DNA from: Powellomyces hirtus | Taxonomy: Eukaryota; Chytridiomycota; Chytridiomycetes; Spizellomycetales; Powellomycetaceae | NCBI GenBank assembly: GCA_025526995.1 | Contig: JAHLKG010000007.1 | Location: 62,001 to 126,000 of the forward strand | Reading direction: 5' to 3' | Length of the DNA stretch: 64,000 bases | Part shown: piece after piece, positions 1 through 64,000 of the stretch | Layout: every line of letters begins with the position of its first letter | Position numbering within the stretch: the first letter of the stretch is position 1 | The notes under the pieces: model-generated | Seen by the model: the letters and a program-made list of their open reading frames with translations, nothing else | Told to the model about the DNA's origin: nothing | Databases searched by the model: none | Position numbers and translations under genes: made by a program

Positions 1-2
1 AC

Positions 3-1258
3 AATTTCACCATTCAGCTCAAACCCGGCTCGAAGCTCGTGATGCAACCACTCTGGCATTTAAGCCCTGACGAGCTGGACGAGCCCGGCCAGCAGATGCA
101 GCGTCTAATGGACAAGGGCTGGATCTCACACTCTCGCAGTCCGTGGGGCGCGCCCGTCCTATTTGCCCCAAAGAAGGACGGCGGCCTACGCTGCTGCATT
201 GACTACCGGGCACTGAACAAGATGACTCACAAGGATGCCATGCCACTTCCGAGCCTCTCGGAGCTGCGCGACAGGCTTGTTAACATGCGGGTATTCACCG
301 CGATCTACATCCGCGACGCGTACCACTGCATCATGATCCGACCGGAAGATAGGGAGAAAACAGCATTCCAAACACGTTTTGGACACTTCGAATACAATGT
401 TCTACCTTGCGGCTTAACTAATGCACCTGCTACATTCCAGCGACTAACCAACAAGCTCTTGGGCGACAAGTACGACACCTACGTGATCTCATACCTCGAC
501 AATATTCTCATATTCAGCACCAACATGAGTTTGCACATTCAGCACGTCGACGAAGTCCTCAAGACCTTGGCGGAACATCGCCTCCATGTCAAACCCAGCA
601 AATGTCAATGGGCGGTTGACAAAGTCAAGTTCTGTGGCCACCGAGTCGGCAAGGATGGCCTGAGTATCGCCCCCTCCAAGGTGACCGCGGTCCGGGAACG
701 ACCTCTCCCGACCAACTCCCTGGAGCTCCTTAGCTTCATGGGCCTCCTCAACTATGTCAAGGAATACATCCCCGAGTATGCACAGATTGCCCTACCCCTA
801 ACGAATTTGCAATCCGGCAACCGCCCATGGCAGTGGGGTGACGAGGAAGATCGAGCGTTCAATCGCTTAAAGGAATTATGCTCCTTGGCACCCACCCTAG
901 CGTACTTCGACCCGGCGCTCGACACCTACTTGTTCACGGACGCATCGGGCTACGCCTACGGTGGATGGCTGGCACAGCCGGCCAAAGGGGATTTCCCTTA
1001 CCCTCACCCACTACCAACCACCAAATCGGGCTTAGCCAACCTCCCGCAACTTCGCCCGGTGACATACTACTCCCGCAAGATGCAACCTGCCGAGACTCGA
1101 TACCCCGTGCATGAACAAGAACTACTGGGATTAGTCAAATCCATACGCGCCAACCGCCATTACCTCATTGGCCGCCTGTTCCGCGCGTTTGTTGACCACA
1201 AATCCCTGATCTACCTCCAGGAACAACCCCACCTGTCACAGGCTGGGTTGAGTTCCTC
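3..1258 (+). pseudogene. pol: gypsy pol: reverse transcriptase and RNase H, degenerate
   Basis: The frame is open from the window edge. RT motifs follow in order: a WGAPVLFAPKKDG block (about 150-180), RCCIDYRALNK, PCGLTNAPATFQ (410-435) and the catalytic box at 489-515. RNase H shows TDASGYAYGGW (about 937) and the YPVHEQELLGLV segment. It is probably inactive. The first catalytic Asp, usually in an IDLRDAYH-type motif, reads IYIRDAYH (near 301-318), and the YxDD box reads YLDN (near 493-505). A frameshift near 1236-1241 separates the RNase H tail. The homologous fragment at 27285-27604 carries 10 extra bases there (CGTCGCCAAG), so Y has a 10-nt deletion. The Met at 39 is internal and is not a real start. 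Confidence 0.9.
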
Positions 1259-3028
1259 CAACAGTTCGATTTCTCAGTGGAATACCTCCCCAGCACATGG
1301 AATTCGATCGCCGACTTCCTCAGTCGCGACCCGACTTACGCCCCCAAGTGTGCGACCTGCCAGGCCAAGATCGACGTGGTCACCGCCATTGTGCAGACAG
1401 AGAAGCCCGTCACGACGCACATGCCGACCGATGCGGACTGGACCCAAGCGCTCGCATCGGATGATTTTGGCCAACACATCTTACTAACCATCAACAGTCC
1501 AACGGAGAACCTATCCGGCCATGCACGCCGATTCCGGACAGTGGACTCCCCTCCGCACCGATTCTTGATGTACCATGACCGTCGGTACGTCCCCGACAGC
1601 TTGCGGGGGCCACTCCTTCAGACTCATCACGACTCCCTCGCGAATGGTGGTCACTCCGGTGTCCAACGGACGCTCGCCAAACTTCTGGAGTCGTACTATT
1701 GGCCCCACATGGAACGTGATGTGTACCAATATGTCCGCACCTGCCCTACCTGCCAACGTCACAAACGACCCGCGCCGATCGGTTTCCTCTGCAGCTTACC
1801 GATCCCCGACGCTCGGTGGCAGCAAATCGGCATGGATATCTTCTTCCCCACGTCAGGCTCTAAGGGGGGGGAACCTCGGGTAGAGCCCGACGCGACGAAG
1901 AACCCTTCGCACCACACCGGCGAGAGACTGACCAAGACGGTGGACGCCGTACTCCTCATCGTTGACTACCTTTCATGCCGCGTGATACTTCTACCTACTA
2001 ACACACGTGCTACAGCTCAGGAGACGGCTCAACTCTTTCTGGAACAGGCATTTCGCCACACGGGGTTGCCCCACACCATCGTGAGCGATCGGGACCCCAA
2101 GTGGCTATCAGAATTCTGGCGGTACCTCATGCAGGCACTGGACGTCAAGCAGGAACTCTCGTCGGCACGACACCAACAGACCGACGGCAAGGCGGAGAAC
2201 GCCATCAAGACGATCAAGGGAATCATGGGCCCCTTTCTTGACTATGCCGGCTCCAACTGGAGGAATTTACTCCCCACACTCGAGTACAACTACAACCGAA
2301 CGCCGCAGACGTCGACGGGACTATCCCCTTTCGAGATTGACCTAGGCCGCATCCCCCGGGTACCGAACCAATGGGTAGCACCTAACCCCGGAGAGATGAT
2401 AAGGCAATCGGCACGAACCACCGTGGAGAGACGGGTTAAGGAATTCGCTGACGTGAGTCGCATTGTGCAGCAACAGCTCCAAGACGCACAGGACCAGCAG
2501 GCAAAGTACTACGACCGCAAGAAGCACACGGAAGCATACCGAAAGGGTGACAAGGTCTTACTCCATCGTGAGGGTATCGCGATTACCAGCGTCACCTCAA
2601 GGAACAAAAAGCTAGCTGCGCAATGGATTGGGCCATTCACAGTACGTGGCAAGGGGCCGCATCCTGACACCTACAAGCTTGAACTACCCAAGGAGTTCAC
2701 CGGATTGCACCCAGTCTTTCATGTCAGCATTCTGAGACGTTACCACGACCCGGGCGGTACCCCGTACAGACAGGTCACTGCCCCGCCTGAGCCCAAGAAG
2801 GACGAAGACGGTCAGGAGACCTACCAGGTGGACAAGATCCTAAATGCCAGGTGGCACAGGAACACCGAGCAGTTCTTAGTCAAGTGGACAGGTTACAACA
2901 ACACCCAGAACACGTGGGAACCGTATGCACACGTGAAGGGAACGACCGCACTGGAAGAATGGCTCCGGGAGCACCCCGGAGAGGACCGCGGCCAAAGGCT
3001 GGCAGCCAGGCAACGTAAGAGAACCTAG
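1241..3028 (+). pseudogene. pol: gypsy pol: RNase H tail, integrase and C-terminal chromodomain
   Basis: Reading resumes in the +1-shifted frame at 1241 (GWVEFLQQFDF) and stays open to TAG at 3026-3028. The integrase has an HHCC zinc-binding region (about 1624-1770, ending CPTCQRHK) and a D,D,E core: MDIFF (near 1832), SDRDPKW (near 2085) and GKAENAIK (near 2190). A stretch rich in K, G and E (about 1855-1935) between the first two Asp residues looks like an insertion. A GPY/F-like module (QWIGPFTV, about 2620) is followed by LHPVFHVS. The chromodomain begins YQVDKIL (about 2824) and continues FLVKWTGY and NTWEP. In chromoviruses this C-terminal module can direct integration to modified histones. 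The coding frame itself is uninterrupted, but it depends on the disabled upstream RT. Confidence 0.9.
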
Positions 3029-3095
3029 ATAGCGAGCTGTACCGTAAATTAACAAAAGAGATGCTACGTGAGGTAGAGGACATTATAGTGCAAGA
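3029..3095 (+). other. pol 3' flank, no gene seen
   Basis: Short AT-richer spacer between the pol stop and the hairpin array. No ORF or motif can be supported. Confidence 0.5.
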
Positions 3096-3858
3096 TTCCG
3101 GCATCGTTGGACAATGGCCGAAGGCTGCTGGGCAGCATACCTCGCTGGGCAAGATGCCGGCATCGTTGGACGATGGCCAAAGGCTGCTGGGCAGCATACC
3201 TCACTGGGTGAGATGCCGGGATCGCTGGGCGATGAGCCGACGGCTTGCCGATGCAAGGTGACCGGCACCAGATTTGCATGGCAGCGTACCTCGAGACCCG
3301 CGGGGACCATGGCCGTGGTACATACCTGCGCGAAGGGGAAGAGAAGGGCTTCGGCCAAGATACCGGCATTGTTTGACAATGGGCCGAAGGCCGCTGGGCG
3401 GCATACCTCACTGGGTGAGAAGGGTGATGCTGGGCATTGACCGGCTTGCCGATGCAAGGTGACCGGCACCAGATTTGCATGGTAGCGTACCTCGAGACCC
3501 GCGGGGACCATGGCCGCAGTACATACCCACGCGAAGGGGAAGAGAAGGGCTTCGGCCAAGATACCGGCATCGTTTGACGATGGGCCGAAGGTCGCTGGGC
3601 GACATACCTCGCTGGGCGAGATGCCGGGATCGCTGGGCGATGAGCCGAAAACTGCGAGGCAGTAGACCTCACAAGGTGTGATGCCGGCATTGTTGGACGA
3701 TGGCCGAAGGCTGCTGGGCAGCATACCTCGCTGGGCGAGATGCCGGGATCGCCGGGCGATGAGCCGAAGACTGCGAGGCAGTAGACCTCACTAGGTGAGA
3801 TACCGGCATTGTTGGACGATGGCCGGGGAACCGCTGGGCGGTCTTCCCAACGGGGAAG
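3096..3858 (+). repeat. array of about 27 short hairpins with covarying stems
   Basis: A degenerate unit of about 60 bp recurs across this stretch. Each unit holds three stem-loops of about 13-16 nt spaced roughly 20 nt apart, mostly a 5-bp stem around a TGG-type loop. Stems differ but stay paired: GCTGC/GCAGC (3124, 3183, 3710), GCCGC/GCGGC (3390), GTCGC/GCGAC (3591), ACCGC/GCGGT (3830), ACTGC/GCAGT (3651, 3770), ATCGC/GCGAT (3221, 3629, 3748), CTCGC/GCGAG (3608, 3727), CTCAC/GTGAG (3200, 3407, 3787), CATCG/CGATG (3161) and CATTGT/ACAATG (3367). The array ends with a 6-bp stem, CTTCCC/GGGAAG (3843-3858). A longer repeat of about 200 bp (3240-3440 and 3441-3640) contains CGGC-tt-GCCG and GGTG-accgg-CACC hairpins. 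Few mismatched units were seen (3102, 3141, 3668). Function is unknown; it lies in the presumed 3' UTR of Y. Confidence 0.85.
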
Positions 3859-4091
3859 TGTGATGCAGGGCATCTACCATGAGCACCATAGCCGGGAAGA
3901 AGCCGAGTGACATTGGACACAGCGGACGCATACGAAATGCTACAAGGCTCAAGGGAGCACAGCGATGAGAAGGCAAGTACAGCGATGAGATTTTGGTACT
4001 GAATTTGATTACGGCCCGGAGGCCAGGCCCCAAGGGAGCAACAGACAACAATCGAAAGTATATACAAGAAAGAGGGGAGGGGGAGAACAAA
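3859..4091 (+). other. intergenic/3' UTR-like stretch, nothing recognised
   Basis: No convincing coding frame and no hairpin units. It lies between the hairpin array and the stop codon of the minus-strand gene, so it could hold that gene's 3' UTR. Confidence 0.4.
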
Positions 4092-4783
4092 TCAACCAAG
4101 CTTGGTGAAGGAGAACTGGCACGGATTGCCGTGGCACCGGTTGCCCAACCCGCACCGGAGGGGGGTGTAATTTGCCACGTTCATCTCGCTGCAAAGAGAG
4201 CTGAGCTAATCAGTTAAGACAGCAGCAGGCCGAAGAGTACTACTTACGCGCGGACGTGGCCCATGCAGTGGAGATGGTTGCATGGGAACATGCAGAGGTC
4301 CGCTCCGACATGGTTGCAGCCAGCGAACTGGCACCCGGCGGGGATGGCCGCAAAGAAGAGGACCCGGCCGCAGTGGGGGGCGCCGCACGTCAACTGGCCC
4401 TGAGGGCCGTCGTTCTGGAAAGCAATGGAACAAGGGAACCACACCGTTAGGAAGGCATCAGGCCGCCCCTCAGCGAAAGGAGAACATACCGTGTCGTCGG
4501 CCGCCGCCACAATGCAGGGCCGGCACACCAGATGGTGGCATGCCGACGTGAACATCTTGCCCTTGCGGAAAAGATGGCACTTCCAGCAAGCGGGCAAGTC
4601 GGCTGACCCCTTGGGGGTGGACTTTTCATGGACCGAGGGGTCCTGTAGGTAACAAAGGAAGACGGGCAACATGAGACAAGTTGCCACACCCGAGGATGAG
4701 CCCTGACCCCTACTTACCCGGGCGGGCTGGGCCCGCTTGGTTGCGCCTTTCGGAAGTTGTTGGGCGGGCCGGCGCTTGCCCAT
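4092..4783 (-). CDS. Cys/His-rich (RING-like) protein gene with two introns, antisense to gypsy Y
   Basis: A minus-strand gene model in three exons: 4718-4783, 4248-4642 and 4092-4188. Intron 1 (4643-4717, 75 nt) has donor GTAAGT and acceptor CTACAG. Intron 2 (4189-4247, 59 nt) has donor GTAAGT, a CTTAACTGA-like branch site and acceptor TTTGCAG. Splicing both gives 185 codons ending in TGA at 4092-4094. The product is basic at the N terminus (MGKRRPAQQ) and then Cys/His-rich: CWKC, CHHLVCRPC, CGAPHC and several later CxxC/CxxxH groups that continue into exon 3. The CxxC-x12-CxHxxCxxC start resembles a RING finger, so zinc binding is likely; ubiquitin-ligase activity is only a guess. A second ATG lies 59 nt upstream (4840-4842) beyond a 17-base G run, one base out of frame. 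Keeping the Cys/His pattern across intron 2 is the main support for the splice model. Confidence 0.6.
4189..4247 (-). other. predicted intron 2 of the antisense gene
   Basis: On the minus strand it begins GTAAGTAGTAC and ends CTCTCTTTGCAG, is 59 nt long and phase 2. Without splicing the reading frame stops immediately (TAA at 4244-4246). With splicing it continues 31 more codons with further Cys and His residues. Confidence 0.6.
4643..4717 (-). other. predicted intron 1 of the antisense gene
   Basis: On the minus strand it begins GTAAGTAGGGG and ends GTTACCTACAG, is 75 nt long and phase 0. Unspliced it stays in frame, adding 25 residues that lack the Cys/His character of the flanks. Confidence 0.65.
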
Positions 4784-4798
4784 GGTGGTGGTGGTGTC

Positions 4799-4842
4799 GG
4801 GGGGGGGGGGGGGGGAGGAGAGTTGTTGGGGGTGTCAGCCAT

Positions 4843-4888
<46 letters not shown>
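4799..4888. repeat. G17 homopolymer and (GT)n microsatellite
   Basis: A run of 17 G (4799-4815), then about 45 nt of GT dinucleotides (4844-4888). Both lie just upstream of the antisense gene's start. The G run separates two candidate ATGs and is prone to length change and sequencing error. Confidence 0.95.
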
Positions 4889-4889
<1 letters not shown>

Positions 4890-5303
4890 TGTGAGTTCGT
4901 CAAGCTACAAAGAAAAGAAGAGCGAGAGGGGGAGATTCAACGGGCAGTACCTTTTTAAAGGCTCGATCTGCCTGGGAACGCTCGGAAATTCAGGTGTTAG
5001 TGTTTCATCCCCTACGGAGCGCAGCAGATGTTACTTATCGAAATCCGCATGGAGGAAGCTACTCGTGATTCATCTAGGGCCCCTGCGAAGAGAGAAATAG
5101 ACTTTCCGACGACTTCGCGCACCACGAAGGGCGGAGACTACCCGCCGGAGACTACCGCGACGCGACCCGCACCAGGGCCCCTCCCCAGCCTCATCTTCCC
5201 ACAACCACGTCAGCATCCGTTAACCCGCCGCCGCCCGGCTTAGGCAAGCTTCGCCTCGCTGAAGAGATTCGAGCCTAAGAGATAGTCGCAAATCTAAGGG
5301 GGG
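4889..5303. other. upstream region of the antisense gene / gypsy pre-LTR region
   Basis: No supported coding frame. It would contain the promoter of the minus-strand gene; a CTTTAAAAAGG box reads on the minus strand at 4950-4960. It ends in the purine tract AAGGGGGG (5296-5303) that precedes the LTR. Confidence 0.4.
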
Positions 5304-5578
5304 TGTAATGAGGCGTGGCTCGCCAACCTAAGCCTAGACACGCATCGGGAAGGACCTCGCGCGAGATGGATGCTAGCGTCAGCATCCCAAAGGGTACTAG
5401 ACCTTAGGGATGGCCACGGATGGCCATCACGTGACCGGGACCGCCCCGCGGTCCAGAAGAAAAGTAGGAATACTCCGACAAGGGCGTATTCAAGACTTAG
5501 AGATCTTACAGTAGAATTAGAGATAGGGAATTCCCGAATAGAAGACTAGACTCTGGCAACGGACCTAGTATTATTACA
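5304..5578 (+). repeat. LTR of gypsy Y (3' LTR)
   Basis: 275 bp, starting TGTAATGAGG and ending TATTATTACA, which gives terminal inverted repeats TGTAAT/ATTACA. It is immediately preceded by a polypurine tract. Right-hand flank begins CAGGC; the left target copy is outside the window. Confidence 0.75.
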
Positions 5579-5658
5579 CAGGCGTTCTAGCTGGAGATTT
5601 CAAATTAGGATCTAATGTAAGGACTAACATGGAGTACACAATGCTCAACATTCCAATA
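5579..5658 (-). repeat. truncated family-1 LTR (3' LTR of Z)
   Basis: Matches the last part (plus-strand reading) of family-1 LTRs, ending AACATTCCAATA. It is cut at its left by the end of gypsy Y and joined at its right directly to an RT fragment, so the PPT and RNase H region of Z is deleted. Confidence 0.85.
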
Positions 5659-5880
5659 ACAGCAACAGCAATGTCAGGGCTTGTGCAGATCATGAGGTAC
5701 ATGAGAGATCCAACAATTTTGCGATATTCTCCTTCTTGTGGGTTTAACAAAGTCTTTGTATTTTCGACCTTGTAGGGTTCAAGCTTGGTCTTGTCCATTG
5801 GGGTATTGACAACCTGGCAGTCTTGCATACCAAAGCACTCAAGGAAGTCATTTACATATGACTCTTGATTGAGATAGCTG
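5659..5880 (-). pseudogene. pol: family-1 RT fragment (element Z)
   Basis: The minus strand encodes diverged copia RT segments equivalent to YLMICTSPDIAVAV and QDCQVVNTPMDKTKLEPY, matching A at about 7170-7360. It continues at 33293 after removal of the nested insertion. Confidence 0.85.
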
Positions 5881-6085
5881 TATTGGAGATATCAACGTTT
5901 CCAGTACTTTATCGGAAATGCAGAGCATTGGCCGAATTCGATGCAGCCTCCAGTAGACTTCGTAAAGGGGGCTTACGGAGCTCCTCTGTGATGCAGATGA
6001 ACGTGTATAGTAGTCAGATGCACGGAGATGAATGTATGTGAATGTATTTTTATGTCTTAAAGTCTTATCGGTAATGTCTCGCTTC
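5881..6085 (-). repeat. family-1 LTR of copy B, part 1 (interrupted by A)
   Basis: Starts TATTGGAGATATC at the AGCTG target copy and runs to GCTTC (6081-6085), where copy A inserted. The rest of this LTR is at 11803-11963. Confidence 0.9.
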
Positions 6086-6454
6086 TATTGGAGATATCGG
6101 CGTTTCCAGTACTTTATCGGAAATGCAGAGGATTGGCCGAATTCGATGTGGCCTCCAGTAAACTTCGTAAAGGGGGTTTACAGAGCTCTTCTGTGATGCA
6201 GATGACGATGTAGCGTTGTCAGATGCACGGAGATGTAATGTATGTAAATGTATTTTTTTTTGTCTTAAAGTCTTATCGGTAATGTCTCGCTTCGAGCGTT
6301 CTAATCTACTTTTTCTCCAATCACGTGATCACACGTGATCCAATTCAGCTCTTAGCGTTACCGGTATGGTGGTCACGCGTTCTAGTCGGAGAATCCAAGT
6401 AAGGATCTAATGTAAGGACCAAACGTTGAGTGCGCAAGTCTCAACATTCCAATA
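6086..6454 (-). repeat. 3' LTR of A
   Basis: 369 bp with TA...TA termini. It contains two CACGTG E-box hexamers starting at 6322 and 6332, exactly 10 bp apart. Confidence 0.95.
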
Positions 6455-6493
6455 CACCCCCTGTCCGAGCAATCGATCCGCGATGATGGGATT

Positions 6494-9400
6494 TTACTCA
6501 TTCGGGAGCTCCGTCATAGACGCTTTCGTCATTGGCGTGATGGTGTTGTCGTAGTGCTTGATGCACATGCTTTCGCGATGGTATTTGAATGCCGGGGCTG
6601 GTAAAGGCTTCGTGAGTGAGTCGGCTACCATTTCAGCGGTGGGTAAGTACTCCAGGTGAATCTCCTTATCGATGTGATCACAAATGAAGTGATGTCGAAT
6701 GTCGATGTGCTTGGTACGGGCGTGATGCACGGGATTCATTGCCAACGAGATGCATGACTGATTGTCTTCGTAGATCGTTGTGGGTCGAGCATTTTCATCA
6801 AGATATTCGGGGATTTGGAGTTCTTGCAGAAGTGAGCGAAGCCAGATTGTTTCTTGAGTGGCAAAGGAAAGTGCCATATATTCAGCTTTGGTAGATGAGA
6901 GAGCAACGGTGGGTTGGCGCTTCGAAGCCCAAGTAACGGGGCCCGCATTTCCAATGTAGAAAAGGTAGCCAGTGATTGACCGTCGATCAATGATATTGTT
7001 TCCCCAATCGGCATCGCTGTAGCCGTGAAGGGTGACGTTATTTCCGCCGATGCAGAGGCTGTAATCTGATGTTCCCCGTAGGTAGCGAAGAACGCGCTTG
7101 GCAGCTTGCAGATGTTGAGGCGAAGGGTTGCTTGCGAAGCGAGAAAGCATACTGACTGCGACAGCGATGTCAGGACGCGTGCATATCATCAGGTACATGA
7201 GAGAACCAACGATTTCGCGATATTCTCCTTCTTGCGGGTTAGGTGAAGTCTTTGTATTTTCGACTTCGTAGGGTTTGAGCTTGGTCTGGTCCATCGGAGT
7301 GTTGACGGGCTTGCAATCTTGCATACCAAAGTGCTCGAGGATGTCATTTACATATGACTCTTGATCGAGATAGATGACGTGCCTTGAGTAGTCGCGTCGA
7401 ACTCTCATTCCCAGGTAGTGGTTGACTTCGCCTAGGTCTGTCATGTTGAACTCGTTGTGCAGGGATGTCTTGATTGACGAGATTTCCGATTCGGTCTTTG
7501 CGAAAATGAGGAGATCGTCGACGTAGACGGAGATGTACTGCGATGAGTCACTTTCAGATAGAGTTCTGATGTAAACGGCATTGTCATTTGCCAGGCGCTT
7601 GAATCCCAAGGAGGTCAGTTCCTTGTGAAGTAGGGAGTACCATTCGCGCAGGGCTTGTTTCAGACCGTAGAGGGCCTTTCGGAGTCGAAGGATGGTCCCG
7701 GGCGGAAAGCCAGAGCCTTCAGGGGCATAGATTAGGATGGTCTCGGTAACAATCCCATTCAGGAATGCGGTTACTACATCCATTTGATGGCATTTCAAGC
7801 CTAGACTGGCGGCGAGAGCGAGAAGGACGCGTTGGGTAGCTATCTTGGCAACCGGAGCGTAGGTTTCGTTGTAGTCGATACCGTAGCGTTGTTCGAAGCC
7901 TTTCACTACAAGCCGGGCCTTGTATCATTGGGGTTGACCATTCAGGTCTCGCTTAATCTTGAATACCCATTTAGTGCGGATGGGCCGTTGATTGTGCGGT
8001 AAGGATTTGGGGTTAATGACTTCCCATGTTTCATTGGTATGAAGGGACTTCAATTCGGCATTTATGGCCTCGGTCCACTTCGGCGCGTCGTCTGATGAGA
8101 GCGCTTGTTTGTAGGTTTGGGGTTCTTCGGTACTTGCAGCCGAGAGAGCGATCGCCGTCTTCTCGTTGATGTAGTCAGCGAAGACTGTCAAATGATTGAC
8201 ATTTTCGAGCGGTTCCCATGTATTATCTTCGTCTTCGAATCCTAGCCATTTGCAGAGGAATTCGGGGCCTTCCGGGCCATCACGTGAGTCGAGAATCTCT
8301 TCGACTTCGTAGAGTTCTTCGGGCGGGATGTAGTCTTTCGCTAGTTCGAGTGCTGAGTTTTCGTCGAACGTTACATCGCGAGAAATGACTATTTCTTGAC
8401 GGTTGTCATCCCAACAGCGGTAAGCGCCGTCAAATTCGTAACCGATGAGTTTGAGACATGTGGCGCGCGGTGCCAACTTTGAGACTTGTTTTCTCTTGAC
8501 GAGATGCATGAAGGCATCGGCCCAAATCACACGAAGGTGAGAAAGTGAGGGCTCTTCGCCGTTGAGCCGTTCGTACGGCGAAATGTTGTTATTGGACTTG
8601 TGGGGTAGGCGATTCCGTAAGTAGACTGATGTAGCCGCTAACTCGGTCCAGAGTTGTTTCGGGATGCCGTATGAGTGTTCCAATGAACGAATGGTGTCGA
8701 ACAGGGTGAGGTTGCACCTTTCAGCTACACTTTTGGACTGTGGGGAATCTGCAGCGGTGAGTTCGTGCAGGATGCCCTTTTTCGAAATGAATTCTTTCAG
8801 ATCGTGATTGACAAACTCCCCCCCTCGATCGGAATGAAGTCGTCTGACCCTTTCGTTGGTCTGTTTTTCGATGAAATTGATGAATTCAATCAATTTTGCA
8901 GTAGATTCGCTCTTCGTCTTCAAGAAGAAGATCCATGTGAAGCGTGAATAGTCATCGATCACAACGAGGGCATATTTCTCATCGCCAACCGCGGGTATGT
9001 GCGGACCGTTTAGGTCAAAATGTAGGCGATCGAGTGGCGTCTTGGACCGTGTCATTGTACCGTTGAATGGTGAGCGCTTGTGCTTACCAAACTCGCAACC
9101 TTTGCAGACTTCGTTGGTCATTGGGAGCTTGAGTTGCTTTATGATGTGAGTGCCAGGATGGCCCAATCGGTGATGCCAGAGGGTTCCTTCGTTGACAGGA
9201 GAAAAGGGACCAGAACAAGCCCCAGAAGAAGCCGCCAAAGCAGCGGCGGCGGCCGGCCCCCCACCACAGCACCCACAACTCTCACTCTCCAGTGGGGGGC
9301 TGGCCAGCCCCAAATTGGGGCGGCCAGCCCCCTCACTGGAGAGTATGGGGCCGACGTTCCCCAATGGGGCCGACCAGCCCCGATTTGGGGCGGCCGGCCC

Positions 9401-11314
9401 CTCCGTCGTGGCTTGAAGCGGGGTAGAACGCGTGACCGAGATGCCGGTAGCGTCTGTCGATAGGTGGAGTGCTTGAATCGATGTATCGGACGCGTGTGTC
9501 GGTACATTGGACGCGTTTGTCCATTTTGTCAATTCGGTAGATGTAATTTTCGACGCGTGTGTTGGTACATTGGACGCGTGTGTCCTTGAGCGAGTTTGAG
9601 TAGCGAAAGCCATCGGAGTTGGCGAGATGTGATACATTCCTCGAACGAGAGGTATGGTGATGTCGTTCGTAGTGCCATTGCAGTCTTGAATGACAGCGCT
9701 TTCATTTTCAAAGGTGACTCTCTTTCCATCTTTGGCGAGTGCGGAGACCGAGATGAGAGTCTTGGCGAGCTTCGGAACGTAGAGAACATCTGTGAGGGGT
9801 ACATCTCCATCTGGAAGCTTCAAGATAGCTTTCCCTTTCGCTTTGGCATCGAGAAAGGCGTTGTTTCCAAATCTGACGCGCGTTGAGTGCTCTTCGTAGG
9901 ATTCGAGAATGGAAATGTCATTCGTCATGTGCTGTGAGCAGCCCGAATCCAGGTAAGCCAATGTAGTGGCGTTATGTGCTTCTGCAATGTTGGCATTAGC
10001 AGCGGGTTTTAAGGCTTCGACTGCCTTGGCTTTGAGGGGACAATTGAATGGGGTATGTTCATTCGAATTGCATAACCAACAGGGGAAGTTCTGTCTCTTC
10101 TTCGAGTCTGTGGTCTTCTTCGCGTCGGTCTTCTTGTGACTTGAGCCGTCTTTCTTTGAAGGTTGGGCTTCGAGCGCGATGTTTTTGCTCTTCTTGGCGA
10201 AACGGTTGTTTTGGTTACTCTTGTTACTTCCGTTATCCAGACGCTTGGCAGCTGCCATGAGGCCATGGAGATCCTTGAAACTTTGAGTTCTGACGAGCTC
10301 TGCATGATGTTCATTCATTCCGCGAAGGTAAAACCACTTGTAGATTTCGAACGGCACCTTCAAGGGGATTTGACTTGTAATCTTCATGAATGAGGTATTG
10401 TACTGCGAGATGGAATGACTTCCTTGTCGGAGTCTTTCAAGTTGAGTGAGCAAAGTTTCTTCGTGATCGCTTGGTTGGTAATGCGAGAGGAAGGGAGGCT
10501 TGAAGGATTCCCAATCCGTGATGGGCTCCACCATCCCTTGTTCGGCATCTTTCTGGTGATTACGATACCATTGTTTTGCTTCGCCAGAGAGCTTCGTGAA
10601 GATGAATGAGAGTTGTTCTTCTTCAGATACAGGTTTTAGGCGAAAGACTAGAGTAAGTTGATCGATGAAGTCGGCGAGTTTTGAGAGATTTCCCGTCCCG
10701 TCGAATGTAGATACTGCATCGATCGCAGATTTGAAGTATGCGAATGATGTACGTTGTGCGTCTCGATCATCGCTCTTTCTGCTGCTCGTAGTTGTTGTGC
10801 TCTCCGTTGGGGAAGACGGACGAAAGTGAGGGGCAACTGGGGCTTCAACTTCGCCGTGAGTAATGTGTTGATGTAGAAAAGGGTACTCAAGGCCCACTTT
10901 TGGGCTTCTCATCGGTGAAACGGCCGTAGAATGACCACCGATATGAGGCTTTTCGTACTTCTCGGGTTGTTGATGGGAAGTTGATGTAGCGAGAGGGTTT
11001 GAACTAGTCAATAAAGTCCTCTCCAACCTGTCCATCCGATGGTCGAGCTTTTCGTCGATTTCCATCTTGAACCTCTGCAGAATTTGCATGACAATGTCAG
11101 TCGGTACTTCGGACGGTACTATTGCCGAGTCTGCATGAATTTCTCCATGATTCATCTCATCCACATCGGCATCTGCGTCGTGGGAATCATGGTAGATTGA
11201 GGCATCGATATTAACGTCTTCTTCAGCGTCAGGACCCCGTTGGGCTTCTCGTGTGGCTTGACGGGCTTGTTGGCGGGTCTGCACTCCTAGAATGGGAGAT
11301 CTTACAGTAGGCAT
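6494..11314 (-). CDS. gag-pol: family-1 copia Gag-Pol with gypsy-type Gag and internal chromodomain
   Basis: A 1606-codon polyprotein with one in-frame TGA (7925-7927, codon 1130). Order by approximate residue: Gag 195-365, like Retrotrans_gag of gypsy elements (FDGTGNLSKL, AKQWYRN); CCHC knuckle CWLCNSNEHTPFNC near 412; aspartic protease LDSGCSQHM near 453; a low-complexity linker 640-700; integrase HHRLGHPG with CKGC near 713-740 and D,D,E near 765, 823 and 863; chromodomain 1001-1037 (YEVEEIL, FLCKWLGF, NTWEP); RT from about 1085 with YVDD near 1263; RNase H from about 1430 (DADWG, LSSTKAEYMAL), ending TKPLPAP. The integrase-before-RT order makes it Ty1/copia. The stop arises from a CGA codon still present in copies B and F. 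Start Met at 11314 follows the leader after the PBS. All catalytic residues are present. Confidence 0.9.
9285..9343 (-). repeat. long GC-rich hairpin in the protease-integrase linker of A
   Basis: CTCTCCAGTG at 9285-9294 pairs with CACTGGAGAG at 9334-9343. The next block, GGGGCTGGCC, pairs with GGCCAGCCCC, and the centre is GCCCCaaattGGGGC. The linker is different in every family-1 copy. Confidence 0.8.
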
Positions 11315-11414
11315 CTTGACGGTGTGCTCCGTACTGTCTTGGCACTTGAATTTGACGGAAGACTTGTAGTTTACAGGTTTTACGAAGGGAGAATGATTCG
11401 AATTCGACCGGTCT

Positions 11415-11428
11415 CAGGGCTCATAACC
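11415..11428 (-). other. primer-binding site of A, initiator tRNA-Met half-molecule type
   Basis: Minus strand reads GGTTATGAGCCCTG immediately after the LTR. It is complementary to CAGGGCTCATAACC, the anticodon arm of fungal initiator tRNA-Met, the same strategy as the internal-tRNA priming known for Drosophila copia. Confidence 0.85.
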
Positions 11429-11797
11429 TATTGGAGATATCGGCGTTTCCAGTACTTTATCGGAAATGCAGAGGATTGGCCGAATTCGATGTGGCCTCCA
11501 GTAAACTTCGTAAAGGGGGTTTACAGAGCTCTTCTGTGATGCAGATGACGATGTAGCGTTGTCAGATGCACGGAGATGTAATGTATGTAAATGTATTTTT
11601 TTTTGTCTTAAAGTCTTATCGGTAATGTCTCGCTTCGAGCGTTCTAATCTACTTTTTCTCCAATCACGTGATCACACGTGATCCAATTCAGCTCTTAGCG
11701 TTACCGGTATGGTGGTCACGCGTTCTAGTCAGAGAATCCAAGTAAGGATCTAATGTAAGGACCAAACGTTGAGTGCGCAAGTCTCAACATTCCAATA
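11429..11797 (-). repeat. 5' LTR of A
   Basis: 369 bp, nearly identical to the 3' LTR. Its inner end is directly followed (minus strand) by the PBS. Confidence 0.95.
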
Positions 11798-11963
11798 GCT
11801 TCGAGCGTTCTAATCTACTCTTTCTCCAATCACGTGATCACACGTGATCCAATTCAGCTCTTAGCGTCACCGGTATGGTGGTCACGCGGTCTTGTCGGAG
11901 AATCCAAGTAAGGATCTAATGTAAGGACCAAGCGTTGAGTACGCAAGTCTCAACATTCCAATA
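11798..11963 (-). repeat. family-1 LTR of copy B, part 2
   Basis: Begins with the duplicated GCTTC left by insertion of A, then continues the B LTR to its end, AACATTCCAATA. With 5881-6085 it makes a 366-bp LTR. Confidence 0.9.
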
Positions 11964-14223
11964 CACCCCCTGTCCGAGCAATCGATCCGCGATGATGGGA
12001 TTTTACTCATTCGGGAGCTCCGTCTTGGACGCTTTCGTCATTGGCGTGATGGTGTTATTGTAGTGCTTGATGCACATGTTTTCACGATGGTGTTTGAATG
12101 CCGGGGCCGGTAAGGGCTTCGTAAGTGAGTCGGCAACCATCTCAGCGGTAGGCAGGTACTCCAGATGAACCTCCTTGTCAACATGATCACGAATGAAGTG
12201 ATGTCGAATGTCGATGTGCTTGGTACGGGCGTGATGCACGGGATTCATTGCCAGTGAGATGCATGACTGATTATCTTCGTAGATTGTTGTGGGTCGAGCA
12301 TTTTCATCAAGATATTCGGGGATTTGGAGTTCTTGCAGAAGTGAGCGAAGCCAGATTGTTTCTTGAGTGGCAAAGGAAAGTGCCATATATTCAGCTTTGG
12401 TAGATGAGAGAGCAACGGTGGGTTGGCGCTTCGAAGCCCAAGTAACGGGGCCCGCATTTCCAATGTAGAAAAGGTAGCCAGTGATTGACCGTCGATCAAT
12501 GATATTGTTTCCCCAATCGGCATCGCTGTAGCCGTGAAGGGTAACGTTATTTCCGCCAATGCAGAGGCTGTAATCTGATGTTCCCCGTAGGTAGCGAAGA
12601 ACGCGCTTTGCAGCTTGCAGATGTTGAGGCAAAGGGTTGCTTGCAAAGCGAGAAAGCATACTGACTGCGACAGCGATGTCAGGACGCGTGCATATCATCA
12701 GGTACATGAGAGAACCAACAATTTCGCGATATTCTCCTTCTTGCAGGTTAGGTGAAGTCTTTGTATTTTCGACTTCGTAGGGTTCGAGCTTGGTCTGGTC
12801 CATCGGAGTGTTGACGGGCTTGCAATCTTGCATACCAAAGTGCTCGAGGATGTCATTTACATATGACTCTTGATCGAGATAGATGACGTGCCTTGAGTAG
12901 TCGCGTCGAACTCTCATTCCCAGGTAGTGGTTGACTTTGCCTAGGTCTGTCATGTTGAACTCGTTGTGCAGGGATGTCTTGATTGACGAGATTTCCGATT
13001 CGGTCTTTGCAAAAATGAGGAGGTCGTCAACGTAGACGGAGATGTACTGCGATGAGTCACTTTCAGATAGAGTTCTGATGTAAACGGCATTGTCATTTGC
13101 CAGGCGCTTGAATCCCAAGGAGGTCAGTTCCTTGTGAAGTAGGGAGTACCATTCGCGCAGGGCTTGTTTCAGACCGTAAAGGGCCTTCCGGAGTCAAAGG
13201 ATGGTCTTGGGCGGAAAGCCAGAGCCTTCCGGGGCATAGATTAGGATGGTCTCAGTAACCATCCCATTCAGGAATGCGGTTACTACATCCATTTGATGGC
13301 ATTTCAAGCTTAGGCTGGCGGCGAGAGCGAGAAGGACGTGTTGGGTAGCTATCTTGGCAACCGGAGCGTAGGTTTCGTTGTAGTCGATACCGTAGCGTTG
13401 TTCGAAGCCTTTCACTACAAGCTGGGCCTTGTATCGCTGGAGTTGACCATTCAGGTCTCGCTTAATCTTGAATACCCATTTGGTGCGGATGGGCCGTTGA
13501 TTGTGCGGTAAGGATTTGGGGTTAATGACTTCCCAGGTTTCATTGGTATGAAGGGACTTCAATTCGGCATTTATGGCCTTGGTCCACTTCAGCGCGTCGT
13601 CTGATGAGAGCGCTTGTTTGTAGGTTTGGGGCTCTTCGGTACTTGCAGCTGAAAGAGCGATCGCCGTCTTCTCGTTGATGTAGTCAGCGAAGACTGTCAA
13701 ATGATGGACATTTTCGAGCGGTTCCCATGTATTATCTTCGTCTTCGAATCCTAGCCATTTGCAGAGGAATTTGGGGCCTTCCGGGCCATCACGTGAGTCG
13801 AGAATCTCTTCGACTTTGTAGGGTTCTTTGGACGGGACGTAGTCTTGCGCTAGTTCGAGTGCTGAGGTTTTGTTGAACGTTACATCGCGAGAAATGACTA
13901 TTTCTTGACGGTTGTCATCCCAACAGCGGTAAGCGCCGTCAAATTCGTAACCGATGAGTTTGAGACGTGTGGTGTGCGGTGCCAACTTCCTGGCTTGTTT
14001 TCTCTTGACGAGATGCACAAAGGCATCGGCCCAAATCACACAAAGGTGAGAAAGTGAGGGCTCTTCGCCATTGAGCCGTTTGTACGGCGAAATGTTGTTA
14101 TTGGACTTGTGGGGTAGGCGATTCCGTAGGTAGACTGATGTAGCCGCTAACTCGGTCCAGAGTTGTTTTGGGATGCCGTATGAGTGTTCCAATGAGCGTA
14201 TGGTGTCGAACAGGGTGCGGTTG
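11964..14223 (-). pseudogene. pol: family-1 pol of copy B: integrase end, chromodomain, RT, RNase H
   Basis: Minus-strand frame from 14223 to 12003, interrupted by one TGA (13194-13196; A has CGA). It contains the C-terminal part of integrase, the chromodomain (YKVEEIL, FLCKWLGF, NTWEP; about 13715-13820), RT with YVDD near 13020, and RNase H ending at 12003. The 5' part is missing: at 14224 it is cut by the LTR of element D, so the first Asp and HHCC region are absent. It is nearly identical to A in the shared part. Confidence 0.9.
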
Positions 14224-14479
14224 TGTTGAGATTGGACTTGTGAGATAAACCTGTCAAATCGACAGCGCTCCAAGACGCCATGTGACTTCTACTGCGCAAT
14301 GGTGCTTCATCTGACCGCGTATGCTTAGATAGCTTGCACAGCCACTTTCCTTCTTCCTCTTAGCTTAGATCTTCTTCTTCCCACCGGTTTACACTTAGAA
14401 CAATCATCCCATTGTCATTGAGAGTGTTGAGCTAGCTTTCCTCTGTTGCACTACACCTTAACCGGACCTACGCACAACA
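14224..14479 (+). repeat. 5' LTR of D
   Basis: 256 bp, starting TGTTGAGATT and ending CGCACAACA (TGTTG/CAACA inverted ends). Defined by the break in family-1 homology on the left and the PBS on the right. Confidence 0.75.
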
Positions 14480-14493
14480 GGTTATGAGCCCTG
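14480..14493 (+). other. primer-binding site of D
   Basis: GGTTATGAGCCCTG directly after the LTR; same initiator tRNA-Met half-molecule site as the copia families here. Confidence 0.8.
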
Positions 14494-14560
14494 TTAGCCC
14501 GCTCAACGCTTAAAACGACAAGCATCCTGTATCCTTCTTCACGTTGTTCAATACTCAATC

Positions 14561-15485
14561 ATGCCATTGTCGCGTAGCCCCATTTGGACCAGGTCCAGAA
14601 CAAACACTGCCCCTGCGCCGACGCAGGACTCCGCAGATGACGATCCTCCCAGTGAGGATGACAAGGGTAGAGCCGCTCGATCTGACGATGAGATCGTCAC
14701 GAAGGAGTATATGGAGAAGGCGCTGTTGGAATCCCAACGCATTATCGCCGAAATGCAGGAACACATGCTGCTGGAATTGCAGCGACTCGCCGCCGAGTCA
14801 CAAAGGGAGTCCCAACTCCTTGCAGCTGAATCCCAACGAGAGATGATGGAGAAGATGATTTCTACCTTTGCACAAATGCAAATGCAGATGGCCGCCGCTG
14901 CAAACCCTCATGTCTTCCCGGAGGACCGCCCACACCCTCGCTCATCGGAGAATTCTTCTCCCACGTCGTCCTCAATGAATTCCGTTGCAAAGGAGCTCCT
15001 TAAACAGGTTCCCAACTTTGATGGCGATATGAGTAGTCCGCAATTACTTCTCGAATTCATTGCAAAACTGGACGACTTCTTTGGGGTTGCATACCTTCCG
15101 CCACTTCTCGAAGCAAAAATGGCGGTAAGCAAACTCACATCCACCGCTCACATCTGGTGGAGGACCCAGGAAAGCCAGGGGACCGCCCCTCGAACATGGA
15201 ATCATCTCAAAACAACGCTACGCCTGAGGTTCACACCACCAGCGTTCAGCTTGATGATCCGTGATAAACTGGATGATCTTTCGCAGACCACATCAGTTAT
15301 CGCATACAATAATGCGTTCAACAAACTTGTCATGCAGATCCCCGACATGAACAAAGGAGAAATCGAGCATCGCTATCTCAAGGGACTCAAGCGTCCTATC
15401 TACTTGGCCATCATCTCAAAGGATCTCTTGGATCTGGACGCCATGCAGGAAGCCGCAATTCATCAGGAACAGCTTACCTCAGAAC
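14561..15485 (+). pseudogene. gag: Gag of element D, truncated by insertion of C
   Basis: Opens at ATG 14561 (MPLSRSPIWTRSR). A Gln/Glu/Leu-rich predicted coiled coil (residues about 48-115, with repeated AAESQRE blocks) is followed by a Retrotrans_gag-like domain (about 145-305: VPNFDGDMSSPQ, AHIWWRTQESQ, YLKGLKRPIYLA). The last four codons before the stop at 15497 come from the LTR of copy C. Zinc knuckle and pol are absent. The Gag resembles the gypsy-type Gags of families 1 and 2. Confidence 0.8.
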
Positions 15486-15856
15486 TATTGGAATGTTGAG
15501 ACTTGCGTACTCAACGTTTGGTCCTTACATTAGATCCTTACTTGGATTCTCTGACTAGAACGCGTGACCACCATACCGGTAACGCTAAGAGCTGAATTGG
15601 ATCACGTGTGATCACGTGATTGGAGAAAAAGTAGATTAGAACGCTCGAAGCGAGACATTACCGAAAAGACTTTAAGACAAAAAATACATTCACATACATT
15701 ACATCTCCGTGCATCTGACAACACTACACCGTCATCTGCATCACAGAAGAGCTCTGTAAGCTCCCCCTCTCTTACGAAGTATACTGGAGGCCACATTGAA
15801 TTCGGCCAATCCTCTGCAATTCCGAAAAAGTACGGGAAGTGCCGATATCACCAATA
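15486..15856 (+). repeat. 5' LTR of C
   Basis: Starts TATTGGAATG and ends ACCAATA, immediately followed by the PBS (15857-15870). Confidence 0.95.
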
Positions 15857-15970
15857 GGTTATGAGCCCTGAGACCGGTCGAATTTGAATCATTCTCCCTT
15901 CGTAAAACTTGAAAACTACCAGTCTTCCATCGAATTCAAGTGCCAAGAAAGTACCGAGCACACCGTCAAG

Positions 15971-18900
15971 ATGCTTATTGCAAGATCTCCCATTCAAGGA
16001 GTGCAGACCCGCCAACAAGCCCGTCAAGCCACACGAGAAGCTGAACGGGGTCCTGACGCTGAAGGAGACGCTAATATCAATGCCTCGCTCTACCATGATT
16101 CCCACGACGCAGATGCCGATGTGGATGAGATGAATTTTGGAGAAATTCATGCAGAACCGGCGATACTGACCGGACCGCAGACTGACCAAGTCATACATAT
16201 TCTGCAGAGGTTCAAGATGGAAATCAACGAAAAGCTCGACCATCGGATGGACAGGTTGGAGAGGACTTTATTGACTAGTTCAAACCCTCTTGCTACATCA
16301 ACTTCCCATCAACAACCCGAAAAGTACGAAAAGCCTCATATCGGTGGTCACCCTATGGCAGTTTCACCGATGAGAAGCCCAAAAGCAGGCCTTGAGTACC
16401 CTTTTCTACATCAACACAATACTCCCGGCGAAGTTGAAGCCCCAGTTGCCCCTCACTTTCGTCCGTCTTCCCCAACGGAGAGCACAACAACTACGAGCAG
16501 CAGAAAGAGCAATGACCGTGAAGCCCAGCGCACATCAGTCACATTCTTTCAATCAGCGATTAATGCAGTCATCACATTCGAAGGAACGGGAAATCTCTCA
16601 AAACTCGTCGACTCCATTGATCAAATTGAAGTGGTCTTTAGTCTCAAATCTGTACCTGGAGAAGAACAGCTTGCATTCATCTTCACCAAGCTCTCGGGCA
16701 ATGCGAAACAATGGTATCGAAACTACTGCAAAGAGGCCAAAAAGGGGAATGCTGACCCCATCACGAATTGGCAAACTTTCAAGCGACCATTCCTCCAACG
16801 TTATCAACCAACCGATCACGAGGAAGTCCTACTCACTCACCTGGAAAGACTACGACAAGGAAGCCATACCATCTCGCAGTACAATACCTCGTTCACGAAG
16901 ATTACCAGTCAGCTCGTCGCGGACATCCCGTTTCTAGTCTACAAATGGTTCTACCTTCGAGGCATGAACAAACATCAAGCGGAGCTCGTCAGAACACAAA
17001 GTTTCAAAGATCTCGAAGGCCTACAAGCTGCTGCCAAACGTTTAGACAATGGAAGTAACAAGAGTAACCAAAACAACCGTTTCGCCAAGAAGAGCGAAAA
17101 CATCGCCCTCGAAGCCCAACCTTCAAAGAAAGATGGCTCAAGTCACAAGAAGACCGACGCAAAGAAGACCACAGACTCGAAGAAGAGACAGAACTTCCCC
17201 TGTTGGTTATGCAATTCGAATGAACATACTCCATTCAATTGCCCTCTCAAAGCCAAGGCTGTTGAAGCCTTAAAACCCGCTGCTAATGCCAACATTGCAG
17301 AAGCACACAACGCCACTACATTGGCTTACCTGGATTCGGGCTGCTCACAGCACACGACGAATGACATTACCATTCTCGAATCCTACGGAGAACACTCTAC
17401 GCGCGTCAGATTTGGAAACAATGCCTTTCTCGATGCCGAAGCGAAAGGGAACGCTATCTTGAAGCTTCCAGATGGAGATGTACCTCTCACTGATGTTCTC
17501 TACGTTTCGAAACTCGCCAAAACTCTCATCTCGGTCTCCGCACTCGCCAAACATGGAAAGAGAGTCACCTTTGAAGATGAGAGCCCTATCATTCAAGACT
17601 GCAATGGCACTACAAATGACATCACCATACCTCTTGTTCAAGGAATGTATCACATCTCGCCAACTCCGATGGCTTTCGCTACTCAAACTCGCTCAAGGAC
17701 AAACGCGTCCAATGTACCGACACATGCGTCGAAAATTACATCTACCGAATTGACAAAATGGACGAACGCGTCCAATGTACCGACACACGCGTCCGATACA
17801 TCGATTCAAGCCAAAAACCCGACCATTTCAGTGTCGGGGCTCACCGCTCCTAATCGGGGCTGGTCAGCCCCATCGAGGAATGTCAGCCCCATCCTCACTG
17901 AGGATGCCCCCCCCCCCCCCCCCCCCTCAGAGCACCGCCCCCTCGGTGCTCTCGGAAAGGAGGGGCAGGCAGGTTTAGCACTGCCTCCGCTGCTTCGGCG
18001 GCCTCTTCTGGGGCTTGTTCTGGTCCCTCTTCTCCTGTCAACGAAGGAACCCTCTGGCATCACCGTTCGGGCCATCCTGGCACGCACATCATGAAGCAAC
18101 TCAAGCTCCCAATGACCAACGAGGTCTGCAAAGGTTGCGAGTTTGGTAAGCACAAGCGCTCACCATTCAACGGTACAATGACACGGTCCAAGACGCCACT
18201 CGATCGCCTACATTTCGACCTAAACGGTCCGCCCATACCCGCGGTTGGCAATGAGAAATATGCCCTCGTTGTGATTGATGACTATCCACGCTTCACATGG
18301 ATCTTCTTCTTGAAGACGAAGAGCGAATCTACTACAAAATTGATTGAATTTATCAATTTAATCGAAAAACAGACCAACGAAAGGGTCAGACAACTTCATT
18401 CCGATCGAAGGGGGGAGTTTGTCAATCACGATCTGAAAGAATTCATTTCGAAAAAGGGCATCCTGCACGAACTCACCGCTGCAGATTCCCCACAGTCCAA
18501 CAGTGTAGCTGAAAGGTTCAACCTCACCCTGTTCGACACCATTCGTTCATTGGAACACTCATACGGCATCCCGAAACAACTCTGGACCGAGTTAGCGGCT
18601 ACATCAGTCTACTTACGGAATCGCCTACCCCACAAGTCCAATAACAACATTTCGCCATACGAACGGCTCAACGGCGAAGAGCCCTCACTTTCTCACCTTC
18701 GTGTGATTTGGGCCAATGCCTTCGTGCATCTCGTCAAGAGAAAACAAGTCTCAAAGTTGGCACCGCGAGCCACACGTCTCAAGCTCATCGGGTACGAACT
18801 TGACGGCGCTTACCGCTGTTGGGATGACAACTGTCGAGAAATAGTCATTTCTCGCGATGTAACGTTCAACGAAACCTCAGCACTCGAACTAGCGAGAGAC

Positions 18901-20739
18901 TACATACCGCCCGAAGAACTCTACAATGTCGAAGAGATTCTCGACTCACGTGATGGCCCAGAAGGCCCCGAATTCCTCTGCAAATGGCTAGGATTCGAAG
19001 ACGAAGATAATACATGGGAACCGCTCAAAAATGTCAATCATTTGACAGTCTTCGCTGACTACATCAACGAGAAGACGGCGATCGCTCTTTCAGCTGCAAG
19101 TACCGAAGAACCCCATACCTACAAACAAGCGCACTCATCAGACAACGCGCCGAGGTGGACCAAGGCCATAAATGCCGAATTGAAGTCCCTTGATACCAAT
19201 GAAACATGGGAAGTCATTAACCCCAAATCCTTACCGCACAATCAACGACTCATCCGCACCAAATGGGTATTCAAGATTAAGCGAGACCTGAATGGTCAAC
19301 CCCAATGATACAAGGCCCGGCTTGTAGTGAAAGGCTTCGAACAACGCTACGGTATTGACTACAACGAAACCTACGCTCCGGTTGCCAAGATAGCTACCCA
19401 ACACGTCCTTCTCGCTCTCGCCGCCAGCCTAAGCTTGAATTGCCATCAAATGGATGTAGTAACCGCATTCCTGAATGGGATGGTTACTGAGACCATCCTA
19501 ATCTATGCCCCGGAAGGCTCTGGCTTTCCGCCCTAGACCATCCTTCGACTCTGGAAGGCCCTTTACGGTCTGAAACAAGGCCCGCGCTAATGGTACTCCC
19601 TACTTCACAAAGAACTGACCTCCTTGGGATTCAAGCGCCTGGCAAATGACAATGCCGTTTACATCAGAACTCTATCTGAAAGTGACTCATCGCAGTACAT
19701 CTCCGTCTACGTTGACGACCTCCTCATTTTTGCAAAGACCGAATCGGAAATCTCGTCAATCAAGACATCCCTGCACAACGAGTTCAACATGACAGACCTA
19801 GGCAAAGTCAACCACTACCTAGGAATGAGAGTTTGACGCGATTACTCAAGGCACATCATCTATCTCGATCAAGAGTCATATGTAAATGACATCCTCGAGC
19901 GCTTTGGTATGCAAGACCGCAAGCCCGTCAATACACCGATGGACCAGACCAAGCTCGAACCCTACGAAGTCGAAAATACAAAGACCTCACCTAACCCGCA
20001 AGAAGGAGAATATCGCGAAATCGTTGGTTCTCTCATGTACTTGATGATATGCATGTGTCCTGACATCGCTGTCGCGGTCAGTATGCTGTCTCGCTTCGCA
20101 AGCAACCCTTCGCCTCAACATCTGCAAGCTGCAAAGCGCGTCCTTTGCTACCTACAAGGAACATCAGATTACAGCCTCTGCATTGGCGGAAATAACGTCA
20201 CCCTTCACGGCTACAGCGATGCCGATTGGGGAAACAACATCATTGATCGATGGTCAATCACTGGCTACCTTTTCTACATTGGAAATGCGGGCCCCGTTAC
20301 TTGGGCTTCGAAGCGCCAACCCACCGTTGCTCTCTCATCTACCGAAGCTGAATACATGGCACTTTCCTTCGCCACTCAAGAAACAATCTGGCTTCGCTCA
20401 CTTCTGCAAGAACTCCAAATCCCCAAATATCTTGATGAAAATGCTCGACCCACAACGATCTACAAAGATAATCAGTCATGCATCTCACTGGCAATGAATC
20501 CCGTGCATCACGCCCGTACCAAGCACATCGACATTCGACATCACTTCATTTGTGATCATGTTGACAAGGAGGTTCATCTGGAGTACCTGCCTACCGCTGA
20601 GATGGTCGCCGACTCACTTACGAAGCCCTTACCGGCCCCGGCATTCAAACACCATCGCGAAAACATGTGCATCAAGCACTACAATAACACCATCACGCCA
20701 ATGACGAAAGCGTCCAAGACGGAGCTCCCGAATGAGTAA
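15971..20739 (+). pseudogene. gag-pol: family-1 copia Gag-Pol of copy C, several lesions
   Basis: Same architecture as the polyprotein of A. The real start is most likely ATG at 15971 (MLIARSPIQGV), matching A, not the earlier ATG in the leader. Gag, CCHC knuckle and protease (LDSGCSQHT) are in one frame to about 17900. A frameshift in a linker containing 20 consecutive C (17907-17926) moves integrase to another frame (from about 18060). Further stops: TGA at 19306-19308 (same position as A), TAG near 19534, TAA near 19588, and TGA at 19834-19836 (CGA in A). The chromodomain (18927-19035) and the RT box YVDD (near 19710) are intact. The second catalytic Asp region reads HSDRRGEF instead of HSDRGGEF. 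Non-functional as read. Confidence 0.9.
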
Positions 20740-20778
20740 AATCCCATCATTGCGGATCGATTGCTCGGACAGGGGGTG

Positions 20779-21099
20779 TATTGGAATGTTGAGACTTGCG
20801 TACTCAACGCTTGGTCCTTACATTAGATCCTTACTTGGATTCTCCGACAAGAGCGCGTGACCACCATACCGGTGACGCTAAGAGCTGAATTGGATCACGT
20901 GTGATCACGTGATTGGAGAAAGAGTAGATTAGAACGCTCGAAGCGAGACATTACCGATAAGACTTTAAGACATAAAAATACATTCACATACATTCATCTC
21001 CGTGCATCTGACTACTATACACGTTCATCTGCATCACAGAGGAGCTCCGTAAACCCCCTTTACAAAGTATACTGGAGGCCACATCGAATTCGGCCAATC
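20779..21099 (+). repeat. 3' LTR of C, truncated
   Basis: Starts TATTGGAATG right after the purine tract and stops at CGGCCAATC, where the LTR of E starts. Confidence 0.95.
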
Positions 21100-21338
21100 T
21101 GTTGGTCTGAGAGTATCTGAGTAGATAGTTGAGGAAGCTTTAGGGTAGTTGACTGAGCAGAACAACAAAGTAACTTAATCCCACTCTACTGGAGAAAAAG
21201 AGAAAAGTCCCACCGATATATTAAGTATGGAAGGAAAACTACTTATATCGGAGTTGATCACGTGGGCTCACGTGATCGCGTGATACGCCCTGCGATGGCG
21301 CAGTTGTGACTCGATGACAGAGTCTGTACGTGCTAACA
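21100..21338 (-). repeat. 3' LTR of E
   Basis: 239 bp. It contains CACGTG at 21259 and 21269, 10 bp apart. Confidence 0.9.
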
Positions 21339-21453
21339 CCCCCACTCAGACCTGTCAGTCTGGCAGTGAGAGAGTTGCTCTATCTACTCTTACTACACAT
21401 CCCCACGCACACCCCTAAACGCCCCATTTATTTCATTTTTAAAGATACGAGGA
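21339..21453. promoter_or_regulatory. candidate promoter of the antisense gene in E
   Basis: Region between the 3' LTR of E and the proposed ATG. It has a pyrimidine-rich segment and a TTTTTAAAGA box (about 21437-21446). Inferred from position only. Confidence 0.3.
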
Positions 21454-22183
21454 ATGGCCAGGGTAGGTCTATGAGATCCGTGCCAATGAGGCGTACGTTT
21501 CTAATTATGTGCCGGTGTAGTTGTCAGGTTCGGGCAAAGCGAAGCAGACGGGGAGAAAGACGGGACCGCCGGTAACCGCTCCTGCGACGACCACAGCTCC
21601 TGCTGTGCCGTCGTCAGTGGTGCCCTCTGCGCCACAGGGAGGCGCACCCGCTGCGGGGTTGTCCCGAGCGGAGATTCGAACAATGTCGGCAGCACATGCC
21701 CGACAGTTCCACCGGAAGGACCGTCAAGGGGTCTTGGAACGTCACATCGAGCAGGCGAAAGACCAGGTGAAAGACCGGGCGAGGTCTGGTACGCCTTTGG
21801 GTCGCGCACGGGCGACCGGGACGCTTGATGGACTGAGGTCCATACTAGAGGACCGGCGGAGCCGGAAGCTGGCTGTTGGGAAGGGCAAGGATACTGCCCA
21901 GGCAAAGAAGAGGGCTGCAGACAAGAAGTCTGTAGCGGAGGTGAAGAGGATGTGGGACATCCTGGAGCGTGAAGCTCCATATAATGATGAGGAAGAGGAG
22001 GAGGAGGAGGGGACAGCCGAGGAGTTGGAGGGACCATCGGGTTCTTCAAGCCGACGCTCACCCTCAAGCGATGAGGATGGTGGAGGAGGGGCAGGCCCAT
22101 CCTCCTTCGGGGGCATTGCTTCGGGTTCCGCAAATTGCGGTGTAGATGCCCAGGTAAGCCAGTGTTGTGAGGAATGCTCCTGA
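21454..22183 (+). CDS. charged, low-complexity protein gene with one intron, antisense to copia E
   Basis: A plus-strand frame is open from 21521 to the TGA at 22181-22183. Its first codon (TTG) follows an in-frame TAG, and the first internal ATG is at 21683. A better model uses ATG at 21454, a three-codon exon (21454-21462), an intron 21463-21520 (58 nt, GTAGGT donor, CTAAT branch-like site, GGTGTAG acceptor) and exon 2 from 21521, giving about 223 residues. The product has a Pro/Ala/Thr-rich N terminus, a long Lys/Arg/Glu helical centre (HARQFHRKDRQGVLERHIEQ, VAEVKRMWDILEREAP), a Glu run and a Ser/Gly tail. No family is recognised. The end overlaps the RNase H tail of E on the other strand. 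A possible second donor (GTAAGC, 22154) could extend it. Confidence 0.45.
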
Positions 22184-25100
22184 CATTCAGCAAGTAACAC
22201 GTGGGTTCGGTGTGCTTCCATAGACGCGCCCTCATTGCATATCCTTTCATCAAATATATGAGTCCCATTCGTAATCCTCAAAACAGTGTCCTTATGTTTC
22301 ACAGTGGGAAAAGGCTTCGTAAAGATGTCCGCCAGTTGATCGTCCGTATTGGTGTCGATGATTTCGATAATTTGCTTCGCGAACGAATCGCGTATAGCGT
22401 GGTACCGAACGTCGATGTGCTTGGTGCGTTGGTTGATAGCCTTAGACTGAATCAAGGCCCCGGCGCTCTGATTATTGACATGGAGAGGGACCGGTCGAGA
22501 TTTGAAATCCGGTTGAGGTCCCAAAACTTCTGCCAAGAGTTGGCATAGGCATTTATCTTCGTTGTGACCGGTACTGGCAGCTATGTACTCCGCTTCGGTC
22601 GTACTTTGGGCGGTGCACTTCTGCTTGCTGCTTTTCCACAGAACAGGAAACCCATTGTAAAGGGCCAAGATACCCGTAGTGGACGTACGGTCGGTGAGTT
22701 CTCCTGCATAATCCACATCCGTGAATACGTGTAGGCCACGCGGATCATTTCGTTCGGATGTGAACTTGAGGGCGTACTCGCGGGTACCCTTCAAATAGCG
22801 GAAAATGCTTTTAACATTGTTCCAGTCGGAGTGAGTAGGTGCGGTGACGCGGCGCGCAACGTAACCGACTGCAGTGGCGATAACTCATCGCCATGTGATG
22901 GAGGCCCAAGTGAGGACCCCCACTGCTTCCTGATACATTTTGAGATTCGTGAATGGTGTCGAATCCTCCGGTTGTTGGTTACGCGCTGACACGGCGTACG
23001 GAGTGGAGACAGGATGGCAGTCGCTCATGCCGAATTGTTCGAGAGCGTCATCGATGTACTTGACATTTGAGATTTTTAGGGTACGAACAGGAGAGTCGAA
23101 GTCATATTTGTAGATGGGACCAAGGTGACTGGTTACGCGACCTTGTTCCGTAAACTTGAACTTCGAATGTAGCTCCATTTTGCTGTTCGCCAGAATCTCC
23201 TGATCCTTCGCTGCAATCAGCAGGTCGTTGACAAAGACCATAATAAGGACCAAGTTGTCGTTCAACGGAGGTGTACGGTCGTCTGTTGCGTACTTGAAAA
23301 AGATACACGGGCATACAGAAACCGCTTTGTAGCCGAGCTTTAACAGAGCAGTCTTCAAGGTCTCATACCAAAGAAGAGGTGATTGCTTCAGGCCGTAGAG
23401 AGCTTTCAGTAGCTTCAGGACCCAATCGCCTTTGGGGTGATCCGGATCTTCGAATCCCTCAAACTGCTCGATATAGATATCCTTATCAATATCACTGTTA
23501 AGGAAGGCGGTGACAGCATCCATACTGTGGATGTCCAGCCCGTGCTGGACACAATACGCCAAGAAGAGGGGGTAGCGCTGTGAATGGTAGCGTCGGTGAG
23601 TATGTATCACCAAAGTCGCGACCGGGTTGTTGAGAGAAGCCTTGAGCCACTGCTCTGGCTTTGAACTTGTTAAAGGTGCCATCGGGATTGACCTTTGTTC
23701 GAAAGACCCATGTTGTGCCGATCACGCGCTTGTTACATGGAAGCTTGGTGAGCTCCCATGTGCCGTTGTCGACCAGGGATTGGTACTCGATGCATGCAGC
23801 CTTAAGAAATTCCTCCTTCTGAGGGGTTTTCATCGCTTGCTTCCATGTCATGGCGTCTTCGTTTATCGTTGCTTGAGTCCGCGCGCGGGCGGCGTATGCA
23901 GCAATGGGGTCATTTCGTCGTGTGCCGACATCGTATGCGGCTACTCGATTCTCCCAGTCATCCAATGCAGTAGTATTGAGTAGTGAAAGTCGGGACTCCC
24001 ACGTAGGTTCTTGATAGCCCTCCCACTTAACCAAGTACTCTTTTGTATGCACCTTACTGCGGCGCTCGTCGATAATCGCCTCCACGGCGTATTCGACGTC
24101 ATCCTCCTGACTCTCCTCATCTAGAAGGTCAAGATGTGCTGGATCCTGCTGATTTCTGGGTTCGAGTCCCAAGTCTTCTTTGAAGATCACATCTCGTGAC
24201 ACTTCCACCTTGTCAGTGATAGGATCCCAAACCAGATACCCCTTGGTACCTGAGGGTTGAGCATAGCCTACCAAGTAAGCCTTCTTTGCTTGATTTCCCA
24301 TTTTATCGCGTCCTTTGCTCGTTAGAACGGAATACGCCACGCAACCGATACGCCTAAGATGGGCAACATCAGGACGCTGGCCAAATAAGATTTCATGCGG
24401 CGTCTTCTTGTTGATGCGGTTGTACGTAAGGGAATAGATGTAACCAGCCGCTACCAGTAGAGCAGGCCAGAACCTTTGGGGTAGTTTCGTATCCGCAAAG
24501 GTGGCGCGGACCCTGTCCAGCGCCGTGCAATGCCATTGTTTGGCAATCCCGTTTTGCTGATCCGAATAGGCTGCGGACTTTTGATGAGTGATACCATTAT
24601 TCAATAGGGACTCTAGAACCTTGCCAAAGTATTCGGTGCCTCGATCCGTATGTAGGATCTTGATTTGTCGGTCAGTCTGTTTCTCAATCCAGGCCTTGTA
24701 GACGAGAAACTTGTCGAGTATGACTGCTGAGTCCTTTGAAGGAATAGGGAAAACAGTCACGTATCTGGATGTGTGTTCAATGAACTCCAGCAAATAGCGT
24801 GATCCTTCGTAACCAGAGAGACGAAATGGTCCCTGTAGGTCTGAATGAATCAGCTCACAGATCTCCCTGGCTTCAACGTTACCAGGGGAGAATGGAAGAC
24901 GAGCGGCTTTTCCTAACACGCAAGCTTCACAATCTTTGAAGTCACTTAGATCCCCCACTACGGACCAACGGTCCGTAACCGATGCCATCTTCTCCAGGAC
25001 GTGTTTGCCAACGTGTCCAAGACGAGCATGAGCGAGTGTAGGAGAGACTTTGACCGTGCATACTTCTGAATCTGAGCACAGACTTTCAGACAGTAGCGTA

Positions 25101-27028
25101 CCTTGCAGGTAATATGCGTTGTTGCGGCGTACGCCCTTGGCGATATCTTTGCCGTCTCGCGTGAAAATGACGTCTCCATTCGATTTGAAGAGCACGTCAA
25201 CGCCTTGATCGTTACATTTTGCTACCGATACGAGATCCCGTTGTAATCCTGGCACATGCAGGACTCCGCCCAACTCGAGCGGATTCAGATAGTCGTTAAC
25301 TTCTACTCGTACCGTACCTCGAACTGTAGAGGGTAGTGATGTTTTGTCAGCAAGCATAACAGCTCTGACATCACTGAACACGGTTGAGTGATCCAAGGTC
25401 GCTTTGTGAGGTGTCATGTGGTCCGTAGCGCCAGAGTCGATGAGGGCTTCATACGGTTGTTCTTGGCGGACCCAGACGTGTAATGCTTCCACAGCATTTG
25501 TGCTAACAGCACCATCAGACGACTCCTTCGTCTTGTTCTTCTCCATCTCGGATTTGAACTTCTTTAACACTTGACACTCCTGTGTCCGGTGTTTAGGGTC
25601 TCCACAGGCCCAACAACCCGACTTGTGTGGTTGGCCTTTGTTTGATGGAGTGGATTCCTTGTCCTTCTTGCCGGTTGACTTCTCCCCATGGGTCCTACCC
25701 TTTGGTTTCTTAGAGGCATCAGTGTATGCGGCACCTGGTCGCGTATCCGTTGTGGTCCCGCTAGGCTTCTTAGCCATGTTGGCGGCGATCCTGGATGTGG
25801 CGGCCTGTAAACTGCTCAAATCAGTTATGTTTTCTTCATTAGCCTGAACCAAGGCCGCAAGGTCTGGTGCTAGCGCGTTAATGAAGTAATCCTGAAGGAC
25901 GTAATCCGGTGTCTTCGGCAGAGAAAATGCCAGCATGTTGAACTGAGTGATGTACTCATCCATACGGCCTTTGGGACGCAATTCCCGTAGTTTCTGCAGC
26001 AAATCTCTTGTGTGGTTTTGTGGCGCGAAGCGCGCCAGAAGGGCGGACCTAAGACCGGTGTTGGTTCTTCCTGAATCAACGTCTTCAAAGTCATGCCACG
26101 TCATAATTTCGTTCTTTTTACTTGGGGAGGGCGACTGCCACCAAGTGTATGCCCATCCTGTGAGTTTCGCAGCCACAAAATCTATGAGAAACTCGGGCGG
26201 AACCATTTCGTACTTCACAACCGTCTCAATCTTGTCGATGAACGTTCGAAGTTTGACCATATTGGATTCTCCATTGTAGGACCCAATATCTTTCAGCGTT
26301 CCATCCACGAAAGCCTTCGCCCCTCGACTGTTGACGATTTTGGTCGTCACGCTGTTTATGCTCGATGTTGGTGACGTAGGGCGGCGTTCGATTGGAGAAC
26401 GTTGGTATTCCTGTTGAGCTCCAATCTCCTGATTGTACTCTGTCCACGGTGCAGCAAACCCGTCGTTGTGAGTGGGTGATGGTGTGTGTACGCGCCATTG
26501 CACCGTACGTACCTGAGGGTTGATCGGGATGTTCACATCCTGATCCATGCGCCATTTCATTTGGAGCAATTCCGTTAGTTGGGCTAGAGAATTCTCAAGC
26601 CTATCTATCCTATCCATGTCTGCCCCTTGCGGGCGTACATGCATGGTGTTCGCTGATTCCCCACTTGGGAATGCCGCTGGAGTACTGTAGTTGATCGTTC
26701 TGTGATCATCTGTACTGCTTGATAGGGGACGGGTATCGACCTTGTCATCGTGTCGGTCGATGTTTCGGGTACGCCCTTCCAATGCATCGTCGCCCTCGTT
26801 GGCATTGACGCTCAAAGGCGTTGGCTCTGCCGGTGTATCGTTACCAGCAGATTTCCCTCCATTGTCTGGTGATGTCCATTCACCAGGCACTTGTGCGCTC
26901 TTCTTAGCGGCACGTTCTACGGCTCGTTGTAGCGTATTGGACCCTGGGGTCCGTCGACCCGCTAGGCGTCTTAGCATACTACGAGTGTACCGGGGGCTCG
27001 TTTCGTTGCCTACCATTTCAGCGCTCAT
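21742..27028 (-). pseudogene. gag-pol: family-2 copia Gag-Pol with internal chromodomain
   Basis: Frame 1 (27028-about 23580): gypsy-like Gag (residues about 230-415: IGSYNGESNMVK, AYTWWQSPS), CCHC CWACGDPKHRTQEC near 471, protease LIDSGATDHM near 531, integrase HARLGH with CEACVLGK near 665-710, then D (HSDLQGP) near 727, D (TDRGTEY) near 793, and a third position reading GIAKQWH near 828 where Glu is expected. The chromodomain is at 978-1022 (YAVEAIID, YLVKWEGY, PTWES). RT starts before a frameshift near 23580 and continues to a TGA at 22885-22887. RNase H continues in that same frame from 22884 (FTDVDYAG, STTEAEYIAA, FTKPFP). ATG 27028 overlaps the PBS; the next Met, five codons on, may be the real start. 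The tail 21742-22180 probably is not coding on this strand. Confidence 0.85.
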
Positions 27029-27032
27029 AACC

Positions 27033-27284
27033 TGTTGGTCTGAGAGTATCTGGGTAGATAGTTGAGGAAGCTTTCAGGGTAGTTGACTGGGCAAAACAAC
27101 AAAGTACGCTCTATTGGAGAAAAAGAGAAAAGTCCCACCGATATATTAAGTAATGGAGGAAAACTACTTATATTGGAGTTGATCACGTGGTTTGCACGTG
27201 ATTGCGTGGCTCATCATAGTGGCGTAGCATACGCCCTGCGATGGCGCAGTTGTGACTCAATGACAGAGTCTGTACGTGCTAACA
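27033..27284 (-). repeat. 5' LTR of E
   Basis: 252 bp. It contains CACGTG at 27184 and 27195. Followed on the minus strand by a PBS with one mismatch (GGTTATGAGCGC, 27021-27032). Confidence 0.9.
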
Positions 27285-27604
27285 CGGATAGGTTCTCCGG
27301 GGGACTGTTGATGGTTAGTAAGATGTTTTGGCCAAAATCATCTGATGCGAGCGCTTGGGTCCAGTCCGCATCGGTCGGCATGTGCGTCATGACGGGCTTC
27401 TCCGTCTGCACAATGGCGGTGACCACGTCGATCTTGGCCTGGCAGGTCGCACACTTGGGGGCGTAAGTCGGGTCACAACTGAGAAAGTCGGCGATCGAAT
27501 TCCATGTGCCGGAGAGGTATTCCACTGAGAAATCGAACTGTTGGAGGAACTCGACCCAGCCTGCTTGGCGACGTGACAGGTGGGGTTGTTCCTGGAGGTA
27601 GATC
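27285..27604 (-). pseudogene. pol: gypsy pol fragment (RNase H to integrase), same family as Y
   Basis: Minus strand matches Y at about 1208-1508, including YLSGTWNSIADFLS and PKCATCQAK. It keeps ten bases that Y has lost near 1236, so it preserves the undamaged frame there. It is cut on the left by the LTR of E (at CGGAT) and on the right by the LTR of F. Confidence 0.9.
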
Positions 27605-27976
27605 TAATGGAGATATCGGCACTTCCAGTACTTTATCGGAATTGCAGACAATTGGCCGAATTCGATGTGGCCTCCAGTATACTGCGTAAAGGGGGGTTAC
27701 AGAGCTCTTCTGAGATGCAGTTGACGGTGTAGCGTTGTCAAATGCACGGAGATGTAATGTATGTGAATGTATTTTTTTTTTATGTCTTAAAGTCTTATCG
27801 GTAATGTCTCGCTTCGAGCGTTCTAATCTACTTTTTCTCCAATCACGTGATCACACGTGATCCAATTCAGCTCTTAGCGTTACCGGTGTGGCGGTCATGC
27901 GTTCTAGTCGGAGAATCCAAGTAAGGATCTAATGTAAGGACCAAACGTTGAGTACGCAAGTCTCAACATTCCAATT
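27605..27976 (-). repeat. 3' LTR of F
   Basis: 372 bp; degenerate ends TAATGGAG and CCAATT compared with TATTGGA/TCCAATA of the other copies. Confidence 0.9.
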
Positions 27977-28015
27977 CACCCCCTGTCTGAGCAATTGATC
28001 CGCGATGATGGGATT

Positions 28016-30909
28016 TTACTCATTCGGGAGCTCCGTCATGGACGCTTTTGTCATTGGCATGATGGTGTTGTCGTAGTGCTTAATGCACATGCTTTCGCGA
28101 TGGTACTTGAATGCCGGGGCCGGTAAAGGCTTTGTAAGTGAGTCGGCTACCATTTCAGCGGTGGGTAAGTACTCCAGGCAAATCTCCTTGTCGATGTGAT
28201 CACGAATGAAGTGATGTCGAATGTCAATGTGCTTGGTACGGGCGTGATGCACGGGATTCATTGCCAACGAGATGCATGACTGATTGTCTTCGTAGATCGT
28301 TGTAGGTTGAGCATTTTCATCGAGATATTCGGGGATTTGGAGTTCTTGCAGAAGTGAGCAAAGCCAGATTGTCTCTTGAGTGGCGAATGAAAGTGCCATG
28401 TATTCAGCTTCGGTAGATGAGAGAGCAACGGTGGGTTGGCGCTTCGAAGCCCAAGTAACGGGGCCCGCATTTCCAATGTAGAAAAGGTAGCCAGTGATTG
28501 ACCGTCGATCAATGATGTTGTTTCCCCAATCGGCATCGCTGTAGCCGTGAAGGGTGACGTTATTTCCGCCAATGCAGAGGCTGTAATCTGATGTTCCCCA
28601 TAGGTAGCGAAGAACGCGCTTTGCAGCTTGCAGATGTTGAGGCAAAGGGTTGCTTGCAAAGCGAGAAAGCATACTGACTGCGACAGCGATGTCAGGACGC
28701 GTGCATATCATCAGGTACATGAGAGAACCAACAATTTCGCGATATTCTCCTTCTTGCAGGTTAGGTGAAGTCTTTGTATTTTCGACTTCGTAGGGTTTGA
28801 GCTTGGTCTGGTCCATCGGAGTGTTGACGGGCTTGCAATCTTGCATACCAAAGTGCTCGAGGATGTCATTTACATATGACTCTTGATCGAGATAGATGAC
28901 GTGCCTTGAGTAGTCGCGTCGAACTCTCATTCCCAGGTAGTGGTTGACTTTGCCTAGGTCTGTCATGTTGAACTCGTTGTGCAGGGATGTCTTGATTGAC
29001 AAGATTTCCGATTCGGTCTTTGCGAAGATGAGGAGATCGTCAACGTAGACGGAGATGTACTGCGATGAGTCACTTTCAGATAGAGTTCTGATGTAAACGG
29101 CATTGTCATTTGCCAGGCGCTTGAATCCCAAGGAGGTCAGTTTCTTGTGAAGTAGGGAATACCATTTGCACAGAGCTTGTTAGAGACCGTAGAGGGCCTT
29201 TTGGGGTGGAAGGATGGTACCGGGCGGACAGCCAGAGCCTCCGGGGCATAGATTAGAATGGTCTCGGTAACAATCCCATTCAGAAATGCTGTTACTACAT
29301 CCATTTGATGGCATGTGAAGCCTAGGCTGGCGGCGAGATCAAGAAGGACATGTTGGGTAGCGATCTTGGCAACCAAAGCGTAGGTTTTGTTAAAGTTGAT
29401 ACCGTAGCGTTGTGCAAAGCCTTTCACAACAAGCCGGGCCTTGTATCGTTGGGGTTGACCATTTAGGTCTTGCTTAATCTTGAATACCCATTTGGTGCAG
29501 ATGGGCCGTTGATCATGTGGTAAGGATTTGGGGTTAATGACTTCCCATGTTTCATTGGTGTGAAGGGACTTCAACTCGGCATTTATGGCCTCAGTCCACT
29601 TTGGTGCGTTGTCCAATGAGAGCGCTTGTTTGTAGGTCTGGGGTTCTTTGGTACTTGCAGCCGAAAGAGCGCTCGCCGTCTTCTCATTGATGTAGTCAGC
29701 AAAGACTGTCAAATGATTGACATTTTCGAGCGGTTCCCATGTATTTTCTTCGTCTTCGAATCCTAGCCATTTGCAGAGGAATTCGGGGCCTTCCGGGCCA
29801 TCACGTGAGTCGAGAATCTCTTCAACTTCGTAGAGTTCTTCGGGCGGAATGTAGTCTTTTGCTAGTTCGAGTGCTGAGGATTCGTCAAACGTTACATCAC
29901 GAGAAATGACTATTTCTTGACAGTTGTCATCCCAACAGCGTTAAGCGCCGTCAAATTCGTAACCGATGAGCTTGAGACGGGTGGCGCGCAGTGCCAATTT
30001 TGAGACTTGTTTTCTCTGGACAACGTGAACAAAAGCATTGGCCCAAATCACGCAAAGGTGAGAAAGTGAGGGCTCTTCACCATTGAGCCGTTCGTATGGC
30101 GAAATGTTGTTATTGGACTTGTGGGGTAGGCGATTCCGTAAGTAGACTGATGTAGCCGCTAACTCGGTCCAGAGTTGTTTCGGGATGCCGTATGAGTGTT
30201 CCAATGAACGAATGGTGTCGAACAGGGTGAGGTTGAACCTTTCAGCTACACTGTTGGACTGTGGGGAATCTGCAGCGGTGAGTTCGTGCAGAATGCCCTT
30301 TTTCGAAATGAATTCTTTCAGATCGTGATTGACAAACTCCCCCCCTCGATCGGAATGAAGTCGTCTGACCCGTTTGTTGGTCTGATTTTCGATGAAGTTG
30401 ATGAATTCAATCAACTTTGCAGTAGATTCGCTCTTTGCCTTCAAGAAGAAGATCCATGTGAAGCGTGAATAGTCATCGATCACAACCAGGGCATATTTCT
30501 CATTGCCAACCGCGGGTATGTGCGGACCGTTTAGGTCGAAATGTAGGCGATCGAGTGGCGTCTTGGCCCGTGTCATTGTACCGTTGAATGGTGAAGGCTT
30601 GTGCTTACCAAACTCGCAACCTTTGCAGACTTCGTTGGTCATTGGGAGCTTGAGTTGCTGCATGATGTGAGTGCCAGGATGGCCCAAACGGTGATGCCAG
30701 AGGGTTCCTTCGTTGACAGAGGAAGAGGGACCAGAACCAGCCCCAGAAGAGGCCGACAAAGCGGCAGCGGCAGCGGCATTTGTGTCAGCTTCGTCCGGTG
30801 CAAATGCAGGGGCAACGCACCATGCAGAGGGGGCACCCTCCCCCTTGTCGAGCTCAACGAGGGGGACCACCCCCAGGAAAGGAGTGGGGGGGGACTGATC
30901 TTGTCCCAA
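28016..30909 (-). pseudogene. pol: family-1 pol of F: integrase, chromodomain, RT, RNase H
   Basis: Minus strand. Integrase HHRLGHPG near 30690, D near 30530, HSDRGGEF near 30355, AERFN near 30237, with the frame broken by a TAA at 29941-29943 (TAC in A). The same frame then carries the chromodomain (about 29722-29835) and the start of RT, until a frameshift (EALAVRPVP, about 29235-29250) that ends it at 29137. RT/RNase H resume at 29131-28016 with YVDD near 29040. The frameshifted RT part is almost identical to Z, unlike the rest. Confidence 0.9.
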
Positions 30910-30981
30910 TTGTGGCCGTATTGGCCCCCCCCCCGGCGCGCCGCCGCTGTGGCTGGGGCTGACGTTCCCCGATGGGGCTGA

Positions 30982-32808
30982 TCAGCCCCGATTAGGGGCG
31001 GTCAGCCCCGACACCGAAATGGCCGGGTTTGTGGCTTGAATCGATGTCTCGGACGCGTGTGTCGGTACATTGGACGCGTTTGTCCTTGAGCGAGTTTGAG
31101 TAGCGAAAGCCATTGGGGTTGGCAAGATGTGATACATTCCTTGAACGAGAGGTATGGTGATGTCATTTGTAGTGCCATTGCAGTCTTGAATGATAGGGCT
31201 CTCATCTTCAAAGGTGACCCTCTTTCCATCTTTGGCAAGAGCGGAGACCGAGATGAGAGTTTTGGCAAGTTTCGGAACGTAGAGGACATCAGTGAGAGGT
31301 ACATCTCCATCTGGAAGCTTCAAGATAGCGTTCCCTTTCGCTTCGGCATTGAGAAAGGCATTGTTTCCAAATCTGACGCGCGCTGAGTGCTCTTCGTAGG
31401 ATTCGAGAATGGAAATGTCATTCGTCATGTGCTGTGAGCAGCCCGAATCCAGGTAAGCCAATGTAGTGGCGTTATGTGCTTCTGCAATGTTGGCATTAGC
31501 AGTGGGTTTTAAGGCTTTGACTGCCTTGGCTTTGAGGGGACAATTGAATGGGGTATGTTCATTCGAATTGCATAACCAACAGGGGAAATTCTGTCTCTTC
31601 TTCGAGTCTGTGGTCTTCTTCGCGTCGGTCTTCTTGTGACTTGAGCCGTCTCTCTTTGAAGGTTGGGCTTCAAGCGCAATTTTTTTGCTCTTCTTGGCAA
31701 AACGGTTGTTTGGGTTACTCTTGTTACTTCCATTGTCCAAACGTTTGGCAGCTGCTTGTAGGCCTTCGAGATCTTCGAAACTTTGTGTTCTGACGAGCTC
31801 CGCTTGATGTTCGTTCATGCCTCGAAGGTAAAACCATTTGCAGACTAGAAACGGGATGTCCGAGACGAGTTGACTGGTAATTTTGGTGAACGAGGTATTG
31901 TACTGCGAGATGGTATGGCTTCCTTGTCGCAACCTTTCTAGTTGAGTGAGTAGGACTTTCTCGTGATCAGTTGGTTGATAACGCCGGAGGAATGGTCGCT
32001 TGAAAGTTTGCCAATTTGTGATGGGGTCAGCATTCCCCTTTTCGGCCTCCTTGCAGTAGTTTCGATACCATTGTTTTGCATCGCCAGAGAGCTTGGTGAA
32101 GATGAATGCAAGTTGTTCTTCTTCAAGTACAGATTCGAGGCGAAAGACCACATCGATTTGATCAGTGAAGTCGACGAGTTTCGACAGATTTCCCGTTCCG
32201 TCGAATGTGGTGACTGCATTGATCGCTGATTCAAAGAATTTGAATGATGTGCGCTGGGCTTCACGGTCTTTGCTCTTTCGGCTGCTCGTAGTGCTTTCCG
32301 TTGGGGAAGACGGACGAAAGTGAGGGGCAACTGGGGCTTCAACTTTGCCGTGAGTAATGTGTTGATGTAGGAAAGGGTACTCAGGGCCCGCTTTTGGGCT
32401 TCTCATCGGTGAAACGGCCATAGTATTACCACCAATGTGAGGTCTTTCGTACTTTTCGGATTGTTGATGGGAAGGTGATGTAGCAAGAGGGTTTGAACTA
32501 GTCAATAAAGTCCTCTCCAACTTGTCCATCCGATGGTCGAGCTTTTCGTCGATTTCCATCTTGAACCTCTGCAGAATTTGCATGACAATGTCAGTCGGTA
32601 CTTCGGACGGTACTATTGCCGAGTCTCCATGAATTTCTCCATGATTCATCTCATCCACATCGGCATCTGCGTCGTGGGAATCATGGTAGATCGAGGCATT
32701 GATATTAACGTCCTCTTCAGCATCAGGACCCCGTTGGGCTTCTCGTGTGGCTTGACGGGCTTGTTGGCGGGTCTGCACTCCTTGAATGGGAGATCTTGCA
32801 GTAGGCAT
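30982..32808 (-). CDS. gag: family-1 Gag-protease of the F/B composite
   Basis: An uninterrupted frame of 608 codons from ATG 32808 (MPTARSPIQGVQTR). It covers the gypsy-type Gag (FDGTGNLSKL, AKQWYRNYCKE), CCHC knuckle (CWLCNSNEHTPFNC, near 31570) and protease (LDSGCSQHM, near 31430). It ends within the GC-rich linker (SGLTAPNRG), where a rearranged block separates it from the integrase frame starting around 30909. In A the corresponding linker keeps Gag-PR and integrase in one frame. Confidence 0.85.
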   Translation of the reverse strand: MPTARSPIQGVQTRQQARQATREAQRGPDAEEDVNINASIYHDSHDADADVDEMNHGEIHGDSAIVPSEVPTDIVMQILQRFKMEIDEKLDHRMDKLERTLLTSSNPLATSPSHQQSEKYERPHIGGNTMAVSPMRSPKAGPEYPFLHQHITHGKVEAPVAPHFRPSSPTESTTSSRKSKDREAQRTSFKFFESAINAVTTFDGTGNLSKLVDFTDQIDVVFRLESVLEEEQLAFIFTKLSGDAKQWYRNYCKEAEKGNADPITNWQTFKRPFLRRYQPTDHEKVLLTQLERLRQGSHTISQYNTSFTKITSQLVSDIPFLVCKWFYLRGMNEHQAELVRTQSFEDLEGLQAAAKRLDNGSNKSNPNNRFAKKSKKIALEAQPSKRDGSSHKKTDAKKTTDSKKRQNFPCWLCNSNEHTPFNCPLKAKAVKALKPTANANIAEAHNATTLAYLDSGCSQHMTNDISILESYEEHSARVRFGNNAFLNAEAKGNAILKLPDGDVPLTDVLYVPKLAKTLISVSALAKDGKRVTFEDESPIIQDCNGTTNDITIPLVQGMYHILPTPMAFATQTRSRTNASNVPTHASETSIQATNPAISVSGLTAPNRG

Positions 32809-32922
32809 CTTGACGGTGTCCTCCGTACTTTCTTGGCACTTGAATTTGACGGAAGACTTGTAGTTTACAGGTTTTACGAAGGGAGAATGATTCGAATTCG
32901 ACCGGTCTCAGGGCTCATAACC

Positions 32923-33287
32923 TATTGGAGATATCGGCGTTTCCAGTACTTTATCGGAAATGCAGAGGATTGGCCGAATTCGATGTGGCCTCCAGTAAAC
33001 TTCGTAAAGGGGGTTTACAGAGCTCTTCTGTGATGCAGATGACGATGTAGCGTTGTCAGATGCACGGAGATGTAATGTATGTGAATGTATTTTTGTGTCT
33101 TAAGTCTTATCGGTAATGTTTCACTTCGAGCGTTCTAATCTACTTTTTCTGCAATCACGTGACTGCACGTGATCCAATTCAGCTCTTAGCGTTACCGGTT
33201 TCACGGTCACGCGTTCTAGCCAGAGATTCTAAGTTAGGATCTAATGTAAGGACTAATGTTGGGTACGCAAGGTTCAACATTCCAATA
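32923..33287 (-). repeat. 5' LTR at the right end of the F/B composite
   Basis: 365 bp, TATTGGAGATATC...TTCCAATA, with PBS at 32909-32922 and AGCTG at 33288-33292. Confidence 0.9.
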
Positions 33288-33292
33288 AGCTG

Positions 33293-35330
33293 ACACTCCG
33301 CGAGTAATCACCTCAAACTCTCATCCCAAGGTGGTGATTAACCTCACCTAGGTCTGACATGTTGAACTCAATGTGCAAGGATGCCTTGGTCGTCAAGATT
33401 TCCGATTCCGCCTTTGCAAAGATGAAAAGATTGTCAATGTAGACAAAGATGTACTGCAATGAGTCACTTCCAGATAGAGTTCTGCTGTAGACGGCATTGT
33501 CATTTGCCAGGTGCTTGAATCCCAAGGAGGTCAGTTTCTTGTGAAGTAGGGAATACCATTCGCACAGAGCTTGTTAGAGACCGTAGAGGGCCTTTTGGGG
33601 TGGAAGGATGGTACCGGGCGGACAGCCAGAGCCTCCGGGGCATAGATTAGAATGGTCTCGGTAACAATCCCATTCAGAAATGCTGTTACTACATCCATTT
33701 GATGGCATGTCAAGCCTAGGCTGGCGGCGAGATCAAGAAGGACATGTTGGGTAGCGATCTTGGCAACCAAAGCGTAGGTTTTGTTAAAGTTGATACCGTA
33801 GCGTTGTGCAAAGCCTTTCACAACAAGCCGGGCCTTGTATCGTTGGGGTTGACCATTTAGGTCTTGCTTAATCTTGAATACCCATTTGGTGCAGATGGGC
33901 CGTTGATCATGTGGTAAGGATTTGGGGTTAATGACTTCCCATGTTTCATTGGTGTGAAGGGACTTCAACTCGGCATTTATGGCCTCAGTCCACTTTGGTG
34001 CGTTGTCCAATGAGAGCGCTTGTTTGTAGGTCTGGGGTTCTTTGGTACTTGCAGCCGAAAGAGCGCTCGCCGTCTTCTCATTGATGTAGTCCGCGTAGAC
34101 CATCAAATGATTGACATTTTTGATCAGTTTCCATGTCTTGTCTTCGTCTTCGAATCCCAGCCATTTGCAGAGGAATGTGGGGCCTTCCGGGCCATCACGT
34201 GAGTTGAGAATTTCTTCAACTTCGTAGAGTTCTTTGGACGGGATGTAGTCTTTTGCTAGTTCGAGTGCTGAGGATTCGTCAAACGTTACATCACGAGAAA
34301 TGACTATTTCTTGACAGTTGTCATCCCAACAGCGGTAAGCGCCGTCAAATTCGTAACCGATGAGCTTGAGACGGGTGGCGCGCAGTGCCAATTTTGAGAC
34401 TTGTTTTCTCTGGACAACGTGAACAAAAGCATTGGCCCAAATCACGCAAAGGTGAGAAAGTGAGGGCTCTTCACCGTTGAGCCGTTCGTATGGTAAAATG
34501 TTGTTATTGGACTTGTGGGAGAGGCAATTCCGTAAGTAGACTGATGTAGCCGCTAGCTTGGTCCAGAGTTGTTTCGGGATGCCGTATGAATATTCCAATG
34601 AACAAATGGTGTCAAACAGGGTGAGGTTGAACCTTTCTGCTACACTGTTGGACGGAAGGGAATCTGCAGGGGTGAGTTCAGGCAGGATGCCCTTTTTCGA
34701 AATGGATTCCTTCAGATCGTGATTGACAAACTCCCCACCTTGATCGGAATGAAGTCGTCTGACCCGTTCGTTGGTCTGATTTTCGATTAAGTTGATGAAT
34801 TCAATCAACTTTGCAGTAGATTCACTCTTTGCCTTCAAGAAGAAGATCCATGTGAAGCATGAATAGTCATCGATCACAACAAGGGCAAATTTCTCATCAC
34901 CAACCGCGGGGATGTGCGGGCCGTTTAGGTCGAAATGTAGGCGATTGAGTGGCGTCTTGGACCGTGTCATCGTACCGTTGAATGGTGAGGGCTTCTGCTT
35001 ACCAAACTTGCATCCTTTGCAGACTTTGTTGGTCATTGGGAGCTTGAGTTTCTTCATGTTGTGGGCGCCAGGATTGCCCAAACGGTGATGCCAGAGGGTT
35101 CCTTCGTTGACAGGGGAAAAGGGACCAGAACCAGTCCCAGAAGAGGCCGACAAAGCGGCCAATGCCACGGCTGAGATGGCGGGGGGTCCGGCTGCCCCCT
35201 GCACCACAACCAAAATCATGGCCGGGGGCCCGGCCTCCACAGCTCGAGGGGGGCCAGGTGGGTGGGGTGCCAGCCCACAACCATATTGATTGTGGACCTC
35301 CCCCCCCCCCTCGCACGCCACCAATGTGGC
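33293..35330 (-). pseudogene. pol: family-1 pol of Z: integrase, chromodomain, RT start
   Basis: Minus-strand frame from about 35324: integrase HHRLGNPG (near 35080), CKGCKFGK, D (FDLNGP) near 34925, HSDQGGEF near 34735, AERFN near 34635. The chromodomain is diverged (YEVEEILNSR, FLCKWLGF, DKTWKL; 34118-34230), with the NTWEP motif altered. RT carries the same frameshift as F (to 33531). RT continues at 33525-33313 with YIDN where YVDD is expected, then joins 5880 across the nested insertion. Inactive. Confidence 0.9.
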
Positions 35331-37281
35331 TGGTGCCGGCGTTCCCCAATGGGGCTGGCCAGCCCCGATTTGGGGCAGCCGGCCCCGTGTCTGGAGCAGA
35401 TGGGTGTGATAGGGCTGAGGCTGTGGCTTGAATCGATGTATCGGACGTGTTCGGCACTACATTGGACGTGTTTGTCCATTTTTTGAATTTGGTAGATGTA
35501 TTTTTCAACGTGTGTGCCTGTGTGATTGATGCGTGTGTCCTTGAGCAAGTTTGGGTAACGAAAGCCATTGGAGTTGGTGAGATGTAATACCTTCCTCAAA
35601 CAAGAGGTATGGTGATGTTGTTCATAGTGCCGTTGCAGTCTTGAATGACAGCACTTTCATCTTCAAAGGTAACTCTCTTTCCATCTTTAGCAAGCGCAGA
35701 GCCTGAGATGAGGGTCTTGGCGAGTTTCGGAACATAGAGAACATGGGTGAGAGGTACATCTCCGTCTGAAAGCTTCAATGTGGCGTTCCACTTTGCTTTG
35801 GCATCCAGAAAGGCATTCTTTCCAAATCTGACACAGGTTGTATGTTCTTCATAGGTTTCAAGAATGGAAATGCCATTTGTCATGTGCTAGGAGCAGCCCA
35901 ATCCAGGTATGCCAGGGTAACAGCATTGTGTGCTTCTGCAATGTTGACATTAGCAGCGGGCTTCAAAGCTTTGACAGCCTCGGTCTTGAGGGGACAATTG
36001 ACCGGGGTATGTTCATTTGAATTGCATAACCAACAGAGGAAGTTTTGCTTCTTCTTTGAGTTGGTGGTCTTCTTTGCATCAGTCTTCTTATGACTTGAGC
36101 TGTCTTTCTTCAAGGTTTGGGCTTTGAGCGCAATGTTTTGCTCTTTTTGGCAAAACGGTTGTTCAGGTTACTCATGTTATTTCCATTTTCCAATGGTTGA
36201 GCTGCTGCTTGTAGGCTTTCAAGATCATCAAAGGGTTGGGTTCTGACAAGGGCAGCATGTTGTTGGTTCATTCTTTGAAGGAAGAACCACTTGTATGCCA
36301 GGAAAGGGATCTCTGTGATGAACTGGGTGGTAATCTTTGTGAATGAGGTATTGTAATGCTGAATGGTGTGACAACCTTGCTGTAATCTTTCAAGCTGAGA
36401 TAGTAGGTCTTATTCGTGATCCTGCAGTTGGTAATGTTGGAGGAAAGGTGGCTTGAAAGTTGGTCAATTGATAATAGGAGGATATTTCCCTTCATCACCT
36501 TTCTTGCAGTAGTTCTGGTACCATTGCATCGCCAGTGAGCTTGCCTATACAAAAGAGAGTTGTTCATCTCCAGATACACATTTGAGGTGGAAGACCACAA
36601 CAACCTGATCAACGAAATGGACAAGTTTCAAAACATTTCCCATTCCATTGTACTACATGACTTCATTGAAAATCAAAATTTCAATGAAAGGCGCTGGGCT
36701 TCTTAGTCTTCATTTTGGGTGCTCGTGGTTGTTGTGCTCTCTGTTGGAGAGTGCAGACAAAAGTGAGGGGCAACGGGGGCTTCAACGTCACCGTGAGTAA
36801 CAAGATTTCGAGCAAAGGGGTACTCTGGGCCTGCTTTTGGGCTGTGCATCAGTGAAACCGGTAGGTCTTGCATTGCATATGTTGCAGAGCCATTGTAACC
36901 GCTGATGTGAGTGTTTCCGCTTTTGAACTTTTCGTGTTGATGGGAAGGTGATGTAACAAGAGGATTTGGCGTCATCAACACATTCTTCCCCAACTTCTCC
37001 ATCTGGTGGTCAAACTTTTTGTCCATTCCCATCTTGAAACTCTGCAAAATGTGCAAGACTACATTGGTCTGCGATGCAGACAGTTCTGCTGCCGGTTGGG
37101 TGTGCATTTTCCCAGGATTCATCTCATCCACAACAGCATCTTTGTCGTGGGAATCATGGTAGATTGAGGCTTCATTATTAACGTCTCCTTCAATGGTGGG
37201 ACCCCGTTCAGCATCTTGTATGGCTTGACGGGCTCGTTGGCGGGTCTGCAGTCCCCAGACGGGAGATCTTGCAGCTGGCAT
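35331..37281 (-). pseudogene. gag: family-1 Gag-protease of Z, decayed
   Basis: Pieces in several frames: Gag N terminus 37281-36703 (MPAARSPVWGLQTRQ), a Gag core with stops about 36624-36268, the zinc knuckle region about 36113-35880 (CWLCNSNEHTPVNC), protease remnants about 35883-35596 and a linker about 35568-35000. At least four breaks. Divergence from A-F is clearly higher than among those copies. Confidence 0.85.
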
Positions 37282-37396
37282 CTTGACGGTGTGCTTGGTA
37301 CTTTCTTGGCACTTGATTTTGACAAGACTTGTAGTTTCCAGGTTTTACAAAGGGAGAGTGTTTCAAATTCAACCGGTGTTCTCAAGGCTCATAATC

Positions 37397-37762
37397 TATT
37401 GGAGATATCAGCGTTTCCAGTACTTTATCGGAAATGCAGAGGATTGGCCGAATTCAAGTCAGGCTGCTTGGATTGCCTTTGTATGGGGGTTCCAGAGCTC
37501 TTCTGTGATGCAGATGACGGCGTAGCATTGTCAGATGCATGGAGATGTATGTATGGGAACGTATTTCTATGTCTTAGTCATATTGGTAATGTCTTGCTTG
37601 TTGAGCGGTCTTATCTAACTTTTCTTCAATCACGTGATCGCATGTGATCCAATTCAGCCCTTAGCATTACCAGTATAAAGGTCACGTGTTCTGCACTGAG
37701 ATTCCAAGTTAGGATCTAATGTAAGGACTAGCTTTGAGTACGCAAAGTTCAACATTCCAATA
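37397..37762 (-). repeat. 5' LTR of Z
   Basis: 366 bp, diverged, TATTGGAGATATC...CATTCCAATA. The adjoining PBS is mutated (GATTATGAGCCTTG on the minus strand, 37383-37396). Confidence 0.9.
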
Positions 37763-38015
37763 GAGGATGCCATATGAGTGTTCAAAAGAGCAAATTGTGT
37801 CAAACAGGGTGAGAGATTAAACCTTTCTGCTACACTGTTAGATGAATTCTTTCAGATGGTGAACAAACTCGCTCCCTTGATCAGAATGATGTTGTCTGGC
37901 CCATTCGTTGGTCTTTTTTTTGATGAAGTTGATGAATTCAATCAATTTCGCCATAGATTCACTCTTTGTCCTTAAGCAGAAGATCCATGTGAGGTGTGAA
38001 TAGTCATTGATCACT
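37763..38015 (-). pseudogene. family-1 integrase remnant 'W'
   Basis: Minus-strand homology to the integrase core of A around the third catalytic residue and upstream (A about 8665-8955). Heavily diverged with internal deletions. It is interrupted on its left by the 5' LTR of Z and stops at GATCAC on the right. Confidence 0.75.
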
Positions 38016-38410
38016 GTGAAACGGAATGTATTTATGGGTCTTCAGTTTGGTTTTGGTAGTTAGTGCCATGTCCTTGTACTACACTTGTGCGATGCTGGAT
38101 GTGCAGGGTCTGGTTGGCACGTGCAGCATTTTCTAGTATGGCAACACATGAGTATATAAACAGGTGGACCCCAGGGTCCCGCAGGAAAAGAACAGAATTG
38201 TTTACACACCCACTACTGCGGTACACTAGAGGACGTATCTTGCCTAGGCCTATATGCAGAGGCATATAGTCAAGTACTGAGGATAGAGGTACTCATACAG
38301 AGCACGCATCTACTCTTCCCCTCACCACCAGGCATATCCTTGAGCCTCCACACATAGCTGAACTCACCCAAAAGCCATGTTGGTATCCAAGGTGTGTATA
38401 ATGTATAATG
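38016..38410. other. unassigned 0.4-kb block with TATA-like box
   Basis: Begins TGTGAAACGG immediately after W ends and runs to a family-4 LTR start. It contains TATATAAA at 38153-38160 and a GGACCC/GGGTCC inverted repeat soon after. It could be part of an LTR of an unrecognised element, but no CA end or target duplication was found. Confidence 0.35.
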
Positions 38411-38513
38411 TGTTGGAGTTTGTATCTCTGCCTGTAGGCACCCGATCCCCAGACTGAGGGCAGCATTGAATAGCGAGGGTTGTGCGGCAGCCAAAGAGTC
38501 TTTTTGGAGTTAG
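38411..38513 (+). repeat. diverged family-4 LTR, part 1
   Basis: TGTTGGAGTTTGTATC... aligns with family-4 LTRs (TGCTGGAGTCTGTATC...). It is interrupted by element H at GTTAG and resumes at 43858-43904, where it is joined directly to RT sequence of copy I. Confidence 0.85.
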
Positions 38514-39013
38514 TGTTGAGACGTCTTGACATCTACAAACAGGAACTCAGCATACCAGATAGGTTGCTAGGTTGTTGTCAAGACTTGCAGAGGGTCTGAA
38601 GGTGCTTCCCAAGGTAGGGAAGGTCGCCTGTAGTGTTTGGCAGAGTGTACTAGACAAGTAGAGTGTGTTGGACTGTTATTATATTAGTTGGGGATGCCCA
38701 GAGGGCGTCCTTTTATAACAATTTGGATCAGAGTACATGTGTAGTGACAATCTAACTGTGCCCTAGCTTGGCCAAGACGGCCCTGGCCTGGCCTAGTATT
38801 GTTCCCAATCACAGGGTGTCTTTTTGCCTTTTCTTGGCGCTTCTATCAGCGCTCCAGACGTGTTCTAGGCCTTCCCAGGCCCTCTCCAGCTATTCTGGAT
38901 CGTTCTAGACCATTCTGGACCAGTCCAGACCATTCTAGACACAAGTGGATGTCCTCCCACATGTCCCGTGTGCTCTAAGTCCTCCCAGAAGCGCCCACAG
39001 GTAGATTCCAACA
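38514..39013 (-). repeat. 3' LTR of H
   Basis: 500 bp. On the minus strand a TTATAAAA promoter-like box lies at 38711-38718. Confidence 0.97.
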
Positions 39014-39020
39014 CTCCCAC

Positions 39021-42000
39021 TCACGAAACATGTTTTGTGATCCCACAGGCGTCCCTCAGTTTCAAGAACTGATCCCTAGCCAGTGGTTTTGTCAAGATGT
39101 CTGCAACCATGTCCTGAGTCGAGAGATACTCTAATGCAATCTCCAAGCGTCCTAGTGCTTCTCTGATAAAGTGGTACCTCACTTCAATGTGTTTGGTGCT
39201 GGCATGCAATGTCGGGTTCTTAGCAAGAGCGATGGCACCCTGGTTGTCCTCAAAGAGCATTGTGGGTCCATCCTGCTTGAATCCAAGCTCCCCTGCAAGC
39301 AGACGAAGCCAAACAGCTTCCTTGGTGCACTGGGCTAGTGCCATGTACTCTGCTTCCGTGCTTGAAAGAGCTACAGTGGTCTGCCGCTTGGATTGCCAGG
39401 TGATAGGCCCGTTGAACATGAAGATGAATCCAGTGGTTGATCTCCTTGTGTCCAAACATCCAGCATAGTCGGAATCCGAGTATCCAACCAGCTTCCTAGG
39501 CTCAGAGACATTCTCTTTGCCTCCCAGAAGGATTCCAAGTTCGCTTGTGCCCTTCAGGTATCTGATGATCCGCTTGGCAGCACTCCAATGCTCCTTTCCA
39601 GGCTTTGCAAGGTACTTGGACACAATTCCAACTGCAGCAGCAATGTCAGGGCGTGTTCCTAGCATGGCATAGATCAAACTGCCCACTGCATTCCTGTATG
39701 GCACAGAGCTCATCTCCAGCTCCTCCGTCTCATTCTGAGGTGCCATGTTGTTTCTGAGGTGCAGTCCATGTTCCATAGGCGTGGCATGAACCTTGGCATC
39801 TCCCATGTTGAATTTCGAAACGACCTCTTCAACATACTTCTTCTGAGACAACCAGATGGTGCGGGTGCTTCTGCTCCGTCTGATGTGAATCCCAAGGAAG
39901 TAATTCAGCTCTCCAAGGTCTGTCATCTCAAAAGCTCGCCTCAGCTCCTTCTTGACATCCCCCAGCTGTTCCTTGCTTGATGAGGCCACAATGAGGTCGT
40001 CCACATAGATCAGAATGTACTCTGTTGTCCCATTCTGACTCCTGTAGTACATGCAAGGCTCTGCAGTCGACTGCACAAAGCCCATAGACTTCAGTTTGTG
40101 GTCTATCTTGTGGTTGAAGCGCCTTGCTGATTGCTTGAGGCCGTAGAGGGGTCTCCCAAGCTTGCAGACCCGTCCTGGATGCTTGGAATCCTCAAAGCCC
40201 TCCGGTTGGCGCATGTAGATCACATAGTCCAGATCCCCTTGCAAGAATGCTGTCTTCACGTCCATCTGATGTGCCTCCAAGTCATCTGTGGCAATGATGG
40301 AGAACAGCAGTCTCATGGGACCAAACTTGGCAACAGGAGCAAACGTCTCCTGATAGTCCAATCCCTCTCTCTGAGAGAATCCCTTGGCAACAAGTCTTGC
40401 CTTGTATCTGTCAAGCTCTCCTGTGTCCTTCAGCTTTCGTTTGAAGACCCACTTGCATCCAATAGCTTTTCTGCCCGTTGGCAGATCCACAAGTTGCCAT
40501 GTCCCATTCTTGGCAAGAGCATCCATCTCTTCCTGAGCAGCCTGACGCCATTGTGAAGCATCTGGCATGGTCTGGCTCTCCTTGTAGCTTGTGGGCTCGT
40601 TTGAGACAAAGGAGACAGCATAGGCAACTGCAGCAACGTTTGCAGCGTTGCTTGAAGCCTTCCACCACTCTCCTGGCGGCTTCCTGAGTCTTTTGGGGGT
40701 TGGAGAAGGCTCTGCAGCACTCTCATAGTCAGAGGACGGCTCAGGGGTCCGTTCCCTCATGTTCTCCTCTCCCTCTGACATGGCTGTGTCCTCAGAGTCG
40801 TCACTGACATCCTGCAGCTCGTCACTGACATCCTGCAGCTCGTCACTGACATCCTGCAGCTTCATTTCGGGCCCAATTCCCACTTCCAGGCTCTCAGCAG
40901 GCACTTGGGGCGTCTGAGCAGACTGGAGGGATGGAATGAAGCTCTTCTCATCGAATTTGACACTTCTGGAGAACAGGATCTTCTTAGTCTGTATGTCCAT
41001 AAGCCGGTATTCCTTGCTGTGGGAGCTATACCCCAGCATGATGCACTTGACAGCAGCATCATCCAGCTTCTGGCGCTTGTTGGGTTGAATGTAGGCATAG
41101 GCAATGCATCCAAACGTCCTCAAATGTCCCAGAGATGGTGGGATACCAAGGAACATCTCATAAGGCGTCTTGGGGCATGCAACAGTGGGAGATCTGTTCC
41201 TCAGATAGACTGCTGTCATGATTGCTTCTCCCCAGAAACGCTTGTCCAAGCCTGACTGCTTCAACAAACATCTCCCCATCTCCACAAGGGTACGGTTGGC
41301 TCGTTCAGCAACACCATTTTGCTGTGGAGTATTTACTGAACTCCTCTGATGCTGTGTGCCCTTCTCCTTGAAGTGGTCCCTTAGCAAGTTGCTCATGTAC
41401 TCGCCTCCTGGGTCGGATCTGACAGCTTTGATCTGCTTTCCATGTAGGGGGACAAGTGCTGCTTCCAGCTCCTGATAGTGCCTAGCAACTTCTCCCTTGG
41501 TCTTCATAAGGCAAACATGGAAATATCTTGTCTTGTCATCAATGAATGTGACAAAATAGCGATATCCAGTGATCGTGGGTGGTTCAACTGGTCCCCAGAC
41601 ATCTGTGTGGATCAATCCCAGCTTCTCTGATGCTCTGGAGGCCTGTGCCTTGGGGAATGGCGCTCTGCTTGCTTTGCTGAGTGCACAAGTGTCACAAATG
41701 CTCAAGCTCCCACTAGTTTGAACGCCCTTGGCAAGCTTGGTGAGCCTTCCAATGTCTGCAACGTTCAAATGGCCGAGTCTCTGATGCCATAGGGACAAGT
41801 CCTGACTTGTTGTGTCCCTTCCAACATTGTGGGCAATCCCAGCATTTGCCTGCCCATGTGTTGTCTCGAATGTGTAGACAAATTGGTTCTCTTTGGCAAG
41901 GAAAGCCATCCCATCCTTTGCAATGATCCGAGCAGCCTGTGGTCCCACTTCAAAACAAGCTCCAGCTTTGGCAAGGCGAGCCAGTGATAGGAGGTTCTTG

Positions 42001-43094
42001 GTCATCTTGGGGACGTGCCAGCAGTTCTGGATTTGCAGGGGCACTGTCTTCCCCTCTGTGTTGATCACCCATGTGTGAAGCGTTCCATGCCCCACAGCTT
42101 CCAATGTGTGATTGTCTGCCATCTCAATGGCGACAGGAGACATCTTCTCATAGTCCCCAAACAGCTCTCTGCGGCCAGTCATGTGCTGAGAGGCTCCTGA
42201 GTCCAAAATCCAAGTGTTGGATGTCAGGGATGGCATCTGAGTTCCAATGGTGGTGAAAGCAAATCCTCCAGGCGTCTGTTGAGTTGAGTTGGCCTGGTTT
42301 AGGCCCTTCTTCTCGTCTGCTGCCCTCTTGTGGCATTCCTTCTTGATGTGGCCCTTCTTGTTGCAGTAGTGACAGACTGCCTCCTTCTTCCAATCTGGCT
42401 TTCCCCCAGCCTTGTTGGTCTTCTGAGCATTCCCTTTGGTGTCAGCTTGTGTGAAGAAGGCTTTTGCTGCCTTTCCAGAGTTCTTCTTTCCATCTGCACG
42501 CCTCATTTCCTCCTGCAACAGCCTGGATGTCACAAAAGCCAAGTCCAGCTTCTCACTGGTCGACTCCAGAGTCATCACAAGGGTGTCAAAGGCTTCTGGA
42601 AGGGAAGAGAGCAAGGAGAACACATGGTCCTCCTCAGAAACGGGAGCTCCGATGGCTGCAAGTTCCTGGGTCATCCTCTTGATCTTGTTGATGTGGATGG
42701 TCATGGAATCAGTTGGGTCCATTGTCACAGTGAGGAACCGACGTCTCAGGAAGTGTCTGTTGGCAACCCCCTTCTTCTCATGCACCTCCCTCAGCTTTTC
42801 CCATGCTTCAAGGGCGGATTCAGCCTCATGAACATGCATCAATTGCTCATCATTCAAAGACATGATCAGCAGAGCCAGAGCTCTCTCATCTCGACGTATC
42901 CAGTCGTCTGATGCTGTGTTGGTGGCCTTGGCAGTTCCTGAGCCGTCCTTGATGTCAATGGCATCCCAAAGTCCCTTCTCAATCAACAGCATCTTCATTT
43001 TCAACTTCCAAAGGTGAAAGTTCTCCCCAGTGAACCTCTCAATGGACACTCGGCTGTCAGAGTCGCCAGCCATCTTGTGCAAAGAGTGTGGCAA
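39021..43094 (-). CDS. gag-pol: family-3 copia Gag-Pol polyprotein, complete
   Basis: 1357 codons without interruption. Approximate residues: UBN2-type copia Gag from residue 8 (RFTGENFHLWKLKMKML); CCHC CHYCNKKGHIKKEC near 238; protease LDSGASQHM near 298; GAG-pre-integrase LWHQRLGHLN with CDTCALSK near 433-470; integrase D (TDVWGP) near 495, D (SDPGGEY) near 559, E (GVAERANR) near 594; a linker with three copies of DELQDVS (about 745-766); RT with YVDD near 1028; RNase H with SDSDYAG near 1205 and LSSTEAEYMAL; end LTKPLARDQF. All catalytic residues are present. ATG 43094 is first; the Met seven codons later (43073, MAGDSD) is an alternative start. Unlike families 1 and 2, it has no chromodomain and the usual copia Gag. 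Confidence 0.95.
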   Translation of the reverse strand: MPHSLHKMAGDSDSRVSIERFTGENFHLWKLKMKMLLIEKGLWDAIDIKDGSGTAKATNTASDDWIRRDERALALLIMSLNDEQLMHVHEAESALEAWEKLREVHEKKGVANRHFLRRRFLTVTMDPTDSMTIHINKIKRMTQELAAIGAPVSEEDHVFSLLSSLPEAFDTLVMTLESTSEKLDLAFVTSRLLQEEMRRADGKKNSGKAAKAFFTQADTKGNAQKTNKAGGKPDWKKEAVCHYCNKKGHIKKECHKRAADEKKGLNQANSTQQTPGGFAFTTIGTQMPSLTSNTWILDSGASQHMTGRRELFGDYEKMSPVAIEMADNHTLEAVGHGTLHTWVINTEGKTVPLQIQNCWHVPKMTKNLLSLARLAKAGACFEVGPQAARIIAKDGMAFLAKENQFVYTFETTHGQANAGIAHNVGRDTTSQDLSLWHQRLGHLNVADIGRLTKLAKGVQTSGSLSICDTCALSKASRAPFPKAQASRASEKLGLIHTDVWGPVEPPTITGYRYFVTFIDDKTRYFHVCLMKTKGEVARHYQELEAALVPLHGKQIKAVRSDPGGEYMSNLLRDHFKEKGTQHQRSSVNTPQQNGVAERANRTLVEMGRCLLKQSGLDKRFWGEAIMTAVYLRNRSPTVACPKTPYEMFLGIPPSLGHLRTFGCIAYAYIQPNKRQKLDDAAVKCIMLGYSSHSKEYRLMDIQTKKILFSRSVKFDEKSFIPSLQSAQTPQVPAESLEVGIGPEMKLQDVSDELQDVSDELQDVSDDSEDTAMSEGEENMRERTPEPSSDYESAAEPSPTPKRLRKPPGEWWKASSNAANVAAVAYAVSFVSNEPTSYKESQTMPDASQWRQAAQEEMDALAKNGTWQLVDLPTGRKAIGCKWVFKRKLKDTGELDRYKARLVAKGFSQREGLDYQETFAPVAKFGPMRLLFSIIATDDLEAHQMDVKTAFLQGDLDYVIYMRQPEGFEDSKHPGRVCKLGRPLYGLKQSARRFNHKIDHKLKSMGFVQSTAEPCMYYRSQNGTTEYILIYVDDLIVASSSKEQLGDVKKELRRAFEMTDLGELNYFLGIHIRRSRSTRTIWLSQKKYVEEVVSKFNMGDAKVHATPMEHGLHLRNNMAPQNETEELEMSSVPYRNAVGSLIYAMLGTRPDIAAAVGIVSKYLAKPGKEHWSAAKRIIRYLKGTSELGILLGGKENVSEPRKLVGYSDSDYAGCLDTRRSTTGFIFMFNGPITWQSKRQTTVALSSTEAEYMALAQCTKEAVWLRLLAGELGFKQDGPTMLFEDNQGAIALAKNPTLHASTKHIEVRYHFIREALGRLEIALEYLSTQDMVADILTKPLARDQFLKLRDACGITKHVS

Positions 43095-43352
43095 AATGGG
43101 ATAGTCCCGGTGTTCAACCGCAAGTGGTCAGAACCTGCTCCAGAAAATCCACTCCAGTCCAGTCCAGTCCAGACAATAGCTCGTTTGATGGTCAGACGCA
43201 GGTGTCCTATGCCTGCTATCTAGGCTTCTCGAGTGCTCAAACAGTTCTCCAAGTCCTCAGCAGCACCAGTGATAGGCACAGTGACGTGTTTCCCAGATAG
43301 GGATAGAGGTGGAGTCAGTAATGTTCAGACAGCTGTGTCAGGGCTCATAACC

Positions 43353-43852
43353 TGTTGAGACGTCTTGACATCTACAAACAGGAACTCAGCATACCAGATA
43401 GGTTGCTAGGTTGTTGTCAAGACTTGCAGAGGGTCTGAAGGTGCTTCCCAAGGTAGGGAAGGTCGCCTGTAGTGTTTGGCAGAGTGTACTAGACAAGTAG
43501 AGTGTGTTGGACTGTTATTATATTAGTTGGGGATGCCCAGAGGGCGTCCTTTTATAACAATTTGGATCAGAGTACATGTGTAGTGACAATCTAACTGTGC
43601 CCTAGCTTGGCCAAGACGGCCCTGGCCTGGCCTAGTATTGTTCCCAATCACAGGGTGTCTTTTTGCCTTTTCTTGGCGCTTCTATCAGCGCTCCAGACGT
43701 GTTCTAGGCCTTCCCAGGCCCTCTCCAGCTATTCTGGATCGTTCTAGACCATTCTGGACCAGTCCAGACCATTCTAGACACAAGTGGATGTCCTCCCACA
43801 TGTCCCGTGTGCTCTAAGTCCTCCCAGAAGCGCCCACAGGTAGATTCCAACA
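43353..43852 (-). repeat. 5' LTR of H
   Basis: 500 bp, same sequence as the 3' LTR by eye; drives the genomic transcript of H. Confidence 0.97.
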
Positions 43853-43904
43853 GTTAGGTGGAGCCACAGCTGACTGAGTTGTGGCAGGTTACATGCTGAG
43901 GCTG
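43853..43904 (+). repeat. diverged family-4 LTR, part 2
   Basis: Continues the LTR of 38411-38513 after the duplicated GTTAG, as far as CTGAGGCTGTG, where it jumps into RT sequence of copy I. About 150 of 419 LTR bases remain in total. Confidence 0.8.
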
Positions 43905-45171
43905 TGCACCAGCTCAGACTGGAGCAGATGGATGCGGTGACAGCATTCCTTAACCCCAACATTGGGGAAGAGATCTATATGGAGCAGCCTGAGGGCTTTG
44001 CCATTGCTGGGCAGGAGGACCTGGTCTGCAGACTTCATTGCAGCCAGTATGGTCTCAAGCAGTCCTCTTGCAACTGGAACCAGCTTCTCGATGCCCACCT
44101 CAAGCAGCTGGGCTTCGTGCAGAGCAATGCTGACAATTGCATGTACTCACTGCATGCTCAAGATCCCCAGAGTGCCCTGTATCTGCTGGTCTGTGTGGAC
44201 GACATGATTCTGGCATCCAAATCCATGGCCACATTAAGTCTGAGCTGTCCAAGCAGTTCAAGATGACAGACATGGGCGCTCTGGGCCTGTTTCTCAGAGT
44301 TGAGATTACCAGGGACTGCCCCAGCCGTCGCCTGTGGCTCTCTCAGAAGCACTATCTCCAGAAGATGCTTGCCAGCTTTGGCATGGCCAACTGCAAACCA
44401 GTCAGCACACCAATGGAGACCTCCACTCGCTTGACCAAGGCCATGGAGCTCCAAAGCAATGAGGAGAAGGCCCAGATGGCAAACACACCCTACCGGAGTG
44501 CTGTTGGCAGCCTGATCTATGGCATGCTTGGCACTAGGATCGATTTCGCAGCCTCTGTGGGCAGTGTGAGCCAGTTCATGGCCAACCCTGGGCCTGGACA
44601 CTGGCAAGCTGTAAAGCGCATTCTGCGCTATGTGTCAGGCACCCTGGACACTGTTCTCGAGCTGGGAGGATCCTTCAGCACGGCCCCAGACCTGGAAGAG
44701 TACTCTGACTCGGACTGGGCTGGCTGCCCAGACTCCAGGCACTCAACCACTGGCTTTGTCTTCATATTTGGAGGCCCTGTAGCCTGGCAAAGCAAGCGCC
44801 AGCCCACTTTGGATCTGTCCAGCACTGAGGCAGAGTACATGGTGCTCACTCAGGCCTGCAAAGAGACAATTTGGCTCAGGCAGCTACTGATTGAGCTGGC
44901 TATCCCCAGGGATTGCCTTGCAAAATCTATGAGGACAACCAGGGCTGCATTGCGCTTGCCAGGAACTCCACAAGCCATGCCAGGACCAACCACATCAACA
45001 TCAGGCACCACTTCATCTGTGAAGCCATTGCAATCAACATGTGGGCCTAGAATACTGCCCCACCAAGGACATGGCAGCTGATCTGCTCACCAAGCCGTTG
45101 CCCAGCCCCCTGTTTGCAAAGCTGTGTGAGAAGCTGGGGCCTGGGAATCAAGTCTGTTGTTCGAGTGGGAG
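43905..45171 (+). pseudogene. pol: family-4 copia copy I: RT and RNase H remnant
   Basis: Starts inside RT (LEQMDAVTAFLNPN) and includes the CVDDM catalytic box (about 44196). A frameshift between about 44235 and 44260 separates the two halves, and RNase H (YSDSDWAGC, LSSTEAEYM) is frameshifted after about 44895. It ends with a purine tract (GAGTGGGAG) at the shared LTR. The 3' half shares its RNase H frameshift with copy J but not K. Confidence 0.9.
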
Positions 45172-45590
45172 TGCTGGAGTCTGTATCTCTGTCTGTAGAT
45201 GCCCAATCCCCAGCTGTGGGCGGCGTTGAATAGCCCGGGTTGTGCGGCAACCAACAAGCCTTGTTTGAGTTAGAGGGAGCCAAAGCTGACCCAGTTGTGG
45301 CAGGCTACATCCTGAGGCTGTGTTGGTTGAGCTGAGCCTCTGCCAAGGATCTTGGCAATGCTCAGAGCAGTCTCAAAGCGCCTGCAGAGAACTCAGCATT
45401 GCTTGGCACTGCTCAGCCAGGGTCTGCCAAGACCAGGCACAGCCATGCCAAGGGACTTGGCATCCTTGGCAGTGTACAGAAAGTCTCCTATAAAAGGCCA
45501 GTGATCTCTGGTCCCTCCCTCTAAAATAATAAGAAAGTTTTCCATAACAATCAACACATTGCAGAGCTTCCTGATCATACCTGATCAACA
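45172..45590 (+). repeat. family-4 LTR shared by copies I and J
   Basis: 419 bp, TGCTGGAGTC...CTGATCAACA. Preceded by the purine tract of I and followed by the PBS (45591-45604) of J, so it serves as 3' LTR of one copy and 5' LTR of the next. TATAAAAG at 45489-45496 is a likely promoter element. Confidence 0.95.
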
Positions 45591-45696
45591 GGTTATGAGC
45601 CCTGCATCTGCAACTCATTGATCAATCAAGAAAATCAACATCAACTCCAACAACCCATTCCCTTTACTGTTATTCCTCTCTTTCCCAACCTCCCAC
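45591..45696 (+). other. PBS and leader of family-4 copy J
   Basis: Begins GGTTATGAGCCCTG (45591-45604). The leader is interrupted by L and continues at 51040 up to the gag ATG at 51059. Confidence 0.9.
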
Positions 45697-46196
45697 TGTT
45701 GGAATCTACCTGTGGGCGCCTCTGGGAGGACTTAGAGCACACGGGACATGTGGGAGGACATCCACTTGTGTCTAGAATGGTCTGGAATGGTCCAGAATGG
45801 TCTAGAACGATCCAGAATAGCTGGAGAGGGCCTGGGAAGGCCTAGAACACGTCTGGAGCGCTGATAGAAGCGCCAAGAAAAGGCAAAAAGACACCCTGTG
45901 ATTGGGAACAATACTAGGCCAGGCCAGGGCCGTCTTGGCCAAGCTAGGGCACAGTTAGATTGTCACTACACATGTACTATGATCCAAATTGTTATTAAAG
46001 GACGCCCTCTGGGCATCCCCAACCAATATAATAACAGTCCAACACACTCTACTTGTCTAGTACACTCTGCCAAACACTACAGGCGACCTTCCCTACCTTG
46101 GGAAGCACCTTCAGACCCTCTGCAAGTCTTGACAACAACCTAGCAACCTATCTGGTATGCTGAGTTCCTGTTTGTAGATGTCAAGACGTCTCAACA
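45697..46196 (+). repeat. 5' LTR of L
   Basis: 500 bp, TGTTGGAATC...CGTCTCAACA. The promoter-like box reads TATTAAAG where H has TATAAAAG. Confidence 0.97.
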
Positions 46197-46454
46197 GGTT
46201 ATGAGCCCTGACACAGCTGTCTGAACATTACTGACTCCACCTCTATCCCTATCTGGGAAACACGTCACTGTGCCTATCACTGGTGCTGCTGAGGACTTGG
46301 AGAACTGTTTGAGCACTCGAGAAGCCTAGATAGCAGGCATAGGACACCTGCGTCTGACCATCAAACGAGCTATTGTCTGGACTGGACTGGACTGGAGTGG
46401 ATTTTCTGGAGCAGGTTCTGACCACTTGCGGTTGAACACCGGGACTATCCCATT

Positions 46455-49400
46455 TTGCCACACTCTTTGCACAAGATGGCTGGCGACTCTGACAGCCGAG
46501 TGTCCATTGAGAGGTTCACTGGGGAGAACTTTCACCTTTGGAAGTTGAAAATGAAGATGCTGTTGATTGAGAAGGGACTTTGGGATGCCATTGACATCAA
46601 GGACGGCTCAGGAACTGCCAAGGCCACCAACACAGCATCAGACGACTGGATACGTCGAGATGAGAGAGCTCTGGCTCTGCTGATCATGTCTTTGAATGAT
46701 GAGCAATTGATGCATGTTCATGAGGCTGAATCCGCCCTTGAAGCATGGGAAAAGCTGAGGGAGGTGCATGAGAAGAAGGGGGTTGCCAACAGACACTTCT
46801 GAGACGTCGGTTCCTCACTGTGACAATGGACCCAACTGATTCCATGACCATCCACATCAACAAGATCAAGAGGATGACCCAGGAACTTGCAGCCATCGGA
46901 GCTCCCGTTTCTGAGGAGGACCATGTGTTCTCCTTGCTCTCTTCCCTTCCAGAAGCCTTTGACACCCTTGTGATGACTCTGGAGTCGACCAGTGAGAAGC
47001 TGGACTTGGCTTTTGTGACATCCAGGCTGTTGCAGGAGGAAATGAGGCGTGCAGATGGAAAGAAGAACTCTGGAAAGGCAGCAAAAGCCTTCTTCACACA
47101 AGCTGACACCAAAGGGAATGCTCAGAAGACCAACAAGGCTGGGGGAAAGCCAGATTGGAAGAAGGAGGCAGTCTGTCACTACTGCAAAAAGAAGGGCCAC
47201 ATCAAGAAGGAATGCCACAAGAGGGCAGCAGACGAGAAGAAGGGCCTAAACCAGGCCAACTCAACTCAACAGACGCCTGGAGGCTTTGCTTTCACCACCA
47301 TTGGAACTCAGATGCCATCCCTGACATCCAACACTTGGATTTTGGACTCAGGAGCCTCTCAGCACATGACTGGCCGCAGAGAGCTGTTTGGGGACTATGA
47401 GAAGATGTCTCCTGTCGCCATTGAGATGGCAGACAATCACACATTGGAAGCTGTGGGGCATGGAACGCTTCACACATGGGTGATCAACACAGAGGGGAAG
47501 ACAGTGCCCCTGCAAATCCAGAACTGCTGGCACGTCCCCAAGATGACCAAGAACCTCCTATCACTGGCTCGCCTTGCCAAAGCTGGAGCTTGTTTTGAAG
47601 TGGGACCACAGGCTGCTCGGATCATTGCAAAGGATGGGATGGCTTTCCTTGCCAAAGAGAACCAATTTGTCTACACATTCGAGACAACACATGGGCAGGC
47701 AAATGCTGGGATTGCCCACAATGTTGGAAGGGACACAACAAGTCAGGACTTGTCCCTATGGCATCAGAGACTCGGCCATTTGAACGTTGCAGACATTGGA
47801 AGGCTCACCAAGCTTGCCAAGGGCGTTCAAACTAGTGGGAGCTTGAGCATTTGTGACACTTGTGCACTCAGCAAAGCAAGCAGAGCGCCATTCCCCAAGG
47901 CACAGGCCTCCAGAGCATCAGAGAAGCTGGGATTGATCCACACAGATGTCTGGGGACCAGTTGAACCACCCACGATCACTGGATATCGCTATTTTGTCAC
48001 ATTCATTGATGACAAGACAAGATATTTCCATGTTTGCCTTATGAAGACCAAGGGAGAAGTTGCTAGGCACTATCAGGAGCTGGAAGCAGCACTTGTCCCC
48101 CTACATGGAAAGCAGATCAAAGCTGTCAGATCCGACCCAGGAGGCGAGTACATGAGCAACTTGCTAAGGGACCACTTCAAGGAGAAGGGCACACAGCATC
48201 AGAGGAGTTCAGTAAATACTCCACAGCAAAATGGTGTTGCTGAACGAGCCAACCGTACCCTTGTGGAGATGGGGAGATGTTTGTTGAAGCAGTCAGGCTT
48301 GGACAAGCGTTTCTGGGGAGAAGCAATCATGACAGCAGTCTATCTGAGGAACAGATCTCCCACTGTTGCATGCCCCAAGACGCCTTATGAGATGTTCCTT
48401 GGTATCCCACCATCTCTGGGACATTTGAGGACGTTTGGATGCATTGCCTATGCCTACATTCAACCCAACAAGCGCCAGAAGCTGGATGATGCTGCTGTCA
48501 AGTGCATCATGCTGGGGTATAGCTCCCACAGCAAGGAATACCGGCTTATGGACATACAGACTAAGAAGATCCTGTTCTCCAGAAGTGTCAAATTCGATGA
48601 GAAGAGCTTCATTCCATCCCTCCAGTCTGCTCAGACGCCCCAAGTGCCTGCTGAGAGCCTGGAAGTGGGAATTGGGCCCGAAATGAAGCTGCAGGATGTC
48701 AGTGACGAGCTGCAGGATGTCAGTGACGAGCTGCAGGATGTCAGTAACGACTCTGAGGACACAGACATGTCAGAGGGAGAGGAGAACATGAGGGAACGGA
48801 CCCCTGAGCCGTCCTCTGACTATGAGAGTGCTGCAGAGCCTTCTCCAACCCCCAAAAGACTCAGGAAGCCGCCAGGAGAGTGGTGGAAGGCTTCAAGCAA
48901 CGCTGCAAACGTTGCTGCAGTTGCCTATGCTGTCTCCTTTGTCTCAAACGAGCCCACAAGCTACAAGGAGAGCCAGACCATGCCAGATGCTTCACAATGG
49001 CGTCAGGCTGCTCAGGAAGAGATGGATGCTCTTGCCAAGAATGGGACATGGCAACTTGTGGATCTGCCAACGGGCAGAAAAGCTATTGGATGCAAGTGGG
49101 TCTTCAAACGAAAGCTGAAGGACACAGGAGAGCTTGACAGATACAAGGCAAGACTTGTTGCCAAGGGATTCTCTCAGAGAGAGGGATTGGACTATCAGGA
49201 GACGTTTGCTCCTGTTGCCAAGTTTGGTCCCATGAGACTGCTGTTCTCCATCATTGCCACAGATGACTTGGAGGCACATCAGATGGACGTGAAGACAGCA
49301 TTCTTGCAAGGGGATCTGGACTATGTGATCTACATGCGCCAACCGGAGGGCTTTGAGGATTCCAAGCATCCAGGACGGGTCTGCAAGCTTGGGAGACCCC

Positions 49401-50527
49401 TCTACGGCCTCAAGCAATCAGCAAGGCGCTTCAACCACAAGATAGACCACAAACTGAAGTCTATGGGCTTTGTGCAGTCGACTGCAGAGCCTTGCATGTA
49501 CTACAGGAGTCAGAATGGGACAACAGAGTACATTCTGATCTATGTGGACGACCTCATTGTGGCCTCATCAAGCAAGGAACAGCTGGGGGATGTCAAGAAG
49601 GAGCTGAGGCGAGCTTTTGAGATGACAGACCTTGGAGAGCTGAATTACTTCCTTGGGATTCACATCAGACGGAGCAGAAGCACCCGCACCATCTGGTTGT
49701 CTCAGAAGAAGTATGTTGAAGAGGTCGTTTCGAAATTCAACATGGGAGATGCCAAGGTTCATGCCACGCCTATGGAACATGGACTGCACCTCAGAAACAA
49801 CATGGCACCTCAGAATGAGACGGAGGAGCTGGAGATGAGCTCTGTGCCATACAGGAATGCAGTGGGCAGTTTGATCTATGCCATGCTAGGAACACGCCCT
49901 GACATTGCTGCTGCAGTTGGAATTGTGTCCAAGTACCTTGCAAAGCCTGGAAAGGAGCATTGGAGTGCTGCCAAGCGGATCATCAGATACCTGAAGGGCA
50001 CAAGCGAACTTGGAATCCTTCTGGGAGGCAAAGAGAATGTCTCTGAGCCTAGGAAGCTGGTTGGATACTCGGATTCCGACTATGCTGGATGTTTGGACAC
50101 AAGGAGATCAACCACTGGATTCATCTTCATGTTCAACGGGCCTATCACCTGGCAATCCAAGCGGCAGACCACTGTAGCTCTTTCAAGCACGGAAGCAGAG
50201 TACATGGCACTAGCCCAGTGCACCAAGGAAGCTGTTTGGCTTCGTCTGCTTGCAGGGGAGCTTGGATTCAAGCAGGATGGACCCACAATGCTCTTTGAGG
50301 ACAACCAGGGTGCCATCGCTCTTGCTAAGAACCCGACATTGCATGCCAGCACCAAACACATTGAAGTGAGGTACCACTTTATCAGAGAAGCACTAGGACG
50401 CTTGGAGATTGCATTAGAGTATCTCTCGACTCAGGACATGGTTGCAGACATCTTGACAAAACCACTGGCTAGGGATCAGTTCTTGAAACTGAGGGACGCC
50501 TGTGGGATCACAAAACATGTTTCGTGA
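46455..50527 (+). pseudogene. gag-pol: family-3 copia Gag-Pol of L, single 1-nt frameshift
   Basis: Domains and motifs as in H: the frame from ATG 46455 covers the first 115 residues of Gag and stops at TGA 46800-46802, because one C is missing from the CACTTCCTGAGACG string present in H. The rest is open from about 46800 to TGA 50525-50527 and retains the knuckle (CHYCKKKGHIKKEC), protease, D,D,E integrase, YVDD RT (near 49540) and RNase H. The DELQDVS triple repeat is present (48690-48750). Apart from the deletion, only a few substitutions relative to H were noticed. Could still be mobilised in trans. Confidence 0.95.
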
Positions 50528-50534
50528 GTGGGAG

Positions 50535-51034
50535 TGTTGGAATCTACCTGTGGGCGCCTCTGGGAGGACTTAGAGCACACGGGACATGTGGGAGGACATC
50601 CACTTGTGTCTAGAATGGTCTGGAATGGTCCAGAATGGTCTAGAACGATCCAGAATAGCTGGAGAGGGCCTGGGAAGGCCTAGAACACGTCTGGAGCGCT
50701 GATAGAAGCGCCAAGAAAAGGCAAAAAGACACCCTGTGATTGGGAACAATACTAGGCCAGGCCAGGGCCGTCTTGGCCAAGCTAGGGCACAGTTAGATTG
50801 TCACTACACATGTACTATGATCCAAATTGTTATTAAAGGACGCCCTCTGGGCATCCCCAACCAATATAATAACAGTCCAACACACTCTACTTGTCTAGTA
50901 CACTCTGCCAAACACTACAGGCGACCTTCCCTACCTTGGGAAGCACCTTCAGACCCTCTGCAAGTCTTGACAACAACCTAGCAACCTATCTGGTATGCTG
51001 AGTTCCTGTTTGTAGATGTCAAGACGTCTCAACA
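50535..51034 (+). repeat. 3' LTR of L
   Basis: 500 bp, preceded by the purine tract GAGTGGGAG. Confidence 0.97.
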
Positions 51035-51058
51035 CCCACAACCTTCAACAAACTCATC

Positions 51059-54000
51059 ATGTCCTCTGATCCTGACACCGGCCGCCTCACCATTGACAAG
51101 TTCACTGGCAAAAACTTCCACATCTGGAAATTCAAGATGCAGGCCATGCTGAAAGCCAAGAGCTTGTGGAGTGCCATCGAATGGACACTTCCTCTGGACA
51201 CCTGCGACCAGGATGCTTGCAGGAAGGAGGAGAAGGCTATGGCTGCCTTGTTGCTGTTGTTGGGAGACAAGCAACTCATGCATGTGCAGAACGCTGCAAC
51301 TGCTGCTGAGGTCTGGAGGAAGCTGAAGGAAGTGCATGAGAGGAAGGGGATTGCGAACAAGCTCTATCTGAGATGCAAGTTCCTAACAGTGGCGATGAAG
51401 GATGGAGATGGGATGTTGGAACACATCAACAAGGTCAAGATGATTGCTCAACAGTTGGAGGCAATTGGGGCAAAGGTGGACAATGAGGATGTCATCATCA
51501 CACTACTCTACAGCCTGTCAGAGAGCTTTGAGTCACTCTTTGTGTCTCTGGACTCCAGGGTGGATGACCTGACTCTGGAGTTCCTCACTGCAAGGCTTCT
51601 GCATGAGGAGACACACCACTCTGAAGGACAGGATGGCGGTGGAAAGGACGGCACAGCCTTCTATGGCAGAAGCTGGATCAGCAACACCACTATGGAGAAG
51701 GCAGCAGGGCCTTGCTTATATTGTGGGAAGGAAGGGCAGTTCAAAAAGGAGCGCAGGAAAAGGCTGGCAGCAGAGCAGCAGAGCTCAGAGGCGAACCAGG
51801 CTTTTGGGCCTGAGGCCTTTGCCTTTCTCGGCCACCAGCAGCAGGGGTGGCCATTGGATCATCGACTCGGGTGCATCACAGCCCAAGACCAGCAACAGAG
51901 CCTGGCTGAGCAACTTGCAACCTCGCAACAATGCTAGGGTGCATCTGGCTGACAACAGGATGGTGGAGGGAACTGAGAAAAGCACAACAACCATCCAGAC
52001 AGCTCTCTCTAATGGGAGGACAATCACCTGCACCTTCAAGGATGTCTGGCTTCTGCCCAAACTCGAGAGGAGCCTTCTGTCAGTTGGTCAGCTGGAGGGA
52101 GCAGGAGCCAACATCCAGTTTGGAAGATGCAAAGTCAGGACCAGTATGGGCGCGCTTGCTCTGAGTTGCAACCGTCAGGAGGGTCTTTATGCCCTGGGAC
52201 AACCTCTGGATGCTGCTGCCCCGTGCCATGCTGTTGCCATGCTGTTGCCATCAGCACAACTTCAGCAACTCTAGAGACCTGGCATCGATGCCTGGGGCAT
52301 CTCAGCCATCAGAGCATGCAGCTTATGGCCAGGAAGGGCCTGGTCCACAGCATGGAATCAGTAGGAGTGCTGGAAATGGCTCCCTCCCCAACCTGTGCTC
52401 TAGACAAGGCCACCTAACTGCCCTTCCCTAAGGAGCGCTCATCCAGGGCTTCAGAAGTCTTGGAACAGGTCCATTCAGATGTCTGTGAGCCAATGAGGAT
52501 GCTCACAATTGGAGGAGCTCGCTATTTTGTCCTCTTCATTGACGCCAAGAGCAGGGCAGTCTTCCCCTATTTACTTCCCAGCTTCAAGATCTTTGCTGCA
52601 GCGGCTGCAACAGAGACCGGATGCTTGCTCAAGGTCCTTCAGTCTGACCAAGGTGGAGACTACCTGTCCAAGGCATTCTCAAACTTCACTCAGTATTTGG
52701 GCATCCGACACCAGCTCAGTTCCGGATGCTTGTTGAGATGGCTCAATGTCTGCTGCTCCAAGCTGGACTTCCCTAAAAGTTCTGGGGTGAAGCGCTCATG
52801 ACAGCCGTATACTTGAGGAACCGAAGCCCCGCTGGAGCTCTCCACAACAAGGCCACACTCTGGCAGATCTGGACAGGCACGTGTCCAAACATTCAGCACC
52901 TCCGCATCTTTGGCCGCACAGCCTATGCTTCCATTCTCAAGAAAAACCAGCACAAGCTTGGTCCAGACGCCACCAGATGCATCTTCCTGGGCTACAGCCA
53001 GACTACAAAAGGCTATCGACTCTGGGACTAGGCTGCTGGCAAGCTGGTTGAGACGGAGACATCTGGGTTGATGAGAAGTCCCTTGCTGGAGATCCTGGCA
53101 AGCCGGATCCTGCTGCCCAGGCTTCCACTGACGTGGCAGATGAGCTATCAGATGCTGAAGATGACTCTTCTCAGCAAGGGGAGGTGCTGGAGGATGCCTG
53201 GGAGCAGGGAGACAAGCTGGGTGGTGGCTCTGAGCAAGGCGAGGACTTTGTGGATGCTCAGGAGCACCAGCCCAGCCCTGTGGAAATGATCCCATTTGCT
53301 CCCAGGAAGCCTAAGGCCACCAAAGTGCCTGAATGGAGCTTAACCTGCATCCGACAGCCCCCAGAGTACTAGAAGTCAGGGACTGGTGTGCTGGCTGAGG
53401 CAACTGGCCTGCTGGCTGAGGCTACTGCACCTGGAGAGGACAAACCTGCCTCCCTCCAGGCTGCTCTCAAAGCCCCCGATGCAAGGCAGTGGGAGCAAGC
53501 AGCTCAAACCAAACTCAACAGCCTGCATGCCAACCACACCTGGGATCTCGTTCCCTTGCCTGCACAGTGTCAGCCCATCAAGTGCAAGTGGGTCTTCAAG
53601 ATCAAGAGAGCAGCAGACGGCTCGCTCCAGCGCTACAAGGCCTGTCTGGTTGCCAAAGGCTTCTCTCAACGAGAGGGAGTTGATTATGGCGAACCCTTTG
53701 CTCCTGTGGCCAAGTTTGGCTCTGTCAGGACGGTTCTGGCTGTTGCAGCCATTGAGGACATGGAGCTGGAGCAGATGGATGCTGTGACAGCATTCCTTTA
53801 CCCCGACATTGAGGAAGAGATCTATATGGAGCAGCCTGAGGGCTTTGCCATTGCTGGGCAGGAGGACCTGGTCTGCAGACTTCATTGCAGCCAGTATGGT
53901 CTCAAGCAGCCCTCTTGCAACTGGAACCAGCTTCTCGATGCCCACCTCAAGCAGCTGGGCTTCGTGCAGAGCAATGCTGACAATTGCATGTACTCACTGC

Positions 54001-55018
54001 ATGCTCAAGATCCCCAGAGTGCCCTGTATCTGCTGGTCTGTGTGGACGACATGATTCTGGCATCCAAATCCATGGCCACATCAAGTCTGAGCTGTCCAAG
54101 CAGTTCAAAATGACAGACATGGGCGCTCTGGGCCTGTTTCTCAGAGTTGAGATTACCAGGGACTGCCCCAGCCGTCGCCTGTGGCTCTCTCAGAAGCACT
54201 ATCTCCAGAAGATGCTTGCCAGCTTTGGCATGGCCAACTGCAAACCAGTCAGCACACCAATGGAGACCTCCACTCGCTTGACCAAGGCCATGGAGCTCCA
54301 AAGCAATGAGGAGAAGGCCCAGATGGCAAACACACCCTACCGGAGTGCTGTTGGCAGCCTGATCTATGGCATGCTTGGCACTAGGATCGATTTCGCAGCC
54401 TCTGTGGGCAGTGTGAGCCAGTTCATGGCCAACCCTGGGCCTGGACACTGGCAAGCTGTAAAGCGCATTCTGCGCTATGTGTCAGGCACCCTGGACACTG
54501 TTCTCGAGCTGGGAGGATCCTTCAGCACGGCCCCAGACCTGGAAGAGTACTCTGACTCGGACTGGGCTGGCTGCCCAGACTCCAGGCACTCAACCACTGG
54601 CTTTGTCTTCATATTTGGAGGCCCTGTAGCCTGGCAAAGCAAGCGCCAGCCCACTTTGGATCTGTCCAGCACTGAGGCAGAGTACATGGTGCTCACTCAG
54701 GCCTGCAAAGAGACAATTTGGCTCAGGCAGCTACTGATTGAGCTGGCTATCCCCAGGGATTGCCTTGCAAAATCTATGAGGACAACCAGGGCTGCATTGC
54801 GCTTGCCAGGAACTCCACAAGCCATGCCAGGACCAACCACATCAACATCAGGCACCACTTCATCTGTGAAGCCATTGCAATCAACATGTGGGCCTAGAAT
54901 ACTGCCCCACCAAGGACATGGCAGCTGATCTGCTCACCAAGCCGTTGCCCAGCCCCCTGTTTGCAAAGCTGTGTGAGAAGCTGGGGCCTGGGAATCAAGT
55001 CTGTTGTTCGAGTGGGAG
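51059..55018 (+). pseudogene. gag-pol: family-4 copia copy J: Gag-Pol, multiply broken
   Basis: Gag opens at ATG 51059 (MSSDPDTGRLT; UBN2-type FTGKNFHIWKFKMQAML) for 292 codons. The zinc knuckle reads CLYCGKEGQFKKER, missing the His and last Cys. Protease DSGASQ is in another frame (about 51862). GAG-pre-integrase HRCLGHLS is near 52285. The integrase D residues (HSDVCEP, SDQGGDY) remain, but a deletion at about 52725 (between HQLSS and the MLVEMAQ equivalent) removes the region with the catalytic Glu. RT (CVDDM near 54043) and RNase H follow with further frameshifts. Nearly every lesion in the 5' part recurs in K. Confidence 0.9.
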
Positions 55019-55437
55019 TGCTGGAGTCTGTATCTCTGTCTGTAGATGCCCAATCCCCAGCTGTGGGCGGCGTTGAATAGCCCGGGTTGTGCGGCAACCA
55101 ACAAGCCTTGTTTGAGTTAGAGGGAGCCAAAGCTGACCCAGTTGTGGCAGGCTACATCCTGAGGCTGTGTTGGTTGAGCTGAGCCTCTGCCAAGGATCTT
55201 GGCAATGCTCAGAGCAGTCTCAAAGCGCCTGCAGAGAACTCAGCATTGCTTGGCACTGCTCAGCCAGGGTCTGCCAAGACCAGGCACAGCCATGCCAAGG
55301 GACTTGGCATCCTTGGCAGTGTACAGAAAGTCTCCTATAAAAGGCCAGTGATCTCTGGTCCCTCCCTCTAAAATAATAAGAAAGTTTTCCATAACAATCA
55401 ACACATTGCAGAGCTTCCTGATCATACCTGATCAACA
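55019..55437 (+). repeat. family-4 LTR shared by copies J and K
   Basis: 419 bp, practically the same as 45172-45590. Followed by the PBS of K (55438-55451). Confidence 0.95.
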
Positions 55438-55562
55438 GGTTATGAGCCCTGCATCTGCAACTCATTGATCAATCAAGAAAATCAACATCAACTCCAACAA
55501 CCCATTCCCTTTACTGTTATTCCTCTCTTTCCCAACCTCCCACAACCTTCAACAAACTCATC

Positions 55563-58500
55563 ATGTCCTCTGATCCTGACACCGGCCGCCTCACCATTGA
55601 CAAGTTCACTGGCAAAAACTTCCACATCTGGAAATTCAAGATGCAGGCCATGCTGAAAGCCAAGAGCTTGTGGAGTGCCATCGAATGGACACTTCCTCTG
55701 GACACCTGCGACCAGGATGCTTGCAGGAAGGAGGAGAAGGCTATGGCTGCCTTGTTGCTGTTGTTGGGAGACAAGCAACTCATGCATGTGCAGAACGCTG
55801 CAACTGCTGCTGAGGTCTGGAGGAAGCTGAAGGAAGTGCATGAGAGGAAGGGGATTGCGAACAAGCTCTATCTGAGATGCAAGTTCCTAACAGTGGCGAT
55901 GAAGGATGGAGAAGGGATGTTGGAACACATCAACAAGGTCAAGATGATTGCTCAACAGTTGGAGGCAATTGGGGCAAAGGTGGACAATGAGGATGTCATC
56001 ATCACACTACTCTACAGCCTGTCAGAGAGCTTTGAGTCACTCTTTGTGTCTCTGGACTCCAGGGTGGATGACCTGACTCTGGAGTTCCTCACTGCAAGGC
56101 TTCTGCATGAGGAGACACACCACTCTGAAGGACAGGATGGCGGTGGAAAGGACGGCACAGCCTTCTATGGCAGAAGCTGGATCAGCAACACCACTATGGA
56201 GAAGGCAGCAGGGCCTTGCTTATATTGTGGGAAGGAAGGGCAGTTCAAAAAGGAGCGCAGGAAAAGGCTGGCAGCAGAGCAGCAGAGCTCAGAGGCGAAC
56301 CAGGCTTTTGGGCCTGAGGCCTTTGCCTTTCTCGGCCACCAGCAGCAGGGGTGGCCATTGGATCATCGACTCGGGTGCATCACAGCCCAAGACCAGCAAC
56401 AGAGCCTGGCTGAGCAACTTGCAACCTCGCAACAATGCTAGGGTGCATCTGGCTGACAACAGGATGGTGGAGGGAACTGAGAAAAGCACAACAACCATCC
56501 AGACAGCTCTCTCTAATGGGAGGACAATCACCTGCACCTTCAAGGATGTCTGGCTTCTGCCCAAACTCGAGAGGAGCCTTCTGTCAGTTGGTCAGCTGGA
56601 GGGAGCAGGAGCCAACATCCAGTTTGGAAGATGCAAAGTCAGGACCAGTATGGGCGCGCTTGCTCTGAGTTGCAACCGTCAGGAGGGTCTTTATGCCCTG
56701 GGACAACCTCTGGATGCTGCTGCCCCGTGCCATGCTGTTGCCATGCTGTTGCCATCAGCACAACTTCAGCAACTCTAGAGACCTGGCATCGATGCCTGGG
56801 GCATCTCAGCCATCAGAGCATGCAGCTTATGGCCAGGAAGGGCCTGGTCCACAGCATGGAATCAGTAGGAGTGCTGGAAATGGCTCCCTCCCCAACCTGT
56901 GCTCTAGACAAGGCCACCTAACTGCCCTTCCCTAAGGAGCGCTCATCCAGGGCTTCAGAAGTCTTGGAACAGGTCCATTCAGATGTCTGTGAGCCAATGA
57001 GGATGCTCACAATTGGAGGAGCTCGCTATTTTGTCCTCTTCATTGACGCCAAGAGCAGGGCAGTCTTCCCCTATTTACTTCCCAGCTTCAAGATCTTTGC
57101 TGCAGCGGCTGCAACAGAGACCGGATGCTTGCTCAAGGTCCTTCAGTCTGACCAAGGTGGAGACTACCTGTCCAAGGCATTCTCAAACTTCACTCAGTAT
57201 TTGGGCATCCGACACCAGCTCAGTTCCGGATGCTTGTTGAGATGGCTCAATGTCTGCTGCTCCAAGCTGGACTTCCCTAAAAGTTCTGGGGTGAAGCGCT
57301 CATGACAGCCGTATACTTGAGGAACCGAAGCCCCGCTGGAGCTCTCCACAACAAGGCCACACTCTGGCAGATCTGGACAGGCACGTGTCCAAACATTCAG
57401 CACCTCCGCATCTTTGGCCGCACAGCCTATGCTTCCATTCTCAAGAAAAACCAGCACAAGCTTGGTCCAGACGCCACCAGATGCATCTTCCTGGGCTACA
57501 GCCAGACTACAAAAGGCTATCGACTCTGGGACTAGGCTGCTGGCAAGCTGGTTGAGACGGAGACATCTGGGTTGATGAGAAGTCCCTTGCTGGAGATCCT
57601 GGCAAGCCGGATCCTGCTGCCCAGGCTTCCACTGACGTGGCAGATGAGCTATCAGATGCTGAAGATGACTCTTCTCAGCAAGGGGAGGTGCTGGAGGATG
57701 CCTGGGAGCAGGGAGACAAGCTGGGTGGTGGCTCTGAGCAAGGCGAGGACTTTGTGGATGCTCAGGAGCACCAGCCCAGCCCTGTGGAAATGATCCCATT
57801 TGCTCCCAGGAAGCCTAAGGCCACCAAAGTGCCTGAATGGAGCTTAACCTGCATCCGACAGCCCCCAGAGTACTAGAAGTCAGGGACTGGTGTGCTGGCT
57901 GAGGCAACTGGCCTGCTGGCTGAGGCTACTGCACCTGGAGAGGACAAACCTGCCTCCCTCCAGGCTGCTCTCAAAGCCCCCGATGCAAGGCAGTGGGAGC
58001 AAGCAGCTCAAACCAAACTCAACAGCCTGCATGCCAACCACACCTGGGATCTCGTTCCCTTGCCTGCACAGTGTCAGCCCATCAAGTGCAAGTGGGTCTT
58101 CAAGATCAAGAGAGCAGCAGACGGCTCGCTCCAGCGCTACAAGGCCTGTCTGGTTGCCAAAGGCTTCTCTCAACGAGAGGGAGTTGATTATGGCGAACCC
58201 TTTGCTCCTGTGGCCAAGTTTGGCTCTGTCAGGACGGTTCTGGCTGTTGCAGCCATTGAGGACATGGAGCTGGAGCAGATGGATGCTGTGACAGCATTCC
58301 TTTACCCCGACATTGAGGAAGAGATCTATATGGAGCAGCCTGAGGGCTTTGCCATTGCTGGGCAGGAGGACCTGGTCTGCAGACTTCATTGCAGCCAGTA
58401 TGGTCTCAAGCAGTCCTCTTGCAACTGGAACCAGCTTCTCGATGCCCACCTCAAGCAGCTGGGCTTTGTGCAGAGCAATGCTGACAATTGCATGTACTCA

Positions 58501-59524
58501 CTGCATGCTCAAGACCCCCAGAGTGCCCTGTATCTGCTGGTCTGTGTGGACGACATGATTCTGGCATCCAAATCCATGGCCACATCAAGTCTGAGCTGTC
58601 CAAGCAGTTCAAGATGACAGACATGGGCGCTCTGGGCCTGTTTCTCAGAGTTGAGATTACCAGGGACTGCCCCAGCCGTCGCCTGTGGCTCTCTCAGAAG
58701 CACTATCTCCAGAAGATGCTTGCCAGCTTTGGCATGGCCAACTGCAAACCAGTCAGCACACCAATGGAGACCTCCACTTGCTTGACCAAGGCCATGGAGC
58801 TCCAAAGCAATGAGGAGAAGGCCCAGATGGCAAACACACCCTACCGGAGTGCTGTTGGCAGCCTGATCTATGGCATGCTTGGCACTAGGATCGATTTCGC
58901 AGCCTCTGTGGGCAGTGTGAGCCAGTTCATGGCCAACCCTGGGCCTGGACACTGGCAAGCTGTAAAGCGCATTCTGCGCTATGTGTCAGGCACCCTGGAC
59001 ACTGTTCTCGAGCTGGGAGGATCCTTCAGCACGGCCCCAGACCTGGAAGAGTACTCTGACTCGGACTGGGCTGGCTGCCCAGACTCCAGGCACTCAACCA
59101 CTGGCTTTGTCTTCATATTTGGAGGCCCTGTAGCCTGGCAAAGCAGGCGCCAGCCCACTTTGGCTCTGTCCAGCACTGAGGCAGAGTTCATGGTGCTCAC
59201 TCAGGCCTGCAAAGAGGCAATTCGGCTCCAGCAGCTACTGATTGAGCTAGGCTATCCCCAGGGATTGCCTTGCAAAATCTATGAGGACAACCAGGGCTGC
59301 ATTGCGCTTGCCAGGAACTCCACAAGCCATGCCAGGACCAAGCACATCAACATCAGGCACCACTTCATCTGTGAAGCCATTGCCAATCAACATGTGGGCC
59401 TAGAATACTGCCCCACCAAGGACATGGCAGCTGATCTGCTCACCAAGCCGTTGCCCAGCCCCCTGTTTGCAAAGCTGTGTGAGAAGCTGGGGCCTGGGAA
59501 TCAAGTCTGTTGTTCAAGTGGGAG
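55563..59524 (+). pseudogene. gag-pol: family-4 copia copy K: Gag-Pol, multiply broken
   Basis: Same Gag (ATG 55563), knuckle defect, protease frame change, integrase deletion and RT frameshift as copy J. It differs at the 3' end: from about 58600 to 59500 RT C terminus and RNase H are in a single frame (CKIYEDNQGCIALARN, ADLLTKPLP), whereas J and I have a frameshift there. K therefore carries the ancestral 3' end and J a 3' end like that of I. Confidence 0.9.
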
Positions 59525-59943
59525 TGCTGGAGTCTGTATCTCTGTCTGTAGATGCCCAATCCCCAGCTGTGGGCGGCGTTGAATAGCCCGGGTTGTGCGG
59601 CAACCAACAAGCCTTGTTTGAGTTAGAGGGAGCCAAAGCTGACCCAGTTGTGGCAGGCTACATCCTGAGGCTGTGTTGGTTGAGCTGAGCCTCTGCCAAG
59701 GATCTTGGCAATGCTCAGAGCAGTCTCAAAGCGCCTGCAGAGAACTCAGCATTGCTTGGCACTGCTCAGCCAGGGTCTGCCAAGACCAGGCACAGCCATG
59801 CCAAGGGACTTGGCATCCTTGGCAGTGTACAGAAAGTCTCCCATAAAAGGCCAGTGATCCCTGGCCCCTCCCTCTAAAAGAATAAGATAGTTTCCACACA
59901 CGATCAACACATTGCAGAGCTTCCTGATCATACCTATTCAACA
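59525..59943 (+). repeat. terminal family-4 LTR (3' LTR of K)
   Basis: 419 bp, TGCTGGAGTC...CTATTCAACA. It is more diverged from the two internal LTRs than they are from each other, mainly in its last 110 bases. The right flank is gypsy element M (ATGGC...). Confidence 0.95.
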
Positions 59944-62426
59944 ATGGCAGCACACAAGCAACCTAACGGGAATTGCTTTTGGCAGGGTGACTGGACATGT
60001 CCATCTTGATCTAGAGATGGGCATCCAAGGCAGCCAACCACAAAACATGCAGTTCAGTATTGTCTTCAGCCTCAGCAGACCTGTGCTCATTGGCATACCC
60101 GGCCTGAAAGAATACAAGGCCAAGCCAGACATTGAATTTGATGTAGTGGAATGCAAAAGCAAGCTTGACAGTCCACAAAGGAAGACACCTATGAAAACGG
60201 CACTTGGCCACTCACCACTGATGGTACCTGTCAGTACGGCAGCATTCATGTCCCAGTTTACATGGAGGAGGAAGAAGCTTACCTGCCAGCCCACCACATC
60301 ATGCACATTACTGCCAGGCCTGAACAAGAAATGAGGCTCAACAAGTGTTACCTGGTTACCGGCAGTAAGAGCATGCAGACTCGCAGTATTTGATGCCCCA
60401 ACCAGCTGAAGCTGAACTGGAATGGCCCCCAGTCGCCATCTTTGCCAGCAAGGGAAAGAAGCTCTGGAAAGGACAGCTACTTGTGGGATAGATTCCAAAG
60501 ACTGGGACCTTGCGGTAGAACCAGTACTAGAAGTATACCTTGCCAAACCCAATGGCCTCAAAGACTGGCTGACACAGCAGATACTGCTTGAGGAAGAAAT
60601 TCCGCGGGCAAAGCTATGGCCCCAGCACTCAAGCCGGCCCAACAGTCCAATTAGAGGAACTAGATTGCGGAAAACTGTGGTCACTGAAGTATTTGACCCC
60701 AAGATTCCTGCATGGCCGAAGATTCCCTATGAACACCACATGGCTAGTATGGAGGGAACCTGACCTATCAGATACCCACCATGGGGTGCAGGAATGGTAA
60801 AAGAAGAGCTACTCAGAGACCATGTCCACATGAGGCTCACAGATGCCGTTGTTCAGCCATCCTGATCCCCATGGGCTGCACCAGTGTCATAAAAGCCCGG
60901 AGGGGGACTACGGTTTGTCACAGACTACATGCAGTTGAACAAGCACACCATCCCGGCCAAGTGCCCATTGCTGCAAGTCGACGCTACCATTGACTACCTG
61001 GCCAGAAAACAGTACTTCACAACAATGGATCTGCGTTGGGGATTCCCGCAAATTCCATCAAGGAAGAACACAAGCACTACACAGAGTTCTGCACTCTGCA
61101 CAGCCTATTTGAGTACAACAGACTACCCTTCACCCTGAAACTCACTGCCCACATTCCAATGCATAATGGATGCTGTGCTAGCTGGTTTGAAGTACCAATT
61201 TTTCCTTGTCTATGTGGATGACATTAGGGGGTTTCAGTTCTGTCGTTTTAGGCCTTACAACGCGTTGTAACTTTCGGCTTGCAACAAAAAGTTACAACGT
61301 CGACAACTTGAGGGCCAACTTTTGCACTTAGCGCGTTTCGCCAATTTCTACCTCCGAAATAGTGGCGGTCTAGACCCGCTTACAACGTTTTTTGTTAACT
61401 CTGCTCGCAAGCAGAGTTAAGAAACTTACAATGTTTTTGCGAACGTTTTGCACATCGTAGTTGCTTAGCAACGGGCATTGCACGGTCCCCCCAAGACATT
61501 GTTGTACTCATATTCCCCTCACTCTCATCCACATTTGATCCATCTCATCCATCTGATCCAAAGTTGCAACGTCACTCTTACAACGTCATCCTGCAACTTT
61601 CCTTTCAAAGCTGAAGAGCTAAACCGGCCGAAAAATGTTGTAGCACTAACAAAAAAACCCGTTGCTATTTTAGGGATACAACTCAGAACTGAAACCCCCT
61701 ATTGTGTGCTCCAACATGTTTGAAGAACATGTCACGCACATAAGCCAGGTGCGCAAACCAATAATGGACACAGGCCCAAGGATAAAATTGGAGAAATGCC
61801 ATTTTGCGCAGAGCACATTGAAATTACTGGGCAAGATTGTCAACAGACACAGCGAGCAGTTGACCCTGTCAAAGTCAAGGGAATCCAAGCAATCAATGTC
61901 TCAAAAGAAGTGCCGGAAGTACAGACGGTCCTTGGTATGTGCATTTTCCACCACCAACACATCAAGAACTATGGCACAATTGCATGCCCAATCTATGAGT
62001 TAACCAAACAAGGGGTTGACTGGCAATGGACTGCTGAAGAGCAACGGGTGCTTGACCAGGAAGCTTGAGACGGCCATAAAACAAGCTGCCATATTGGAAT
62101 TCCCAAAGAAAGACATGCCAATGGTACTGTCCACAAACACAAGCAAGGGAGGACTAGGCGGTGCATTGTACAAAGTCAAGGACAATGCACGCATCCCAAT
62201 GGTGTTCTTGAGTTTCTCCCTGACCGACCCTGAAACCTGTTATTCCAACACAGAAAGAGAAGGACTAGCCATCGTCTGGGCCATTCAGAGGCTCAACTCG
62301 TACCTATGGGGCAAGAATTTTACTGTTAAACATGATCAATCCCTGCTACTGCCATTACCGAGAAACAGGCAACCTCTCTGGCAGATGAGCCTGCCAGAGC
62401 TCTGCCCTGGCCGACTACACTTTTAA
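59944..62426 (+). pseudogene. pol: gypsy M pol: protease-like, RT, RNase H
   Basis: A protease-end-like stretch (VLIGIPGLKEYKAKPDIEF) is at about 60088-60145. RT is at about 60800-61800: FVTDYMQLNKHTIPAKCPLL, TTMDLRWGFPQI and the box FLVYVDDI (61204-61226), then, after the MITE, IVCSNMFEEHV. RNase H is at about 62080-62426 (LSTNTSKGGLGGAL, SNTEREGLAIVWAI). At least five frame changes and stops. The YVDD residues themselves are conserved across the MITE junction. Confidence 0.85.
61227..61699. mobile_element. 473-bp MITE with 16-bp terminal inverted repeats and TA target duplication
   Basis: Left end GGGGGTTTCAGTTCTG (61227-61242) and right end CAGAACTGAAACCCCC (61684-61699) are perfect inverted repeats. 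The flanks are TA (61225-61226) and TA (61700-61701). Removing the insert plus one TA restores the RT reading ...YVDDIIVCSN... of gypsy M. No transposase is encoded. An 11-bp internal palindrome (TTAACTCTGCT-cgca-AGCAGAGTTAA, 61395-61420) and repeated ACAACG motifs are inside. The TA target fits the Tc1/mariner superfamily. Confidence 0.92.
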
Positions 62427-62654
62427 TATGGTGCAGAAAGCTGGCAAGTCTCCTTCTCACCCTACACCAGACTTTCTGTTGCATCTTCATGATGACCCAC
62501 CAAAATCCAGCATGGTTGCAACTCAGACCGGAGACAGCAATTCACACAATGGGGGTGGGGTGGAGATAGTCTCATACAACAAGGAAGAGAAGGAATAATG
62601 GCTTTTAACTGCAAACATCCCACTTGTGCTGAAGTTGGCCAATGACATTCCCCA

Positions 62655-63043
62655 ATGCCAACAATTCAATGCAGATTTTGCCCCAATCCATCGAACCTTG
62701 TAGAGAGAGCACTGGATGGAACTAAGGATCAGCAGAGAAGCATCAGAAGAATAGCTCACTGCCTTATCCTGCTCAACAGAAAACTGTACTGTGTCCATCA
62801 ATTCGACAAAACCGGATTCTGCACACACATCTTCAACCTACTGGTCGGACACCTAGGAAGAGACAGAACCCTCCAGAAGGTGCTGGAGTCCTGCTGGTGG
62901 CCAGGATGGCACTCAGATGCCATCAAGCATGTCAAGTCCTGCGTGGAGTGCTTGGAACACAAACCTCTGCCAAAGAACCGGGTTGGACCACTAACACCAA
63001 TTATGGTGAACGATCCATGGGAGAAGATTGGCATTGATAATGT
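62655..63043 (+). pseudogene. gypsy M integrase, zinc-binding part
   Basis: HHCC region (HIFNLLVGHLGRDRT, CVECLEHK; about 62828-62962) and the first catalytic Asp (KIGIDNV, about 63027-63043). It is interrupted by a solo LTR and continues in the same frame at 63412. Confidence 0.9.
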
Positions 63044-63411
63044 TATTGGAATGTTGAGACTTGCGTACTCAACGTTTGGTCCTTACATTAGATCCTTACT
63101 TGGATTCTCCGACTAGAACACATGACCGCCACACCAGTAACGCTAAGAGCTGAATTGGATCACGTGTGATCACATGATTGGAGAAAAAGTAGATTAGAAC
63201 GCTCGAAGCGAGACATTACCGATAAGACTTTAAGACATAAAATACATTCACATACATTACATCTCCGTGCATCTGACAACGCTACATCGTCATCTGCATC
63301 ACAGAAGAGCTCTGTAACCCCCCCTCTTACGAAGTATACTGGAGGCCACATCGAATTCGGCCAATCCTCTGCAATTCTGATAAAGTACTGGAAGTGCCGA
63401 TATCTCCATTA
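63044..63411 (+). repeat. solo family-1 LTR
   Basis: 368 bp, TATTGGAATG...TCTCCATTA, flanked by the target duplication AATGT (63039-63043, 63412-63416). It interrupts the integrase of gypsy M and was formed by recombination between LTRs of a lost full-length insertion. No internal sequence remains. Confidence 0.95.
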
Positions 63412-63416
63412 AATGT

Positions 63417-63948
63417 GGGCAAGCTATCAACAACGGCAAGATGCAACAGCTACATTGTTGTGCTAACCGGCTACATGACAAAATGGGTGGAGGTGTTTGC
63501 TGTCCCCAACATCACTGCCAACCGTGTGTCAAAACGCCTAGTTGAAGATGTGTTCTGCCAGTTTGGCATACCCGGACGCATCATTACAGATAGAGGACAG
63601 CCTTTCATCAGCGATCTACAATGCCGCATCTTGAGTCTGCTTGGTGCCCATCCAGCATTCACGTCCCCATACCACCCAAAAGCAGACAGACTGACAGAAA
63701 GGTTCAACGGCACGCTGGTAAGGAAGCTGCAAACATACAATGATAATAAATACTCACACAATGATTTGGACACCCAATTGCCATACAACTTGCTGGCTTA
63801 CCACACAGCAATGCACCAATTGACGCACAGGTCCCCTTTCTTCCCCATCTTTGGACGGGACCCACAGCTGCCAAAGAACTTATTGAAAGCAGAAAAACAC
63901 ACCAGAAGACCGCCCGGACAAACCATCAATGAATGTCCACATGCGTGA
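63417..63948 (+). pseudogene. gypsy M integrase, catalytic core
   Basis: Continues the integrase after the solo LTR: STTARCNSYIVVLTGYMTKW, second Asp in ITDRGQPF (about 63586-63608), third residue Glu in DRLTERFNGTL (about 63688). The frame is open to 63946-63948. Further pol sequence in other frames runs to the window edge. Confidence 0.9.
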
Positions 63949-64000
63949 CTACCAGACAGAAACCCAACTCCAACTGCAGAAAGCTTGGGAGCTAGCAAGA

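Follow-up and report, generated by a model that had tools for sequence, protein, structure and literature searches.

A tandem array of short hairpins lies at positions 3098-3874 of the window, the 64,000-nt stretch of the Powellomyces hirtus genome that was analysed (C7:62001-126000), about 70 nt past the stop codon of a gypsy pol and 1.4 kb ahead of the 3' long terminal repeat (LTR). Within one chytrid clade of Ty3/gypsy chromoviruses, the array is inherited as part of the 3' untranslated region (UTR); its position and its presence in the sampled copies of the clade were directly observed. For its role, the explanation favoured here, tentatively, is that it has been selected for structure and would serve as a multivalent RNA-binding array, the likeliest partner being the element's own Gag.

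The part of the gypsy pol inside the window (1-3028, plus strand), delimited by Pfam matches and open frames, comprises reverse transcriptase, RNase H, integrase, SH3/Tf2-1 and chromodomain regions (Pfam RVT_1, RT_RNaseH_2, RT_RNaseH, Integrase_H2C2, SH3_Tf2-1 and Chromo). It is divided over two overlapping open frames, with the frame change within 1196-1487, and stops at 3028; its best-named protein matches are from Powellomyces hirtus (locus tags PhCBS80983; 65-89 % identity over 17-83 % of the query). With the upstream 6 kb included for the 5' end, the whole element occupies C7:59607-67578 (7,972 bp). The 3' LTR (5304-5578, plus strand; 275 bp, TGTAAT...ATTACA) is paired with a 5' LTR of 275 bp at L041:3607-3881, from which 6 of its 275 positions differ; a 5-bp target duplication, CAGGC, borders the element as a direct repeat. 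The array-bearing element is a Ty3/gypsy chromovirus: its pol has the order reverse transcriptase, RNase H, integrase and chromodomain, and it possesses the TG...CA-ended LTR pair, the target duplication and, before position 5304, a purine run that is presumably the polypurine tract. The internal leader ahead of gag, at 28 nt, could hardly accommodate a packaging signal, and Gag contains a single CCHC zinc knuckle. Between the pol stop and the 3' LTR the 3' region measures 2,275 nt, and the array lies within this untranslated part, as a reading made earlier from the sequence alone (the sequence-only reading) had proposed in calling it a structured 3' UTR. The long remainder of the region (3875-5303, plus strand) ends at the purine run.

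Purine runs, each followed by TGTAAT, are present twice, at 4157-4170 and 5296-5309, 1.1 kb apart, and the LTR starts only at the second. An antisense open reading frame of 196 aa (4244-4834, minus strand) is also located in the 3' region of the gypsy element and has 93 % identity over 91 % to oncoid of 'Powellomyces chytrid fungus MELD virus 1'. Of 30 element copies examined, 29 had a match to it, distant in some; the frame was open over nearly its full length in 10 copies and split near residue 119 in 12. The stretch between the two purine runs, including this reading frame, may be captured sequence, and the sequence match suggests that the MELD virus annotation may contain retrotransposon sequence, or vice versa. 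The window contains further elements. Gypsy and copia parts are mixed in an unusual way in two Ty1/copia-type pol proteins (7925-11413 and 23498-27073, both minus strand), which have integrase ahead of reverse transcriptase and, in addition, a chromodomain downstream of the integrase and a capsid of Ty3 type (Ty3_capsid, Retrotrans_gag); RVT_2 was found in the second, and the first, as read from the open frames, runs on into a copia-type reverse transcriptase at 6494-7924. A third copia pol (39021-43127) has an ordinary copia gag and no chromodomain match. A 10-bp tandem ATTCTAGACC-type motif occurs at 38892-38940, 43731-43779, 45770-45818 and 50608-50656, stretches which are perhaps copia LTRs; the motif resembles a heat-shock element.

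The sequence-only reading had described about 27 hairpins at 3096-3858, arranged in 60-bp units of three stem-loops, and this description was borne out with minor adjustment. A greedy scan allowing wobble pairs recovers, from 3097 to 3874, approximately 30 hairpins whose stems measure 5-6 bp; units recur every 59-60 nt and comprise three hairpins each. Strict hairpins (Watson-Crick stem of at least 5 bp, loop of 3-5) number 24 in the array, against a mean of 2.5 and a maximum of 7 in 40 dinucleotide shuffles and 0, 6 and 3 in three other 791-nt stretches of the element. Reading of the plus strand gives a decayed extra hairpin upstream of the array (3064-3076), which is intact in L044, L046 and L049 as CTACC(tgg)GGTAG, followed by a first block of two 59-nt three-hairpin units and one hairpin (3098-3240), a second block of unit U4 and the hairpin TGATGC(tgg)GCATTG (3363-3440), a third block of units U5 to U8 (3564-3802) in which two alternating hairpin types produce a higher period of 119 nt, and an end of four hairpins (3803-3874), the last of which is GATGC(agg)GCATC. 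The array is broken twice by a longer spacer with few hairpins (3241-3362, second copy 3441-3563), which gives a tandem repeat of period 201 nt.

Stem sequences vary (ATCGC, GCTGC, CTCGC, GATGC, ACTGC, ACCGC and others), as do the first two bases of the triloops (TGG, TTG, GAG, AAG, TAG, CGG and AGG were seen), and loop base 3 is nearly fixed, being G in 98, 99 and 94 % of hairpins 1, 2 and 3, respectively, among 210 units. These units were obtained with a unit profile that gave 397 matches in the 60 loci searched, from which the distinct, near-complete units were kept and 187 duplicates or gapped rows were dropped. Compared with 20 shuffles per strand, both strands of the array fold better (z -4.2 sense, -7.7 antisense), and in the minimum-energy fold of the complete array many of the small hairpins give way to long-range pairs. 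Rfam covariance models had no match with E ≤ 1 in 2900-5700. A protein-coding array was considered and rejected, the antisense frames of 269 and 234 aa and the sense frame of 122 aa having no Pfam match to E 0.1.

A check suggested by the sequence-only reading, whether the hairpins track the gypsy family, had a positive outcome: the array follows the clade in all sampled copies and was found in none of those outside it. Copies were searched over the 29.3-Mb assembly (60 contigs), and 40 of 102 candidate places from the DNA search were scored. All 40 contained the array and had the pol end upstream of it (in L035 as a short match only), and 39 had the downstream anchor, the fortieth stopping at a contig end. 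Units were also present in 20 of 20 further pol copies picked by hand outside these 40 (2-10 units each at E ≤ 1e-3, 2-8 at E ≤ 1e-4). Array similarity was detected by BLAST in 10 of 10 divergent pol loci at 51-86 % pol identity, which do not amount to ten subfamilies, L042/L043 and L050/L051 being near repeats of each other, and in none of 10 pol loci at 37-41 % identity; a covariance model agreed in both cases. Strict hairpins exceeded all 40 shuffles in seven of the ten divergent loci and were no more numerous than in shuffles in L047, L048 and L051. Unit number is variable. The distance from anchor to anchor ranges from 679 to 976 nt among the scored copies, mostly in steps of about 60 nt, and these copies contain 6-11 units each. 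In some copies of the clade, no more than 2-4 units were detectable within the stretch taken. Outside this genome, viral contigs were scanned for hairpin sequence and two protein searches were made; a match of a viral contig to a hairpin 19-mer (L082) was set aside as one chance site with no further array similarity.

The sequence-only reading had also offered a spreading hairpin element, and the genomic distribution speaks against it. One 20-nt hairpin sequence has 129 exact matches in the genome (reversed control, 0), and among the first 100 of these 129 places, 95 lie downstream of a same-strand pol match, at most 1.3 kb away, four belong to truncated element copies (two in L025, which keeps only the last bases of pol, and two in L084, which has the pol end) and one is an orphan. 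That a mobile element resembling the mitochondrial double hairpins colonised the retrotransposon is thus very improbable; the orphan, which stands without other element sequence, is what would be expected of it, but the 95 places beside pol and the four in truncated copies argue against it, as does the orientation of the units, which are on one strand only in 70 of 70 loci. Many independent insertions at unrelated sites would mark a mobile element, and a single orphan was seen in the first 100 of 129 places. The orphan is a single three-hairpin unit of 58 nt at C18:513671-513728 (L083:1471-1528), in a 2.6-kb stretch that otherwise lacks element sequence; the unit begins at the first outer stem base, ends just past the third hairpin and adjoins a TTAGGG-type motif, TTAGGGTTAGGGTTA. 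A telomerase-type origin of this unit was rejected: the same TTTTTAGGGTTAGGGTTACGG is found at C9 without the unit, so the telomere-like motif probably predates the insertion. In L025 the array and pol end abut an inverted LTR piece (window 5303-5578 reversed), a rearranged copy of the element.

Stems that change on both sides together had been the central claim made for the array. Two-sided changes do exist, at 6 of 18 pairs among the seven window units, but part of the stem list put forward consists of CpG change, GCTGC/GCCGC and CTCGC/CTCAC differing by C-G to T-A at CpG sites. Across copies, the two arms of most CpG pairs decay independently of each other; at pair 8-16, for example, the counts are CG 113, CA 41, TG 39 and TA 14, with about 14 TA expected under independence. 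Single CpG changes are therefore unusable as compensation one by one. Because both kinship and CpG decay can mimic covariation, a home-made, R-scape-style test was built on a FastTree tree of the 210 units with Fitch reconstruction and 150 simulations, in which substitutions were re-thrown along the same branches, either plainly or with awareness of CpG context, and column pairs were scored with a G-statistic and average-product correction. Covariation above phylogenetic expectation holds for the named pairs in that 5 of 19 have E < 0.05 under both nulls (10-14, 28-40, 29-39, 30-38 and 48-54), and the other 14 showed no significant covariation in the same test. Two of the five, 30-38 and 48-54 (the latter corresponding to CTCGC/CTCAC), are of CpG type and still covary significantly. 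The scores of the 19 pairs sum to 692, the highest sum among 150 null simulations being 273, and five of the seven top-scoring among 1711 column pairs were structural. The largest null score over all 1711 column pairs averaged 126 (plain) and 133 (CpG-aware) and the largest real score was 142, so that significance depends on the 19 pairs having been named beforehand; unrestricted over all column pairs, the signal would be weak. Repeats with subsets gave three significant pairs for the window plus divergent loci (36 units), three for the window family (181 units) and five for a random 100 units.

Counts of pairs point the same way. In an alignment of 32 units (window plus eight divergent loci) made by sequence alone, two-sided cells numbered 49, against 20.1 ± 5.1 after re-dealing of the 3' letters, and 88.1 % of cells were paired, against 23-46 % with the partner slid; pair counts in the model-fitted alignment A2 went in the same direction. 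One of the five pair-count measures, further pair types, was not above shuffles in either the 7-unit or the 32-unit alignment. In slots picked by their linkers only, 3.92 of 5 pairs were Watson-Crick, compared with 3.03 once the arms had been re-dealt, and slots B and C agreed with this, though they included some matches outside arrays. In the majority state of 24 copies of equal length, 141 of 143 pairs were Watson-Crick and two were G.U. In the kind of alignment-based fold recommended by the sequence-only reading, RNAalifold on alignment A3 gave a different helix for the first hairpin, but the helix written by hand has more paired cells.

It is improbable that the covariation merely combines CpG decay on both arms with a small number of old unit types that unequal exchange has spread, free of structural constraint. 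Pairs such as 8-16 behave exactly in this way, the commonest hairpin types are old paralogues common to most copies, and two non-structural column pairs, 12-38 and 12-30, rank fourth and fifth of 1711 with scores like those of structural pairs, a sign of linkage between unit types. Such a process is hard to reconcile with the five named pairs that stay significant under the CpG-aware tree null or with a summed score far above all 150 simulations; moreover, 10-14, 28-40 and 29-39 are not CpG changes, as judged from neighbouring bases in A3, and the window with divergent loci suffices for three significant pairs.

Old and young changes differ. On the unit tree, double changes from one Watson-Crick pair to another account for 10 of 41 pair departures on deep branches (those leading to three or more loci), where two single changes on a long branch can merge into an apparent double, for 3 of 32 on shallow internal branches and for 7 of 160 on terminal branches. 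The contrast between deep and terminal branches has a Fisher p of 3e-4 with events treated as independent, array units being paralogues able to copy each other, and independent double changes on internal branches number only 13. This is the pattern expected if pairing matters during replication of the element and not after landing. The integrated copies show no sign of selection, as expected for dead insertions, and among the 24 equal-length copies stems are not slower than linkers (1.9 % against 1.2 % at non-CpG sites, 8.8 % against 5.6 % at CpG sites). The tree gives similar numbers of G.U and A.C mismatches (62 and 58 for terminal branches, 16 and 11 for deep ones), and one-sided changes in the 24 copies comprise 66 G.U and 52 A.C at CpG sites and 9 and 12 elsewhere; the antisense strand also folds no less distinctly than the sense strand, so that neither strand appears to be preferred. 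The proposal that selection or copying has acted on a folded form is supported in so far as the named pairs covary beyond the tree-based null; selection on RNA specifically is not shown, the strand test being neutral. The strand symmetry of mismatches would suit sites read at the DNA level, either palindromes for a dimeric protein or cruciforms, but a reader of DNA palindromes would need constant arms, and here the stems vary widely and the loop base is kept; this explanation is hardly credible.

The main sceptical rival is a neutral origin by arm copying, in which strand transfer or slippage enlarges the array and template switching within a hairpin keeps its arms complementary, with no selection. 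It would account for two-sided switches that lack sampled intermediates (at 3128/3132, CG 16 and TA 8 with no wobble), for the equal frequency of G.U and A.C and for the free variation in unit number, and the 3'-UTR repeats of plant Ogre elements are ascribed to illegitimate recombination or abnormal strand transfer in the available text of PMC7004042. Arm copying does not predict that loop base 3 should be G in 94-99 % of hairpins while bases 1 and 2 vary, nor that the triloop hairpins and their order should be retained in L046 and L049, which are 61-71 % identical in pol. A purely neutral origin is considered unlikely.

According to the favoured explanation of a multivalent binding array, the array would be transcribed as part of the genomic RNA and would form a binding platform there, a row of hairpins alike in shape and recognised by that shape and by the loop G. 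The likeliest partner would be the element's own Gag, with its single CCHC knuckle, which would use the platform to gather or package the RNA (for Gag as the favoured partner see PMC4974528, in its accessible part). Unit number would change by slippage or strand transfer during reverse transcription and could remain flexible because the binding sites are redundant. A modular array of about 30 hairpins, variable in copy number and selected for shape and loop base, that docks either Gag or a host RNA-binding protein is a possibility advanced with low confidence. If the docking platform is real, a tandem repeat, far from being junk, would be a functional RNA part that replicates.

A role in RNA stability, export or shielding from decay, in which hairpins about 70 nt past the pol stop would protect an unusually long 3' UTR of about 2.3 kb, is a close rival of the Gag reading but appears unlikely. 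The 2,275-nt 3' region may be compared with an estimated 0.3-0.4 kb in 8 of 10 loci that lack the array, measured from the end of the pol match to a purine run with TGT that suggests an LTR; no such run was seen in L056 and L061. The same clade, however, holds another 1.4 kb of 3' sequence, and the association is thereby with one lineage only. The stability element of Rous sarcoma virus is an RNA said to protect a long 3' region, and the array is like it in being placed directly after a stop codon and ahead of such a region, but the viral element is not known to be a tandem hairpin array.

Among packaging signals, those of retroviruses and Ty3 are similar in that stem-loops with exposed purines act as Gag sites (PMC8096270, PMC11381356, as far as available); looped purines are a Gag site in a retrovirus (PMC8096270, available part), and Ty3 needs its UTRs and POL for packaging and localisation (PMC8096270, PMC11381356, likewise). 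Those signals are few and mostly 5', whereas the chytrid array presents about 30 hairpins, putative Gag sites, on the 3' side. Mitochondrial double or repetitive hairpin elements, which had been put forward as the nearest analogy, share short hairpins in many copies (PMC2800124, accessible text), but the chytrid array is nuclear, tandem, in one orientation and inside one retrotransposon clade, with one orphan in 100 places checked. Plant Tat/Ogre 3'-UTR tandem repeats are the nearest known kind instead.

The earlier statement that no nuclear retroelement has such a layout needs qualification for this reason: plant Tat-lineage elements (Ogre and others) have hypervariable 3'-UTR tandem repeats, of which hairpins are not mentioned in the available part of PMC7004042. 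The chytrid array agrees with them in having tandem repeats between pol and the 3' LTR in variable number, plausibly through strand transfer (same source). In that text, retrotransposon 3'-UTR repeats are discussed mainly as products of aberrant replication and seeds of satellites. The covariation of the chytrid repeat survives control for relatedness and CpG at its own pairs, which makes it possible to ask whether such a repeat is a working RNA part, and this one genome, with its many copies, variants in unit number and divergent relatives, offers a natural series on the number of hairpins required. Macas et al. (2009) reportedly worked on the hypervariable 3'-UTR tandem repeats of Tat-lineage LTR retrotransposons. 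The plant Tat lineage is not known to have a chromodomain, and the chytrid element, which has one and whose closest proteins, as judged by protein matches, are from Powellomyces, was not placed in it. No description of a hairpin array in an LTR retrotransposon came up in searches of open-access papers; as far as these searches reach, the hairpin design with its covariation is new here, the 3'-UTR tandem repeats themselves being known. Relative to Tat/Ogre elements, the array belongs to a chytrid chromodomain gypsy element, shows no satellite expansion in the loci tested (at most 11 units in 70 loci) and is built of units of three partly covarying hairpins with a nearly fixed loop base.
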